A stretch of DNA of 64,000 nucleotides from Arion vulgaris (lineage: Eukaryota > Mollusca > Gastropoda > Stylommatophora > Arionidae): positions 30,483,647-30,547,646 of the forward strand of contig CM036758.1 in assembly GCA_020796225.1 (NCBI GenBank). The letters run 5' to 3'. The stretch's first letter is position 1. Each line of letters opens with the position of its first letter. Both the position numbers and the translations under genes were made by a program. The notes below the pieces were generated by a model. It had not been told where the DNA came from, did no database searches, and saw only the letters and a program-made list of their open reading frames with translations. This document shows, in pieces, positions 1 through 64,000 of this stretch.

Positions 1-310
1 GAAATCTGAACCGTGTCGTTCTGTTAACGAAATTTGAACCGTGTCGTTCTGTTAACGAAATCTGAACCGTGTCGTTCTGTTAACAAAATTTGAACCGTGT
101 CGTTCTGTTAACGAAATCAGTTTTGATCCGGAGATTCTTAGAATTGTTCAGAAGAGATTGTGGCAGCCATGTCGTTCTGTTAACGAAATCTGAACCGTGT
201 CGTTCTGTTAACGAAATTTGAACCGTGTCGTTCTGTTAACGAAATCAATTTTAATCCGGAGATTCTTAGAATTGTTCAGAAGAGATTGTGGCAGCCATGT
301 CGTCCAAGAG
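1..310. repeat. 28-bp tandem repeat with a larger duplicated block
   Basis: A 28-bp unit containing CCGTGTCGTTCTGTTAAC is repeated at least seven times. Two copies of a longer block (about 127-175 and 256-303, containing TCCGGAGATTC) interrupt it, giving a super-repeat of about 129 bp. The left edge is cut by the window. The 165-aa open frame running through here is not supported as a gene. Confidence 0.85.
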
Positions 311-527
311 GGCCCTAGCTGTTTGGATAAACCCAGTGCAATCAGATCAGTCTTTCGCCTTGAACTCTTTAAACATTTAGACACCAATAGTCTTGAGTTC
401 TGCTGGCAAGCGCCCATGAGTTCGCTCACACACACTCATACATATATCCTCCAAAAAAAGCGGCCCTGCATTCGCGTGCGCACACGCACACACACACACA
501 CCTATAAAATAAATAATAAAATCTTGA
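311..527. other. No recognised gene; CA-rich microsatellite patches
   Basis: Short (CA)n runs lie near 428-441 and 478-501. I see no domain, splice structure or known repeat in the rest. Confidence 0.5.
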
Positions 528-736
528 CATATCCTTTACATATCCTTTACAGTAAACGACTTGTCGATTTTCAAGGCACAACGTATACGTTCAGTAGTTT
601 GCCATTGCTTTCTAAACGGTGGGATCTATTTTTACCTTTCGTAAAAATCCACGGACACGAATTTGATTCCAAAGTGCCTGCCGTGATGTTTGAACCACAT
701 ACGCTTGGATTGTGATTGAGCTCACCACCGCTTAAG
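528..736 (-). repeat. tRNA-derived SINE, family S-A, copy 1
   Basis: Read on the minus strand, the element starts with a tRNA-like head at the right end, with a box-B-like GTTCAAAC, and runs to a tail with repeats of GTAAAGGATATG. The body is shared with 1885-2233, 2311-2538 and 57785-58010. Its 5' head runs directly into the 20-bp satellite that follows. Confidence 0.7.
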
Positions 737-1868
737 CCCAATACAAATCGCTTAAGCCCAATACAAATCGCTTAAGCCCAATACAAATCGCTTAAGCCCA
801 ATACAAATCACTTAAGCCCAATACAAATCGCTTAAGCCCAATACAAATCGCTTAAGCCCAATACAAATCGCTTAAGCCCAATACAAATCGCTTAAGCCCA
901 ATACAAATCGCTTAAGCCCAATACAAATCGCTTAAGCCCAATACAAATCACTTACGCCCAATACAAACCGCTTAAGCCCAATATAAATCGCTTAAGCCCA
1001 ATACAAATCACTTAAGCCCAATACAAATCACTTAAGCCCAATATAAATCGCTTAAGCCCAATACAAATCACTTAAGCCCAATACAAATCACTTACGCCCA
1101 ATACAAACCGCTTAAGCCCAATATAAATCGCTTAAGCCCAATACAAATCACTTAAGCCCAATACAGATCGCTTAAGCCCAATATAAATCACTTAAGCCCA
1201 ATACAGATCGCTTAAGCCCAATACAAATCACTTACGCCCAATACAAATCACTTAAGCCCAATACAAATCGCTTAAGCCCAATACAAATCACTTAAGCCCA
1301 ATACAGATCGCTTAAGCCCAATATAAATCACTTAAGCCCAATACAGATCGCTTAAGCCCAATACAAATCACTTACGCCCAATACAAATCACTTAAGCCCA
1401 ATACAAATCGCTTAAGCCCAATACAAATCACTTAAGCCCAATACAAATCACTTAAGCCCAATACAAATCACTTAAGCCCAATACAAATCGCTTAAGCCCA
1501 ATACAAATCGCTTACGCCCAATATAAATCGCTTAAGCCCAATACAAATCACTTAAGCCCAATACAAATCGCTTAAGCCCAATACAGATCACTTAAGCCCA
1601 ATACAAATCACTTAAGCCCAATACAAATCACTTAAGCCCAATACAAATCACTTAAGCCCAATACAAATCACTTACGCCCAATACAAACCGCTTAAGCCCA
1701 ATACAAATCGCTTAAGCCCAATACAAATCACTTACGCCCAATACAAACCGCTTAAGCCCAATACAAATCACTTAAGCCCAATACAAATCGCTTAAGCCCA
1801 ATACAAATCGCTTAAGCCCAATACAAATCGCTTAAGCCCAATACAAATCGCTTAAGCCCAATACAAAT
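729..1868. repeat. 20-bp satellite, about 57 copies, with 140-bp higher-order periodicity
   Basis: The monomer CTTAAGCCCAATACAAATCG repeats with no indel over 1.14 kb. Variant positions are CTTAAG/CTTACG, ATAC/ATAT, AAAT/AGAT/AAAC and final G/A. The CTTACG variant starts at 951, 1091, 1231, 1371 and 1511, exactly 140 bp (seven monomers) apart, then at 1671 and 1731. The sharp 20-bp register contrasts with the indel-rich arrays elsewhere. Confidence 0.97.
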
Positions 1869-1884
1869 GAAATGAAAATAGTGG

Positions 1885-2233
1885 CATATACTTTACACGA
1901 CTTAGCCATCAACAACAGTAAGCGAGTCGCTGATTTTCTAACACCACTCAGTGGCGGCTCGTGATCATTTTTGTTGGTAGGGCCAAACATATATTTTCGG
2001 AAAAATCATGGTTTCGGTTAGGAAATATTTTAATGTATAAAATAATAAATACACTTTACACTTTATTTGTGGTGGGGTCCGGGCCCACTGGCCCTAATGA
2101 CAAGCCGCCACTGGCACAACTAATAGGTTCAGTAGTTTGGTCTATTTTTTACAGTTCGTAACAATCCAAGGGAACTAATTTGCTTCCAAACTTGTCCGTT
2201 GCAGAGTTTGAACCAGGATGTGTTGTGATCTAA
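1885..2233 (-). repeat. SINE family S-A, copy 2, split by a MITE
   Basis: The body matches the other S-A copies: a tail near CATATACTTTACACGAC, a middle containing GGTTCAGTAGTTTGG, and a box-B-like GTTTGAACC near the right end. A 165-bp MITE (1949-2113) divides it. Confidence 0.65.
1949..2113. mobile_element. hAT-like MITE, 165 bp
   Basis: The ends are terminal inverted repeats beginning CAGTGGCGGCTCGTGATC on the left and CAGTGGCGGCTTGTCATT on the reverse right end. The flanking 8-mers ACACCACT and GCACAACT are a degraded 8-bp target duplication. An 8-bp duplication is typical of hAT elements. The same two end types (B and A) bound the large elements at 3865-6305 and 61941-63892. Confidence 0.8.
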
Positions 2234-2310
2234 TACATATAGAAACAACAAAATAAACAGGGGCGCCTACGTTCGCGCGCTTTCACACAGAGAGACATAT
2301 TAATTAATTG

Positions 2311-2538
2311 CATATCCTTTACAGGACTTTGCGAATCAACTCCAACTTTTCTAACGCTGTTTGTGATTTTTCTAGGCATTATTACGTTCAGTAGTTTGCC
2401 ACTGCTTTCTGAACGGGTGGTGCAAATCGTTCTTTTGTTAAAATCCACGTGAAACAATTTAAACCAAACTGTCCGCAGTGTGATTCGAACTCAGAACGTC
2501 GGGGTTAATAGATAGAGTCACTATCCCCTAAGCCACAG
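2311..2538 (-). repeat. SINE family S-A, copy 3, best-preserved tRNA head
   Basis: On the minus strand the head reads TGTGGCTTAGGGGATAGTG (box-A-like), followed by box B as GAGTTCGAATC. Both are polymerase III promoter motifs of a tRNA. The head is fused to the S-A body and tail, so this is a SINE and not a tRNA gene. Confidence 0.75.
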
Positions 2539-2574
2539 ATACCACAGAGAGACATATAAGTAAAAAGTAAAGGA

Positions 2575-2812
2575 ACCCTTTCATACCTCGTGGTATATAG
2601 GTCAATACAGTGTTAGGCCTGTATTTTTCATTGACCTTCGGCACACGATGGGTGATGTGGTCAGCATCACGCCGGCCGCCTTTACTTTCCCAGAGCATGT
2701 CTGGCACCCAGTTGAGGCTGGATCGACCTGAGAGCCGTCGTGGTCGGGAAAATTCCACGCGCATTGTGGGAGCTGAACCCAGACCACCAGCCTTGCGAAG
2801 CGAGTACAGAGA
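2575..2812 (-). repeat. SINE family S-B, 5'-truncated copy
   Basis: Reverse complement of the elements at 50861-51134 and 56960-57233. It shares GGCTCTCAGGTCGA, the CTCTGGGAAAGTAAAGGCGG core and the 3' part ending ATACCACGAGGTATGAAAGG. The tRNA-like head is shortened at the right edge. Confidence 0.8.
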
Positions 2813-2854
2813 GACATATACCATCAACAAAATAGACAATCGATCATAATCTAT

Positions 2855-2990
2855 ATCATATATTTATTAGAGACATTAGAACATAACAGACATCACTCAT
2901 TTTCTCTTGATGGTACTCTGTCATATATTTATTAGAGACATTAGAACATAACAGACTTCAATCATTTTCTCTTGTTGTTACTATATCATA
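2855..2990. repeat. Two-copy direct duplication of about 75 bp
   Basis: ATATTTATTAGAGACATTAG and the following ATTTTCTCTTG stretch occur twice, with small changes. No coding potential is seen. Confidence 0.7.
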
Positions 2991-3005
2991 TATATCACCA
3001 GGTGG

Positions 3006-3248
3006 GGGTCTGTGTAGAGTACAGGATAGGTGCTCATCTCTCGTGCCAAAGGTACAAGGTTCGCTCCCTCGTGGAATCATCTGGATATTTTTCCAGAGAT
3101 CCTTGATCTCAGTCATCGAGTTCCTAATCCTATCGGAGACGGACGATAAATCAGAGGTCCCGTGTTCAATTTGAGCACGTAAAAGAAACCCTTGGCAGTT
3201 CAAAATCGAGAAGAGCAGGTTGGAAAGCCACTGCCTGGGCAAAATTAA
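3006..3248 (+). repeat. tRNA-derived SINE, family S-D, copy 1
   Basis: The tRNA-like head has box B as AAGGTTCGCTCCCTCGTGG. A body of about 180 bp follows, ending with AATCGAGAAGAGCAGGTTGG. The same element lies in inverse orientation at 38045-38292. Confidence 0.75.
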
Positions 3249-3294
3249 GTAGAAAAGATATTTTTTTTAATACAAATATTCCTACAAAAATATC

Positions 3295-3435
3295 TTCACT
3301 ATCTTCAAAATAACATCGGGGACCCTTGCCGATGCTACGGAGTTCGTGATCTTCCTATGTAAGAAAGAGATCGTAGCACACATGGTTACACACTGAAGTG
3401 CAATGATGATAGTCCAATCAATCAATCAATCAATA
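3295..3435 (+). repeat. Dispersed repeat R2 with (CAAT)n tail
   Basis: A short retroposon-like repeat contains CTATGTAAGAAAGAGATCG and GTGCAATGATGATAGT and ends in AATCAATCAATCAAT. Related copies lie near 6345-6490, 17088-17190, 37575-38000 and 56495-56600, all inverse to this one. Confidence 0.65.
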
Positions 3436-3785
3436 ATCAGGTGCGGTACTGTCTGGCGTAAGCGATCATGAATCTCCACAAATCTCTGTTCTTTGCGTTT
3501 GCTATCAACTCGGATGTTGACGCTCTACTATGCCATGAAGTCAGGTTTTCCCAAATTTGCTCTCTCTGTCTTCATCTGACTCGTCTCCTTTCGATTTTAC
3601 TGTGCTTACAATGTGTTTTAAGCCTCCCTTTTTCATCACATGCCCTAAAAATGTTGATTACCTCTTTCTTATATTGATGATAAGCTTTCTCTGTATCTTA
3701 ACATCATTCAAAACCTCATTCAGACCATCATTCTTCTGTAAAATCATATCACTGTGGCCCCCAGAGATGTTTCTTTCCGTTACAT
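3436..3785 (-). pseudogene. Non-LTR retrotransposon fragment (RT C-terminal region)
   Basis: This stretch is the diverged counterpart of 25900-26600, sharing blocks such as TTACAATGTGTT and CTTTCTTATA. On the minus strand it matches the region just after the RT domain. It is 5'-truncated, with frame breaks. The plus-strand open frames across it are antisense shadows. Confidence 0.6.
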
Positions 3786-3864
3786 ATATATTAATATATC
3801 AGAACGACTTTACGTGTGTTCTGGCTAATAAAACGTATACACTCCACAATACCAACAGAATGCA
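3786..3864. other. Unassigned spacer ending in a hAT target site
   Basis: No gene is seen. The last eight bases, AGAATGCA (3857-3864), reappear at 6306-6313 and mark the target-site duplication of the element between them. Confidence 0.6.
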
Positions 3865-4710
3865 CAGGGGCGGCTCGTCATTAAGGGCCAGTGAGGCCAG
3901 GCCCAACAAAAATATTGAGTAACCTGTACTTATTATTTTAGACATTATTTGTTCATAATTATTACTTTCAACGAGATACTGATAAGCTTTGAAAGTTGAT
4001 ATATAACGCTAAAATATCATACACAGTCTGAAATTTGAAATTCATAATCTTTACCCCTAATTAGTATAAGCCCTGGTTATTAGGGGCCAGTAAGAACCGG
4101 TCCTATCAAACCAAAAGAATTAACGTGTACTTATTATTTTAGAAATTATTTTTTCGTAATTATTACTTTTAATTTGACACTGATTAGCTTTGAAAGTTGA
4201 ATATATAACACTAAAATATAAATATTATATCAGAATAATATAACAATCCTGTTATTTATATAATATTTCCTTATTAAAAAACATTGTATATACCTTATTT
4301 TGCCTCTATTACATCAAGCATTGTGTGATGCACTATTTCTGGGGCTAGTTTACAAGTTCCTACATAAGATGCAACATTGCGACCTCTGACCTTTGATCGT
4401 TATTGCAATGATAATTTCCAAAACAATGTCATTTTCATTCGCCGGAAGATATATTCATTCTTACGCAGCCAAACTACTTCTCAGATAAACGAGGACTTTA
4501 GCTCAAATAGTCCGTTTAATTATCGATTGAATCCCCAATTTTATATAAAAATAGTATAAAATTATAGAAAATAATAGTAATAAATAACAAACCATAAAAT
4601 AATATGATAAGTTTTAGGGAATTGTCCCTTGCATTAATATACATTGTCTACAGCAATTTTCTTTCCTACAGTTGAGTTAGTTGTAACAAGTGATTGTTAA
4701 CTTAGTTGAG

Positions 4711-4830
4711 CGAAACACGTAAAAACATTTTTAACAATAAGTTACAAAATACTAGAGATTTACACAATACAAAAACAATGACAATACACAAGAAATACTT
4801 CGACCAAATTGCCTTTATCAAGCAAAAAAT
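4711..4830 (-). mobile_element. Penelope-like element terminal fragment
   Basis: Diverged match to the ends of the element at 22.3-24.6 kb: CGAAACACGTAA at the left and TTCGACCAAATTGCCTTTAT at the right. It is absent from the other copy of the surrounding hAT-like element, so it inserted later. The hammerhead-like core is degraded here (CGAAGTA in place of CGAAACG). Confidence 0.6.
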
Positions 4831-4974
4831 ACATCAGAAGTGAAGAATTTCAGTTCTTTCACTACATATACAATGAAAATCGTGGAGTTTACAGCTCATT
4901 TACTGAGGAGATAATATATTACAAAATCACCAAAATATATATATGACTCTCTAGATTAGTTGACAAGTTCAGAT

Positions 4975-5165
4975 TTTTTTTTTTTATGCGGGTGAGGCAT
5001 GTTCAATTTGCATTCCAGAGATTTAAAAAAAAATCTTCTTTAGGCGCTCCAGTCGTTTGATGTGTCCGAAATATTTAATTGTCCTTGGTTTTATATTATT
5101 TAATAGCCAACTCTCTTTAGTATCAAGCTGTTGCAGAACAGAAGCATTTGTTTTTTTCCTGAAAG
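4975..5165 (-). pseudogene. Captured RT C-terminal remnant inside the hAT-like element
   Basis: The minus strand encodes pieces of a non-LTR RT tail, including KYFGHIKR. The same remnant, with the same continuation (AATTGAACA.GCCTCACC), occupies the same relative place in copy 2 (62055-62440). It was therefore part of the element before both copies spread. Confidence 0.65.
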
Positions 5166-5206
5166 GGGTAATAACTTCTCGCAATAGATAAATAATAGTA
5201 AATACT

Positions 5207-6235
5207 CCTTCATCTTCAGCGATCTCTGGTCATGCGCTTAATTTACTGTGGACCACAAACTGGGCAGTCAGCTTCAGGTCTGTCAGGTATCCCCAAAGCT
5301 TAGTTTTCAGGTTGACTGGGTGTGGCCACATGTTGCTTCTCAGCTCACCCAGGAGAGGACAGTCTTGCAGGATATGCTCCGGTATCTGTTCCGCCTGCTG
5401 ACACTGGCAGAGAGCTGTTTGACTTATTCTAGTCTATATAAACGTTTGTTGAGTCTGCAGTGTCCGGTGCGTAGTCGAAATATACGAACCTGGTCTGTTC
5501 TGCTTCGGTATTTGGTGGAGTCTTTTCCATAATCATATCCAGTGTTTGTCTTCCAGTCTACTGCAGATTTTCTCATAATCATATCCAGTGTTTGTCTTCC
5601 AGTCTACTGCAGATTTTCTCTGTATGAGGGTTTGGACCTCTTGAAAAGACAGAGGTGGGTAAATTTGCTCTTTGGCACTGCCCTCCTTAGCTAAGACGTC
5701 GGCACTCGCCCGAGTAGTTACCGGGGCCTACATTTGGGGTGTAAAGAATAGAACCACTGTTACCCGCCACGCATGTCGTAAGATGTGACTAAGGAGATTT
5801 GGCTGAAATCGGATACATGTGTCCTAAACGTGTAGAAGTCTATGCATTTAGGGCCTACCAAACCAATATGCAACGTATACATGTTCTTGGCAAAGATCAA
5901 ACATATCACAAAGAGTGATTCAAATTGGTTGTAAAGAACGAACGCAAAGAAGAAGAAGACATCGGCACTATAATTGCCTGCAATGCCACAGTGAGATGGA
6001 ATCCACTGCAAGTGAATTTCTGCCTTTTCTGAAAGCTGAGCAAGTTCTCTTTTAGGTTTTGTACTGTGCTGTCAGCGGATTTAGCATCCAGGGCTTGTAT
6101 AGCTAACAGTGAGTCTGTAAGAAATACCATCTTGCCTGCCGGTGCTTGCGGCTTAGTCATGTGCTATGTTGCCATCAGAAGTGCTAAAGAGTTCTGCTTG
6201 GAACATAATATACCAGTAGGGGCTGCTAGAGACAC
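5207..6235 (-). mobile_element. I-clade LINE, 5'-truncated: RNase H and C-terminal domain
   Basis: Minus-strand pieces show an RNase H domain (TDSLLAIQAL, then WIPSHCGIAGN and SADV/ADVLAKEGSA), a linker, and the typical I-like tail (RTGHCRLN, LCQCQQAEQIPEHILQDCP, KTKLWG). AGTAAATACT flanks it at 5197-5206 and 6236-6245 as a 10-bp target duplication. A 48-bp in-frame direct duplication lies at about 5527-5620. A SINE (R1) interrupts it between GNYSADV and ADVLAKEG. Frameshifts and a stop make it dead. It is nested in the hAT-like element. Confidence 0.85.
5707..5957 (+). mobile_element. SINE R1 (about 250 bp, (GAA)n tail)
   Basis: It starts CGCCCGAGTAGTTACCGG, similar to the A-box region of tRNA-Leu/Ser (CCGAGTGGTTA), and ends in GAAGAA. 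The flanks GACGTCGGCACT (5695-5706) and GACATCGGCACT (5958-5969) are a 12-bp target duplication of the LINE RNase H codons. Related copies lie at 21841, 37623, 46276, 46671 and 58089, with a fragment near 25315. Confidence 0.85.
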
Positions 6236-6344
6236 AGTAAATACTTTTTTTTAAAAACGATTTTTGCCGGGCCCCACGAAGAAAAATGATCACGAGCCGC
6301 CACTGAGAATGCATGTCAGCTCTAACCAAAAACTACTTGATTGA

Positions 6345-6490
6345 TTGATAGTACTATCATCATTGCACTTCGGTCAGTAAAAATGTGTGCTCCGATCTCT
6401 TTCTTACACATGAAGATCTCAGCTGCGGTGCATGAACTCCGTACCATCGGCGTCAGTCCCGATATAAAATTTAGACGGTTATTTTCCGAG
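6345..6490 (-). repeat. Dispersed repeat R2, joined to the TLR stub
   Basis: It contains GATTGATTGATAG (the tail), ATCATCATTGCACTTCGG and CTCCGATCTCTTTCTTACAC, and is inverse to the copy at 3295. Its other end touches the breakpoint of the TLR fragment at about 6490. Confidence 0.65.
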
Positions 6491-6492
6491 CT

Positions 6493-6657
6493 CTTGATTC
6501 TCCAGAAACTGAGTGGCTTGTTTGCAACAGTCATCTTCTCTTTGCTGCCAACCACCATCATGTGTTCTTGAACATGAGCTTTCCCGTTACATGTTGTCCT
6601 AACGTTGTACAGCAGAAACAGGACAGCAAGCGTCGTGAAGGAACTGGTCATAGTCAT
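6493..6657 (-). pseudogene. 5' stub of a fourth TLR gene (copy D)
   Basis: The first 55 codons match the three TLR copies: the same signal peptide (MTMTSSFTTLAVLFLLYNVR) and a following segment with ANKPLSFWR. Similarity stops at about 6490, where unrelated R2 sequence begins. The frame runs on into R2 to give a meaningless 111-aa chimera. The 290 bp upstream of its ATG match the other promoters. It is therefore the remnant of a fourth array unit whose body was lost or displaced. Confidence 0.9.
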
Positions 6658-6949
6658 TTATTAAAATAATCGTTACAAATATAATACATAGCTTCGTTAC
6701 TTTGTAAACATCACGTTACAAGTTAACAAGTCACTCCATGAACATCACCTGACAAATTAACAAGACACTTAATCCTGATAATAACACAACATATGGGACT
6801 TGAGATTATGGGTGTCCATAATAATTATTTCAGGAGTGAGGTGATGAAGTGGCACAAAAAAGAATTAACAAAAAATTGTGTATGTTATAGTCCTGATCTA
6901 GACCTGAATGTTTTAGTTTTGTTCTAGTTTTCTTTGTTATATGCACGGA
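6658..6949 (-). promoter_or_regulatory. Spacer: 3' flank of TLR A and decayed promoter of stub D
   Basis: Aligns with 9938-10224 and 13211-13497. The two CACGTG motifs of the other spacers read CACGTT (6712-6717) and CACCTG (6746-6751) here. The AATAAA of the other spacers reads AATAAT here. These changes fit relaxed constraint in front of a dead gene. Confidence 0.6.
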
Positions 6950-9937
6950 TTAATCTCCTTGTATATCAGCAGCCATCTTGTCCCATAGCCTTTGTAAGCT
7001 TGTGTCGTCTGGCAGTGGGTCTGGGTAGGGAATGTAAGTGTTGCTTCTTATATGAAACAACAGTTCTTTTCCTAAAAGACTGTCTGGAATCTTCTCCATG
7101 AGAAGAAACAATAGCACCTGTCTCCCTGTGTAGACAGCCTCCATGTTTGCCATCTGAATCTCATAGCTGCACCAGTAACTGTCAATCAGATGACGTGTCA
7201 GTACAACCAGCGTTTTCCTGCTAGTGCAGACAGCCCTGACAATGTTGGAAGCGATTTGCTCGCCTGCCATGAAATCTCGCCCATGAATACATAAATTAAG
7301 ACCACGTTTCTCCAGTTCACGCAACAATCGACCAATGACAAAACAATCATCCTCCTGATCGTAACTAATAAACGCGTCCTATTTGAAGTCTGTTTTCTCT
7401 TTGTTTCTATTGGCTGATCTATAAAATAGACGGGCTGCATAGTACAAGTATCGAAGCTTCCATCGAAATCGATAGAGAACAAAACAGAAAATGATGCAAA
7501 TAATGACACACATTCCAGCTGCAACACAAAAAAATAGAAATTTTTTCGATGGACATGTTCGATGTAAATATTCTATAGTAGAATTAAATTCATCTTTGAT
7601 TGGCTTGCATAAACTGTCTTCATAGACACAATTATATTCATGAAAGTGATGGTCGAACGCTTGAGATGTCTTCATCCATGTTAGAAAATCTAGTTTATCA
7701 CAGGTACATGAGATTGGACATAAGGACAGATCAATAGTCACATTCTGACCGTTACTGATAAGTAAATTAATATGTTGTTGGATATCAGGCGTTAAACGTG
7801 CGATTCTGTTATTGGTCAGATTTATAAATGTTAGTGACCACATTTGAGAGATGTCGACCACAAACTGGGTCAGTGAATTCTTTTGAAGAAGCAAGATCTT
7901 CAAATTGGTGAGTCCAGAGAAGACATCTGATGAGAATGTGTGAATATCGTTGAAAGATAAATCTAAGTATGTCAAGTTGGTTAGAGATGAGAACACTTGC
8001 GTGTTAGGTTGGCTAGAGAAGAAATCTCCCAACAAATTAAAGTTGAGGTTTAGCTGTGTTAGTGAAGATAGCGACTTGAAAAATGTATCTGATATCTCCC
8101 TGACGAAACTACTGGAAAGGTCTAAATACTGCAGACTGTGCAACCCTTCAAATGGACCAATTAATCTGGGAAAGTAGTTCTTATGCATGCTTAGATTAGT
8201 CAATGTGTTATTTGGATCAACGACCAGGCGTGACAAAATGTAAATCAAACCTGCCTGGTTCATTTCAATTGTCTTAAGATTGTATGGTAACTTAAGAATG
8301 AATGTATCCATGTCCAGTACATCATTACTACTGATCGCGTATAGTGTACAGTTGGAAGAAGCAATGTTTGGTAGAAACTGATGTGGGTATATAGAAGGTA
8401 TTCTGTACTTAAATCCGACACCATTAAATTTGAATACAGTTAAATTTGTCATTAAGTGAAGATCCTTCAAGTAGGTACCAAATACAAATCTATTTCCACT
8501 AACATCTAATGTCTTGAGGGATGGTGACAATAACGTTAATACATGTCTATCGATTGCTTCGAGACTATTCTCCTGAGCTTCAAAATGTTCCAAGTATTTT
8601 GGAAAGTTCTTGATGAAGGAATGATCTAAGCAAATTCCCGTTGAGTATCTGTTGATTACAAGATTCATTTTGAGAGATTTCAAAGAAGTGGTATTTCGAA
8701 ATCCATGGAATACATTGTTCACATATTCGATGTCTATATCTTCGTTGTGTGTCATATTCAGCGATACAAGATTCTGTAAAGGTGTGAATGCTTCCTGGTC
8801 TATGTTCTTACCCAGAATAACACAATTACTAATATCTAAGTTTTGTAAGGAAGATAAATACTGAAATGTCACATTACTCAGAGAGTACATCTTACAATGT
8901 CCGCTGAGATAGCCAGCTACTGAAAGATTGACTAATTTAGTCAAATTTTCAAACCCTGCTCCAAAGTTTCTAGCTTTAAGACCATCTATGTAAAGACTTC
9001 TAAGATTAGTCAGACGAGACAGTGCCTTGTCAGGGTAGACTGCCCACGTACAGTTCAAACATTTTGTGTTTCTGTGAAGCTTTAATTCTTCCAGATTTAT
9101 CAGGTCTGTAAAGATTGTCTCTGGGAAAGTAACAACTGATAAATTTAAATTGTTATTGTGTAGATTTAATATTTTTAGTTGGTAAAGTCCAGTAAATGTG
9201 AGCTCTTTCATCTCACAAATGGAGTTATTTGAAAGATCTAAGTGTTGAAGTAGCGTGTAGTTTGTAAAAATATTGTTTGGAAGCTCACTGATAGAATTGT
9301 TGTGAAGATCCAAGAATAGAATATTGTTTGGAATTCCAGCAGATGGGACGAATGTTAGATTCAGAAATGAACAGTCAGCTGTTGTGTTATTATCCTTGAG
9401 AACGCAAGGTGTGCTTACAGTACGATATTCGGATGCACAGACTGAAGCACTGCATCCTGAGAGGATAATGTTCATGTCTATCGGGTTATCTTCAGAAGCT
9501 TCAGTTTTGTAGACATTGTTTACATGATAATTGACATTCCGTGTACATCTGGCATGCTCATTGTTGGCAGTTCCTGGCGACATAACAGCTGCCACATTGG
9601 CAACATTTGAACTTTGATCTGCTATTGTAGTATTACTACCAATACTGATAGGTGAGCGATGATTTGGAACAGAATTGTGATCAGTATTTGTCAGTTCATG
9701 TCCTGACAGATACGAATTTCTATCTGTAACAGATCGATGTGACGACACAGATGATCTGAATTCAGGCGAGCCATTGATTCTCCAGAAACTGAGTGGCTTG
9801 TTTGCAACAGTCATCTTCTCTTTGCTGCCAACCGCCATCATGTTTTCTTGAACAAGAGCTTTCCCGTTACATGTTGTCCTAACGTTGTACAGCAGAAACA
9901 GGGCAGCAAGCGTTGTGAAGGAACTGGTCATAGTCAT
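6950..9937 (-). pseudogene. TLR copy A: nonsense change at the first TIR residue (ectodomain and TM intact)
   Basis: This copy has exactly the same length (2988 bp) as intact copy C. The frame is open for 852 codons: signal peptide, Ser/Asn-rich N-terminal segment, LRR ectodomain, one LRR-CT cysteine cluster (CPISCTCD) and the transmembrane segment. Codon 853, the Tyr that opens the TIR domain in copy C (TAT), is TAG at 7379-7381. The remaining 142 TIR codons follow in frame with no further damage. The product would be a membrane LRR receptor with no signalling domain. It could be a recent pseudogene, a decoy form or a base-call error. Between residues 506 and 541 it differs strongly from B and C. 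Confidence 0.85.
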
Positions 9938-10224
9938 TCTGTAAAATAATTGTTACAATTATAATACATAGCTTCGTTACTTTGTAAACATCACGTGACA
10001 AGTTAACAAGTCTCTCCATGTACATCACGTGACAAATTAACAAGACACTTAATCCTGATAATAACACAAGGGACTTGAGATTATGGGTGTATATAACATT
10101 TATTTCAGAAGGGGGGTGATGAAGTGGCACCAAAAAGAATTAACAAAAAATTGTGTATGTTATAGTCCTGATCTAGACCTGAATGTTTTAGTTTTGTTCT
10201 AGTTTTCTTTGTTATATGCACGGA
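9938..10224 (-). promoter_or_regulatory. TLR spacer: terminator side of B, promoter of A
   Basis: A 287-bp spacer, almost identical to 13211-13497. On the minus strand an AATAAA (10104-10099) lies 121 bp after the stop of copy B. Upstream of the ATG of copy A are two E-boxes CACGTG (9992-9997 and 10026-10031), each followed by ACAA.TTAACAAG, 34 bp apart. A weak AT-rich TATA-like stretch (TATTATAAT) lies about 20-30 bp before the ATG. Confidence 0.6.
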
Positions 10225-13210
10225 TTAATCTCCTTGTATATCAGCAGCCATCTTGTCCCATAGCCTTTGTAAGCTTGTGTCGTCTGGCAGTGGGTCTGGG
10301 TAGGGAATGTAAGTGTTGCTTCTTATATGAAACAACAGTTCTTTTCCTAAAAGACTGTCTGGAATCTTCTCCATGAGAAGAAACAATAGCACCTGTCTCC
10401 CTGTGTAGACAGCCTCCATGTTTGCCATCTGAATCTCATAGCTGCACCAGTAACTGTCAATCAGATGACGTGTCAGTACAACCAGCGTTTTCCTGCTAGT
10501 GCAGACAGCCCTGACAATGTTGGAAGCGATTTGCCCCGCCTGCCATGAAATCTCGCCCATGAATACATAAATTAAGACCACGTTTCTCCAGTTCACGCAA
10601 CAATCGACCAATGACAAAACAATCATCCTCCTGATCGTAACTAATAAACGCGTCATATTTGAAGTCTGTTTTCTCTTTGTTTCTATTGGCTGATCTATAA
10701 AATAGACGGGCTGCATAGTACAAGTATCGAAGCTTCCATCGAAATCGATAGAGAACAAAACAGAAAATGATGCAAATAATGACACACATTCCAGCTGCAA
10801 CACAAAAAATAGAAATTTTTCGATGGACATGTTCGATGTAAATATTCTATAGTAGAATTATATTCATCTTTGATTGGCTTGCATAAACTGTCTTCATAGA
10901 CACAATTATATTCATGAAAGTGATGGTCGAATGCTTGAGATGTCTTCATCCATGTTAGAAAATCTAGGTTATCACAGGTACATGAGATTGGACATAAGGA
11001 CAGATCAATAGTCACATTCTGACCGCTACTGATAAGTAAATTAATATGTTGTTGGATATCAGGCGTTAAAAGTGCGATTCTGTTAATGGTCAGATTAATA
11101 AATGTTAGTGACCACATTTGAGAGATGTCGACCACAAACTGGGTCAGTGAATTCTTTTGAAGAAGCAAGATCTTCAAATTGGTGAGTCCAAAAAGACATC
11201 TGATGAGAATGTGTGAATATCGTTGAAAGATAAATCTAAGTATGTCAAGTTGGTTAGAGATGAGAACACTTGCGTGTTAGGTTGGCTAGAGAAGAAATCT
11301 CCCAACAAATTAAAGTTGAGGTTTAGCTGTGTTAGTGAAGATAGCGACTTGAAAAATGTATCTGATATCTCCCTGACGAAACTACTGGAAAGGTCTAAAT
11401 ACTTCAGACTGTGCAACCCTTCAAATGGACCAATTAATTTGGGAAAGTAGTTCTTATGCATGCTTAGATTAGTCAATGTGTTATTTGGATCAACGACCAG
11501 GCGTGACAAAATGTAAGTTAAACCTGCCTGGTTCATTTCAATTGTCTTAAGATTGTATGGTAACTTAAGAATGAATGTTTCTATGTCCAGTACATCACTA
11601 CTACTGATCGCGTACAGTGTACAGTTGGTAGTAGCTTGGTTTGGTGGGAATTGATATGGGTATACAGTTGGTATGTTGTACGTAAATCCACCACCATTAA
11701 ATTTGAATACAGTTAAATTTGTCATTAAGTGAAGATCCTTCAAGTAGGTACCAAATACAAATCTATTTCCACTAACATCTAACGTCTTGAGGGATGGTGA
11801 CAATAACGTTAATACATGTCTATCGATTGCTTCGAGACTATTCTCCTGAGCTTCAAAATGTTCCAAGTATTTTGGAAAGTTCTTGATGAAGGAATGATCT
11901 AAGCAAATTCCCGTTGAGTATCTGTTGATTAAAAGATTCATTTTGAGAGATTTCAAAGACGTGGCATTTCGAAGTCCATAGAATACATTGTTCACATATC
12001 CGATGTCTATATCTTCATTGTCTGTCATATTCAGCGATACAAGATTCTGTAAAGGTGTGAATGCTTCCTGGTCTATGTTCTTACCCAGAATAACACAATC
12101 ACTAATATCTAAGTTTTGTAAGGAAGATAAATACTGAAATGTCACATTACTCAGAGAGTACATCTTACAATGTCCGCTGAGATAGCCAGCTACTGAAAGA
12201 TTGACTAATTTAGTCAAATTTTCAAACCCTGCTCCAAAGTTTCTAGCTTTAAGACCATCTATGTAAAGACTTCTAAGATTAGTCAGACGAGACAGTGCCT
12301 TGTCAGGGTAGACTGCCCACGTACAGTTCAAACATTTTGTGTTTCTGTGAAGCTTTAATTCTTCCAGATTTATCAGGTCTGTAAAGATTGTCTCTGGGAA
12401 AGTAACAACTGATAAATTTAAATTGTTATTGTGTAGATTTAATATTTTTAGTTGGTAAAGTCCAGTAAATGTGAACTCTTTCATCTCACAAATGGAGTTA
12501 TTTGAAAGATCTAAGTGTTGAAGTAGCGTGTAGTTTGTAAAAATATTGTTTGGAAGCTCACTGATAGAATTGTTGTGAAGATCCAAGAATAGAATATTGT
12601 TTGGAATTCCAGCAGATGGGACGAATGTTAGATTCAGAAATGAACAGTCAGCTGTTGTGTTATTATCCTTGAGAACGCAAGGTGTGCTTACAGTACGATA
12701 TTCGGATGCACAGACTGAAGCACTGCATCCTGAGAGGATAATGTTCATGTCTATCGGGTTATCTTCAGAATCTTCAGTAATGTAGACATTGTTTACATGA
12801 TAATTGACATTCCGTGTACGTCTGGCATGCTCATTGTTGGCAGTTCCTGGCGACATAACAGCTGCCACATTGGCAACATTTGAACTTTGATCTGCTATTG
12901 TAGTATTACTACCAATAATGATAGGTGAGCGATGATTTGGAACAGAATTGTGATCAGTATTTGTCAGTTCATGTCCTGACAGATACGAATTTCTATCTGT
13001 AACAGATCGATGTGACGACACAGATGATCTGAATTCAGGCGAGCCATTGATTCTCCAGAAACTGAGTGGCTTGTTTGCAACAGTCATCTTCTCTTTGCTG
13101 CCAACCGCCATCATGTTTTCTTGAACAAGAGCTTTCCCGTTACATGTTGTCCTAACGTTGTACAGCAGAAACAGGGCAGCAAGCGTTGTGAAGGAACTGG
13201 TCATAGTCAT
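10225..13210 (-). pseudogene. TLR copy B: frameshifted
   Basis: 2986 bp, against 2988 in A and C. Codons 1 to about 674 are open, covering the signal peptide and most LRRs. Against C there are four indels: one base lost near 11170 (CCAGAGAAGAC becomes CCAAAAAGAC), one A lost from a run of seven near 10807, one T lost from a run of six near 10817, and one C gained near 10535 inside the TIR BB loop. The frame is broken in the last LRRs, the LRR-CT, the TM and part of the TIR. Two indels are homopolymer-length changes, so some may be sequencing errors. The LRR segment 506-541 is identical to C, while the N-terminal 130 residues resemble A. Confidence 0.85.
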
Positions 13211-13497
13211 TCTGTAAAATAATTGTTACAATTATAATACATAGCTTCGTTACTTTGTAAACATCACGTGACAAGTTAACAAGTCTCTCCATGTACATCA
13301 CGTGACAAATTAACAAGACACTTAATCCTGATAATAACACAAGGGACTTGAGATTATGGGTGTATATAACATTTATTTCAGAAGGGGGGTGATGAAGTGG
13401 CACCAAAAAGAATTAACAAAAAATTGTGTATGTTATAGTCCTGATCTAGACCTGAATGTTTTAGTTTTGTTCTAGTTTTCTTTGTTATATGCACGGA
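13211..13497 (-). promoter_or_regulatory. TLR spacer: terminator side of C, promoter of B
   Basis: A 287-bp spacer. AATAAA on the minus strand at 13377-13372 lies 121 bp after the stop of copy C. Two CACGTG E-boxes lie at 13265-13270 and 13299-13304 upstream of the copy B ATG, with the same 34-bp phasing as in 9938-10224. A TATATA stretch lies near 13363. Transcripts must start and end within under 290 bp between genes. Confidence 0.6.
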
Positions 13498-16485
13498 TTA
13501 ATCTCCTTGTATATCAGCAGCCATCTTGTCCCATAGCCTTTGTAAGCTTGTGTCGTCTGGCAGTGGGTCTGGGTAGGGAATGTAAGTGTTGCTTCTTATA
13601 TGAAACAACAGTTCTTTTCCTAAAAGACTGTCTGGAATCTTCTCCATGAGAAGAAACAATAGCACCTGTCTCCCTGTGTAGACAGCCTCCATGTTTGCCA
13701 TCTGAATCTCATAGCTGCACCAGTAACTGTCAATCAGATGACGTGTCAGTACAACCAGCGTTTTCCTGCTAGTGCAGACAGCCCTGACAATGTTGGAAGC
13801 GATTTGCTCGCCTGCCATGAAATCTCGCCCATGAATACATAAATTAAGACCACGTTTCTCCAGTTCACGCAACAATCGACCAATGACAAAACAATCATCC
13901 TCCTGATCGTAACTAATAAACGCGTCATATTTGAAGTCTGTTTTCTCTTTGTTTCTATTGGCTGATCTATAAAATAGACGGGCTGCATAGTACAAGTATC
14001 GAAGCTTCCATCGAAATCGATAGAGAACAAAACAGAAAATGATGCAAATAATGACACACATTCCAGCTGCAACACAAAAAAATAGAAATTTTTTCGATGG
14101 ACATGTTCGATGTAAATATTCTATAGTAGAATTAAATTCATCTTTGATTGGCTTGCATAAACTGTCTTTATAGACACAATTATATTCATGAAAGTGATGG
14201 TCGAACGCATGAGATGTCTTCATCCATGTTAGAAAATCTAGGTTATCACAGGTACATGAGATTGGACATAAGGACAGATCAATAGTCACATTCTGACCGC
14301 TACTGATAAGTAAATTAATATGTTGTTGGATATCAGGCGTTAAAAGTGCGATTCTGTTAATGGTCAGATTAATAAATGTTAGTGACCACATTTGAGAGAT
14401 GTCGACCACAAACTGGGTCAGTGAATTCTTTTGAAGAAGCAAGATCTTCAAATTGGTGAGTCCAGAGAAGACATCTGATGAGAATGTGTGAATATCGTTG
14501 AAAGATAAATCTAAGTATGTCAAGTTGGTTAGAGATGAGAACACTTGCGTGTTAGGTTGGCTAGAGAAGAAATCTCCCAACAAATTAAAGTTGAGGTTTA
14601 GCTGTGTTAGTGAAGATAGCGACTTGAAAAATGTATCTGATATCTCCCTGACGAAACTACTGGAAAGGTCTAAATACTGCAGACTGTGCAACCCTTCAAA
14701 TGGACCAATTAATTTGGGAAAGTAGTTCTTATGCATGCTTAGATTAGTCAATGTGTTATTTGGATCAACGACCAGGCGTGACAAAATGTAAGTTAAACCT
14801 GCCTGGTTCATTTCAATTGTCTTAAGATTGTATGGTAACTTAAGAATGAATGTTTCTATGTCCAGTACATCACTACTACTGATCGCGTACAGTGTACAGT
14901 TGGTAGTAGCTTGGTTTGGTGGGAATTGATATGGGTATACAGTTGGTATGTTGTACGTAAATCCACCACCATTAAATTTGAATACAGTTAAATTTGTCAT
15001 TAAGTGAAGATCCTTCAAGTAGGTACCAAATACAAATCTATTTCCACTAACATCTAACGTCTTGAGGGATGGTGACAATAACGTTAATACATGTCTATCG
15101 ATTGCTTCGAGACTATTCTCCTGAGCTTCAAAATGTTCCAAGTATTTTGGAAAGTTCTTGATGAAGGAATGATCTAAGCATATTCCCGTTGAGTATCTGT
15201 TGATTACAAGATTCATTTTGAGAGATTTCAAAGACGTGGCATTTCGAAGTCCAAAGAATACATTGTTCACATATCCGATGTCTATATCTTCATTGTGCGT
15301 CATATTCAGCGATACAAGATTCTGTAAAGGTGTGAATGCTTCCTGGTCTATGTTCTTACCCAGAATATCACAATTACTAATATCTAAGTTTTGTAAGGAA
15401 GATAAATACTGAAATGTCACATTACTCAGAGAGTACATCTTACAATGTCCGCTGAGATAGCCAGCTACTGAAAGATTGACTAATTTAGTCAAATTTGCAA
15501 ACCCTGCTCCAAAGTTTCTAGCTTTAAGACCATCTATGTAAAGACTTCTAAGATTAGTCAGACGAGACAGTGCCTTGTCAGGGTAGACTGCCCACGTACA
15601 GTTCAAACATTTTGTGTTTCTGTGAAGCTTTAATTCTTCCAGATTTATCAGGTCTGTAAAGATTGTCTCTGGGAAAGTAACAACTGATAAATTTAAATTG
15701 TTATTGTGTAGATTTAATATTTTTAGTTGGTAAAGTCCAGTAAATGTGAACTCTTTCATCTCACAAATGGAGTTATTTGAAAGATCTAAGTGTTGAAGTA
15801 GCGTGTAGTTTGTAAAAATATTGTTTGGAAGCTCACTGATAGAATTGTTGTGAAGATCCAAGAATAGAATATTGTTTGGAATTCCAGCAGATGGGACGAA
15901 TGTTAGATTCAGAAATGAACAGTCAGCTGTTGTGTTATTATCCTTGAGAACGCAAGGTGTGCTTACAGTACGATATTCGGATGCACAGACTGAAGCACTG
16001 CATCCTGAGAGGATAATGTTCATGTCTATCGGGTTATCTTCAGAATCTTCAGTAATGTAGACATTGTTTACATGATAATTGACATTCCGTGTACGTCTGG
16101 CATGCTCATTGTTGGCAGCTCCAGGCGACATGACAGCTGCCACATTGGCAACATTTGAACTTTGATCTGCTATTGTAGTACTACTACCAATATTGATAGG
16201 TGAGCGATGATTTGGAACAGAATTGTGATCAGTATTTGTCAGTTCATGTCCTGACAGATACGAATTCCTATCTGTACCAGATCGATGTGACGACACAGAT
16301 GATCTTAATTCAGGCGAGCTCTTCATTCTCCAGAAACTGAGTGGCTTGTTTGCAATAGTCATCTTCTCTTTGCTGCCAACCGCCATCATGTTTTCTTGAA
16401 CAAGAGCTTTCCCGTTACATGTTGTCCTAACGTTGTACAGCAGAAACAGGACAGCAAGCGTTGTGAAGGAACTGGTCATAGTCAT
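13498..16485 (-). CDS. Toll-like receptor, intact single-exon gene (copy C)
   Basis: 995 aa. Residues 1 to about 24 form a hydrophobic signal peptide. Residues 25-160 are Ser/Asn-rich with no LRR pattern. Residues about 160-735 carry LRRs (for example LQHLDLSNNSICEMKEFTF and LTYLDLSFNDIHTFSSDVF). Residues 740-777 are a single LRR-CT cysteine cluster beginning CPISCTCD. The TM segment is at about 799-823. The TIR domain is at about 853-990, with box 1 YDAFISYDQED, a BB loop with CIHGRDFMAG, and a C-terminal LW in place of box 3 FW. TLRs detect microbial ligands with the LRR solenoid and recruit TIR adaptors such as MyD88. The Pro that usually precedes the BB-loop Gly is Ala here and in copies A and B. 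The start is the only Met giving the signal peptide. The gene is head-to-tail with B and A, with no intron in the coding region. The subfamily cannot be assigned from sequence alone. Confidence 0.95.
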   Translation of the reverse strand: MTMTSSFTTLAVLFLLYNVRTTCNGKALVQENMMAVGSKEKMTIANKPLSFWRMKSSPELRSSVSSHRSGTDRNSYLSGHELTNTDHNSVPNHRSPINIGSSTTIADQSSNVANVAAVMSPGAANNEHARRTRNVNYHVNNVYITEDSEDNPIDMNIILSGCSASVCASEYRTVSTPCVLKDNNTTADCSFLNLTFVPSAGIPNNILFLDLHNNSISELPNNIFTNYTLLQHLDLSNNSICEMKEFTFTGLYQLKILNLHNNNLNLSVVTFPETIFTDLINLEELKLHRNTKCLNCTWAVYPDKALSRLTNLRSLYIDGLKARNFGAGFANLTKLVNLSVAGYLSGHCKMYSLSNVTFQYLSSLQNLDISNCDILGKNIDQEAFTPLQNLVSLNMTHNEDIDIGYVNNVFFGLRNATSLKSLKMNLVINRYSTGICLDHSFIKNFPKYLEHFEAQENSLEAIDRHVLTLLSPSLKTLDVSGNRFVFGTYLKDLHLMTNLTVFKFNGGGFTYNIPTVYPYQFPPNQATTNCTLYAISSSDVLDIETFILKLPYNLKTIEMNQAGLTYILSRLVVDPNNTLTNLSMHKNYFPKLIGPFEGLHSLQYLDLSSSFVREISDTFFKSLSSLTQLNLNFNLLGDFFSSQPNTQVFSSLTNLTYLDLSFNDIHTFSSDVFSGLTNLKILLLQKNSLTQFVVDISQMWSLTFINLTINRIALLTPDIQQHINLLISSGQNVTIDLSLCPISCTCDNLDFLTWMKTSHAFDHHFHEYNCVYKDSLCKPIKDEFNSTIEYLHRTCPSKKFLFFCVAAGMCVIICIIFCFVLYRFRWKLRYLYYAARLFYRSANRNKEKTDFKYDAFISYDQEDDCFVIGRLLRELEKRGLNLCIHGRDFMAGEQIASNIVRAVCTSRKTLVVLTRHLIDSYWCSYEIQMANMEAVYTGRQVLLFLLMEKIPDSLLGKELLFHIRSNTYIPYPDPLPDDTSLQRLWDKMAADIQGD

Positions 16486-16650
16486 TCTGTAAAATAATCG
16501 TTACAAATATAATACATAGCTTCGTTACTTTAAACATCACGTGACAAGTTAACAAGTCACTCCATGCACACCACGTGACAATAACAAGACACTTAATCCT
16601 GATATTGACACAAGAAAAGCAACTTGAGATCATGGGTGTTCACATACATC
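16486..16650 (-). promoter_or_regulatory. Upstream region of TLR copy C, end of the tandem unit
   Basis: Similarity to the other spacers continues to about 16650 and then stops, which sets the right edge of the array. The paired E-boxes are kept (CACGTG at 16538-16543 and 16572-16577). The copy C TSS is not identifiable. Confidence 0.55.
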
Positions 16651-17299
16651 TTTCCGGACGGGATGAGTGGATTTTGCTGCCCCAGAAAAATGATTTCAAT
16701 AATTTAGTTGATAGTTTACTGCGCGAAAATAGAGAAGAACAGATTTGCATTAAAAACATTTTTTTCAAAAGTAGTTTTCTGGAGTGGAGGAATGAGAGGT
16801 AGGAAACTCACCGCTCCTCACCTTCTTCTCCCCTCCTCACCTTCATTTGACTTAACGTATGAACGCCCCTGCAAGAGATATGGTAATTAGAGTGTTTAAA
16901 TAAAGAAATGTGAGAAGTATAACCAAAAAGGATTTACGAGTATTTCAACAGACAAGTGCAGTACAAGAGAACTCGATTTCAATAGCAGAAATACAGACCT
17001 TGTCTTGAGCAGAACTTTGTCGCCCTAACAGTCCTACGTACTTTCTCTCTCTCTCTTTCTCTATCTCTCTCATACGTCAGATCAGTTACATGAGGACTAT
17101 CATCATAGCGCCCCAGGCACGTCCATAGGTGATCCGATCCCCGACCTCAACACATCCAGCATCGTCCATCGCCCCGACAAACAAGTTCGATGCTGATTAC
17201 TCAAGCTTTTGTTGATGGGACAGATCGTACAAACAAAAACACATCAAGAAAGTATCTTTTTGTTCCAGAACGTGTAATATCATACACAAAAATATGTCT
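16651..17299. other. No host gene; LINE tail and R2 scraps
   Basis: 16990-17042 on the minus strand matches the LINE 3' end at 49075-49115 (GAGCAGAACT..CAACAGTCCT). A (CT)n run follows at 17042-17075. 17088-17190 is an R2-like repeat. The short plus-strand open frame at 16575-16802 has no recognisable domain. Confidence 0.5.
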
Positions 17300-18860
17300 T
17301 TAAAACCGAAATTATACCCTACACACAGAAATTATACCCTACACACAGAAATTATACCCTACACGCAGAAAGTATACCCTACACGCAGAAATTATACTCT
17401 CACTCATAAATAATACCTACAGCAGAAATTAACCTACACCAGAAATATACCTACACCAGAAATTATACCTCACTCATAAATATACCCTACACCAGAAATT
17501 ATACCCTACACCAGAAATTATACCCTACACGTAGAAATTATACCTACACAGAAATAATACCTACACGAGAAATTATACCCTAACCAGAAATTATACCTAA
17601 CCAGAAATTATACCTACAGCAAATTATACCATACACCAGAAATTATACCTACACGAGAAATTATACCCTACACAGAAATTATACCTACACGAAATTATAC
17701 CTCACGCAGAATTATACCCTACAGCAGAAATTATACCCTACACGCAGAAATTATACCCTCACGCAGAAATTATACCCTACACTAAATTATACCTAACCAG
17801 AAATAATACCCTACACAAAATTATACCCTACACGCAGAAATTATACCCTAACCAGAAATTATACCCTACACAGAAATTATACCATACACCAGAAATTATC
17901 CCTTACACAGAAATTATACCCTACACAGAAATTATACCCTACACAGAAATTATACCCTGCCAGAAATTATACCCTACACCAGAAATTATACTCTCACTCA
18001 TAAATAATACCCTACACATAAAAATTATACCCTACACAGAAATTATACCCTACAAGAAATTATACCCTACATGAAATTACACTCTCACTCATAAATAATA
18101 CCTACACAGAAATTATACCTGCTCAGAAATTACACCCTACACACGAAATTATACCCTCACTCAGAACCTATACCTTAACACAGATATTATACCCTAACAC
18201 AAAATTATACCTACACATAAATTATAACCTCATGCTAAAGCTATACCCCACTAAAGTTATACCCTCACACTGAAGTTATACCCACACAGAAATTATACCC
18301 TCACACAGAAATTATACCCTCACACAGAAGTTATACCCTAGCACAGAAATTATACTCTAGCACAGAAATTATACCCTCACACTGAAGTTATACCCCCACA
18401 CAGAAATTATACCCTAACACAGAAATTATACCCTTGCACAAAAATTATACCCTAGCACAGAAATTATACCCTAACACAGAAACTATACCCTAGCACAGAA
18501 GTTATACCCTCACCAGAAAGTATACCATAGCACAGAAATTATACCCTAACACAGAAACTATACCCTAGCACAGAAGTTATACCCTCTCCAGAAAGTATAC
18601 CCTAGCACAGAAATTATACCCTAACACAGAAACTATACCCTAGCACATAAATTATACCCTAGCACAGAAAATGTATCCTTACATAGAAATTATCTATCTT
18701 CACGCAGAAATGAAATTATCTATCTTTACAAAGAAATCATATATACTTACATAGAAATTATAAATCCTTACATAGAAATGATCTATCCTCACATAGAAAA
18801 TGAAATCTTGCAAACAGAAAATGAAATCTTGCAAACAGAAAGTGAAACCTTGCACATAGA
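17300..18860. repeat. AT-rich 17-19-bp satellite with noisy units
   Basis: Units of the type CAGAAATTATACCCTACA repeat about 80 times. From 18660 they grade into ACATAGAAATTATCT-type and ACAGAAAATGAAATCTTG-type units. Unit length varies at random by one to three bases in 17400-18250, unlike the clean 20-bp satellite, which suggests poor consensus in that patch. Confidence 0.9.
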
Positions 18861-19310
18861 AACTCAAACGTATATAGCTGCTGAATAGTTAGCCCAGATC
18901 ATGAATAGATTTGTCATAGAGACAAATATCCTGCACTGGGCTGGTAACTTTTGACACTTATTAACTGGAGAGAAAAATATTTCCCAACTGCAGAATGAGA
19001 ATTTCCTTCCTGGTGCAAATTTGCTAGTTAGGAGCATGTAATATACCTCCTTCCCCCACCACCACCATCCTCCCTGTAACAACAAGCAGTAAACCCCTGA
19101 CTTACAATTATCCACTCCTCCTTTCTTGTCCTTTCCGTTTTACGAATCTTGTTCTTAATACTTGCTTCAAGTAGCAACAATCATAAGTAGACCCTTTGAA
19201 ACATTAATTTTCAACGGGTGAGCTTTGGCGACGTTAACTGCATATACTTCCCCATGCGGAAATAAATCAAGGACGGTTTTTTTTCTAATTGTTAAAATGA
19301 TATTATAGCT
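18861..19310. other. Unassigned; possible short coding stretch at 19167-19300 on the minus strand
   Basis: The minus strand from about 19300 reads KTVLDLFPHGEVYAVNVAK and continues with HPLKINVSKGLLMIVAT before a stop, next to an AG after a T-rich stretch (TTTTAACAATTAG). This looks less random than most frames nearby and could be a last exon, but I recognise no family. It is joined in frame to repeat-encoded sequence upstream. Confidence 0.2.
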
Positions 19311-19922
19311 ATCATAAGAAACATACTTCTCTGTCAGATGTAGACAAGAAACATACTTCTCTGTCAGATGTAGACAAGAAACATACTTCTCTGTCAGATG
19401 TAGAAAAGAAACATACTTCTCTGTCAGATGTAGACAAGAAACATACTTCTCTGTCAGATGTAGAAAAGAAACATACTTCTCTGTCAGATGTAGACAAGAA
19501 ACATACTTCTCTGTCAGATGTAGACAAGAAACATACTTCTCTGTCAGATGTGAAAAAATACTTCTCGTCAGATGTAGACAGAAATACTTCCTGTCAGATG
19601 TAGACAAGAAACATACTTCTCTGTCAGATGTAGACAAGAAACATACTTCTCTGTCAGATGTAGAAAAGAAACATACTTCTGTCTGCAACAATCAGTAATG
19701 TAGACAGAAACATACTTCTCTGTCAGATGTAGAAAAAACATACTTTCTGTCAGATGTAGACAAGAAACATACTTCTCTGTCAGATGTAGACAAGAAACAT
19801 ACTTCTCTGTCAGATGTAGACAAGAAACATACTTCTCTGTCAGATGTAGACAAGAAACATACTTCTCTGTCAGATGTAGACAAGAAACATACTTCTCTGT
19901 CAGATGTAGACAAGTCTTGTAG
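19311..19922. repeat. 30-bp tandem array
   Basis: About 20 units contain ACATACTTCTCTGTCAGATG. The open minus-strand frames through it (STSDREVCFL and LHLTEKYVSC types) are produced by the repeat. A noisy patch lies at 19550-19740. Confidence 0.95.
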
Positions 19923-20190
19923 ATTCTACTCCTTCTTCTTTGAACTCCCCATATCGAGCGCTTGTTAACCACTCTGTGATTTGTATGTGATTTAAGCCTA
20001 AGAGAGGTTGTACATTGTGACAGTTATGTGCCTACAAGTAGGCCAGCATATCCGATTTCTGCGATGCTTTTATTTACTAGGGTAGCTTAACTAGATCCTA
20101 CATCAGTCGCCTCTTACGACATGTTTTGTAGGTCGCAGTGGTACTATTCTTTGCTCCCATTGAGGACCCCAGCAACACACGGGTGGTATT
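19923..20190 (-). mobile_element. R1-related SINE (subfamily R1b) inside the array
   Basis: It contains CTCCTTCTTCTTTGAACTC (the reversed GAAGAAG tail) and CAGTCGCCTCTTACGACATG, the core shared with R1. It splits a single array: TTGTAGAT occurs at both junctions, as a candidate target duplication. Confidence 0.65.
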
Positions 20191-20645
20191 GTAGATAATA
20201 CTTCTCTGTCACATGTAGACAAGTCTTGTAGATAGAAACATACTTCTCTGTCACATGTAAGTAAATCCTGTAGACAGAAACATACTTCTCTGTCACATGT
20301 AAGTAAATCCTGTAGACAGAAACATACTTCTCTGTCACATGTAAGTAAATCCTGTAGACAGAAACATACTTCTCTGTCACATTTAGTAAATCTGTAGACA
20401 GAAACATACTTCTTGTCACATGTAGAAAATCCTTTAGATAGAAACATACTCTCTGTCACATGTAGGCAATAATTGTAGATAGAAACATACTTCTCTGTCA
20501 CATGTAGGCAATAATTGTAGATAGAAACATACTTCTCTGTCAGATGTAGCATAATGCAGATAGAAACATATTTTCTGTCAGATGTAGCAATCTTGTAGAT
20601 GAAACATACTTCTCTGTCAGATGTAGGCAAATCTTGTAGATCAAG
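20191..20645. repeat. Approximately 42-bp tandem array related to 19311-19922
   Basis: About eleven units share GAAACATACTTCTCTGTCA with the 30-bp array but carry an extra AGTAAATCCTGTAGA-type segment. The two arrays are one family with two unit lengths. Confidence 0.9.
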
Positions 20646-21329
20646 TTGTAAATCGAAAATCTGAATTGACAATTTAACCTATTCATCCTTCTGAGCGAAA
20701 ACACAGGTTCGAGGTATTTTTTAAGTTGACGCAAAGCCAATATACTGGCTAATTTAGTATACATTGTAAAATAAGTACGTTCGGAGGTTAAACAACAATA
20801 TTACGGAGGGATCGGTTTGAGGGAGGGGGAATGATCAAATCACGTTCCGATACTGTTATTTATATATGCTAATATATTAAAATATAATGAACCTTGTCAT
20901 GTCCAGAATACAAGCTGACCAAATCTACATTACATTGTTGTCAATCTGATCTATTTCATTTGAGAGTGTGGGGCCGTAGACACAGTGAAACAAATTGACA
21001 ACGACGTGCAAATCATCCCATTTGTTCCGGGGGAGTTGGCATTCGTTCAGATACGATCGTACCCTGCAATTCCTTACGTTTCAGCAACCATTTGGTTGAC
21101 TTTCATCTGACTTCGGCCAGTAGATGCGTGCATTTGGTTCAGGGATTTTGGACCTGCATTACTTTTCAGTGCTTGTACTACTACCACTACCTGTAGTTCT
21201 CCCTCGATCCCTACCCTCTTGGCCAGACAAGAACCTTTGTCTGTTTCCAGGGTTATCACGTGGAGGTGGGGTAGGATCTTGATTAGTGCCAGCTCACTAA
21301 TCCTGGTACGCCGTTGTCCCTATGCGCCT
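20646..21329. other. No gene recognised
   Basis: Single-copy-looking sequence. A minus-strand open frame of 61 codons at 21074-21259 has no domain I recognise. Confidence 0.5.
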
Positions 21330-21489
21330 TTGACCTCACCCTAGTAAATAAAATGCATCGCAGAAATCGGATGTGCTGGCCTACATGTAGGCGCATAACT
21401 GGCACAGCGTAAAATCGCTCTTAGACTCAGATCACATACAAATCACACAGAGTGGTTAACAAGTGGTTGATATAGAGCATTCGAAGAAG
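21330..21489 (+). repeat. R1b SINE-like fragment
   Basis: CTAGTAAATAAAATGCATCG to GAAGAAGAAG is the reverse complement of the R1b copies at 19923 and 25455. Confidence 0.55.
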
Positions 21490-21840
21490 AAGATTGGAAC
21501 CAGCAAAGCAAACTAATAATGGACTTTTCTAAACAGACCTTGGGAGAAACGGAAGGATGTTAGACTATCTGGGAAGCCATAAAAACAGCCAGAAACCTAA
21601 AAAAGTGGCGAACAACTGTTAAGGATCTATGAGGAGAGAGAGGAGTTGGGGAAATAAGTAAGGTTTAAAAACTAGAAACGGCGTGAAGCACACCCCTAAC
21701 TGATAGAAGAGAGCTTTGCAACCCTATAGTGAAGACTTGAAAGGGTCCGCATTCCGGACAAGGTGGATTTATTATGCTTCCTTGGTGATGATGATGATGG
21801 ATGATGATGTTGATGATGATGATGTTGATGATGATGATGA
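21490..21840 (+). pseudogene. LINE 3' end with (GAT)n tail
   Basis: The plus strand encodes the tail of a non-LTR RT ORF (a WEAIKTARN..KWRTTVKDL-like pattern, with frame breaks). A 3' UTR follows and a GATGATGATG microsatellite tail at about 21787-21840. RTE-type LINEs often end in such tails. Confidence 0.6.
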
Positions 21841-22096
21841 TCTTTTCTTCTTCTTCTTTGCGCTCGATTTTTACGACCAATTTTAATCACTCTTTTTGAT
21901 ATGTTTGATCTTTGCCAAGAACTTGTATACGTTGCACATTGGTTTGGTAGCCCCTAAACGCATAGACTTCTAAACGTTTAGAACACATGCATCCGATTTC
22001 AATCAAACCTCCTTAGTCGCTTATTACGACATGCGTGGCAGGTAACAGTGGTTCTATACTTTACACTTCAAATTTGGGCCTCGGTAACCACTCGGG
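21841..22096 (-). mobile_element. SINE R1 inserted in a GAT microsatellite
   Basis: Full-length reverse copy: TTCTTCTTCTTTGCG tail at the left, core TTAGTCGCTTATTACGACAT, head GGTAACCACTCGGGCG at the right. GATGAT runs flank both sides, so it landed in the LINE tail. Confidence 0.8.
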
Positions 22097-22300
22097 CGGA
22101 TGATGATGATGATCGGCGTCCTCGATGATGACTTTGTCGACTTTGATCCAAGACGCTTAGAATATAAAGTTAAGGAAACCAAATAGAGAAAGGTATACAC
22201 ATTAAACAGGAAGTTAGATATTTGGGTGTATTCTCGTTTGATCGATTTTCTAGGGAAATGTGAAATTTCTGACACACATAAAAGATATGTCAGGAATACC
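22097..22300. other. Unassigned flank of the Penelope-like element
   Basis: A GATGATGATGATGAT run, then AT-rich sequence with no recognised feature up to the target duplication. Confidence 0.5.
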
Positions 22301-22399
22301 AGGTGAAATACTAAATAGGGGGAAGACTGCAGTAAAACTTGGTAAATAGTGAAACACGTACAAACAAAGTACTATAGTTTTACAAAATACATAAACAGT

Positions 22400-22443
22400 G
22401 ACGATAAACAGCAACGTTTCGACCAACAAGGCCTTTATCAAGC
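22400..22443 (-). ncRNA. Hammerhead-ribozyme-like motif, PLE left terminus
   Basis: The minus strand reads GCTTGATAAAGGCC, loop, then GGTCGAAACGTTGC. The GGCC/GGTC stem and the GAAAC segment resemble the minimal hammerhead motifs known in PLE terminal repeats. The usual CUGAUGA appears as UUGAUAA, so activity is doubtful. Confidence 0.45.
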
Positions 22444-22717
22444 AAACGAACAAACAGGAGTGACAAATTAAAATGAAACACAAATGGACGACCAAATACC
22501 AACGTATCTAAGGAAAATCTGGAATAAAAACGAATAACGAAATAAATGTAACACAAAACACACATAAAAACTAGAAATAGAAAAGAAACAATGAAACATC
22601 TAGTAAATATATAACTTGAAATACATGCAACATATACCCATATAGATTATAAAGCATGGGAAGAGAAAGTACTAAGAAGCATAAGAATGTAATACATGCA
22701 ACATATACCCATAGAGA

Positions 22718-23050
22718 TTACAAAGCATGGGAAGAGAAAGTACTAAGAAGCATAAGAATGTAATACGTTGAGCCCGCGTGGTCGCAAGGTACCATACAAG
22801 AAATCAACCGATTCTCCAGAGCAAATCGACTACGATCATCAGAGGAACATGATCGGATGGCTGTGACCTGGACATCGCAAGCTCCTGAATGGCCAGTATC
22901 ATTGAAATGGGTAGCTACAGGGGTCACAGAGCATTGGCGTATATCGCGCAAGTGTTGGGCGAATCGGTCACTGAGTCTCCTGCCGGTTTCCCCAATATAG
23001 GCCTCATTCCGACGGACTTCAAGCTCTCCAGTTCTTTCTCGACAGGAGAA
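22718..23050 (-). pseudogene. PLE GIY-YIG endonuclease fragment, inverted arm
   Basis: The minus strand reads in one frame through EAYIGETGRRLSDRFAQH, then PVATHFNDTGHS. That is the YIG half of the GIY-YIG nuclease with its conserved Arg and His. This arm keeps GGGG where the plus-strand copy at about 24078 has GGG, so it preserves the better reading frame. The first (GIY) half is missing. Confidence 0.8.
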
Positions 23051-23051
23051 C

Positions 23052-23658
23052 TAACCCACTTGTCTCCACCTCGGCTCTCCTTCGTCTTGCAGAACTAGTT
23101 CTAACTCTCAACTCCTTTCAGTTCAATGATCAGTTCTTTGAGCAGATCAGTGGGGTCGCCATGGGTACTAAAATGGGACCCAGTTATGCTTGTCTATTCA
23201 TGGGTCATCTTGAGCACCTAGTATGGAATTCCTATGATGGCCCTCTTCCGTCTGTGTATCATAGATACATTGATGATTGTATTGGCATTACCGATATGCC
23301 TGAAGCCGATTTGTCACGCTTCATTAATTTCATTAATGTCTTCAATCCGGCTATTCGGTTTACATCTCACATCTCTACCTCTTGTGTCAACTTTCTTGAC
23401 ATCACTATCACTATCAGCCTATCCACCATCACTACATCAGTATACTACAAGCCTACTGATGCACATAGTTTTCTTCTTTATACCTCTTCCCATTCCCAGG
23501 CTTGTCGTGATTCTTTACCATTCTCTCAACTCTTGCGCCTTCGTCGCCTCTGTAGCGAGGACGACGATTTCCTCGATAGAGCTCACGAGATGCTGGATTT
23601 CTTTCGTAAGCGCTTATACCCGGATAAGGTGCTTGCTTCTGCTATGCTGCGCGTTTAG
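23052..23658 (+). pseudogene. PLE reverse transcriptase fragment
   Basis: The frame opens at the arm junction and reads STSALLRLAELVLTLNSF, then FEQISGVAMGTKMGPSYA, then the catalytic YIDDC motif, then NFLDITI and YYKPTDAH. These are the palm and thumb of a Penelope-type RT. The fingers and the N-terminal part are absent. It ends at a stop at 23656-23658, and the downstream thumb continues in another frame (23716-23961). Confidence 0.85.
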
Positions 23659-24235
23659 CAAATTTCTCGCCAGGAGGCTCTCTCTAACCAGCATAGAACT
23701 TCCAATTCTGACAGGGTGAAACTTGTCTTAACTTTCCACCCTCATAGTTCCCTTGTGAAGAAAGTCTTATTCCGTCATCTCTCCATTCTTCAGTCTGATC
23801 CTGATACACGTTCAATCTTCCAACACTATCCTTTGGTGGCGTACAGACGGGACAGAAGCCTTAAGGATATGTTAGTTCACATCGCCTCAAGCCTAACATC
23901 CAGAGTCATTTTGGCACCATCCAGTGTGGCCGTCGGCGCTGTAACACTTGTGCTTATGTAATACAGACCCGCACGGTGTCTTTTCCAAAAGCCACGTTCG
24001 TTGTTGAAGACAGTTTCACGTGCGAGTCCGTAATATTATCTATGCCATTATCTGCAAGCGGTGCAACAAGGCCTATATTGGGAAACCGGCAGGAGACTCA
24101 GTGACCGATTCGCCCAAAACACTTGCGCTGTATACGCCAATGCTCTGTGACCCATGTAGTACCCCATTTCATGATACTGCGCCATTCAGGAGCTTGACGA
24201 TGTCAGGTACAACCATCCGATCATGTCCTCGATGA
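23659..24235 (+). pseudogene. PLE RT-endonuclease linker and GIY-YIG domain, frameshifted
   Basis: 23716-23961 continues the RT C-terminal part (LVKKVLFRHLSILQ). A Cys motif follows, CGRRRCNTCAYV, typical of the PLE linker. After a frameshift comes IIYAIICKRCNKAYIGK, the GIY-YIG start. A lost G at about 24078 then shifts the frame, so the nuclease end is garbled here. Confidence 0.8.
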
Positions 24236-24547
24236 TCGTAGTCGATTGCTCTGGAGAATCGGTTGATTTCTTTATGGTCTTGACCAGGGCTCAACGTATT
24301 ACATTCTTATGCTTCTTAGTACTTTCTCTTCCCATGCTTTATAATCTATATGGGTATATGTTGCATGTATTCAAGTTATATATTTACTAGATGTTTCATT
24401 GTTTCTTTTCAATTTCTAGTTTTTATGTGTGTTTTTGTGTTACATTTATTTCGTTATTCGTTTTTATTCCAGATTTTCCTTAGATACGTTGGTATTTGGT
24501 CGTCCATTTGTGTTTCATTTTAATTTGTCACTCCTGTTTGTTCGTTT

Positions 24548-24591
24548 GCTTGATAAAGGCCTTGTTGGTCGAAACGTTGCTGTTTATCGTC
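24548..24591 (+). ncRNA. Hammerhead-ribozyme-like motif, PLE right terminus
   Basis: Same motif as at 22400-22443 in opposite orientation: GCTTGATAAAGGCC, then GGTCGAAACGTTGC. It lies about 50 bp from the element end, as expected for a PLE terminal repeat. Confidence 0.45.
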
Positions 24592-24799
24592 ACTGTTTAT
24601 GTATTTTGTAAAACTATAGTACTTTGTTTGTACGTGTTTCACTAGGTGAAATACTAACAACTTGAGATATGATAAACATGTTACTTTGGTAGAAACGTTT
24701 GTTAAATGCAAATTTATAAGAGAATAGGAAATTCTGAGAATCCCAGGGGAAATACCAGAGCCAATGAATATGGTAAATAAATAAACATACAGTAAACTT

Positions 24800-25230
24800 C
24801 TTCTTTTTCTGCGTTCTCACTAGATTGTGATTTCAGATTCTCTAATAAAGGCAGCCCATAGTCTGCCTCAGATTATTCAGCCACGCCAAAACAGTTTGTC
24901 TTCTGCGTTCTCACTAGATTGTGATTTCAGATTCTCTAATAAAGGCAGGCCCGTTACCGATACTGCGCTCAGATTTATCAACTCCATCGCCATACAATTT
25001 GTCTTGAACGCTGGTGTAAGTGGGCCACCTCTTTCGTCTCAATTCTGCATACTGGGGAAGTTCTGAGGATATCATTCCTATGATTTCTGCTTCCCAGTTT
25101 GTGCCGACCTCTTCCCGCAGTAGGTTTTGGCCACGCTTGCGATGGTAGGTCTGACATTCTTACTGCATGGCTAAATCTCTGCGGCAGATTGGCAACCGTA
25201 CAATCCGTTGTCATATTCCTCATTGAGGGG
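24800..25230 (-). pseudogene. I-clade LINE C-terminal fragment with duplicated 3' end
   Basis: Counterpart of 53085-53290: minus-strand pieces of the CP.YA.LRRKRWP..YG..FIRESEI tail, frameshifted. The terminal block (CTGCGTTCTCACTAGATTGT...) occurs twice, 89 bp apart, at 24810 and 24900. Confidence 0.6.
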
Positions 25231-25314
25231 TCGTTGTACTATGTTATGCGCCTTACGGCCTGGTGCATCCGTTTTTTGCAAGCATTTGGTTCGGGTTAGC
25301 ATTCCCTAGCGGAC

Positions 25315-25410
25315 ACGTGCGTTCGATTTCATCCAAACCTCCTTAGTCGCAGGTAACAGTGGTTCTATTCTTCACATCCCAAATTTGGACCCCGGTAAAC
25401 ACTCGGACGA
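25315..25410 (-). repeat. SINE R1 fragment
   Basis: ATCCAAACCTCCTTAGTCGC, then GTAACAGTGGTTCTATTC, then GTAAACACTCGG. It is the head half of R1 with internal deletions. Confidence 0.65.
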
Positions 25411-25454
25411 TACAGTAAACAAGAATTAAGAGCCTCTAGAAAAAACAATTTACT

Positions 25455-25700
25455 AAACACTGAATTCTTATTCTTCTTCAAACTCTCCCTATCAACCACT
25501 TGTTAAACCACTCTTTGTGATTTGTGTGTGATCTGAGCCTAAGAGAGATTGTACGTTGTGCCAGCTATGCGCATACAAGTAGGCCAACACATCCGATTTC
25601 TGCGACGTTTTTATTTACTAGGGTAGCTTCCCTAGGCTGCTACCTCAGTCGCCTCTTACAACATGCCTTCGTGTTACTATTCTTTGCTCCACCCGGGAAC
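25455..25700 (-). repeat. R1b SINE-like element
   Basis: A TTCTTCTTC tail, CACTTGTTAAACCACTCT, TTTATTTACTAGGGTAGCTT and CAGTCGCCTCTTACAACATG, as at 19923-20190. Confidence 0.65.
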
Positions 25701-25779
25701 ACACGGGCGAGACAGGACAACAAACCAATAAAAGAAGCACAAAGAATAACATTACAGCATTCATTAGCTAGCCTTAACA

Positions 25780-25885
25780 ACGGTATCTATATATGTGTAT
25801 ACTTGTGTGTACATATGTTGTCCGTTATCTAGCAGGTACAAACGATATGTATTATATGTGTATACTTGTGTGTACATATGCTGTT
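25780..25885. repeat. Short direct duplication
   Basis: ATATGTGTATACTTGTGTGT plus ACATATG occurs at about 25790 and again at about 25855. Confidence 0.7.
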
Positions 25886-25894
25886 GTTTCGTCT

Positions 25895-26600
25895 CATAAA
25901 TCATCATCATCAGGTGCCTAGCAGGCTGGCCTAAGTGATCAAGGTTCTCTATAGATCTCTGTCTATGGAATTTGCTTTCATCTCAGATGTTTAGACTCTT
26001 CAGTCCCATGAAGTCTGGCTGTCTAAAATTTGCTTTCTTTGTCTTCCTGTCTATCATCTTCTCTCGATTTTACCGATTGTTACAATGTGTTCTAAACTTT
26101 CCCTTCTCATCACAAGTCCGAACAATGATGACTGCCTCTTTCTTATAATGATAATAAGTTTTCTCAGTGTTTTGGCCTCATTCAACACCTTCACATTCGT
26201 CATTTTAACAGTCCGTGGGATTCTCATCATTCTTCAGTAAAATCACATATCTGTGGCCTCCAGAGATTTTTCTGGTAGTTTACTGTCCACGACTCACATC
26301 CGTATGTCAGTATTGGTTCTATGAAGCATTCTATAAATCTCATTCTGATCTCAATTGACAGTGGCTTGTTGCATAAAATGCTTTTCATTTTCTGGAACGC
26401 TGCTTTGGTCTGCCCTATTCTGCTCTTGATTTCTGATCTGCCATCTGATGTTATCAGGATTCCGAGTTATTTAAATTGGTGTACTTGTCACAGCTCTGTT
26501 ACATTTACTGTGATGGTGCAGTTTGTCGGTCTGCTTTTTGGAGATAATCATGACTTCTGTCATTTTAATATTCATACAAAAACTATACATACAGCAAATC
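25895..26600 (-). pseudogene. Non-LTR retrotransposon, RT C-terminal region
   Basis: Minus-strand pieces in shifting frames match a common LINE tail: EIKSRIGQTKAAFQKM-like, FIEPILTYGCESWTVNYQ, then RKRQSSLFGLVMRRESLEH. A related, more decayed copy is at 3436-3785. Confidence 0.75.
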
Positions 26601-26612
26601 GTATATTGTTTT

Positions 26613-27735
26613 TCCCCAGGTGAGTGATGGAATTGTCTGTCCCCAGGTGAGTGATGGAATAGTCTGTCCCCAGGTGAGTGATGGAATTGTCTGTCCCCAG
26701 GTGAGTGATGGAATTGTCTGTCCCCAGGTGAGTGATGGAATTGTCTGTCCCCAGGTGAGTGATGGAATTGTCTGTCCCCAGGTGAGTGATGGAATTGTCT
26801 GTCCCCAGGTGCGTGATGGAATTGTCTGTCCCCAGGTGAGTGATGGAATTGTCTGTCCCCAGGTGAGTGATGGAATTGTCTGTCCCCAGGTGAGTGATGG
26901 AATTGTCTGTCCCCAGGTGAGTGATGGAATTGTCTGTCCCCAGGTGAGTGATGGAATTGTCTGTCCCCAGGTGAGTGATGGAATTGTCTGTCCCCAGGTG
27001 AGTGATGGAATTGTCTGTCCCCAGGTGAGTGATGGAATTGTCTGTCCCCAGGTGAGTGATGGAATTGGCTGTCCCCAGGTGCGTGATGGAATTGTCTGTC
27101 CCCAGGTGAGTGATGGAATTGTCTGTCCCCAGGTGAGTGATGGAATTGTCTGTCCCCAGGTGAGTGATGGAATTGTCTGTCCCCAGGTGAGTGATGGAAT
27201 TGTCTGTCCCCAGGTGAGTGATGGAATTGTCTGTCCCCAGGTGCGTGATGGAATTGTCTGTCCCCAGGTGAGTGATGGAATTGTCTGTCCCCAGGTGCGT
27301 GATGGAATTGTCTGTCCCCAGGTGAGTGATGGAATTGTCTGTCCCCAGGTGCGTGATGGAATTGTCTGTCCCCAGGTGAGTGATGGAATTGTCTGTCCCC
27401 AGGTGAGTGATGGAATTGTCTGTCCCCAGGTGAGTGATGGAATTGTCTGTCCCTCGGTAGCGTAAAATGGAATTGTCGGGGTCCATCCAGGTGAGTGATG
27501 GTATATTCTGTCTCATTTGTGTGGTCTGATATTGTCTATCACTTATTGGTGAGTGATGGAATTGTCTGTCCCCAGGTGCGTGATGGAATTGTCTGTCCCC
27601 AGGTGAGTGATGGAATTGTCTGTCCCCAGGTGAGTGATGGAATTGTCTGTCCCCAGGTGAGTGATGGAATTGTCTGTCCCCAGGTGAGTGATGGAATTGT
27701 CTGTCCCCAGGTGAGTGATGGAATTGGCTGTCCAC
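26613..27735. repeat. 27-bp minisatellite in which every junction is a consensus 5' splice site
   Basis: About 38 units of GTGAGTGATGGAATTGTCTG + TCCCCAG, nearly all identical. Each boundary reads CAG|GTGAGT, the perfect vertebrate/invertebrate splice-donor consensus. A minority have GTGCGT. A diverged interruption lies at 27452-27560. Because 27 is divisible by 3 there are long open frames on both strands (VSDGIVCPQ and NSITHLGTD repeats) that I do not regard as genes. A single unexpanded relative is present at 39617-39725. Confidence 0.97.
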
Positions 27736-27739
27736 TTCT

Positions 27740-28075
27740 GCCGTTAAGCGTAGAGATGAGAGCTTTAATTTGGGTTCCAGTGCCAGATGAGTCGCTCTTG
27801 TTGTTATATATCTGTGTTTATTTAGTGTGGTCTTGATATTGTCTATCTATCTTTTTATTGGTCTTCCTTTGGCTCTTGTACCTTGTCTCTTTTTTATTGT
27901 ATGATGTTATTGGTGGTTGGTTGTATTCCATTCTCTCTAAGTGTCCAAATCACTGCAGATGTTGTCTTGCAATGTATTCGTTGCATGAAGTTATGCCTAC
28001 TCTGCTTCTGATGTCGTCGTTTCGTAGTCTATCTTTCCTGGTGACGCCCATGACACTACATGATAAATATTCTAT
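27740..28075 (-). pseudogene. LINE RT C-terminal fragment
   Basis: Minus strand: SVMGVTRKDRLRNDDIRSRV, then QWFGHLERM and a basic tail. This is the segment after the RT thumb in many non-LTR elements. It runs up to the edge of the 27-bp array. Confidence 0.7.
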
Positions 28076-28084
28076 AACAAAAAC

Positions 28085-28735
28085 AGTACATCGAGTCGAG
28101 TGGGGCCTACACGATAACCACAAGTAGCTTGACAATGGAGGTACGGGCAGGGTTTCAGAGGTGGTGACGTGGTTGGCATCTCATGACTTCTCTCGTGTTT
28201 TTATACTCGGTGACTCCATGAGTATGATTCGTAAATTCAAAACAAGAATGGTGAAACGAAACTGGGTGGAGGTACTGGTACAGAAACTGGGTGGAGGTAC
28301 TGGTACAGAAACTGGGTGGAGGTACTGGTACAGAAACTGGGTGGAGTACGGTACAGAAACTGGTGGAGTACTGTACGAAACTGGGTGGAGGTACTGGTAC
28401 AGACAGGGTTCAGAGCAAACACCTTCAATTTTATCCCTGGGCACTCAGTTGTCAGGGGTAATGAACGAGTTGATAGATTTGCTGGCACGGCTACAATATC
28501 AGAGGGAGTTGTAATAGACCGAAATGATACTCTTAAAGCACTGAGAGAGTCTTTTTGAACAGAAGAATTCCAGGGTTGTGAGTCCCACTCGCTGACCAGA
28601 CTGGGAGAGATGGGTATCAATATTGGTACAGCCCGAAAAGAACGACATACCAAATGTGCAAAGAGATTGAGTAATCAACATCGAACTACTGTGTTTGACG
28701 CTGCTGGATTTGTTGTGGCGTAGATTGGAGCACCT
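28085..28735 (+). pseudogene. LINE RNase H fragment containing a 24-bp in-frame minisatellite
   Basis: The plus strand reads VTWLASHDFSRVFILGDSMS, then NWVEVLVQ, then IPGHSVVRGNERVDRFAG. This is RNase H with the second catalytic region. The NWVEVLVQKLGGGTGTETG part lies in about six tandem copies of a 24-bp unit (28255-28410). Later residues (LTRLGEMG and GTARKERHTK) match 56600-56840 on the opposite strand. Confidence 0.75.
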
Positions 28736-29084
28736 ATGGACATGTCTGGAGTGCTTTGATGATAGTCCTCATATAACTGATTACATCGAGTCATGAACAG
28801 ATATAAAGTAGTAGAGATTTTACTGTAACCAACTGTAAACACATTGTTGAGATGTAAACAACATTTCATTTAATCATTGTAATGTTTTACTGTATAGAAA
28901 TGACTGTTGACAGACATATCTACAGTTTGTTAAGTTATATTTCAACGAGTATGTTCTCACGATGTGTTGTTGCAGTTATGGAGGTGGCGTTGCTCGCAAC
29001 GCTTGAATTATTTCAATCAGATCTTGTACAGAACAACGAACTACATCTTCTTCTATAGAGAACATTTGTTAACATACATCTTTA
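28736..29084. other. No gene recognised
   Basis: AT-rich sequence between a LINE remnant and a minisatellite. Part may be LINE 3' UTR. Confidence 0.4.
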
Positions 29085-29520
29085 AAGTACGTTTAGTGGG
29101 TGTGTCTCTATCACATTACATGAACACTGCTACTACTACTACTGCTGCTACTAGGGGGCGTGTCCCCATCACATTACATGAATACTGCTACTACAGCTGT
29201 AGCTGCTGCTACTAGTGGGTGTGTCTCTATCACATTACGTGAACACTGCTACTACTACTGCTGCTACTAGGGGCGTGTCCTATCACATTACATGAATACT
29301 GCTACTACTACTGCTGCTGCTGCTACTAGTGGGCGTGTCCCTATCACATTACGTGAATATTGCTACTATTACTGCTGCTACTAGGGGGTGTGTTCCTATC
29401 ACATTACGTGAATACTGCTACTGCTGCTGTAGCTGCTGCTACTAGTGGGCGTGTCTCTATCACATTATGTGAATACTGCTACTGCTACTGCTACTGCTAC
29501 TGCAGCTGCTGCTACTACTT
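29085..29520. repeat. 55-63-bp minisatellite with a (CTA/CTG)n core
   Basis: About eight units: GTGGGCGTGTCTCTATCACA, then TTACATGAATACTGCTAC, then a variable CTACTACTGCTGCTACTAG run. Length differences between units come from the trinucleotide part. Confidence 0.9.
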
Positions 29521-29902
29521 GTGACAACTTGTGAGTTATGCTACTATCGCTGCTATTATTATTGATAGTACTGGGGTCGCCAATAGCCAAGATCCTAACA
29601 CGTTGTGCTAATGACCGCATGCCGTAGAAATTCCAATTCTCGAGGCCAGATTGAGCCAAAAATTCTCGATGTGTACTCGGTTCGTGGTTGGAATATAGGA
29701 GACCCTGATCCTTTACTTGATCATCTAAATTACACGTACCTCTGAATGACACGTACATAAAAATCTGATTTATTTTTGCGTGAAGATCTTCTTTTCTTAT
29801 TATCAGTGTCCCTAGTAATACAGACGTGTCTTCTCCAACTTCAAAGGTAGTACCAGTATGAGACGTGATGTATGAGACTTGAGGTGTGGGAACATATATA
29901 CT
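29521..29902 (-). other. 3' UTR and 3' flank of the CAP gene
   Basis: Downstream of the CAP stop codon (29905-29903). AATAAA on the minus strand at 29774-29769, 129 bp after the stop, is a suitable poly(A) signal. Beyond it I recognise nothing; a 97-codon open frame at 29465-29758 has no known domain. Confidence 0.55.
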
Positions 29903-30057
29903 CTATTCGTCCGAAGGTAACACGTTGACCGTAAACTCTCCAATAACGTTTCCGGGTGGATAGTAGTTAACCACTACTATTGACCTTCCATCTTTCGCCT
30001 GTGACCTTCCGACCCCGATCTCCGTGGAGTTGCGCCAGACCATCTGAGAGAAATGAC
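29903..30057 (-). CDS. CAP gene exon 5 (terminal)
   Basis: The acceptor reads TCTCTCTCATAAACAG, with the exon starting at 30057. It encodes HFSQMVWRNSTEIGVGRS, then VVVNYYPPGN, and stops at TAG 29905-29903. It contains the CAP signature His and the IGVG strand. No Met opens it, so Met-based ORF calling misses it. A 14-15-bp array lies just upstream in the intron. Confidence 0.88.
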
Positions 30058-33000
30058 CTGTTTATGAGAGAGAGATGTTAGGTTAAGTAAGATTACATAG
30101 AGACATCACGGAGAGACATCACAGAGACAGACATCACAGACAGACATCCCAGAGAGAGACATCCCAGAGACAGACATCACAGACATACATCCCAGAGAGA
30201 CACATCCCATAGAGACATCACAGAGAGACATCACCGAGAGAGACATCACAGAGAGAGACATCACCGAGAGAGAGACATCACAGAGAGACATCACAGAAAG
30301 AGATATCACAGAAAGAGACATCACAGAGAGAGGCATCCATCACAGAGAGAGACATCACAGAGAGAGACATCACCGAGAGACATCACAAAAGAGACATCAC
30401 AGAGAGAGACATCACAGACATCACAGAGAGACATCACAGAGAGACACCAAAGAGAGACATCACAGAGACAGACATCACCGACAGACATCACACAGACAGA
30501 CATCACACAGACAGACATCACACAGACAGACATCACAGACAGACATCACACAGACAGACATCACAGACAGACATCACACAGACAGACATCACAGACAGAC
30601 ATCACAGACAGACATCACACAACCAATCTGAAACAAATCTTATGTCTCGGTACTACATCATACCAAACCTTGGTTACACACGCGCACACACACGAACGCA
30701 CAGACGCACGCACACTTATACACCAACTCATAAGGACACCACCATACCTCTGAAATGGGAAACGGTAAGGGCACTGATAATAAGGAAAATAAGCCTTCAC
30801 GCAAAAAATTAGTCATAAGTGTCATAAAAGGCGCCCTGACTAAGCCCAAATTTAGAACGGACGAAGACAGAAGAAGATTAGAACCCATTGACTTTCTTGA
30901 ACTACGTTTAGTAGTAACCCTGTTGTGTGCACCCCTCATACAATATCTCTCATACAATATCTCTCATACAATATCTCTCATACAATATCTCTAATACAAT
31001 ATCTCTCATACAATATCTCTCATACAATGTCTCTCATACAATATCTCTCATACAATATCTCTCATACAATATCTCTCATACAATGTCTCTCATACAATAT
31101 CTCTCATACAATATCTCTCATACAATATCTCTCATACAATGTCTCTCATACAATATCTCTCATACAATATCTCTCATACAATCTCTCTCATACAATATCT
31201 CTCATACAATATCTCTCATACAATATCTCTCATACAATATCTCTCATACAATATCTCTCATACAATATCTCTCATACAATATCTCTCATACAATATCTCT
31301 CATACAATATCTCTAATACAATATCTCTCATACAATATCTCTCATACAATATCTCTCATACAATATCTCTCATACAATATCTCTCATACAATTCTCTCAT
31401 CAATATCTCTCATACAATATCTCTCATACAATATCTCTCATACAATATCTCTCATACAATATCTCTCATACAATATCTCTCATACAATATCTCTCATACA
31501 ATATCTCTCATACAATATCTCTCATACAATATCTCTAATGTCTCTCATACAACATCTCTCATACAATATCTCTCATACAATATCTCTCATACAATGTCTC
31601 TCATACAATATCTCTCATACAATATCTCTCATACAATATCTCTCATACAATGTCTCTCATACAATATCTCTCATACAATATCTCTCATACAATATCTCTA
31701 ATGTCTCTCATACAACATCTCTCATACAATATCTCTCATACAATATCTCTCATACAATATCTCTCATACAATATCTCTCATACAATATCTCTCATACAAT
31801 ATCTCTCATACAATATCTCTCATACAATATCTCTCATACAATATCTCTCATACAATGTCTCTCATACAATATCTCTCATACAATATCTCTAATGTCTCTC
31901 ATACAACATCTCTCATACAATATCTCTCATACAATATCTCTAATGTCTCTCATACAATATCTCTCATACAATATCTCTCATACAATATCTCTCATACAAT
32001 ATCTCTCATACAATATCTCTCATACAATATCTCTCATACAATATCTCTCATACAATATCTCTCATACAATGTCTCTCATACAATATCTCTAATGTCTCTC
32101 ATACAATATCTCTCATACAATGTCTCTCATACAATATCTCTCATACAATATCTCTCATACAATATCTCTCATACAATATCTCTCATACAATATCTCTCAT
32201 ACAATGTCTCTCATACAATATCTCTCATACAATATCTCTCATACAATGTCTCTCATACAATATCTCTCATACAATATCTCTCATACAATGTCTCTCATAC
32301 AATATCTCTCATACAATGTCTCTCATACAATATCTCTCTTTACAATGTCTCTAATGTCTCTCATACAACATCTCTCTACAATATCTCTCATACAATATCT
32401 CTCATACAATATCTCTCATACAATATCTCTCATACAATATCTCTCATACAATATCTCTCATACAATATCTCTCATACAATATCTCTCATACAATATCTCT
32501 CATACAATGTCTCTCATACAATATCTCTCATACAATATCTCTAATGTCTCTCATACAACATCTCTCATACAATATCTCTCATACAATATCTCTCATACAA
32601 TGTCTCTCATACAATATCTCTCATACAATATCTCTCATACAATATCTCTCATACAATGTCTCTCATACAATATCTCTCATACAATATCTCTCATACAATA
32701 TCTCTAATGTCTCTCATACAACATCTCTCATACAATATCTCTCATACAATATCTCTCATACAATATCTCTCATACAATATCTCTCATCAAATATTCTCAT
32801 ACAATATCTCTCTACAATATCTCTCATACAATATCTCTCATACAATATCTCTCATACAATGTCTCCTACATACTCTCATACAATATCTCTATCTCTCTAT
32901 GAACTAAGGCATCTCTAATAAGAAAATCCTCACAAAATTATTCTAATGTCTCATAAAGCCTCTGATACAAATTTCGCGAAGACAAGAATTAACCATTGAC

Positions 33001-36000
33001 TTTCTTGACTACAATATCTCTCATACAATATCTCTCATACAATATCTCTCATACAATGTCTCTCATACAATATCTCTCATACAATATCTCTCATACAATA
33101 TCTCTAATGTCTCTCATACAATATCTCTCATACAATATCTCTCATACAATATCTCTCATACAATATCTCTCATACAATATCTCTCATACAATATCTCTCA
33201 TACAATATCTCTCATACAATATCTCTCATACAATATCTCTCATACAATATCTCTCATACAATGTCTCTCATACAATATCTCTCATACAATATCTCTATAA
33301 TTCTCTCATACAATCATCTCTCATACAATATCTCTCATACAATATCTCTCATACAATATCTCTCATACAATATCTCTCATACAATATCTCTCATACAATA
33401 TCTCTCATACAATATCTCTCATACAATATCTCTCATACAATATCTCTCATACAATATCTCTCATACAATTTCTCTCATACAATATCTCTCATACAATATC
33501 TCTCATACAATATCTCTCATACAATATCTCTCATACAATTTCTCTCATACAATATCTCTCATACAATTTCTCTCATACAATATCTCTCATACAATATCTC
33601 TCATACAATATCTCTAATACAATATCTCTCATACAATATCTCTCATACAATATCTCTCATACAATATCTCTCATACAATATCTCTCATACAATATCTCTC
33701 ATACAATGTCTCTCATACAATATCTCTCATACAATGTTCTCATAAAATTCCATACAATGTCTCTCATACAATATCTCTCATACAATATCTCTCATACAAT
33801 ATCTCTCATACAATATCTCTCATACAATGTCTCTCATACAATGTCTCTCATACAATATCTCTCATACAATATCTCTCATACAATATCTCTCATACAATAT
33901 CTCTCATACAATGTTTCGAAAGCTCAATGGGCAGATTGTGGTATGAGCGGGTGTCATCTATTGAGATTTTTGAGTTTCAAAATCTTGCTTGGATCTACTG
34001 TCTTGTACATGTGGATGTTCCCTAGAGTGAAAGAACTAACATGTTTACATCAACAGCCCGGATTGCGTGGGAGTAAGCGATGGATAAGTGGATGTCATGT
34101 AATGTCCCCACGACCACCTTGTGGATGTAAACACTAAAATTGAGATTGAATTTATTCCGCTTTTTGAGGAGTTTGCAATTACATGTTGTACAGGCAGAAA
34201 TAGGTGCCTGAGGGAAGGAAGGAGTGGGTGGGGGAGGGGGGGATTTGTTTAATCAGTGAGCTTCTGAAGACATCAGTATGCATGTACTTTGACATATGTT
34301 GGGGAAGACCTGCGGATCTGACTGGGGTGGTATGATATCAGTTCAGTTATGTTTCATTGACCTCCTCTTTCTTCATGTCTCAGCCTTCTCTCTCTTCATC
34401 TCTCAACCTCTCTTCATCTCTCAACCTCCTCTCTCTTCATCTCTCAACCTCTCTTCATCTCTCAACCTCCTCTCTCTTCATCTCTCAACCTCTCTTCATC
34501 TCTCAACCTCCTCTCTCTTCATCTCTCAACCTCCTCTCTCTTCATCTCTCAACCTCCTCTCTCTTCATCTCTCAACCTCCTCTCTCTTCATCTCTCAACC
34601 TCCTCTCTCTTCATCTCTCAACCTCCTGTCCCTTCATCTCTCAATCTCCTCTCTCTTCATCTCTCAACCTCCTGTCCCTTCATCTCTCAACCTCCTGTCC
34701 CTTCATATCTCAATCTCCTCTCTCTTCGTGTCTCAGCCTTCTCTCCCTTCCTCTCATAGCCTACTCTTTGAACATTCTTTATGTACCTCCTCTCCACATA
34801 CTTCAGTAAAGATACTACTCTCCCAACCTAATCTCACCTAGTCATCTCTCAAACTTCTCCTTTAACCTCATATTTTATCTACCTGCAGTAAAGACTCTCT
34901 CACTACTCTCCCAACCTGATCTCACCTAGTCATCTCTCAAACTTCTCCTCTAACCTCATATTTTATCTACCTGCAGTAAAGACTCTCTCACTACTCTCAC
35001 AACCTGATCTCACCTAGTCATCTCTCAAACTTCTCCTCTGACCTCATATTTTATCTACCTGCAGTAAAGACTCTCTCACTACTCTCCCAACCTAATCTCA
35101 CCTAGTCATCTCTCAAACTTCTCCTCTAACCTCATATTTTATCTACCTGCAGTAAAGACTCTCTCACTACTCTCCCAACCTAATCTCACCTAGTCATCTC
35201 TCAAACTTCTCCTCTAACCTCATATTTTATCTACCTGCAGTAAAGACTCTCTCACTACTCTCCCAACCTGATCTCACCTAGTCATCTCTCAAACTTCTCC
35301 TCTAACCTCATATTTTATCTACCTGCAGTAAAGACTCTCTCACTACTCTCACAACCTGATCTCACCTAGTCATCTCTCAAACTTCTCCTCTGACCTCATA
35401 TTTTATCTACCTGCAGTAAAGACTCTCTCACTACTCTCACAACCTGATCTCACCTAGTCATCTCTCAAATTTCTCCTTTAACCTCATATTTTATCTACCT
35501 GCAGTAAAGACTCTCTCACTACTCTCACAACCTGATCTCACCTAGTCATCTCTCAAACTTCTCCTCTGACCTCATATTTTATCTACCTGCAGTAAAGACT
35601 CTCTCACTACTCTTACAACCTGATCTCACCTAGTCATCTCTCAAATTTCTCCTTTAACCTCATATTTTATCTACCTGCAGTAAAGACTCTCTCACTACTC
35701 TCACAACCTGATCTCACCTAGTCATCTCTCAAACTTCTCCTTTAACCTCATATTTTATCTACCTGCAGTAAAGACTCTCTCACTACTCTCACAACCTGAT
35801 CTCACCTAGTCATCTCTCAAACTTCTCCTTTAACCTCATATTTTATCTACCTGCAGTAAAGACTCTCTCACTACTCTCACAACCTAATCTCACCTAGTCA
35901 TCTCTCAAATTTCTCCTTTAACCTCATATTTTATCTACCTGCAGTAAAGACTCTCTCACTACTCTCACAACCTGATCTCACCTAGTCATCTCTCAAATTT

Positions 36001-39000
36001 CTCCTTTAACCTCATATTTTATCTACCTGCAGTAAAGACTCTCTCACTACTCTCACAACCTGATCTCACCTAGTCATCTCTCAAATTTCTCCTTTAACCT
36101 CATATTTTATCTACCTGCAGTAAAGACTCTCTCACTACTCTCACAACCTGATCTCACCTAGTCATCTCTCAAATTTCTCCTTTAACCTCATATTTTATCT
36201 ACCTGCAGTAAAGACTCTCTCACTACTCTCACAACCTGATCTCACCTAGTCATCTCTCAAATTTCTCCTTTAACCTCATATTTTATCTACCTGCAGTAAA
36301 GACTCTCTCACTACTCTCACAACCTGATCTCACCTAGTCATCTCTCAAATTTCTCCTTTAACCTCATATTTTATCTACCTGCAGTAAAGACTCTCTCACT
36401 ACTCTCACAACCTGATCTCACCTAGTCATCTCTCAAATTTCTCCTTTAACCTCATATTTTATCTACCTGCAGTAAAGACTCTCTCACTACTCTCACAACC
36501 TGATCTCACCTAGTCATCTCTCAAATTTCTCCTTTAACCTCATATTTTATCTACCTGCAGTAAAGACTCTCTCACTACTCTCACAACCTGATCTCACCTA
36601 GTCATCTCTCAAATTTCTCCTTTAACCTCATATTTTATCTACCTGCAGTAAAGACTCTCTCACTACTCTCACAACCTGATCTCACCTAGTCATCTCTCAA
36701 ATTTCTCCTTTAACCTCATATTTTATCTACCTGCAGTAAAGACTCTCTCACTACTCTCACAACCTGATCTCACCTAGTCATCTCTCAAATTTCTCCTTTA
36801 ACCTCATATTTTATCTACCTGCAGTAAGTACTGTCGGCTCCACCCCAAACTCGTGATTCCTGACCTCACTGTACCACTGGTCACATAATTCTTGAGCTGT
36901 ATTTGAGGATCAACAAAACAGTATTGAGTTTATTCAACATTGTGTCAGTCACTTAACTCATATAATACAACAAGCCACATGACAAGCCGTTGAGGAAGTA
37001 CTATATTCCACTAACAAACAACTTCACATGCTAAAGTGTTTTGTTATTAAAAAATTATTTCAATGATCAATTTGTTGCTATTTGGTATGTAATTTGTTGC
37101 TATTTGGTATGTAATTTGTTGCTAGTTGGTATATAATTTGTTGCTATTTGGTATGTAATTTGTTGCTATTTGGTATATAATTTGTTGCTATTTGGTATGT
37201 AATTTGTTGCTATTTGGTATGTCATTTGTTGCTATTTGGTATGTCATTTGTTGCTATTTGGTATGTGATTTGTTGCTATTTGGTATGTAATTTGTTGCTA
37301 TTTGATATGTAATTTGTTGACTAACGCATCACATTAATTTGTAAAGTACGACTTTCATTTCTGTACAATTTAAATTGTGAAAATTGTGATCTGATGTTCA
37401 ACATCTTAGATCCCCGAAATTTCAATTAAAAAGTCCCGGAAAACTATGATTTCAGTGTGTGCATTCTTCTTCTACATCCTCTCCTCGAGGATGATAATTC
37501 AACAGTTGTTCTCCAATGTTCTCTGTCTTCGGCTGTTTTTTGTAGTAAATCGAACTAACTACTGCATCATACCTTCTACATGAACCGTGACTGATTGATA
37601 GGAACATCATCATTGCACTTCGTCCGAGTGGTTACCGGGATCCAAATTTGGGGTGTAAAGAATAGAACCACTGTAACCTACCACGCATGTCGTAAGAGGC
37701 GACTAAGGAGGTGTGGCTGAAATCGGATGCACATGTCCTAAACGTGTAGAAGTCTATTCGTTTAGGGGCCTACAAACCAATGTGCAACGTATACACGTTC
37801 TTGGCAAAGATCAAACATATCACAAAGAGTGATTAAAATTGGTCGTAAAGAACGAACGCAAACAAGGCGAAGAAGATCATTTGCACTTCGGTGAGTAACC
37901 ATGCATGCTCCGATCTCTTTCTTACACAGAAAGATCTCAGCGGCAGTGCACGAGCTCCACAGCACCGGCGAGAGTCCCCAATGTAATTTTGAAAATGGCG
38001 AAAATATTTTGAAGAAATTTGTTTTTGAATCTTTCAAATGAATTCTGTCCAGTCAGCTGCTTTCCAGCCTGCTCTTTTCGATTTTAAACTGTCAAAGGTT
38101 CTTATACGTGCTTAACTTGAACATAGGATCTACTTGTTATCATCCGTCTCTGATAGGACTAGGAGCTCGATCTCACCTACACTGAGATTAAAGATCTCTG
38201 ACAAAATATCCCGATGGTTCCACGAGGGACCGAACCGAGTAACTTTGGAACGGGAGGCGAGCATCTAGCCTCTAGGCCACAGAGACCCACCAACCTCTGT
38301 GATGGCATGTCAAGTCTCCTTCTACTTCCTTTTACACTATCTCCATTTTTGTTACTGGCGGAGCCAAGATATCAAACATTTGTAACGATGTCAATGTCTT
38401 CATTATTTATGGTAACTTTTATAATATCTCCATTGGTGTTACTGGCAGAGCCAAGATATCAAACATTTGTAACGATGTCAATGTCTTCATTATTTATGGT
38501 AACTTTTATAATATCTCCATTGGTGTTACTGGCAGAGCCAAGATATCAAACATTTGTAACAATGGTAATGTCTTCATTATTTATGGTAACTTTTATAATA
38601 TCTCCATTGGTGTTACTGGCAGAGCCAAGATATCAAACATTTGTAACGATGTCAATGTCTTCATTATTTATGGTAACTTTTATAATATCTCCATTTTGTT
38701 ACTGGCGAGCCAAGATATCAAACATTTGTAACGATGTCAATGTCTTCATTATTTATGGTAACTTTTATAATATCTCCATTGGTGTTACTGGCGGAGCCAA
38801 GATATCAAACATTTGTAACGATGTCAATGTCTTCATTATTTATGGTAACTTTTATAATATCTCCATTGGTGTTACTGGCAGAGCCAAGATATCAAACATT
38901 TGTAACGATGTCAATGTCTTCATTATTTATGGTAACTTTTATAATATCTCCATTGGTGTTACTGGCAGAGCCAAGATATCAAACATTTGTAACGATGTCA

Positions 39001-42000
39001 ATGTCTTCATTATTTACGGTAATTTTTATAATATCTCCATTTTTGTTACTGGCGGAGCCAAGATATCAAACATTTGTAACGATGTCAATGTCTTCATTAT
39101 TTACGGTAATTTTTATAATATCTCCATTTTTGTTACTGGCGGAGCCAAGATATCAAACATTTGTAACGATGTCAATGTCTTCATTATTTATGGTAACTTT
39201 TATAATATCTCCATTGGTGTTACTGGCGGAGCCAAGATATCAAACATTTGTAACGATGTCAATGTCTTCATTATTTATGGTAACTTTTATAATATCTCCA
39301 TTGGTGTTACTGGCGGAGCCAAGATATCAAACATTTGTAACGATGTCAATGTCTTCATTATTCATGGTGATTTTTATTTGGACATTTTGCTTTGTCAGGG
39401 GATATAATCCTAGTTTTTCTTTGTTTTCAGAAAAATGGTTATTATCTTCCCTGTTTGTTTTGAACAGACAAATGTTCCACTTCCTTGACTCTATTTGGAA
39501 TAGAGCTGTGTCGTCACCTCTGTAACTTATTTCCCTGTCTTGTAGGTTGGCATACTTTAGCTCTGACGGCATGCATATGATCGATCTGTTCTGAACTATT
39601 TTCTATTGTCTTTCCCTCAGGTAGATGATGGAATTAGTTGTCTGTCTACTTGTGCTGTTATGTGTATGGGTGGAGTTTTTACTTGCGTTCCAGGGCCAGA
39701 TGAGTCGCCCTTGTTGTGTTATATTAGCCCTTCATTTCACCCACACATTACTCCACTCCTACTCTTCCTTTATTTCACCCATACGTTACTCCACTCCTAC
39801 TCTTCTTTTATTTCACCCACACGTTACTCCACTCCTACTCTTCTTTTATTTCACCCACACGTTACTCCACTCCTACTCTTCTTTTATTTCACCCACACGT
39901 TACTCCACTCCTACTCTTCTTTTATTTCACCCACACGTTACTCCACTCCTACTCTTCTTTTATTTCACCCACACGTTACTCCACTCCTACTCTTCTTTTA
40001 TTTCACCCACTTACTCCTCCTACCTTCTTTATTTCCACACTTACTCACTCTACTCTTCTTATTTCACCCCACGTTACTACCTACTCTTCTTTATTTCTCC
40101 CCACACATAACTTCCTCTACTCTTCTTTATTTCACCCCACATTACTTCACTTCATTCTTCTTTACTTCACCCACATTACTCCTCATTCTTCTTACTTACC
40201 ATTACCCTCTCATTCTTCTTTACTTCACCACGCATTACTCCCTCCCACTTTACTTTTACTTCACCCACGCATTACTCACTCTCACTTTACTTTTACTTCA
40301 CCACCATTACTCCACCCCACTTTACTTTTACTTCACCCACCCTTACTCCACTCCCACTTGTGTTTACTTCACCCACACATTACTCCACTCCCACTTTTGT
40401 TTACTTCACCCACACATTACTCCATTCTTTTATTATTCCACCAGCCCTTTATATCACCCATGAACTTACTAGATATTACTCAGCTTTACAATTACTCCGC
40501 CCATCCATTATTCTACACATCCATTACTCCATCCATCCATTACGCCTCCCTGCCATTAATCTGATCTTTCTATACTCCGCCCCCATCTATCTGCACCTAC
40601 CTAAGCTAGTAAAACTCACGTTTGTAGACAGAGTTATTAGAAGTCCACTTCATGGCAATGTTTTCTCCTATTCTGACACCCCTCAGTTTGTAGCCACTGT
40701 GAGACAGATCAGGAACCTGGGCTAGTTCATCAGCCCATCGCTGGGCCATCTCCAACATTTCATCATTCAGCCTAGAGGTTCAGGTCGTTGTTAACCAGGG
40801 AGAAATAAATATTTATGTGATCTTTAGCTAGAGAAATAGAGGTTTATGTGATCTTTAGCTAGAGAGAAATAAAGATGCATGTGATCTTTAGCTAGAGAGA
40901 GAAATAGAGATTTATGTGATCTTTAGCTAGAGAGAGAAATAGAGATTTATGTGATCTTTAGCTAGAGAGAGAAATAGAGATTTATGTGATCTTTAGCTAG
41001 AGAGAGAAATAGAGATTGATGTGATCTTTAGCTAGAGAGAGAAATAGAGATTTATGTGATCTTTAGCTAGAGAGAGAAATAGAGATTTATGTGATCTTTA
41101 GCTAGAGAGAAATAGAGATTTATGTGATCTTTAGCTATAGGGAGAAATAGAAGTTCATGTGATTGTTATCATTAGACATCTGTCGTATGAGAGAGAAAGA
41201 GATTGAGAGAGAGAGAGAGAGAGACATTGAGAGAGAGAGATACATTTCGAAAGACTGTTGGGATGTCAAAGTTCTCCTCAGGACAAGCTATTTGATGATG
41301 ATGATTGATGACACAATACGGAGGACGGTCAAGGTGAGAAAACTGACCCGTTTTGTTGTTTCCTTGATCGCTAAGTACGTCACAGGTTTGAGAGAGAGAT
41401 TATCAGGGAGGAAGACGAGATCAAACAAATTGTAAAGAAGGACATAAATATTAATTAGTTAAAAAATCAGAGGCTATCAGAAAACAAGTACAAAGACAGA
41501 CAGTCGCATAACATGTGTCGAGGATGTGTCGAGGAAATATGTCTCAGAAGAATTATTCGAATTCGTTGGGACCAGAGATCATGCGATGTCCTGGCATCAA
41601 CAATATCAACAAGGAAATGAAACGTTGATCACACCAGAATCTAAAATGATAAAAATAACAGAGCAGTTCACCTATTTAAGTAGCGAAACACGTAATAATA
41701 AAGTACTGTAGTTTTACAAATTACAAAAACAATGACAATATACAGCAACGTTTCGACCAACAAGGCCTTTATCAAGCTAAAATCTTATTTTAACCTCCCT
41801 ATTTAAGTAGCAATTTGATTGCACAGGAAATGTTAAAAGAAATTATGATACGAATTGGCAAAGCAACATCAGCTTTTAAAAGTCTAAATAAAATATGGAA
41901 CTGCAAGTTATATAGTATTAAAACTAAATTACGAATTTTCAATTCAAATGTTGCATCAATTCTCACATATGCCAGCGAGAGTTGGAAAATGACTAAAGAT

Positions 42001-45000
42001 ATAGAAAGCAAGTTGAATGCATTTGAAAATAGATGTCTGCGAAAAATAATGAATATAAAATGGAATGAATTCAGGAGAAGTGATGAAATCAGAGAAATGT
42101 CTGGTCAACCACTAGTGACAACTGTTATAAGAAGAGAAGATGGAGATATGTTGGGCACATCTTGAGGAGAAATGATCAGCGAATATCAAAACAGGCATTG
42201 AAGTGGGATGCAAAGGGTTCAAGAAAGAGAGGTCGACCTAAGGAGACCCTGAAGCGAACTTTGCTGAGAGAGGCAGGAAATATCGGTCTCAGTTCCATGG
42301 AGGAGATTGAACGAGTTGCCCAGAATAGAGCGGTATGTAGAAATTACTTGCAGGCCCTATGTAACGTATAACGGTACGAGAGGAATTATTATTAAATAAA
42401 ACGTTGAGATGGAAGTGATTGGGACATACATTAAGAATGGAAGACTAGGACCAACATGTGGCTTTGAATCAATCTCCCAGGCAAGAATGGTAGGAAGACT
42501 AGGCACCAACATGTGGCTTTGAAATGAATCTGCCAGGCAAGAATGGTAGGGGAAGACTAGGCACCAACATGTGGCTTTGAAATGGAATCTGCCAGGCAAG
42601 AATGGTAGGGGAAGACTGGGCACCAACATGTGGCTTTGAAATGGAATCTGCCAGGCAAGAATGGTAGGGGAAGACTAGCACCAACATGTGGCTTTGAAAT
42701 GGAATCTGCCAGGCAAGAATGGTAGGGGGAAGACTAGGCACCAACATGTGGCTTTGAAATGCAATCTGCCAGGCAAGAATGGTAGGGGGAAGACTAGGCA
42801 CCAACATGTGGCTTTGAAATGGAATCTGCCAGGCAAGAATGGTAGGGGGAAGACTAGGCACCAACATGTGGCTTTGAAATGGAATCTGCCAGGCAAGAAT
42901 GGTAGGGGGAAGACTAGGCACCAACATGTGGCTTTGAAATGGAATCTGCCAGGCAAGAATGGTAGGGGGAAGACTAGGCACCAACATGTGGCTTTGAAAT
43001 GGAATCTGCCAGGCAAGAATGGTAGGGGGAAGACTAGGCACCAACATGTGGCTTTGAAATGCAATCTGCCAGGCAAGAATGGTAGGGGGAAGACTAGGCA
43101 CCAACATGTGGCTTTGAAATGAATCGAGGCAAGAATGGTAGGGGACTGGCACACGGGCGAATGAACTGAGAAGAAGGTGGAAGACTAGAGCACCAACTTT
43201 GGTGAAATCAATCTGCCAGGCAGATGGTAGGGAAAACTAGGCACCCAATGTGGCTTTAATGGAATCTGAGGCAAGAATGGTAGGGGAAGACTAAGACCAA
43301 CATGTAGCTTGAAATGCATCTGCCTAGGCAAGAATGGTAGGAAGACTGATCAACATTGGCTTTGAAATGGAATCTGCCAGGCAAGAATGGTAGGGGGAAG
43401 ACTAGGCACCAACATGTGGCTTTGAAATGCAATCTGCCAGGCAAGAATGGTAAGGGGAAGACTAGACACCAACATGTGGCTTTGAAATGGAATCTGCCAG
43501 GCAAGAATGGTAGGGGGAAGACTAGGCACCAACATGTGGCTTTGAAATGGAATCTGCCAGGCAAGAATGGTAGGGGGAAGACTAGGCACCAACATGTGGC
43601 TTTGAAATGGAATCTGCCAGGCAAGAATGGTAGGGGGAAGACTAGGCACCAACATGTGGCTTTGAAATGAAATCTGCCAGGCAAGAATGGTAGGGGGAAG
43701 ACTAGGCACCAACATGTGGCTTTGAAATGCAATCTGCCAGGCAAGAATGGTAGGGGGAAGACTAGGCACCAACATGTGGCTTTGAAATGGAATCATCCAG
43801 GCAAGAATGGTAGGGGTGACCTAGGGAGACACGGGGACGAACTGTAGACAGAGAAAGTGAAGAGGCAGGAAAGACCTGGAATGAACTAAGCTGGCTTGCT
43901 CAAGGCAGATCTGGTTGGAGGATATTTGTTGATGCCTTATGCTTCAAGGGGACTTGAGAGAAGAAGAAGAAGAAATAAGAAAACAATAGTAGCGATAGCG
44001 TAGTTGTTAGTGCAGTTGCTTCGTCGTCGTTTGGTTCAGGATCCATTCCACAATTAAAGGTTGAAATAATTCCGATCATAATGGTTTCCGTGTCGACCCA
44101 GTCTCATTTGGGTAACAAAGTAACACTGGAAAATAGTTCCGACTGAAGTGATATAATAATATCACGGATAACTTGCTGTTGATCAAAGAAAAATACAGGT
44201 CTAACATCGTATACTCATGGTATATCGGTCTCTGTGACGAGGTGGTCAAACATTTGTCTTGTTTTCCAGGTCTAACATCGTATACTCATGGTATAGAGGT
44301 CTCTGTGACGAGGTGGTCAAACATTTGTCTTGTTTTCCAGGTCTAACATCGTATACTCATGGTATAGAGGTCTCTGTGCAGGTGGTCAAACATTTGTCTT
44401 GTTTTCCAGGTCTAACATCGTATACTCATGGTATAGAGGTCTCTGTGACGAGGTGGTCAAACATTTGTCTTGTTTTCCAGGTCTAACATCGTATACTCAT
44501 GGTATAGAGGTCTCTGTGACGAGGTGGTCAAACATTTGTCTTGTTTTCCAGGTCTAACATCGTATACTCATGGTATAGAGGTCTCTGTGACGAGGTGGTC
44601 AAACATTTGTCTTGTTTTCCAGGTCTAACATCGTATACTCATGGTATAGAGGTCTCTGTGACGAGGTGGTCAAACATTTGTCTTGTTTTCCAGGTCTAAC
44701 ATCGTATACTCATGGTATAGAGGTCTCTGTGACGAGGTGGTCAAACATTTGTCTTGTTTTCCAGGTCTAACATCGTATACTCATGGTATAGAGGTCTCTG
44801 TGACGAGGTGGTCAAACATTTGTTTTAGTTTTCCAGGTCTAACATCGTATACTCATGGTATAGAGGTCTCTGTGACGAGGTGGTCAAACATTTGTTTTAG
44901 TTTTCCAGGTCTAACATCGTATACTCATGGTATGAGTCTCTCTGTGACGAGGTGGTCAAACATTTGTCTTGTTTTCCAGGTCTAACATCGTATACTCATG

Positions 45001-48000
45001 GTATAGAGGTCTCTGTGACGAGGTGGTCAAACATTTGTCTTGTTTTCCAGGTCTAACATCGTATACTCATGGTATAGAGGTCTCTGTGACGAGGTGGTCA
45101 AACATTTGTCTTGTTTTCCAGGTCTAACATCGTATACTCATGGTATAGAGGTCTCTGTGACGAGGTGGTCAAACATTTGTCTTGTTTTCCAGGTCTAACA
45201 TCGTTTACTCATGGTATAGAGGTCTCTGTGACGAGGTGGTCAAACATTTGTCTTGTTTTCCAGGTCTAACATCGTATACTCATGGTATAGAGGTCTCTGT
45301 GACGAGGTGGTCAAACATTTGTCTTGTTTTCCAGGTCTAACATCGTATACTCATGGTATAGGTCTCTGTGCGAGGTGGTCAAACATTTGTCTTGTTTTCC
45401 AGGTCTAACATCGTATACTCATGTTATAGAGGTCTCTGTGACGAGGTGGTCAAACATTTGATTTGTTTTCCAGGTCTAACATCGTATACTCATGGTATAT
45501 CGGTCTCTGTGACGAGGTGGTCAAACATTTGTCTTGTTTTCCAGGTCTAACATCGTATACTCATGGTATATAGGTCTCTGTGACGAGGTGGTCAAACATT
45601 TGTCTTGTTTTCCAGGTCTAACATCGTATACTCATGGTATAGAGGTCTCTGTGGCGAGGTGGTTAAACATTTGTCTTGTTTTCCAGGTCTAACATCGTAT
45701 ACTCATGGTATAGAGGTCTCTGTGACGAGGTGGTCAAACATTTGTCTTGTTTTCCAGGTCTAACATCGTATACTCATGGTATAGAGGTCTCTGTGACGAG
45801 GTGGTCAAACATTTGTCTTGTTTTCCAGGTCTAACATCGTATACTCATGGTATAGAGGTCTCTGTGACGAGGTGGTCAAACATTTGTCTTGTTTTCCAGG
45901 TCTAACATCGTATACTCATGGTATAGAGGTCTCTGTGGCGAGGTGGTCAAACATTTGTCTTGTTTTCCAGGTCTAACATCGTATACTCATGGTATAGAGG
46001 TCTCTGTGACGAGGTGGTCAAACATTTGTCTTGTTTTCCAGGTCTAACATCGTATACTCATGGTATAGAGGTCTCTGTGGCGAGGTGGTCAAACATTTGT
46101 CTTGTTTTCCGGAGATTATGGTTCGTATCCGGTTCATTCAGTTTCCTCGTGGTGGCGTTCTTACCAGTCATTTCTCAGATTATTTCCAGAACTACGGAGT
46201 TTGTGCAATGTGCAATACTCTCGATGGGTGGCATGCCATTTCTGCGGAGAGAGACCATGAAATAAATAGGAAATTCGCCCGAGTAGTTACCGGGGCCCAA
46301 ATTTGGGGTGTAAATAATAGAACCATTGTTACCTGCCACGCATGTCGTAAGAGGCGACTAAGGAGGTTTGAGCTGAAATCGGATGCACATGTCCTAAACG
46401 TGTAGAAGTGAATGCCTTTAGGGACCTGCCAAACCAATGTGCAATGTATACACTTTCTTGGCAAAGATCAAACATATCACAAAGAGTGATTAAAATTGGT
46501 GGTAAAGAACGAACGCAAAGAAGAAGAAGAAATAGGAAATTGAACGTGGATATAGCACAGTGTCATGCTTGCAATAAACAGGAAATATTGATGTCGAAAA
46601 CATATATAACTTAATTTCTACGCACTGATTACTAGTCAATGAATATATAGTACAAGTCATACCTCAACGACGCCCGAGTGGTTACCGGGCCCAAATTTGG
46701 GGTGTAAAGAATAGAACCACTGTTACTGCCATGCATGTCGTAGGAGGCGACTAAGGAGGTTTGGCTGAAATCGGATGCATGTGTCCTAAACGTGTAGAAG
46801 TCTATGCGTTTAGGGCCTACAAAACCAATGTGCAACGTATACACGTTCTTGGCAAAGATCAAACATATAACAAAAGACTGATTAAAATTGGTCGTAAAGA
46901 ACAAACGCAAAGAAGAAAAAGAAGATACCTCAACGAGTAAGCCTTATGTTTGCGCCTGTACTCGCCATGTATCCTCGTCACTTCCTCAGCAAACTCTTGA
47001 GGGCAGAGGTCTCCTAGTTTCTGGGACACACATGTTTCACAAAGAGATAACTATAGATTCGTATTGTCTGTCTTATCTAGTCAACAGCCTACATGTATTG
47101 TCTGTCTTATCTAACCAACAGTCTACATGTATTGTCTGTCTTATCTAACCAACAGCACACATGTATTTTCTGTCTTGTCTAACCAACAGCACACATGTAT
47201 TTTCTGTCTTGTCTAACCAACATCTACATGTTGTCTGTCTTATCTAACCAACAGCCACATGTATTTTCTGTCTTGTCTAACCAACAGCACACATGTATTT
47301 TCTGTCTTGTCTAACCAACATCATACATGTATTGTCTGTCTTACCTAACCAACAACCTACGTGTATGGTCTGTCTTATCTAACCAACAGTTTACATGTAT
47401 TGTCTGTCTTATCTAACCACCAGTCTTCATGTATTGTCTGTCTTATCTTCTTTCTTCTTCTTCTTGTGTTCGTACTTCGCGACCAATTTTATCATTCTGA
47501 TTGTGATATATAATTGATCTTTGACAAGAACTTTTGTTTACGTTGTGCGATTATGCGCCCATGGTGACTAGGCCGTCCACACGATTTTAGCCAGCTGTTT
47601 ATTTACTAGGGTAGCTTGTCCTAGAACGATCCAGGCTGGATCTACGCCTTTACGATCATCTGTTAGCCACATATTAAGGCTTTGTGATCTACGCCAAACA
47701 GGAGTCTACACTGTGCGCCCTTTCTGACAGTGAAGTCGTTTCGGATTGGAAACATTTTTTTTTGGTGGGTCTTTTGGAGCACATAAGCTTGTCCTGGGAC
47801 GGCATCTTACTCGTATAACACACAGTGTAAAGAGAAACAAAAGTACATCAAGGCTTACCCACAGACGGAGGTGAAGAACAAATCACCACACGGAGTGAAG
47901 AAACAAAAGTCTTACCCACACAGACGGAGGTGGAGAAACAAAACGTCTTACCCACACAGACGGAGGTGGAGAAACAAAACGTCTTACCCACGCAGACGGA

Positions 48001-48318
48001 GGTGAAGAAACAAAAAGTTTTACCCACACAGACGGAGGTGAAGAAACAAAAGTTTTACCCACACAGACGAGGTGGAAGAAACAAAAGTTACCACACAGAC
48101 AGAGGTGAAGAAACAAGTTTACCCACCAGACAGAGGTGAAGAAACAAAAGTTTTACCCACACAGACAGAGGTGAAGAAACAAAAAGTTTTACCCACACAG
48201 ACGGAGGTGAAGAAACAAAACGTCTTACCCACACAGACGGAGGTGAAGAAACAAAAAGTCTTACCCACACCGGTGGAGGTCCCTTCTGTAGGAGGTCAAT
48301 GAGTGCGAAGAAGGACAT
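29903..48318 (-). CDS. CAP-superfamily protein, GAPR-1/GLIPR2-like; five exons over 18.4 kb
   Basis: Exons on the minus strand: 48318-48265, 47020-46929, 40771-40620, 36896-36819 and 30057-29903. All boundaries are AG/GT, and the phases agree throughout (0, 2, 1, 1), giving about 176 aa. Conserved CAP pieces come in order: IHGEYRRKHK, AQRWADELA, HS and GENIA, CDQWYSEV, GHFSQMVWRNSTEIGVG, and VVVNYYPPGNV near the end. The size, the lack of a clear signal peptide and the NYYPPGN ending fit the intracellular GAPR-1 (GLIPR2) branch rather than secreted venom allergens. GAPR-1 binds Golgi and other membranes and negatively regulates autophagy in vertebrates; the role here is inferred only. No coding exon is damaged. 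The introns are packed with LINEs, SINEs and at least ten tandem arrays. Exon 1 is the least certain part. Confidence 0.85.
30090..30620. repeat. GACATCACAGAGAGA-type array (CAP intron 4)
   Basis: Units of 12-18 bp built from GACATCACAGAGA and GACATCACACAGACA, ending within 35 bp of the exon 5 acceptor. The apparent minus-strand proteins (MSLSVMSLCDV type) are repeat artefacts. Confidence 0.9.
30621..30754. repeat. (CA)n/(CG)n-rich patch (CAP intron 4)
   Basis: An interrupted CA dinucleotide stretch at 30672-30722, with no other feature. Confidence 0.7.
30755..30935 (+). other. Open frame of unknown nature inside CAP intron 4
   Basis: The plus strand reads MGNGKGTDNKENKPSRKK, then KPKFRTDEDRRRLEPIDFLE, before entering the 14-bp array. 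The composition is protein-like and the start resembles an N-myristoylation site. However, about 35 bp of it (CACTGATAATAAG..TTCACGCAAAAA) also match the inverted CAP 3' UTR near 29780-29815, so a dispersed repeat is likelier. The last 55 bp recur, degraded, at 32975-33010. Confidence 0.25.
30936..33915. repeat. 14-bp satellite, about 3 kb (CAP intron 4)
   Basis: The unit TCTCTCATACAATA is repeated about 200 times, with an ATA/ATG variant (ATATCTCT/ATGTCTCT). At intervals a 9-bp short unit (CTCTAATGT) occurs, for example at 31536, 31699, 31890, 31941 and 32090. The spacings are 163, 191, 51 and 149 bp, always 14n+9. Non-repeat sequence interrupts the array at 32885-33010. All three plus frames are open with the same 14-residue repeat because 14 is not a multiple of 3 and the unit has no stop. 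Confidence 0.97.
33916..34370 (+). pseudogene. Decayed LINE: RNase H scrap and 3' end
   Basis: The plus strand reads RLWYERVSSIEIFEFQNLAW + IYC, matching the VSSKEVPNLQLLMWIYCPGH segment of the LINE family at 49301-49760, 50560-51370 and 52640-53060. 34200-34360 (AATCAGTGAGC..) matches the 3' UTR at 51240-51350. Confidence 0.6.
34371..34745. repeat. 23-bp CT-rich minisatellite (CAP intron 4)
   Basis: About 16 units of CTCTCTTCATCTCTCAACCT with small length changes. Parallel open frames in several registers are artefacts. Confidence 0.92.
34746..36818 (-). repeat. 88-bp minisatellite built on the exon 4 splice donor
   Basis: About 22 units of 88 bp. On the minus strand each reads TTTACTGCAGGTAGATAAAA and then TATGAGG. 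This is the same junction as the true exon 4 end plus donor (CTTACTGCAG|GTAGATAAAA at 36828-36809). The array begins at the donor itself and extends through the intron, so exon 4 is followed by more than 20 near-copies of its own donor. The first, most distal units (34800-34900) are partial. Confidence 0.95.
36819..36896 (-). CDS. CAP gene exon 4
   Basis: A 78-bp exon with acceptor CCTCAAATACAG and donor CTGCAG|GTAGAT. It encodes QELCDQWYSEVRNHEFGVEP, then TVLTA, the helix before the CAP signature. It is phase 1 at both ends, joining exon 3 and exon 5 in frame. Confidence 0.87.
36897..37069. other. CAP intron 3, unique part
   Basis: AT-rich, no feature recognised. Confidence 0.5.
37070..37320. 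repeat. 22-bp tandem array (CAP intron 3)
   Basis: About eleven units of AATTTGTTGCTATTTGGTAT + GT with little variation. Confidence 0.95.
37575..38000 (-). repeat. Repeat R2, split by SINE R1
   Basis: The left part carries the tail (CTGATTGATAGG). The right part carries CTCCGATCTCTTTCTTACAC and GCAGTGCACGAGCTCCACAG. It is interrupted by R1 at 37623-37875. Confidence 0.7.
37623..37875 (+). mobile_element. SINE R1, nested in R2
   Basis: Head TCCGAGTGGTTACCGGG, core CATGTCGTAAGAGGCGACTA, tail GGCGAAGAAG. The flanks ATCATTGCACTTCG (37609-37622) and ATCATTTGCACTTCG (37876-37890) form the target duplication. Confidence 0.85.
38045..38292 (-). repeat. tRNA-derived SINE, family S-D, copy 2
   Basis: On the minus strand the head is TCTGTGGCCTAGAGGCTAG (box A) and CTCGGTTCGGTCCCTCGTGG (box B). 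The body ends with AATCGAAAAGAGCAGGCTGG. It is inverse to the copy at 3006-3248. Confidence 0.8.
38330..39572 (-). pseudogene. LINE RT fragment carrying an 87-bp in-frame tandem amplification
   Basis: The minus-strand frame starts near 39572, passes EKLGLYPLTKQNVQIKITMN and then reads NNEDIDIVTNV.YLGSASN. This is the stretch before the RT C-terminal YLGS motif. From about 39375 down to 38345 the 87-bp coding unit (29 codons) is repeated about 12 times with few changes. The unit ends in a stop on this strand. On the plus strand two frames stay open for up to 397 codons by chance. Confidence 0.8.
39573..39739. repeat. Unexpanded relative of the 27-bp minisatellite
   Basis: TCTTTCCCTCAGGTAGATGA, then TGGAATTAGTTGTCTGTC, then GTTCCAGGGCCAGATGAGTC matches the right edge of the 26.6-27.8 kb array (one monomer plus 27740-27810). 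It is likely the pre-amplification state. Confidence 0.75.
39740..40445. repeat. 38-bp minisatellite (CAP intron 3)
   Basis: About 18 units of ATTTCACCCACACGTTACTC + CACTCCTACTCTTCTTTT. It is regular at 39760-40005, then strongly degraded with indels to 40300, then clearer again. Confidence 0.9.
40446..40619. other. CAP intron 3, exon 3 proximal
   Basis: Short degenerate ATTACTCC-type repeats, then the exon 3 donor GTGAGT (40619-40614 on the minus strand). Confidence 0.5.
40620..40771 (-). CDS. CAP gene exon 3 (core of the CAP domain)
   Basis: A 152-bp exon with acceptor GAACCTCTAG and donor AAAC|GTGAGT. It encodes LNDEMLEMAQRWADELAQ, then the HS and RIGENIAMKW motifs. The Glu of GEN and the following His-containing segment belong to the CAP cavity. 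Its single leading G completes the Arg codon split with exon 2. Confidence 0.92.
40795..41160. repeat. 35-bp tandem array (CAP intron 2, next to the exon 3 acceptor)
   Basis: About ten units of GAGAGAGAAATAGAGATTTA + TGTGATCTTTAGCTA. On the gene strand each unit has TTTCTCTCTCTAG, an acceptor-like tract, a few bases upstream of the real acceptor CCTCTAG. Confidence 0.93.
41163..41330 (+). pseudogene. LINE 3' end with internal (GA)n expansion and (GAT)n tail
   Basis: The plus strand encodes EIERERERDIERER, then ISKDCWDVKVLLRTSYL. It matches the EREIEIPEDCWGGRVLLRTSYL end at 49055-49130. The (GA)n run expanded the Glu-Arg codons. The end is GATGATGATGATTGATGA. Confidence 0.7.
41560..42371 (+). 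pseudogene. RTE-like LINE, RT C-terminal region, split by a PLE fragment
   Basis: 41560-41683 reads up to ITEQFTYLSS. After the insert the frame continues through IGKATSAFKSLNKIWN, KTKLRIFNSNVASILTYASE and NRCLRKIMNIKWNEFRR. A frameshift at about 42160 precedes QALKWDAKGSRKRGRPKETL to the end at 42371. This is the thumb and tail of an RTE/CR1-type ORF2. Confidence 0.85.
41684..41797 (-). mobile_element. 114-bp PLE-derived insertion with hammerhead-like motif
   Basis: CCTATTTAAGTAG at 41671-41683 and 41798-41810 is an exact 13-bp target duplication inside the LINE. The insert consists only of a PLE terminus: CGAAACACGTAATAATAAAG, then the GGTCGAAACGTTGC / AAGGCC motif (minus strand, 41733-41777), then a short tail. 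Confidence 0.85.
42380..43975 (+). pseudogene. LINE C-terminal ORF with a 60-bp in-frame tandem amplification
   Basis: It starts with RWK..GHTLRMED-like codons. About 22 copies of a 60-bp (20-codon) unit follow, encoding ALKWNLPGKNGRGKTRHQHV. The true end of the LINE ORF comes next: EEAGKTWNELSWLAQGRSGW, then RIFVDALCFKG and a stop, then GAAGAAGAAGAAG. A noisy stretch at 43110-43350 breaks the register. The repeat amplified the QALQWNPQGKRKRGRP-type motif of the LINE. Confidence 0.85.
43995..44165 (+). repeat. tRNA-derived SINE related to S-B
   Basis: The head TAGCGTAGTTGTTAGTGCAG (box A) with GGTTCAGGATCC (box B) is followed by GTCGACCCAGTCTCATTTGG, the same central domain as in S-B (GTCGACCCAGCCTCAACTGG). 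The tail differs from S-B. Confidence 0.65.
44185..46107. repeat. 71-bp minisatellite (CAP intron 2)
   Basis: About 27 units, each TTGTCTTGTTTTCCAGGTCT, then AACATCGTATACTCATGGTA, then the rest to 71 bp. On the plus strand TTGTCTTGTTTTCCAG|GT is a good acceptor-like tract, but the host gene runs on the other strand. Unit length is not a multiple of 3, so short frames repeat in several registers. Confidence 0.96.
46108..46275. other. Unassigned
   Basis: Sequence after the array, with R2-like bits (ACTACGGAGTTTGTGCAATG). Its last 12 bases, AAATAGGAAATT (46264-46275), are duplicated at 46530-46541. Confidence 0.4.
46276..46529 (+). mobile_element. SINE R1 (CAP intron 2)
   Basis: Full length, from CGCCCGAGTAGTTACCGGG to GAAGAAG, with the exact 12-bp target duplication AAATAGGAAATT on both sides. 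Confidence 0.9.
46671..46924 (+). mobile_element. SINE R1 inserted at the exon 2 splice donor
   Basis: Full length, CGCCCGAGTGGTTACCGGG to AAAAAGAAG. The exact 12-bp target duplication ATACCTCAACGA lies at 46659-46670 and 46925-46936. On the gene strand the duplicated bases are TCGTTGAG|GTAT, the last 8 bases of exon 2 plus the first 4 of intron 2. The SINE therefore follows the donor at intron position +5. Confidence 0.92.
46929..47020 (-). CDS. CAP gene exon 2
   Basis: A 92-bp exon with acceptor GTGTGTCCCAG and donor TTGAG|GTATCT. It encodes KLGDLCPQEFAEEVTRIHGE, then YRRKHKAYSL, helix 1 of the CAP fold with its His (IHxEYR..H). The last two bases AG join the G of exon 3 as AGG. Donor positions +5 and +6 now come from the SINE tail. 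Confidence 0.88.
47055..47450. repeat. 34-bp tandem array (CAP intron 1)
   Basis: About eleven units of GTCTGTCTTATCTAACCAAC + AGTCTACATGTATT, ending 35 bp from the exon 2 acceptor. Confidence 0.93.
47451..47640 (-). repeat. R1b SINE-like fragment (CAP intron 1)
   Basis: TTCTTCTTCTTCTTGTGTTC (tail), GACCAATTTTATCATTCTG, GACAAGAACTT and TTATTTACTAGGGTAGCTT, in the order seen in the other R1b copies. Confidence 0.65.
47641..47849. other. CAP intron 1, no feature recognised
   Basis: Nothing convincing on either strand. Confidence 0.4.
47850..48264 (-). repeat. 34-35-bp minisatellite built on the exon 1 splice donor
   Basis: About 12 units. On the gene strand each is ACCTCCGTCTGTGTGG|GTAAGACTTTTTGTTTCTTC. 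The first half resembles the last 16 bases of exon 1 (ACCTCCACCGGTGTGG) and the second half is the intron start. The array starts at the exon 1 donor. Confidence 0.93.
48265..48318 (-). CDS. CAP gene exon 1 (probable)
   Basis: ATG at 48318-48316 opens 18 codons (MSFFALIDLLQKGPPPVW) ending at donor TGTGG|GTAAGA, phase 0, matching exon 2. The segment is not conserved in CAP proteins I know. The same frame is open upstream (FTVKVI before the Met), so the true start could lie further up or in another exon. Confidence 0.5.
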
Positions 48319-48470
48319 GATGACCTTGACAGTAAAGGTAGCCCCCGGGATGAAACAGAAAGATCTGATCCTGGTATAAAGTCATCGTCATTTCTAGTTA
48401 ATTCATACATAATGATGTATTACAGTAGCTTACAGTAGATATTAATGCCCCCAATCTGGTTCTAACTATC
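48319..48470 (-). other. Probable 5' UTR of the CAP gene
   Basis: Lies between the putative start codon and the TATA-containing repeats. No other feature is seen. Confidence 0.35.
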
Positions 48471-48650
48471 ATGTAGTATTTATATACTCCCCCTCCCCAA
48501 ACGCCGACCTCTGGTGCGGCCGTGCCCTTTATACCACCACCCTCCCCCACCACACACGATCCCTCTAGTGCGGCCGTGTCCTATTTATACCACCCCCTTC
48601 CCCCACCACACACGATCCCTCTGGTGCCGCCGTGTCCTAATTAACGCATC
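48471..48650 (-). promoter_or_regulatory. Tandem core-promoter-like repeats upstream of the CAP gene
   Basis: Three diverged units of about 55 bp. On the gene strand they carry TATATAAATA (near 48486-48477), GGTATAAAGGGCACGGCCG (TATA at 48533-48527) and GGTATAAATAGGACACGGC (TATA at 48589-48582). Each is a good TATA box followed by a GC-rich stretch, 160-270 bp before the ATG. Confidence 0.5.
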
Positions 48651-48766
48651 ATCTCAATAAAATCAATATATGAAAAATAAATCTAGGGCACATGTTTATC
48701 CTTGAACTAGCTTAGAATGCAGTTGTAGTCTGTCAAAATGATGTCAAATATAGGAGAAACATGACG
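48651..48766. other. Unassigned
   Basis: AT-rich, ending in the target site ACATGACG. Confidence 0.4.
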
Positions 48767-48921
48767 CAGGGGCGGCTCGTCATTAAGGGCCAATGGGGCC
48801 GAGCCCCACCAAAAATAATGTGTAACGTGTATAAATTAAATTATAACCTAACCCAATACCATGATTTTCCACACAAAATATGTCTGGCCCCACCAACAAA
48901 ACTTACAACGAGCCGCCACTG
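48767..48921. mobile_element. hAT-like MITE, 155 bp
   Basis: End A CAGGGGCGGCTCGTCATTAA; reversed end B CAGTGGCGGCTCGTTGTAAG. The flanks ACATGACG (48759-48766) and ACATGACG (48922-48929) are an exact 8-bp target duplication. It is an internal-deletion relative of the 3865-6305 element. Confidence 0.9.
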
Positions 48922-49052
48922 ACATGACGTATCATATCTTTTGATCTCCAGACATTTGCCGACTGATATCATTTCGTTGTGTTCGGACGGGTAATGAAGT
49001 CTCGACATCGTTTGTCATCGTTTGTTTTTCTAACGTGCATGTGACCTAATCT

Positions 49053-49300
49053 CTAACGCATGATTATCAAATAGCTTGTCCTGAGCAGAACTCTACCACC
49101 CCAACAGTCCTCCGGAATTTCGATCTCTCTCTCATAGGCAAGATGTCCTGCTTCTGCAGCCATCATGTTCAAACCATCAGTTAAATCCTGAATCCATCTT
49201 CTCTGTGGTCTTCCTCTTCTTCTCTTTGCCGGTATGCCTCCTTCCATTATGGTCTTCTCTAGCCCTTCATGTCTTTTTATATGTCCAAAATATCTCAATT
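49053..49300 (-). pseudogene. RTE-like LINE C-terminal fragment
   Basis: RYFGHIKRHEGLEKTIMEGG, then KRRRGRPQRRW, ending EDCWGGRVLLRTSYL. This is the extreme end of a non-LTR ORF2, 5'-truncated, with its start abutting an RNase H fragment of another LINE. Confidence 0.8.
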
Positions 49301-49770
49301 TTATCTCTTATTTGTAGCATCAGTCAGTTTTTTTAAATTTTGAGTTCTTTCTGGATTTGTCTTTTTGTTTTCTTCTCTGTCCATGATATACTGAGACATC
49401 TTCTGTAACATCTTCCATAATGGCCTTCTACTTGTACAACCTGTAATTCCAAATTCCTTAAATTGCTGTAAATATTCATCATCTATTTTGGTGTCCTCAT
49501 CCAGCAGTAGGTCACCAAAAGACGGAAGAGCATCTCCCTTATCTATCCTCAACTCCCCGACAATCTATGTTTTCGATGCTAGCCTATCCGCTCTCTCATT
49601 ACCGCGAACACCCGCATGTCCAGGACAGTAGATCCACATAAGCAATTGGAGGTTGGGAACCTCTTTAGACGACATCCACTTATACAGCAACCTGTCATTC
49701 TGGATTTTCCAAAGCATCGACTAAGAATCAGATCCAACAACGATCCTCCCAGTAAACTGGGTCACTGAGA
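49301..49770 (-). pseudogene. LINE RNase H fragment
   Basis: Minus strand: RIVVGSDS, then VPNLQLLMWIYCPGHAGV, then RGNERADRLASK, then LRIDKGDALPSFGDLLLDED. It has RNase H motifs with two in-frame stops. The same family occurs at 33916, 50560 and 52640. Confidence 0.8.
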
Positions 49771-49964
49771 GCCAATTGAGGACATCGGTATTTACTTTAT
49801 TGCATCTGGATTTTGCCTATAGCTCGGTCCCTTTTCTCAGAAAGGTACGTCACCTGCTGAAAGTATTTTACAAATCACGAACTCTGGTAGTTCCGGCACG
49901 AATAATAAGAAACATCCCAGAAAATGCACTCACAAAACGAATTCGTGGTCTTGATTAGAACATA
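49771..49964. other. Unassigned; a 60-codon plus-strand frame
   Basis: 49776-49958 reads FAYSSVPFLRKVRHLLKVFY and continues without a recognisable domain. Evidence for a gene is weak. Confidence 0.25.
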
Positions 49965-50215
49965 CTTTCTTCAGAGCGCATAACCACTCTGTCCACTTTC
50001 TTCAGAGCGCATAACCATCCCGTCCACTTTCTTCAGAGCGCATAACCACTTTGTCCACTTTCTTCAGAGCGCATAACCACTCTGTCCACTTTCTTCAGAG
50101 CGTATAAACACTGTGTCCACTTTATTCAGAGCGCATAACCACTCTGTCCACTTTCTTCAAAGCACATAACCACTCCATCCACTTTCTTCAGAGCACATAA
50201 TCACTTCGTCACATA
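49965..50215. repeat. 30-bp tandem array
   Basis: Eight units of TTCTTCAGAGCGCATAACCA + CTCTGTCCAC. Confidence 0.95.
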
Positions 50216-50384
50216 TATTCTCCCCCATTCCCATCAAATAATGAGCAAACGAAAATAACACATATAAAAAATGCTATGGAGATGGCTCTTGATCTGTTTT
50301 GATCAAACCACTTAAGCAGCTGATAGAAGATAATGCAAGTGATGATGATGATGTTGTTTTATGTCGATGAGTCTATGCATCGTG

Positions 50385-50560
50385 GTGAGAAGTCAGGCTG
50401 GTGTTTCTCGGCTAGCACGCATGGTAGGGTTGTTGCAGGGCGAAGTGAAGCATACAGGACAACTACTTTCAGTATGAGGCTGGTGTTTCTCGGCTGAGCT
50501 ACGGCCCTGTAGAGGTTGTTGCAGGGCGAAGTGAAGCATACAGGACAATTACTTCCAGTA
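50385..50560. repeat. Direct duplication of about 80 bp
   Basis: AGGCTGGTGTTTCTCGGCT and GTTGCAGGGCGAAGTGAAGC + ATACAGGACAA both occur twice, about 84 bp apart. Confidence 0.85.
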
Positions 50561-51370
50561 TGAAGATATTACTGCTGCCCTCCATTGATTTTCTGGGACT
50601 CCATTTACTGGGGTCGTTGTTGTTTCTGACTCTCGGTCGATGCTTCGGAAGATCCAAAATGACAGGTTGCGGTATGAGTGAATGTCGTCTGTAGAGGTTT
50701 GCAGCCTCCAGAGACTCACGTGAATCTACTGTCCTAGGCATGCGGGTGTTCACGGCAACGAGAGAGTGGACAAGCTAGCAACGAAAACATCGATCGTTGG
50801 GGGGCTTAGGATGGATACGGGAAATATTCTTCAGTTTTTTGCGACCTACTGTTGGATCAGAGAGCCGCTGTAGCGTAGTTGTTAGTGAACTCGCCTCGCA
50901 AGGCTGGTGGTCTGGGTTCAGCTCCCGCAATGCGCGTGGAATTTTTCCCGACTGCGACGGCTCTCAGGTCGACCCAGCCTCAACTGGGTACCAGACATGC
51001 TCTGGGAAAGTAAAGGCGGCCGGCGTGATGCTGACCACATCACCCATCGTGTACCGACTGTCAATGAAAATACAGGCCTAACACTGTATTGACCTATATA
51101 CCACGAGGTATGAAAGGGTTCCCCCTTTTCCTTTTACTGTTGGATCAGGACACTAAAATTGACGTTAATTGAAGCTAGCGATTTAAGTAGTTTGGTATTA
51201 CACATTATAAAAGTATAGCTGAATGCTTGGAGGGCAGAGAGAGGAGTGTGTTTAACCAGTGAGCCACAGGAGCTAACATTATGCATACCCTTTGATATCT
51301 ATTCAGGAAACTGAACACCTATGGGTCTGCCAGAAGTGATGTGATGTCAGTTCAATAACCAATAACGCAT
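50560..51370 (+). pseudogene. LINE RNase H and 3' end, split by SINE S-B
   Basis: VVVVSDSRSMLRKIQNDRLR, then IYCPRHAGVHGNERVDKLAT. After the SINE, LLDQDTKID continues the frame seen at 49510-49550, followed by a 3' UTR like that at 34200-34360. Stops make it non-functional. Confidence 0.78.
50861..51134 (+). mobile_element. SINE S-B, full length
   Basis: The head AGAGCCGCTGTAGCGTAG (box A) and GGGTTCAGCTCC (box B), the central GTCGACCCAGCCTCAACTGG, and the 3' end ATACCACGAGGTATGAAAGG plus a pyrimidine-rich tail. The exact 14-bp target duplication TACTGTTGGATCAG lies at 50847-50860 and 51135-51148. Confidence 0.92.
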
Positions 51371-51429
51371 AACCTCTTGTAGTTGAAGAATCTCACCTGC
51401 AACATACCCATTATCTAGTAATGAAGGCA

Positions 51430-52460
51430 TGAAGTGAGTCGATGGAATGTTAGAGAAATATGATGACTGCACCCTCGCTACCAACTCTGAGGAAGAAATG
51501 CAGACCTATATGGACAAGTTCTGAATTACTGCGATATGTTTGGTCTTAGCATTAACACAAAGAAAACAGAGGTCATGTTCCAGCTCGCCCCTAGAGAGCA
51601 GTACTACGATCCAGTCTTCAACATTAAACACCTGCGTCTCTTGTCAGCGGACACCTTTGTCTATCTTGGCAGCATCTTATCCAGATCGGCAAACATAGAC
51701 TCTGAGGTCAATAATAGGATATCCAAGCTGCATTCGAAAGGCTACGTGTCACTGTGTGGGAGCGGAAAGGGATAAGCGTTGCCACAAAGCTGAAAGTTTA
51801 CCAGGGCCATAGTGTTAACCCCGCTGATGTACGCAAGCGAGACATGGACAGTGTATAGCAGACACGGAAGAAAACTAAACCATTTCCACACATGCTGTCT
51901 GCACAGAATACTAAAAATAAACAGGCAGGACAAAATTTCTGATAGCGAAGTCCTCACAAGAGCAAAGATCCCAAGCGTCAACACCCTGTTGCAGAAGGCC
52001 CAAGTGAGATGGGCCGGCCACGCTGCTCGGATTCCTGATAAACGCATCCCAAAACAGATCATGTATGGCGAACTTGAAGGGGGCAGACGTTCAGCTGGTG
52101 GATAGAAAAAACGCTTCAAAGACACTCTTAAAGTGTCTCTGAAACGCTTCGATATAGACACAACAGGCTGGAAATCCCATGCGGAAGATCGGCAGATGGG
52201 GCGCTGTAACAACACAAGAGGAATCCGCTTAACAGAGAATCATCGTGCCGTTGAGGCACATAGAAAATGAGCTGCGCGAAATGACAGAACAAACAACACG
52301 CACATGTCTAGCCTTGATCATGTATGCCCCACCTGTGGTAGGAGATTGTGTTCTTGGATTGGACTCTACAGTCACCTCCGCACACACCAGAGAGGTGCAA
52401 CAACACATGTCTGAGACTGTTGTCAACATCGCTTGCGATGGATGGCTATTATTATTATAG
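51430..52460 (+). pseudogene. Non-LTR retrotransposon C-terminal half with C2H2 finger
   Basis: FGLSINTKKTEVMFQLAP, then TFVYLGSILSRSANIDSEV. After a frameshift: LMYASETWTVYSRHGRKLNH, AQVRWAGHAARIPDKRIPKQ and a KKRFKDTLKVSLKRF tail. It ends in a C2H2 finger (CPTCGR.LCSWIGLYSHLRTH). This is a widely distributed animal LINE tail. It has several frameshifts and one stop. Confidence 0.85.
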
Positions 52461-52639
52461 AAATATATTTGCTGAAAAGATTCACAGAATGAAAAATTCA
52501 GTAGCAAACATTAAATCAAAGATATTTAAAAAATGGAACATTGCTCACTTGTCAATAAGTTAGGGACTAATTAATTCTGCAGATGACAGGGGTTCACGTG
52601 ATGAAGGTATTTTTTTAACAAAATTCGATTCTTGCAGAC
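52461..52639. other. No gene recognised
   Basis: AT-rich spacer between LINE fragments. Confidence 0.4.
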
Positions 52640-53060
52640 GATGTTAAATTGTGTTGTAAACATATGGACACACCGGAAGTTGTTGAGCAGACAGGAAGTC
52701 TTGGAACGTCATCTAAACATAACAATCGGCTGAAATCGTCATCAAATATTGGAGGGAAGTCGTCTATAGAAGTTTCCAACCTACAGAGGCTTACGTGGAT
52801 CTATTGTCCTGAGCATGCGGGTGTCTGTGGCAAAGAGAGATCGGACAGGCTTGCTTCAACAACATCGATCGTTGGTGAGTTGAAGATGGATAAGGAGGAT
52901 GTTCTTTAATCTCTTCGCGACTGTCTGTTGGATAAAGACACTAGAAAAAACGTTGAATAGATGTCAGCAATTTCAGCAGTTTGGAGTTACTGTTGTACGG
53001 GTAGAACTGAAAAATATGAACAGTATTGAAAATCTCGGTTCACTATTAAGAAATGTTGAA
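52640..53060 (+). pseudogene. LINE RNase H fragment
   Basis: SSIEVSNLQRLTWIYCPEHA, then GVCGKERSDRLASTTSIVGE. Same family as 49301 and 50560. The conserved GNE is changed to GKE. Confidence 0.75.
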
Positions 53061-53084
53061 AATGGGATGAAGGAAATTAAAAGA

Positions 53085-53295
53085 AAAACCTGTGCCCCTG
53101 TGACCTGGCAAGTATGACAACAGAACATATCCTACAGAACTGCCCCCAGTATGCAGACCTGAGAAGAAAGAGGTGGCCACTTACATCAGCGTCCAAGACA
53201 AACTGTATGGTGTGGCTGATAATCTGAGGCAGACGGCGGCCTTTATTAGAGAATCCGAAATCCCAATCTAGTGAGAACGCAGAAGAAGCAAAGAA
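53085..53295 (+). pseudogene. I-clade LINE C-terminal fragment
   Basis: MTTEHILQNCPQYADLRRKR, then WP and, in shifting frames, KLYGVADNLRQTAAFIRESE. It ends GAGAACGCAGAAGAAG, as in the inverse copy at 24800-25230. Confidence 0.75.
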
Positions 53296-53745
53296 AAACA
53301 AACATGACTTTACAAACAAATTCAACTAAAAACAGTATGGAATAAAACCTGATAGGAAAACAAAGATCAGAATACTAAGAGCATGTATATTCCTAGTGGC
53401 AACTTATGGATGTGAAACACGAACATGGCGCTGTGCAACGTGCTCGGCGTCAGTCTTTAATAATACGTTCTTCTTATCTTATCTTAACCACATTTACCGT
53501 GAAGCGTCGTGGGAGAGTTATTTTTCTATCTTGTGCCAGGAGTGTTGGCTTGACGTTGTCAGTCCATGCTTTCGTAGGAACTCTGAGATGTTATCTATCC
53601 ATCGTGTTCTTGGCCTGCCTCGTGCTATCGCCCTGAGTGTCGATTATTGTAGGCACGTGATGGTAGTAAATATGGTTCCATTCTCATTAGATGGCCGAAC
53701 CACTTGATTCTTTGCTTCTCGATGTACTGCGCGCATGATATATTA
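53296..53745 (-). pseudogene. Two opposed LINE RT scraps
   Basis: 53340-53430 (plus) reads KIRILRACIFLVATYGCETR. 53470-53740 (minus) reads KNQVVRPSNENGTIFTT, then RGRPRTRWIDNISEFLRKHG. The latter resembles 59603-59984. Both are RT C-terminal pieces joined head to head. Confidence 0.65.
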
Positions 53746-53883
53746 CGTTATTATTATTTATTATTTTTATTTTTATTGTTTTTATTATTATTATTATTGC
53801 AACTGCCACACGGCAAATATGCGCCTCCACAGTTATTAGTTACTAACAAACCTCTAGTAAATCTTATCTAACATACTCTTCGT

Positions 53884-53919
<36 letters not shown>

Positions 53920-53925
53920 CGTTCT
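53746..53925. repeat. TTA-rich and (TC)n microsatellites
   Basis: A TTATTATTATTT-type run at 53750-53802 and (TC)n at 53888-53917. Confidence 0.85.
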
Positions 53926-54289
53926 TGTTCTGTCATGTTTATCATTCTAATTGTCATATATACACAGCCTCTGCCAAGAACACAATTTTACATCACAACG
54001 TTCAGTACCAATTGGAGCTCTAATGCTTATCCTTCGATGAAGTGTCCGATTTCAACTAACGTTTACTGGGTTTGCTCTCCTTTAGCCTTTTGCTGTCCAC
54101 AGCCAACATACAAGGCAGCATGTTGCTATTTTCTTTTAGGGTAGCGACCCTTAGGCGACCTACCCCTGATGAGCGTCATCTGCCCAGAAATCCTGTCTTT
54201 TTTTGGGACTACTTGGTTTTCCGGTCGTCCAGTTTTGTGTACGGTTTACTCCGCTAGCTTTTGATTGTCCCCAATCAAACTACAAGGCA
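53926..54289 (-). repeat. R1b SINE-like element
   Basis: GTTTATCATTCTAATTGTCA, CTGCCAAGAAC, AATTGGAGCTCTAATGC, CCACAGCCAACATACAAGGC. A parallel copy lies at 59355-59600. A second CCCCAATCAAACTACAAGGC block follows. Confidence 0.6.
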
Positions 54290-55845
54290 ACAGTAGTCAT
54301 ATATCTTACCGTACCTACCCCTCGTATATCTTATCTTACCTACAGCTCGTATATCTTACCTTACCTACCCCTCGTATATCTTATCTTACCTACAGCTCGT
54401 ATATCTTACCTTACCCACCCCTCGTATATCTTATCTTACCTACAGCTCGTATATCTTACCTTACCTACCCTCGATATCTTATCTTACCTACACCTCGTAT
54501 ATCTTACCTTACCTACCCCTCGTATATCTTACTTACCTACCCTCGTATATCTTACCTTACCTACCCTCGTATATCTTATCTTACCTACCCTCGTATATCT
54601 TACCTTACCTACCCTCGTATATTTATCTTACCTTACCTACCCTCGTAGATCTTACCTTACCTACCCTCGTATATCTTACTTACCTACCCTCGTATATTTT
54701 ATCTTACCTTACCTACTCCCTCGTAGATCTTACCTTACCTACGCTCGTATATCTTACTTACCTACCCTCGTATAGTCTTACCATTACCTACCCTCGTATA
54801 TCTTACTTACCCCTCAGATCTTACTTACCTTACCTACCCTCATAGATCTTATCTAACTAACCCATCGTAGATCTTATCTTACTACTCGTAATCTTACCTT
54901 AACTACCTTGTAGATCTTATCTTATCTAACTAATCTCTTGTAGATCTTACTACTACCTCGTAATTTATTACTACTCTCGTAATCTTATCTTATCTAACTA
55001 ACTCTTGTATATTTTATCTTATCCTATCTAATCTAATCCTCTGTAATCTTACCTTACCTACTCGTAAATCTTACCATATTACTACCTGTATCTTACCTTA
55101 CACCCTGTGATCTTATCTAACTAATCTCTGTAGATCTTATCTTATCTAATTAACTCTTGTAGATCTTATCTTATCTAACTAATCTCTTGTAGATCTTATC
55201 TTATCTAATTAATCTCTTGTAAATCTTATCTTATCTAACTAATCTCTTGTAAATCTTATCTTATCTAACTAATCTCTTGTAAATCTTATCTTATCTAACT
55301 AATCTCTTGTAGATCTTATCTTATCTTATCTAACTAATCTCTTGTAGATCTTATCTTATCTAATTAATCTCTTGTAGATCTTATCTTATCTAATTAATCT
55401 CTTGTAGATCTTATCTTATCTAACTAATCTCTTGTAAATCTTATCTTATCTAACTAATCTCTTGTAAATCTTATCTTATCTAACTAATCTTTTGTAGATC
55501 TTATCTTATCTTATCTAACTAATCTTTTGTAGATCTTATCTTATCTTATCTAACTAATCTTTTGTAGATCTTATCTTATCTTATCTAACTAATCTCTCGT
55601 AAATCTTATCTTATCTAACTAATCTCTTGTAAATCTTATCTTATCTAACTAAACCCCTCGTAGATCTTATCTTATCTAACTAATATTTTGTAGATTTTAT
55701 CTTATCTAACGAATCCCCTCGTAGATCTTATCTAACTAATCCCCTCGTAGATCTCATCTAACTAATCTCTTGTAAATCTTATCTCATCTAACTAATCTCT
55801 TGTAGATCTTATCTTATCTTACTAATCTCTTGTATATCTTGTTAG
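54290..55845. repeat. Two-phase tandem array (24 bp, then 31 bp)
   Basis: 54290-54850: about 22 units of CTCGTATATCTTACCTTACC-type (24 bp, with a 48-bp two-unit alternation of CCCCTCG and CAGCTCG at first). 54850-55100 is indel-rich. 55100-55845: about 24 units of ATCTTATCTTATCTAACTAA + TCTCTTGTAG (about 31 bp). Both share the TATCTTA core. Confidence 0.93.
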
Positions 55846-56214
55846 ATAATAGAAGACCATCTGAACTGTACAATAATGGCGAATATATTTCAGACTAGGA
55901 AGACAAATGTTGAAAATGATGCACGAAATCAGCCGTTCTTGAAACTGACCAATGTCTGTCTTCACACGGAACTGTCTGACATTCCGAATAGAATTTCCCG
56001 CCAAGTTATTTCTGTTATTAAGTTACAGGCCGGACTCATCAAGTAAAATAAATTCAAGCTCCGTAAGAACGGTTCAGTTTCCATTTTCTATGTTGATCAA
56101 AAGTGTGGTCTCCCTTTCTTCTTGTTTCAACATCAATTTCCTAGTTGTTTCCCTTGCGTCCTTTCAAAACTGGCCTCTGATAACGTTTATTTATTTTCTC
56201 AACATGGCGTTCCT
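55846..56214. other. No gene recognised
   Basis: Possibly single-copy sequence; frames are short on both strands. Confidence 0.45.
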
Positions 56215-56215
56215 T

Positions 56216-56271
<56 letters not shown>

Positions 56272-56490
56272 TTCTTGTGTGTGTGTCTCTGTGTGTGCGT
56301 GTGTTAATCTTTTTTTTTGTTGTTGTTGAATGTCTGTTTCTTTTAACTGATTAACTTCCTGTTTAGTTCAATTTATTTTGTTATTGTTCACTGTGGAATT
56401 TTGAGTGTGTGTGTGTGTGTGCGCAATTGTATGTGGTATGGTACGTGCGTGTCTTTGTATGTGTGTTTACAGTGTCATCAGTTCAGTTAG
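56215..56490. repeat. (CTGT)n, (CT)n and (GT)n microsatellites
   Basis: CTGTCTGTCTGT and then (CT)n at 56216-56268, (GT)n-like at 56276-56303, and (GT)n at 56405-56422. Confidence 0.85.
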
Positions 56491-56494
56491 CAGT

Positions 56495-56840
56495 TATAGG
56501 GGGATTCTCATCATAGCACTCAGGGCATATCCATATGTGCTCCGATCTTCGCCTAAAAAAATCCAGCAGCGTCCAGCGGCCCAACACGCCAGTTCGTTGT
56601 TGAAATACTTTTTGCATATTTGGTATGTCATTCTTTTCGGGCTGTACCAATATCAACACCCATCTCTCTCATTCGGGTCAGCTTCTGGGAGTCCCAACTC
56701 TGAAACTCCTCTTTTTGGAAAGACTCTCTCAATGCGTTAAAAAATGTCATTTTGGCCCATTGCAGCTCCTTCTGATATTGTAGCCATACCAGTCAATCTT
56801 GTCCATTATCCCAGACTTCTGCGTGAACATAGATTTTTAA
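56495..56840 (-). pseudogene. R2 scrap and LINE RNase H C-terminal fragment
   Basis: 56495-56600 has ATTCTCATCATAGCACTCAG and TGTGCTCCGATCTTCGCC (R2-like). 56600-56840 on the minus strand reads ALRESFQKEEFQSWDSQ, then LTRMREMGVDIGTARKE, the counterpart of 28540-28640. Confidence 0.65.
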
Positions 56841-56889
56841 AAAGAGGTGATTTCTCTGCTTCCAGTGACATATTATAATTCACATCACA

Positions 56890-57560
56890 GGTTCAGTTCT
56901 GAATTCATTTATTTGTCAACTGGGGTCTCATCTTTTGGATCATCCTACTATGTGGACAGAGAGCCGCGGTAGCGTAGTTGTTAGTGAACTCGCTTCTCAA
57001 GGCTGGTGATCTGGGTTCAACTCCCACAGTGCGCGTGGAATTTTTCCCGACCGCGACGGCTCTCAGGTCGACCCAGCCTCAACTGGGTACCGGACATACT
57101 CTGGGAAAGTAAAGGCGGCCGGCGTGATGCTGACCACATCACCCATCGTATGCCGACGGTCAATGAAAAATACAGGCCTAACACTGTATTGCCCTATATA
57201 CCACGAGGTATGAAAGGTTGCTTTACTTTACTTTACTATGGGACAGTCTTCGTCTGCGTTCATCTTGATCGTCTTAGGACAGTCTTCTGTCTGCGTTCAT
57301 CTTTGATCGTCACTAGGGACAGTCTTCTGTCTGCGTCCATCTTTGGATCGTCCTACTATGGGACAGTCTTCTGTCTGCGTTCATCTTTTGGATCGTCCAA
57401 CTATGGGACAGTCTTCTGTCTGCGTCCATCTTTTGGATCGTCCAACTATGGGACAGTCTTCTGTCTGCGTCCATCTTTTGGATCGTCCTACTATGGGACA
57501 GTCTTCTGTCTGCGTCCATCTTTTGGATCGTCCTACTATGGGACAGTCTTGTGTCTTCGG
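56890..57560. repeat. 45-bp tandem array interrupted by SINE S-B
   Basis: The first unit is at 56905-56959. After the SINE there are about seven units of ATGGGACAGTCTTCTGTCTG, then CGTCCATCTTTTGGATCGTC. The minus-strand MDADRRLSHSWTIQK frame is a repeat artefact. Confidence 0.9.
56960..57233 (+). mobile_element. SINE S-B inside the 45-bp array
   Basis: Head AGAGCCGCGGTAGCGTAG, central GTCGACCCAGCCTCAACTGG, 3' ATACCACGAGGTATGAAAGG and (CTTTA)n. The flanks TACTATGTGGACAG (56946-56959) and TACTATGGGACAG (57234-57246) are the duplicated target within a repeat unit. Confidence 0.88.
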
Positions 57561-57784
57561 CCGTCTTTTGTTTTGTTTTTCTATGGCTTCTGTTATCTGT
57601 GTCTTGTCTTTCGTGAACTCATTTTATTGCCATATTTATGTCTTCTAAATATCTCTATAAAAAACAACAGATCAGATGGTTTGGACACGTGACAAGAATG
57701 CCCTGGTATCGGCTACCACAGAGAGTCACACTGGAAAAATATAACGAGTACAGCGCGATATGAAATGAAGTTCGAAATGTGTGA
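57561..57784 (+). pseudogene. LINE RT C-terminal scrap
   Basis: 57655-57765 reads QQIRWFGHVTRMPWYRLPQR + VTLEKYNEYS, the segment after the RT thumb. The rest is unassigned. Confidence 0.65.
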
Positions 57785-58010
57785 CATATCCTTTACATGA
57801 CGTCACCATTAACACAGTAAACGAGAAGTTGATTTTTAGGCACCACTTATACGTTCAGTAGTTTACCATTGTTTTCTGAACGGTGAGGTCAATTTTTTTT
57901 ACTGTCCGTAAAAATGCACGGGAACAAATTTGCTTCCAATCTGCCGGTCACGGAGTTTGAACTAGGTATTCTTGGATTGTCATCGAGCTCACTATCACTA
58001 AACCACAAAC
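57785..58010 (-). repeat. SINE family S-A, copy 4
   Basis: Minus strand: head GTTTGTGGTTTAGTGATAG (box A) and CTAGTTCAAACTCC (box B). The body matches 528-736 and the tail ends GTAAAGGATATG. Confidence 0.78.
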
Positions 58011-58088
58011 GTCTACGGAAGACGACGCAAAAGATGGAGCGACGGCATAAAGATCAACGTTAAGAAAATGAATAACAGCTTACAAAGT

Positions 58089-58335
58089 CGCTGAGTGGTA
58101 ACCGGGGCCCAAATTTGGAGTGTAAAGAATAGAAACACTGTTACCTGTCACGCATGTCGTAAGTGGCGACGAAGGAGGTTTGGCCGAAATCGAATGCACA
58201 TGTTCTAAATATCTATGCGTTTAGGGGCCTACCAAACCAATGTGCAACGTATACACGTTCTTGGCAAGGATCAAACATATCACAAAGAGTAATTAAAATT
58301 GGTCGTAAAGAACGAACGTAATGAAGAAGAAGAAG
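58089..58335 (+). mobile_element. SINE R1
   Basis: CGCTGAGTGGTAACCGGG to GAAGAAGAAG, with the exact 12-bp target duplication AGCTTACAAAGT at 58077-58088 and 58336-58347. Confidence 0.9.
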
Positions 58336-58347
58336 AGCTTACAAAGT

Positions 58348-58655
58348 GCATTAGAACACGATCACTGCACACACCCCCCTTCCCAACACTTCTATTTTAA
58401 AAAAGTAAATTTTGGAAGAGACGACGAAATATCTATCTTGTTTAAATGTGTATTTTATTTGATCAATGTATGATTTTCCTACTGAATATGAATATATTTA
58501 TATATATACTGACTTTGAGTTATCTTCAAAATGACCGCAAGCCAGTATTTCGGCTTAGTGAAGCGAATGAGTTAAATTGATGAACTTTACTTAGTTTCGT
58601 CCAAGTTACTTTGATGGAGAGAATAAGGAGTTTTAAGAACCTCAAAGAAGCACCG
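58348..58655. other. No gene recognised
   Basis: AT-rich spacer with no feature. Confidence 0.4.
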
Positions 58656-59335
58656 TAGCCAATAAATCATCATCCTCATCATTATCATCATCAGTCTCAT
58701 CATCATCAACCTCATCATCGTCATCATCATCAGCCTCATCATCATCATCATCATCAGCCTCATCATCATCATCATCATCAACCTCATCATCGTCATCATC
58801 ATCAGCCTCATCATCATCATCATCATCAGCCTCATCATCATCATCATCATCAACCTCATCATTATCATCATCATCATCCTCATCATTATCATCATCAGTC
58901 TCATCATCATCAACCTCATCATCGTCATCATCATCAGCCTCATCATCATCAGCCTCATCATCATCATCGTCATCATCATCAGCCTCATCCTCATCATCGT
59001 CATCATCATCAGCCTCATCCTCATCATCATCATCATCATCAGCCTCATCATCATCATCAAGTAACTGTCTCTTCTGGAACTTGGCTCCAATGACAACAGT
59101 CCTGAAAAACTCTCTGTTCTGTGCAAGTTGACCGGCGTCAGCAGCAGTCATTCTCAGATGACATCTTGCACCCATCGTCTTCCTCTCATTCTTCTTCCAG
59201 GCACCATTCCCTCTAAAATTATCTTCTCTGTGCACTCATGTTGTTTGATTTGTCCGAAATATTAAATCATTCTTGTTCTTATGTTCTTTAATAGCCAACT
59301 CTCTTTAATATCAAGCTGTTACAAAAGAGAAGCAT
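58656..59335 (-). pseudogene. RTE-like LINE 3' end with a 400-bp (GAT)n-type tail
   Basis: Minus strand from about 59300: a frame-broken ORF end with TAADAGQLAQNREFFRTVVI + GAKFQKRQ. From 59058 down to 58660 follows a run of GATGATGAT interrupted by GAG/GAC/AAT triplets. The poly-Asp and poly-Met frames are not proteins. The tail is a LINE 3' microsatellite that expanded. A higher-order pattern is visible (the CATCATCATCAACCTCATCATCG blocks recur). Confidence 0.8.
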
Positions 59336-59354
59336 TCGTTCTTTTCTCTGTCCC

Positions 59355-59602
59355 TGATAATCTCTCTCTCTTTCTCTCTCTCTCGATCGTTTTTTTTCGT
59401 CCATTTTTATCATTCTTATTGTGATATATAAACAAACTTTGCCAAGAACGATTGTTTTACGTCACAATCTTCAGTACCATTTGGAGCTCTAATGCGTGTC
59501 CTTCGGCGATGTGTCCGATTTGAATCAGCGTTTACTGTGTTCGCTCTCCGTCAGCCTTTGACTGTCCCCAGCCAACCTGCAAGGCAGCAGGTTCATAATA
59601 AT
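59355..59602 (-). repeat. (TC)n and R1b SINE-like element
   Basis: TCTCTCTCTCGATCGTTTTTT, CCATTTTTATCATTCTTATT, GCCAAGAACGATTG, CCCCAGCCAACCTGCAAGGC. It is parallel to 53926-54130. Confidence 0.6.
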
Positions 59603-60266
59603 CTAAGTACTCTTCTGTAGCATTTGCATTCTTTCTTCTTTTGTCGTCACACTGCTACCGGGTTGTTGCCCAGTGTCGTGGTTTTCTGTTTTGTCTTGCG
59701 CTGTTCTGGTGGCTTGTCTGATTGTTATCTTTGTTCTTTCACAGGATGCTGCCACGCCATCTAACCATCTTTTCCGTGGTCTTCCTCTTGCCTTCTTTCC
59801 CGATGTTCTGTTGTAGAAGACTCTGTATACTGTGGAGTTTGGATGCATTCTTACTAAGTGGCCAAACCACTTCATTCTTTGTTTCTCTATGTAATTCAAG
59901 CACCGTTTTGTGCCAACTTTCTTTCTTATGCTGATGTTGGTGATTCTGTGTTTTCTTGTGTTGTTGGTAACTTTTCACAGGCAACGCATTTCACATGTAG
60001 TTATTTTTGTGACTGCGCTTTGCTCAATGTCCATGTTTGGCTCTGGTAACAAAATGTAGGTATAAAAATGCTGATCATCTGTTGCTTAGCTGCCTGTGAA
60101 ATTTTTGACTGTTAAGGCACCCAAAAATTTCACAGGCAGCTAAGCAACAGATGATCAACATCATTTTATACCTACTTTGTGTTACCAGAGCCTTGCATTC
60201 AAATGCATTAATGATCTTCTCCGACGTTTTGGCAATTGTCCATGTCTCACAACCATATGTTGCCAA
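59603..60266 (-). pseudogene. LINE RT C-terminal fragment interrupted by a hairpin
   Basis: Minus strand: MATYGCETWTIAKTSEKIIN, then AFECKAL. After the palindrome come TNISIRKKVGTK, NYIEKQRMKWFGHLVRMHPN and GKKARGRPRKRWLDGVA. Frames shift between pieces. The parts on the two sides of the hairpin overlap in homology (both cover ETWT..K to the CL motif). Confidence 0.75.
60040..60192. repeat. Inverted repeat with arms of about 66 bp (hairpin)
   Basis: The inner 36 bp of the arms (GATCATCTGTTGCTTAGCTG, then CCTGTGAAATTTTT) are perfect reverse complements around the loop GACTGTTAAGGCACCC (60108-60123). The outer 30 bp pair with a few mismatches, out to GGCTCTGGTAACA / GTTACCAGAGCC. Confidence 0.93.
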
Positions 60267-60390
60267 TTGAAAAACACCGCGGGCTCTTAAACAATAAATA
60301 TGATTAATAAATAGACATTGAACAAGTATTAGGTATCCGAGATAGCATTAGCATACACAAGATTCAAACCATAAACATTGATTTCTTACT
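60267..60390. other. No gene recognised
   Basis: Short AT-rich spacer. Confidence 0.4.
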
Positions 60391-61130
60391 GCATCATTGC
60401 CTAGCTCTACAGACGAGCGTTCTGCACAAAACCTTGTTTCTTACGGTATCCATTGCCTAGCTCTACAGACAAGCGTTCTGCACAAAACCTTATTTCTTAC
60501 GGTACCCATTGCCTAGCTCTACAGACGAACGTTTGTAAGAATAAAACCAACTAGCTGCACAAAACCTTATTTCTTACGGTACCCATTGCCTAGCTCTACA
60601 GACAAGCGTTCTGTACAAAACCTTATTTCTTACGGTACCCATTGCCTACAGACAAGCGTTCTGTACAAAACCTTATTTCTTACGGTATCCATTGCCTAGC
60701 TCTACAGACAAGCGTTCTGCACAAAACCTTATTTCTTACGGTACCCATTGCCTAGCTCTACAGACGAACGTTTGTAAGAATAAAACCAACTAGCTGCACA
60801 AAACCTTATTTCTTACGGTACCCATTGCCTAGCTCTACAGACAAGCGTTCTGTACAAAACCTTATTTCTTACGGTACCCATTGCCTACAGACAAGCGTTC
60901 TGTACAAAACCTTATTTCTTACGGTATCCATTGCCTAGTCTAAGAGCGTTCTGCACAAACCCTCATTTCTACGTACCATGCTAGCCTGACGATAGGTTCT
61001 GACAAGCTATTTCTTGTCCAGCCAGCCTAGACAAGGTTCTGTACAACCTTATTCTTCGTACCCATTAGCTCTACAGACAAGGTTTGTACAACCTTACTTA
61101 CTATCCATGCCTACAAGGTAGTGACGTCCC
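60391..61130. repeat. 55-bp tandem array with a 240-bp higher-order duplication
   Basis: Units contain CTTATTTCTTACGGTACCCA, then TTGCCTAGCTCTACAGAC, then AAGCGTTCTG. A block including a variant unit (GAACGTTTGTAAGAATAAAA) and a unit lacking TAGCTC is present twice, at about 60488 and 60728. The end, 60950-61130, is indel-rich. Confidence 0.92.
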
Positions 61131-61640
61131 ATAAGCTCCCACACTAAAATAGTGACGTAGCACGTCTTCCCACACAAGAGCTCCCACAATTCTTCCACTA
61201 CAAGATAGTGACGGCTACAAAGCTTCCCACCACTACAAGGTAGTGACGTGCAGTTCACCACTAAAATGAGTGAGTCTCGCCCACCACTACAAGGTAGTGA
61301 CGTAGTACAGCTCCACCACTACAACGTGACGAGCCACTCGCATCCACTAAGTAGTGGTTCCACGCCACACTAGGCAGTGATGGTACACAAGCTTCCCACC
61401 ACTACCAGGTAGTGAGGTCCTACACTTGCTCCCCACCACTACAATGTAGTGAGGTCCTACACAAGCTCCCCACCACTACAATGGAGTGAGGTCCTACAGA
61501 AGCTTCCTGCCACTACAAGGTAGTGACGTGGTACACACGCTCCCCACCACTACAAGGTAGTGACGTAGTACACAAGCTTCCCCACCACTACAAGGTAGTG
61601 ACGTAGTACACAAGCTTCCCACCACTACAATGTAATAATC
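61131..61640. repeat. 37-38-bp tandem array
   Basis: About 13 units of CACTACAAGGTAGTGACGTA + GTACACAAGCTTCCCAC. CACTAC..GTAGTG gives each unit a short hairpin potential. 61131-61400 is noisy. Confidence 0.9.
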
Positions 61641-61940
61641 TCGTGAGAAGGAAGTCGGATTATTTAATTATTATTTTTAAAAAAGCAATCTATTAAACTG
61701 ACATCCTCAAAGTGTATGACTAGAAAAATGTCATTAAGTTTGTAATTACTTCACATCAACAATCCTCGGGGGATTAAGACATCTGACCTAGTTAAAGCGT
61801 GTTGTGATGGCATAAGCATGTTACATATATCCGCCCGGCTTCGTATTTGTCATTACGATTCTTGTGTTGGTTTGTTTGTTTGTTCATAAAAACATATCAT
61901 TATTTGGTTACTATGCATAACAAAATATTGTAGTTAGATT
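61641..61940. other. No gene recognised
   Basis: AT-rich flank of the next element. Confidence 0.45.
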
Positions 61941-62188
61941 CAGTGGTGGCTCGATGTTATTTTTCTTGGTGGGGCCAGACAAAAATTTCGGACAAATCAT
62001 GGTTTTTGGAGTATTTACTATCATTTGTCTATTCTGGGAAGTTAATGCCCCTTTCCCAGAAAAAAACCAGCTGCTTCCGTTCTGCAACAGCTTGATATTA
62101 AAGGGAATTGGCTATTAAAGAACATAAAATCAAGGAGAATTAAATATTTCGGACACATCAAACGATATAATTGCTTAGAGAAGATTTT

Positions 62189-62392
62189 TTTTTTTCCCGA
62201 TCCAGAAGCACTGGAGCTTTTCAGCTCTTCGGCTCGGTGCCATGGACATCGTAACTCTTCGGTTCCGTGCCACGAACACCGCAAATCTGGGGAATCTGTG
62301 GCTTTTTCTGCCATCCCGGGAATTGAACCCGCACACACAGAGGGATAGTCACCCGTAGTCCAACGCCCTACGAACACGCTGGGCAGACGGGC
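62189..62392 (-). mobile_element. tRNA-derived SINE S-E
   Basis: Minus strand: a head with GTTCGTAGGGCGTTGG (box-A region) and GCGGGTTCAATTCCCGGG (a strong box B), a body, then a poly(A) tail (the T run at 62185-62195). The 10-bp target duplication AGAAGATTTT lies at 62179-62188 and 62393-62402, within the RT remnant. Confidence 0.85.
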
Positions 62393-62595
62393 AGAAGATT
62401 TTAAAAAATCTTGCCTTACCGTGAATTGAACAAGCCTCACCGCATGACAAACCACGTTCTTCTCAATTAGGTCAGCACGACTATATACATATTATGTGAT
62501 TTTGTAATATATAATCCCCTTGGTAAACTTGTGAACTGTTTACGAAAGTAAATTGCTGTAGACAAGATGTAATGGTGCAACTGGCGATTAGTTAG

Positions 62596-63090
62596 TTAGT
62601 TTGTTCCTTTCGTGCCAAATGCGGAACATAGGGCAGAGGTTTTAGATCTCCGCGTGATGCGGTTCGTTGCTAGCAGTTGGAGATCTTGTATGGTTTTACA
62701 TCCCAATAGTTTACTTTCTTGTAGGATTGTTCTTCGAAGAGAGGTCTTTGGTCTTCCACGTTTTCTTTTCTCAACTTGTGACCACATAAGGACTTGTCGA
62801 TTTAGTCTCTTTTCGTCTGATCTTTTTCTCGCGATCGTCTTTTCGTCTGATCTAAGAACATGACCTAAATATTTCCACCTTCGTTTCATTATAATATTTG
62901 ATACGTGTTGTTGTTATGTTCTATCTCTCACTGTGTTGTTCGAAACGAAATCACTCCATTTTACTTTTAATAATATTCGGAGACATTTATTCTAAAAGCT
63001 GTCCAGTTTCTTATCAATTCTCTCCAACTTTCACAGCCGTAGGTCAGTACCGGAATCACACATGACCTAAACAATTTAACTTTCATATAT
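62596..63090 (-). pseudogene. RTE-like LINE C-terminal fragment inside the hAT-like element
   Basis: Minus strand: VIPVLTYGCESWRELIRN; after frame breaks RRWKYLGHVLRSDEKTIARK, KRKRGRPKTSLRRTILQESK and TSALCSAFGTKGTN. It is absent from copy 1 of the host element, so it is a later insertion. Confidence 0.82.
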
Positions 63091-63907
63091 ATATACAATT
63101 GAACTGACGATTACCTTAAATTAATCTTATTCTATGATGGTTAGTTACTTATTTCTCTATTATTTTCTATATTTTTATACTGTTTTATATATAATTCAAG
63201 ATTCTATCGATAATTAAACTGACTATTTAATCAAGTCCTCGTTTACCTGTGAACCTGTGTTCATTGTTAACCTGTGGGTTGACCACGTAAGAATGAATTT
63301 AGATACGATTGAATGAATATGTCGTAATTATTTTGGCAATTATCATTGCAAGTAGAGGTCAACTGTCAGAGGTCGCAATGTTACATCGTAGATAGACACA
63401 TTTTAGTACGATCCGAAAAAAGTGAGCTGCAATATGCTTGAAGCATTAGAGGTAAGACGTTGAATTTCAGACAGTGTATAATATGTTGTTATAATTTTTT
63501 ATATAGTATTATGATTGTTATATTATTATGATATAATATTTATATTTTAGTGTTATATATTCAACTTTCAAAACTATTTAGTGTCAAGTCAAAAGTAATA
63601 TTTATGAACAAATAAATTTAAAAATAATAATTCACGTTGTTCATTTTTTTGGTGGGGCCGGGCCTTACTGACCCTTAATGACAAGGGGCGTACACGAATT
63701 AGAGATTAAAGATGCTAAGTTTCAGACTGTGTGTGCCATTTTAGCGCTATATATAAACTTTCAAAGCTAATCATCAGTATCACGTTAAAAGTAATAATTA
63801 TGAACAAATAATGTCTAAAATAATACGTACACGCTACTCGTTATGTTTGGTGTGGCCGGGCCCCACTGACCCTTATTGACGAACCGCCCATGAGATATTT
63901 TATATTA

Positions 63908-64000
63908 TCTTAGATCCTCATCATCATCATAAAGTAGCTTGTCCCTCCTGGGCCTTGGCCCCCATAACAGCAGCCCTGAAAAACTATTCTGTGCAAGATG
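63908..64000 (-). pseudogene. RTE-like LINE 3' end, cut by the window
   Basis: CATCATCATCAT is the (GAT)n tail. The minus strand then reads FFRAAVMGAKAQEGQAT, the same C-terminus as at 59060-59110. Confidence 0.75.

What the first reader, a model, noticed from the sequence alone, without database searches (positions are those of the whole stretch)
34746..36896. Exon 4 of the CAP gene is followed by about 22 tandem copies of its own splice donor
Directly visible: the true junction CTTACTGCAG|GTAGATAAAA (36828-36809, minus) is reproduced as TTTACTGCAG|GTAGATAAAA in each 88-bp unit through 2 kb of intron. Donor strength should be nearly equal in all units. Splicing must either always choose the first donor or yield a ladder of 88-bp extensions. 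88 is not a multiple of 3, so any other choice shifts the frame. I know of no described gene with such a donor ladder, but I could not search.
Basis: partly seen in the sequence, partly recalled or inferred. Interest (0 to 1): 0.85.

Follow-up and report, generated by a model that had tools for sequence, protein, structure and literature searches.

The report
Snail gene with repeated splice donors
In a snail gene the signal that ends an exon has been copied about 22 times into the following intron by a tandem repeat, and another exon of the same gene has a similar ladder; such repeats are already known from a human gene and from amphioxus, and known splicing rules predict that the cell mainly uses the first copy.

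Summary
An 88-bp minisatellite (34814-36827) begins inside exon 4 of a CAP-family gene (minus strand) and repeats its donor CTGCAG|GTAGATAAAATATGAGG exactly: 23 identical sites, one true and 22 copies, plus a degenerate 24th. The coding sequence is intact: five exons join into a 176-aa GAPR-1-like protein, closest to a land-snail protein. The unit resembles the last 17 nt of exon 4 (14 of 17), so the array grew over the exon/intron boundary. The claim of no precedent is wrong: human IFI6/6-16 has a minisatellite giving several splice donors, and amphioxus has boundary minisatellites called 'mirages'. Exon 4 lies between long introns; human minigene work reports that of two identical donors the upstream one wins under exon definition. 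Any later donor meets a stop codon at once. Verdict: new member of a known kind. Splicing itself was not observed.

The parts
48265..48318 (-). CAP gene, first coding exon (exon 1), MSFFALIDLLQKGPPPVW; donor GTGTGG|GTAAGACTTT
   Evidence: tblastn with six of the 12 homologues; frame-consistent join
47890..48270 (-). Array of about 36 bp (31-36 bp between most sites) starting inside exon 1: second donor ladder, 12 donor-like sites counting the true one; the last (exon would end at 47859) lies just outside the TRF limits. Extra donors 1-3 stay in frame (12, 24, 36 aa longer); the other eight end early
   Evidence: TRF; sites, in-silico isoforms and U1 energies
46929..47020 (-). CAP gene exon 2
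46659..46936 (-). Dispersed element of about 254 bp (46671-46924) inserted at donor 2, with its two 12-bp target-site copies TCGTTGAGGTAT, each holding the exon 2 end and donor
   Evidence: blastn copies and flanks; limits read by eye
40620..40771 (-). CAP gene exon 3
36819..36896 (-). CAP gene exon 4 (78 nt), donor CTGCAG|GTAGATAAAA
34814..36827 (-). 88-bp minisatellite: donor ladder of the finding, 23 identical donors; units 2-10 identical, 11 of the 12 units 11-22 carry variants
29903..30057 (-). CAP gene exon 5 with stop codon

Best explanation
A minisatellite straddles the exon 4/intron 4 boundary of an intact GAPR-1-like CAP gene of a heterobranch (probably land) snail. A tandem duplication took in about the last 17 nt of exon 4 and about 70 nt of intron, then spread by unequal exchange or slippage, most recently on the exon side. 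Because the exon-side copy stays attached to the whole exon, the added copies lie in the intron. Splicing works mainly because exon 4 (78 nt, between introns of 3.7 and 6.8 kb) is recognised by exon definition, which pairs its acceptor with the nearest, first donor. Mistaken use of a later donor meets a stop codon at once and should be removed by nonsense-mediated decay. The ladder at exon 1 has the same anatomy. Shown: sequence, coding frame, exon tail in both units, stop codon. Inferred: mode of growth, choice of the first donor, decay.
For: 23 identical donors in 88-bp register. 531-nt CDS over five exons without internal stop, frame kept at all four junctions, CAP domain E=3.4e-19. Both units match the 3' end of their own exon, 14 of 17 and 13 of 16 nt; 1 and 0 of 20000 shuffles of the unit tail score as high. 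Units 2-10 are identical, whereas 11 of the 12 units 11-22 differ from the reference unit. Introns flanking exon 4 are 3723 and 6761 nt; PMC9225289 reports that with two identical strong donors under exon definition the upstream one was chosen exclusively in its minigenes. Amphioxus mirages are reported not to disturb regular splicing (PMC3087553). Later donors read GGT AGA TAA.
Against: No RNA data were available, so use of 36819 rests on protein homology. In a predicted fold of exon 4 plus six units the true donor is less open (0.25 unpaired) than the copies (0.67-0.69), the opposite of what would favour it. A stronger donor-like site lies at +45 in the unit, and 46 of 565 GT sites in intron 4 pair with U1 as well as the true donor or better, itself included. 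The classical intron-side proximity rule, recounted in PMC9225289, would favour the last donor; and in that study weak identical donors led to exon skipping in the larger exons. That work is human; snail splicing rules were not tested.
Confidence: 0.75

Rival explanations
1. The ladders are used: donors compete, giving a family of transcripts. At exon 4 the longer forms contain a stop and lower gene output, perhaps with copy number; at exon 1 the first three extra donors add 12, 24 or 36 residues, as the repeat donors of IFI6 give several mRNAs.
For: IFI6 is reported to use two downstream repeat units as donors (PMC4526556 passage). In ladder 1 the first extra donor has the same U1 energy as the true one and is in frame; if exon 1 is also the first exon of the transcript (not known), it has no upstream acceptor to define it.
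Against: Amphioxus mirages are reported to splice regularly (PMC3087553); upstream donors win under exon definition (PMC9225289). The 6 of 12 homologues that show this N-terminal stretch have no 12-aa insert, but they are other species and may lack the ladder.
Confidence: 0.16
2. Each 88-bp unit is itself a GT...AG mini-intron, so intron 4 is removed in steps (recursive splicing), or a mis-spliced extension is cut out again; every such step gives back the same exon end.
For: Each unit begins GTAGAT and ends CTGCAG, so removing any number of whole units restores the same junction (read).
Against: The unit's acceptor looks poor: pyrimidine content 0.43 (true acceptors 0.48, 0.57, 0.67, 0.71), another AG only 12 nt upstream (true ones 30-59 nt), and no TnAy branch-point match between -8 and -47, although true acceptors 2 and 4 also have few such matches. 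The exon 1 unit ends in GG and cannot do this.
Confidence: 0.05
3. The array is a chance intronic satellite that merely abuts the exon, or its copy number is an assembly product.
For: Arrays cover 12521 of the 18416 bp of the gene, so arrays near exons are expected. Copy number was not checked on reads.
Against: Both units hold the exon tail. 143 of 20000 random draws put two or more of eight points inside an array within 12 bp of its edge (cut-off chosen after seeing 6 and 9 bp). Internal variants with a repeated order (units 17-18 like 21-22) look like real repeat turnover.
Confidence: 0.04

Closest known systems
Human IFI6 (6-16, G1P3) splice-donor minisatellite (Turri et al. 1995, NAR 23:1854; paper not held; known here from its title and citing passages)
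   Same: A minisatellite repeats a splice donor in tandem next to an exon of an animal gene: a donor ladder.
   Different: By recall the IFI6 unit is 12 bp; here 88 bp and about 36 bp. In IFI6 three mRNAs are reported; at exon 4 any later donor gives an early stop.
Amphioxus 'mirages' (Adh3, BflGb6, BflGb9; PMC3087553 passages; the Adh3 paper of 2002 is not held)
   Same: Minisatellite-like tandem duplications over intron-exon boundaries, many units with AG/GT signals, units of 10-160 bp, homogenised clusters, regular splicing reported.
   Different: Mollusc, not cephalochordate; 22 further copies of a donor boundary against 6 and 3 units in the two BflGb6 haplotypes (acceptor side) and a duplicate in BflGb9; two ladders in one gene here.
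Intron gain by tandem duplication with AGGT (PMC4974935, search listing with start of abstract only)
   Same: Tandem duplication of a stretch bearing an AG|GT junction.
   Different: No new intron is needed to explain the gene: the copies lie within one intron. Intron positions of relatives were not compared.

Membership tests
Mirage-type boundary minisatellite | Tandem repeat whose unit contains exon and intron sequence from one boundary | tested here: met
   Unit tail matches the last 17 nt of exon 4 (14 of 17) and the last 16 nt of exon 1 (13 of 16); 1 and 0 of 20000 shuffles score as high
Mirage-type boundary minisatellite | Units carry AG/GT splice signals (reported for many, not all, amphioxus units) | tested here: met
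   88-bp ladder: CAG|GT in 23 of the 24 sites found. The exon 1 ladder has GG|GT instead
Mirage-type boundary minisatellite | Length instability between haplotypes | not testable with these tools
   Only one haplotype seen; genome search unanswered five times
Mirage-type boundary minisatellite | Regular splicing persists | not testable with these tools
   No transcripts; the protein reading continues across the junction as in homologues
IFI6-type multiple-donor minisatellite | Several repeat units proven to serve as donors in mRNA | not testable with these tools
   Sequence permits it; no RNA
CAP superfamily, GAPR-1-like | CAP domain in the joined protein, nearest solved structure GAPR-1 | tested here: met
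   PF00188 E=3.4e-19, residues 35-157; best PDB match 1smb, GAPR-1, E=3.7e-23, searched with exons 3-5

The most novel reading that the evidence does not exclude
In this snail lineage boundary minisatellites are a general, independently arisen process, as in amphioxus: introns grow by repeated duplication anchored on their own donor, so that many genes carry donor ladders of 10-30 near-identical sites and depend on exon definition to read the first. This gene, with two ladders and a third donor doubled by an insertion among its four donors, would be a typical example rather than an oddity.
Probability: 0.35. Interest if true: 0.65.

Novelty: new member of a known kind. Interest (0 to 1): 0.45.

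Why it matters
It is a natural test of how the spliceosome chooses among many identical donors: 23 identical sites at 88-bp steps, each wrong choice marked by an early stop, in a gene that still encodes a whole protein. It carries a phenomenon described in one human gene and in amphioxus into molluscs, and the second ladder in the same gene hints at a repeated way for introns to grow from their donor end.

Tried and rejected
Acceptor-side mirages in the same gene: arrays end 28, 40 and 43 bp from acceptors 3, 2 and 5, but similarity of junction and unit is weak (21, 379 and 27 of 500 shuffles reach the score for acceptors 3, 2 and 5), so none is claimed, though 3 and 5 are borderline. The same test gave nothing at acceptor 4 (371 of 500) or donor 3 (92 of 500).

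Donor accessibility by RNA folding points against the first donor and is reported as such. Constraint on the donor copies: no variant falls in the donor part of the exact units, but with about six variable columns this says little; no test was run.

Other loci: an exact scan of viral contigs for the junction found 0. The genome of the window could not be searched. Of 25 array consensus units examined, 4 hold a site with U1 energy of -9 or stronger: the two ladders, and the arrays at 26605-27733 and 54300-54928, to which I could attach no exon.

Literature: answered searches were. By titles and starts of abstracts no mollusc case appears in the listings; that covers only the held open-licence library, and of the listing I read only passages of PMC8022989 and PMC3862624, which describe none.

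Full report
What is there. On the minus strand exon 4 of a CAP gene (36896-36819) ends CTTACTGCAG|GTAGATAAAA, and the junction recurs every 88 bp. TRF gives 34814-36827, 22.9 copies, 98% matches. A script counts 23 exact copies of CTGCAGGTAGATAAAATATGAGG, one true and 22 downstream, and a degenerate 24th site 82 bp after the last.

The gene. A search with exons 3-5 gave 12 homologues; tblastn with six of them located the coding exons: 48318-48265, 47020-46929, 40771-40620, 36896-36819 and 30057-29903. They join into 531 nt, 176 aa, no internal stop, with phases 0, 2, 1 and 1. Pfam CAP matches at E=3.4e-19. The nearest solved structure, searched with exons 3-5, is GAPR-1 (1smb, E=3.7e-23). The nearest protein is from Candidula unifasciata (91% identity over 98% of the query), a stylommatophoran land snail. 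The Gly whose codon spans the exon 4/5 junction, and the next two residues, are invariant in all 13 aligned sequences. So the exon end at 36819 is well supported, though without RNA.

How the ladder arose. Compared without gaps, the unit's end and the end of exon 4 agree at 14 of the last 17 positions; 1 of 20000 shuffles of the unit's tail scores as high. The repeat therefore includes exon sequence. Units 2-10 are identical; of units 11-22, 11 of 12 differ from the reference (unit 16 does not); unit 1 differs only at two exonic bases; unit 23 is 82 bp. The simplest account is recent amplification on the exon side. Unit types recur in order (17-18 like 21-22), as in unequal exchange.

A second ladder. 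Exon 1 ends CCACCGGTGTGG|GTAAGACTTT and is followed at once by the array 47890-48270 (period 36, 31-36 bp between most sites), whose first units end CTCCGTCTGTGTGG. There are 12 donor-like sites counting the true one. Of the 11 others, five have the same predicted U1 energy as the true donor (-9.2), five -6.5 and one -5.0 kcal/mol. The first three extra donors keep the frame and the whole protein (188, 200 and 212 aa); the other eight end early (75 or 76 aa). The last 16 nt of exon 1 match the unit at 13 positions (0 of 20000 shuffles).

A doubled third donor. Exon 2 ends TCGTTGAG|GTAT; an element of about 254 bp follows and then TCGTTGAG|GTATGACTTG. The element has five other near-complete copies in the window at 87-92% identity and two partial ones. 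By eye, matching short repeats flank four of the five, for example AATTTCCTATTT at the copy near 46.5 kb; the fifth lies in a TGA repeat where this cannot be judged. The doubled donor is thus most likely a target-site duplication. Three of this gene's four donors are copied, by two different routes.

Chance. Eight junctions against 13 arrays that I listed: two junctions fall inside an array within 12 bp of its edge; 143 of 20000 draws of eight random points do as well. The cut-off was set after seeing the data (6 and 9 bp), and the gene is 68% array, so I give this little weight; the exon tails are the stronger evidence.

How splicing can cope. The donor sites have the same U1 energy (-8.0), and the unit also holds TAG|GTGAGATC at +45 with -9.5; 46 of 565 GT sites in intron 4 are as strong as the true donor or stronger, itself included (U1 end typed from recall; pairing energy is a coarse score). 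Strength cannot pick the first. Exon 4 lies between introns of 3723 and 6761 nt. PMC9225289 (abstract and passages) reports that between long introns the donor nearest the upstream acceptor is preferred, and that with two identical strong donors 52 nt apart the upstream one was used exclusively in minigenes; weak identical donors led to skipping of the larger exons. It also recounts the classical opposite rule across short introns. For exon 4 the first case applies. A later donor reads GGT AGA TAA, a stop; decay of such RNA is inferred. Against this, a predicted fold leaves the first donor less open than the copies (0.25 against 0.67-0.69 unpaired).

Recursive or stepwise removal. A unit is bounded by GT and CAG, so removing whole units would restore the same junction. 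But the unit's acceptor has fewer pyrimidines than the four true ones (0.43 against 0.48-0.71), an AG 12 nt upstream and no TnAy match between -8 and -47. I rate this unlikely.

What is known. [quoted passage not shown] PMC3087553 (passages) describes 'mirages' in amphioxus: boundary minisatellites, donor or acceptor side, many with AG/GT signals, with regular splicing suggested by RT-PCR and Adh3 data. The primary papers of 1995 and 2002 are not held. What remains is a large, clean member in a mollusc and the pair of ladders in one gene; by titles and starts of abstracts I saw no mollusc case in the listings.

Limits. No RNA, no second haplotype, no related genome: the window's genome could not be searched. 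Copy number rests on the assembly.

Noticed in passing
26605-27733, plus strand: 27-bp array; the donor pattern CAGGTRNGT occurs 38 times in the window, all of them here (3.5 expected), and the unit's predicted U1 pairing is the strongest I computed (-13.0). Its right flank is 77% like a single-copy stretch at 39610-39724, which also has an acceptor-like TTTCCCTCAG before it; possibly an acceptor-side boundary repeat, no gene assigned.
   Followed up: partly
46671-46924 and copies near 37.6-37.9, 5.7-6.0, 21.8-22.1, 46.3-46.5 and 58.1-58.3 kb: Dispersed element of about 254 bp ending ACTCGGGCG (or a close variant), flanked at most copies by short target-site duplications; looks like a short retroelement.
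   Followed up: partly
6950-16500, minus strand: Tandem Toll-like receptor genes: one 1000-aa ORF with LRR and TIR domains (13498-16500) and similar neighbouring copies split into shorter ORFs.
   Followed up: no
29903-48318: The CAP gene is 68% tandem array by length; intron 4 is 87% array (arrays listed by hand).
   Followed up: partly
54300-54928, minus strand: 24-bp array with a donor-like AGG|GTAGGTAA in the consensus unit (U1 -11.3), upstream of exon 1; no exon found.
   Followed up: no
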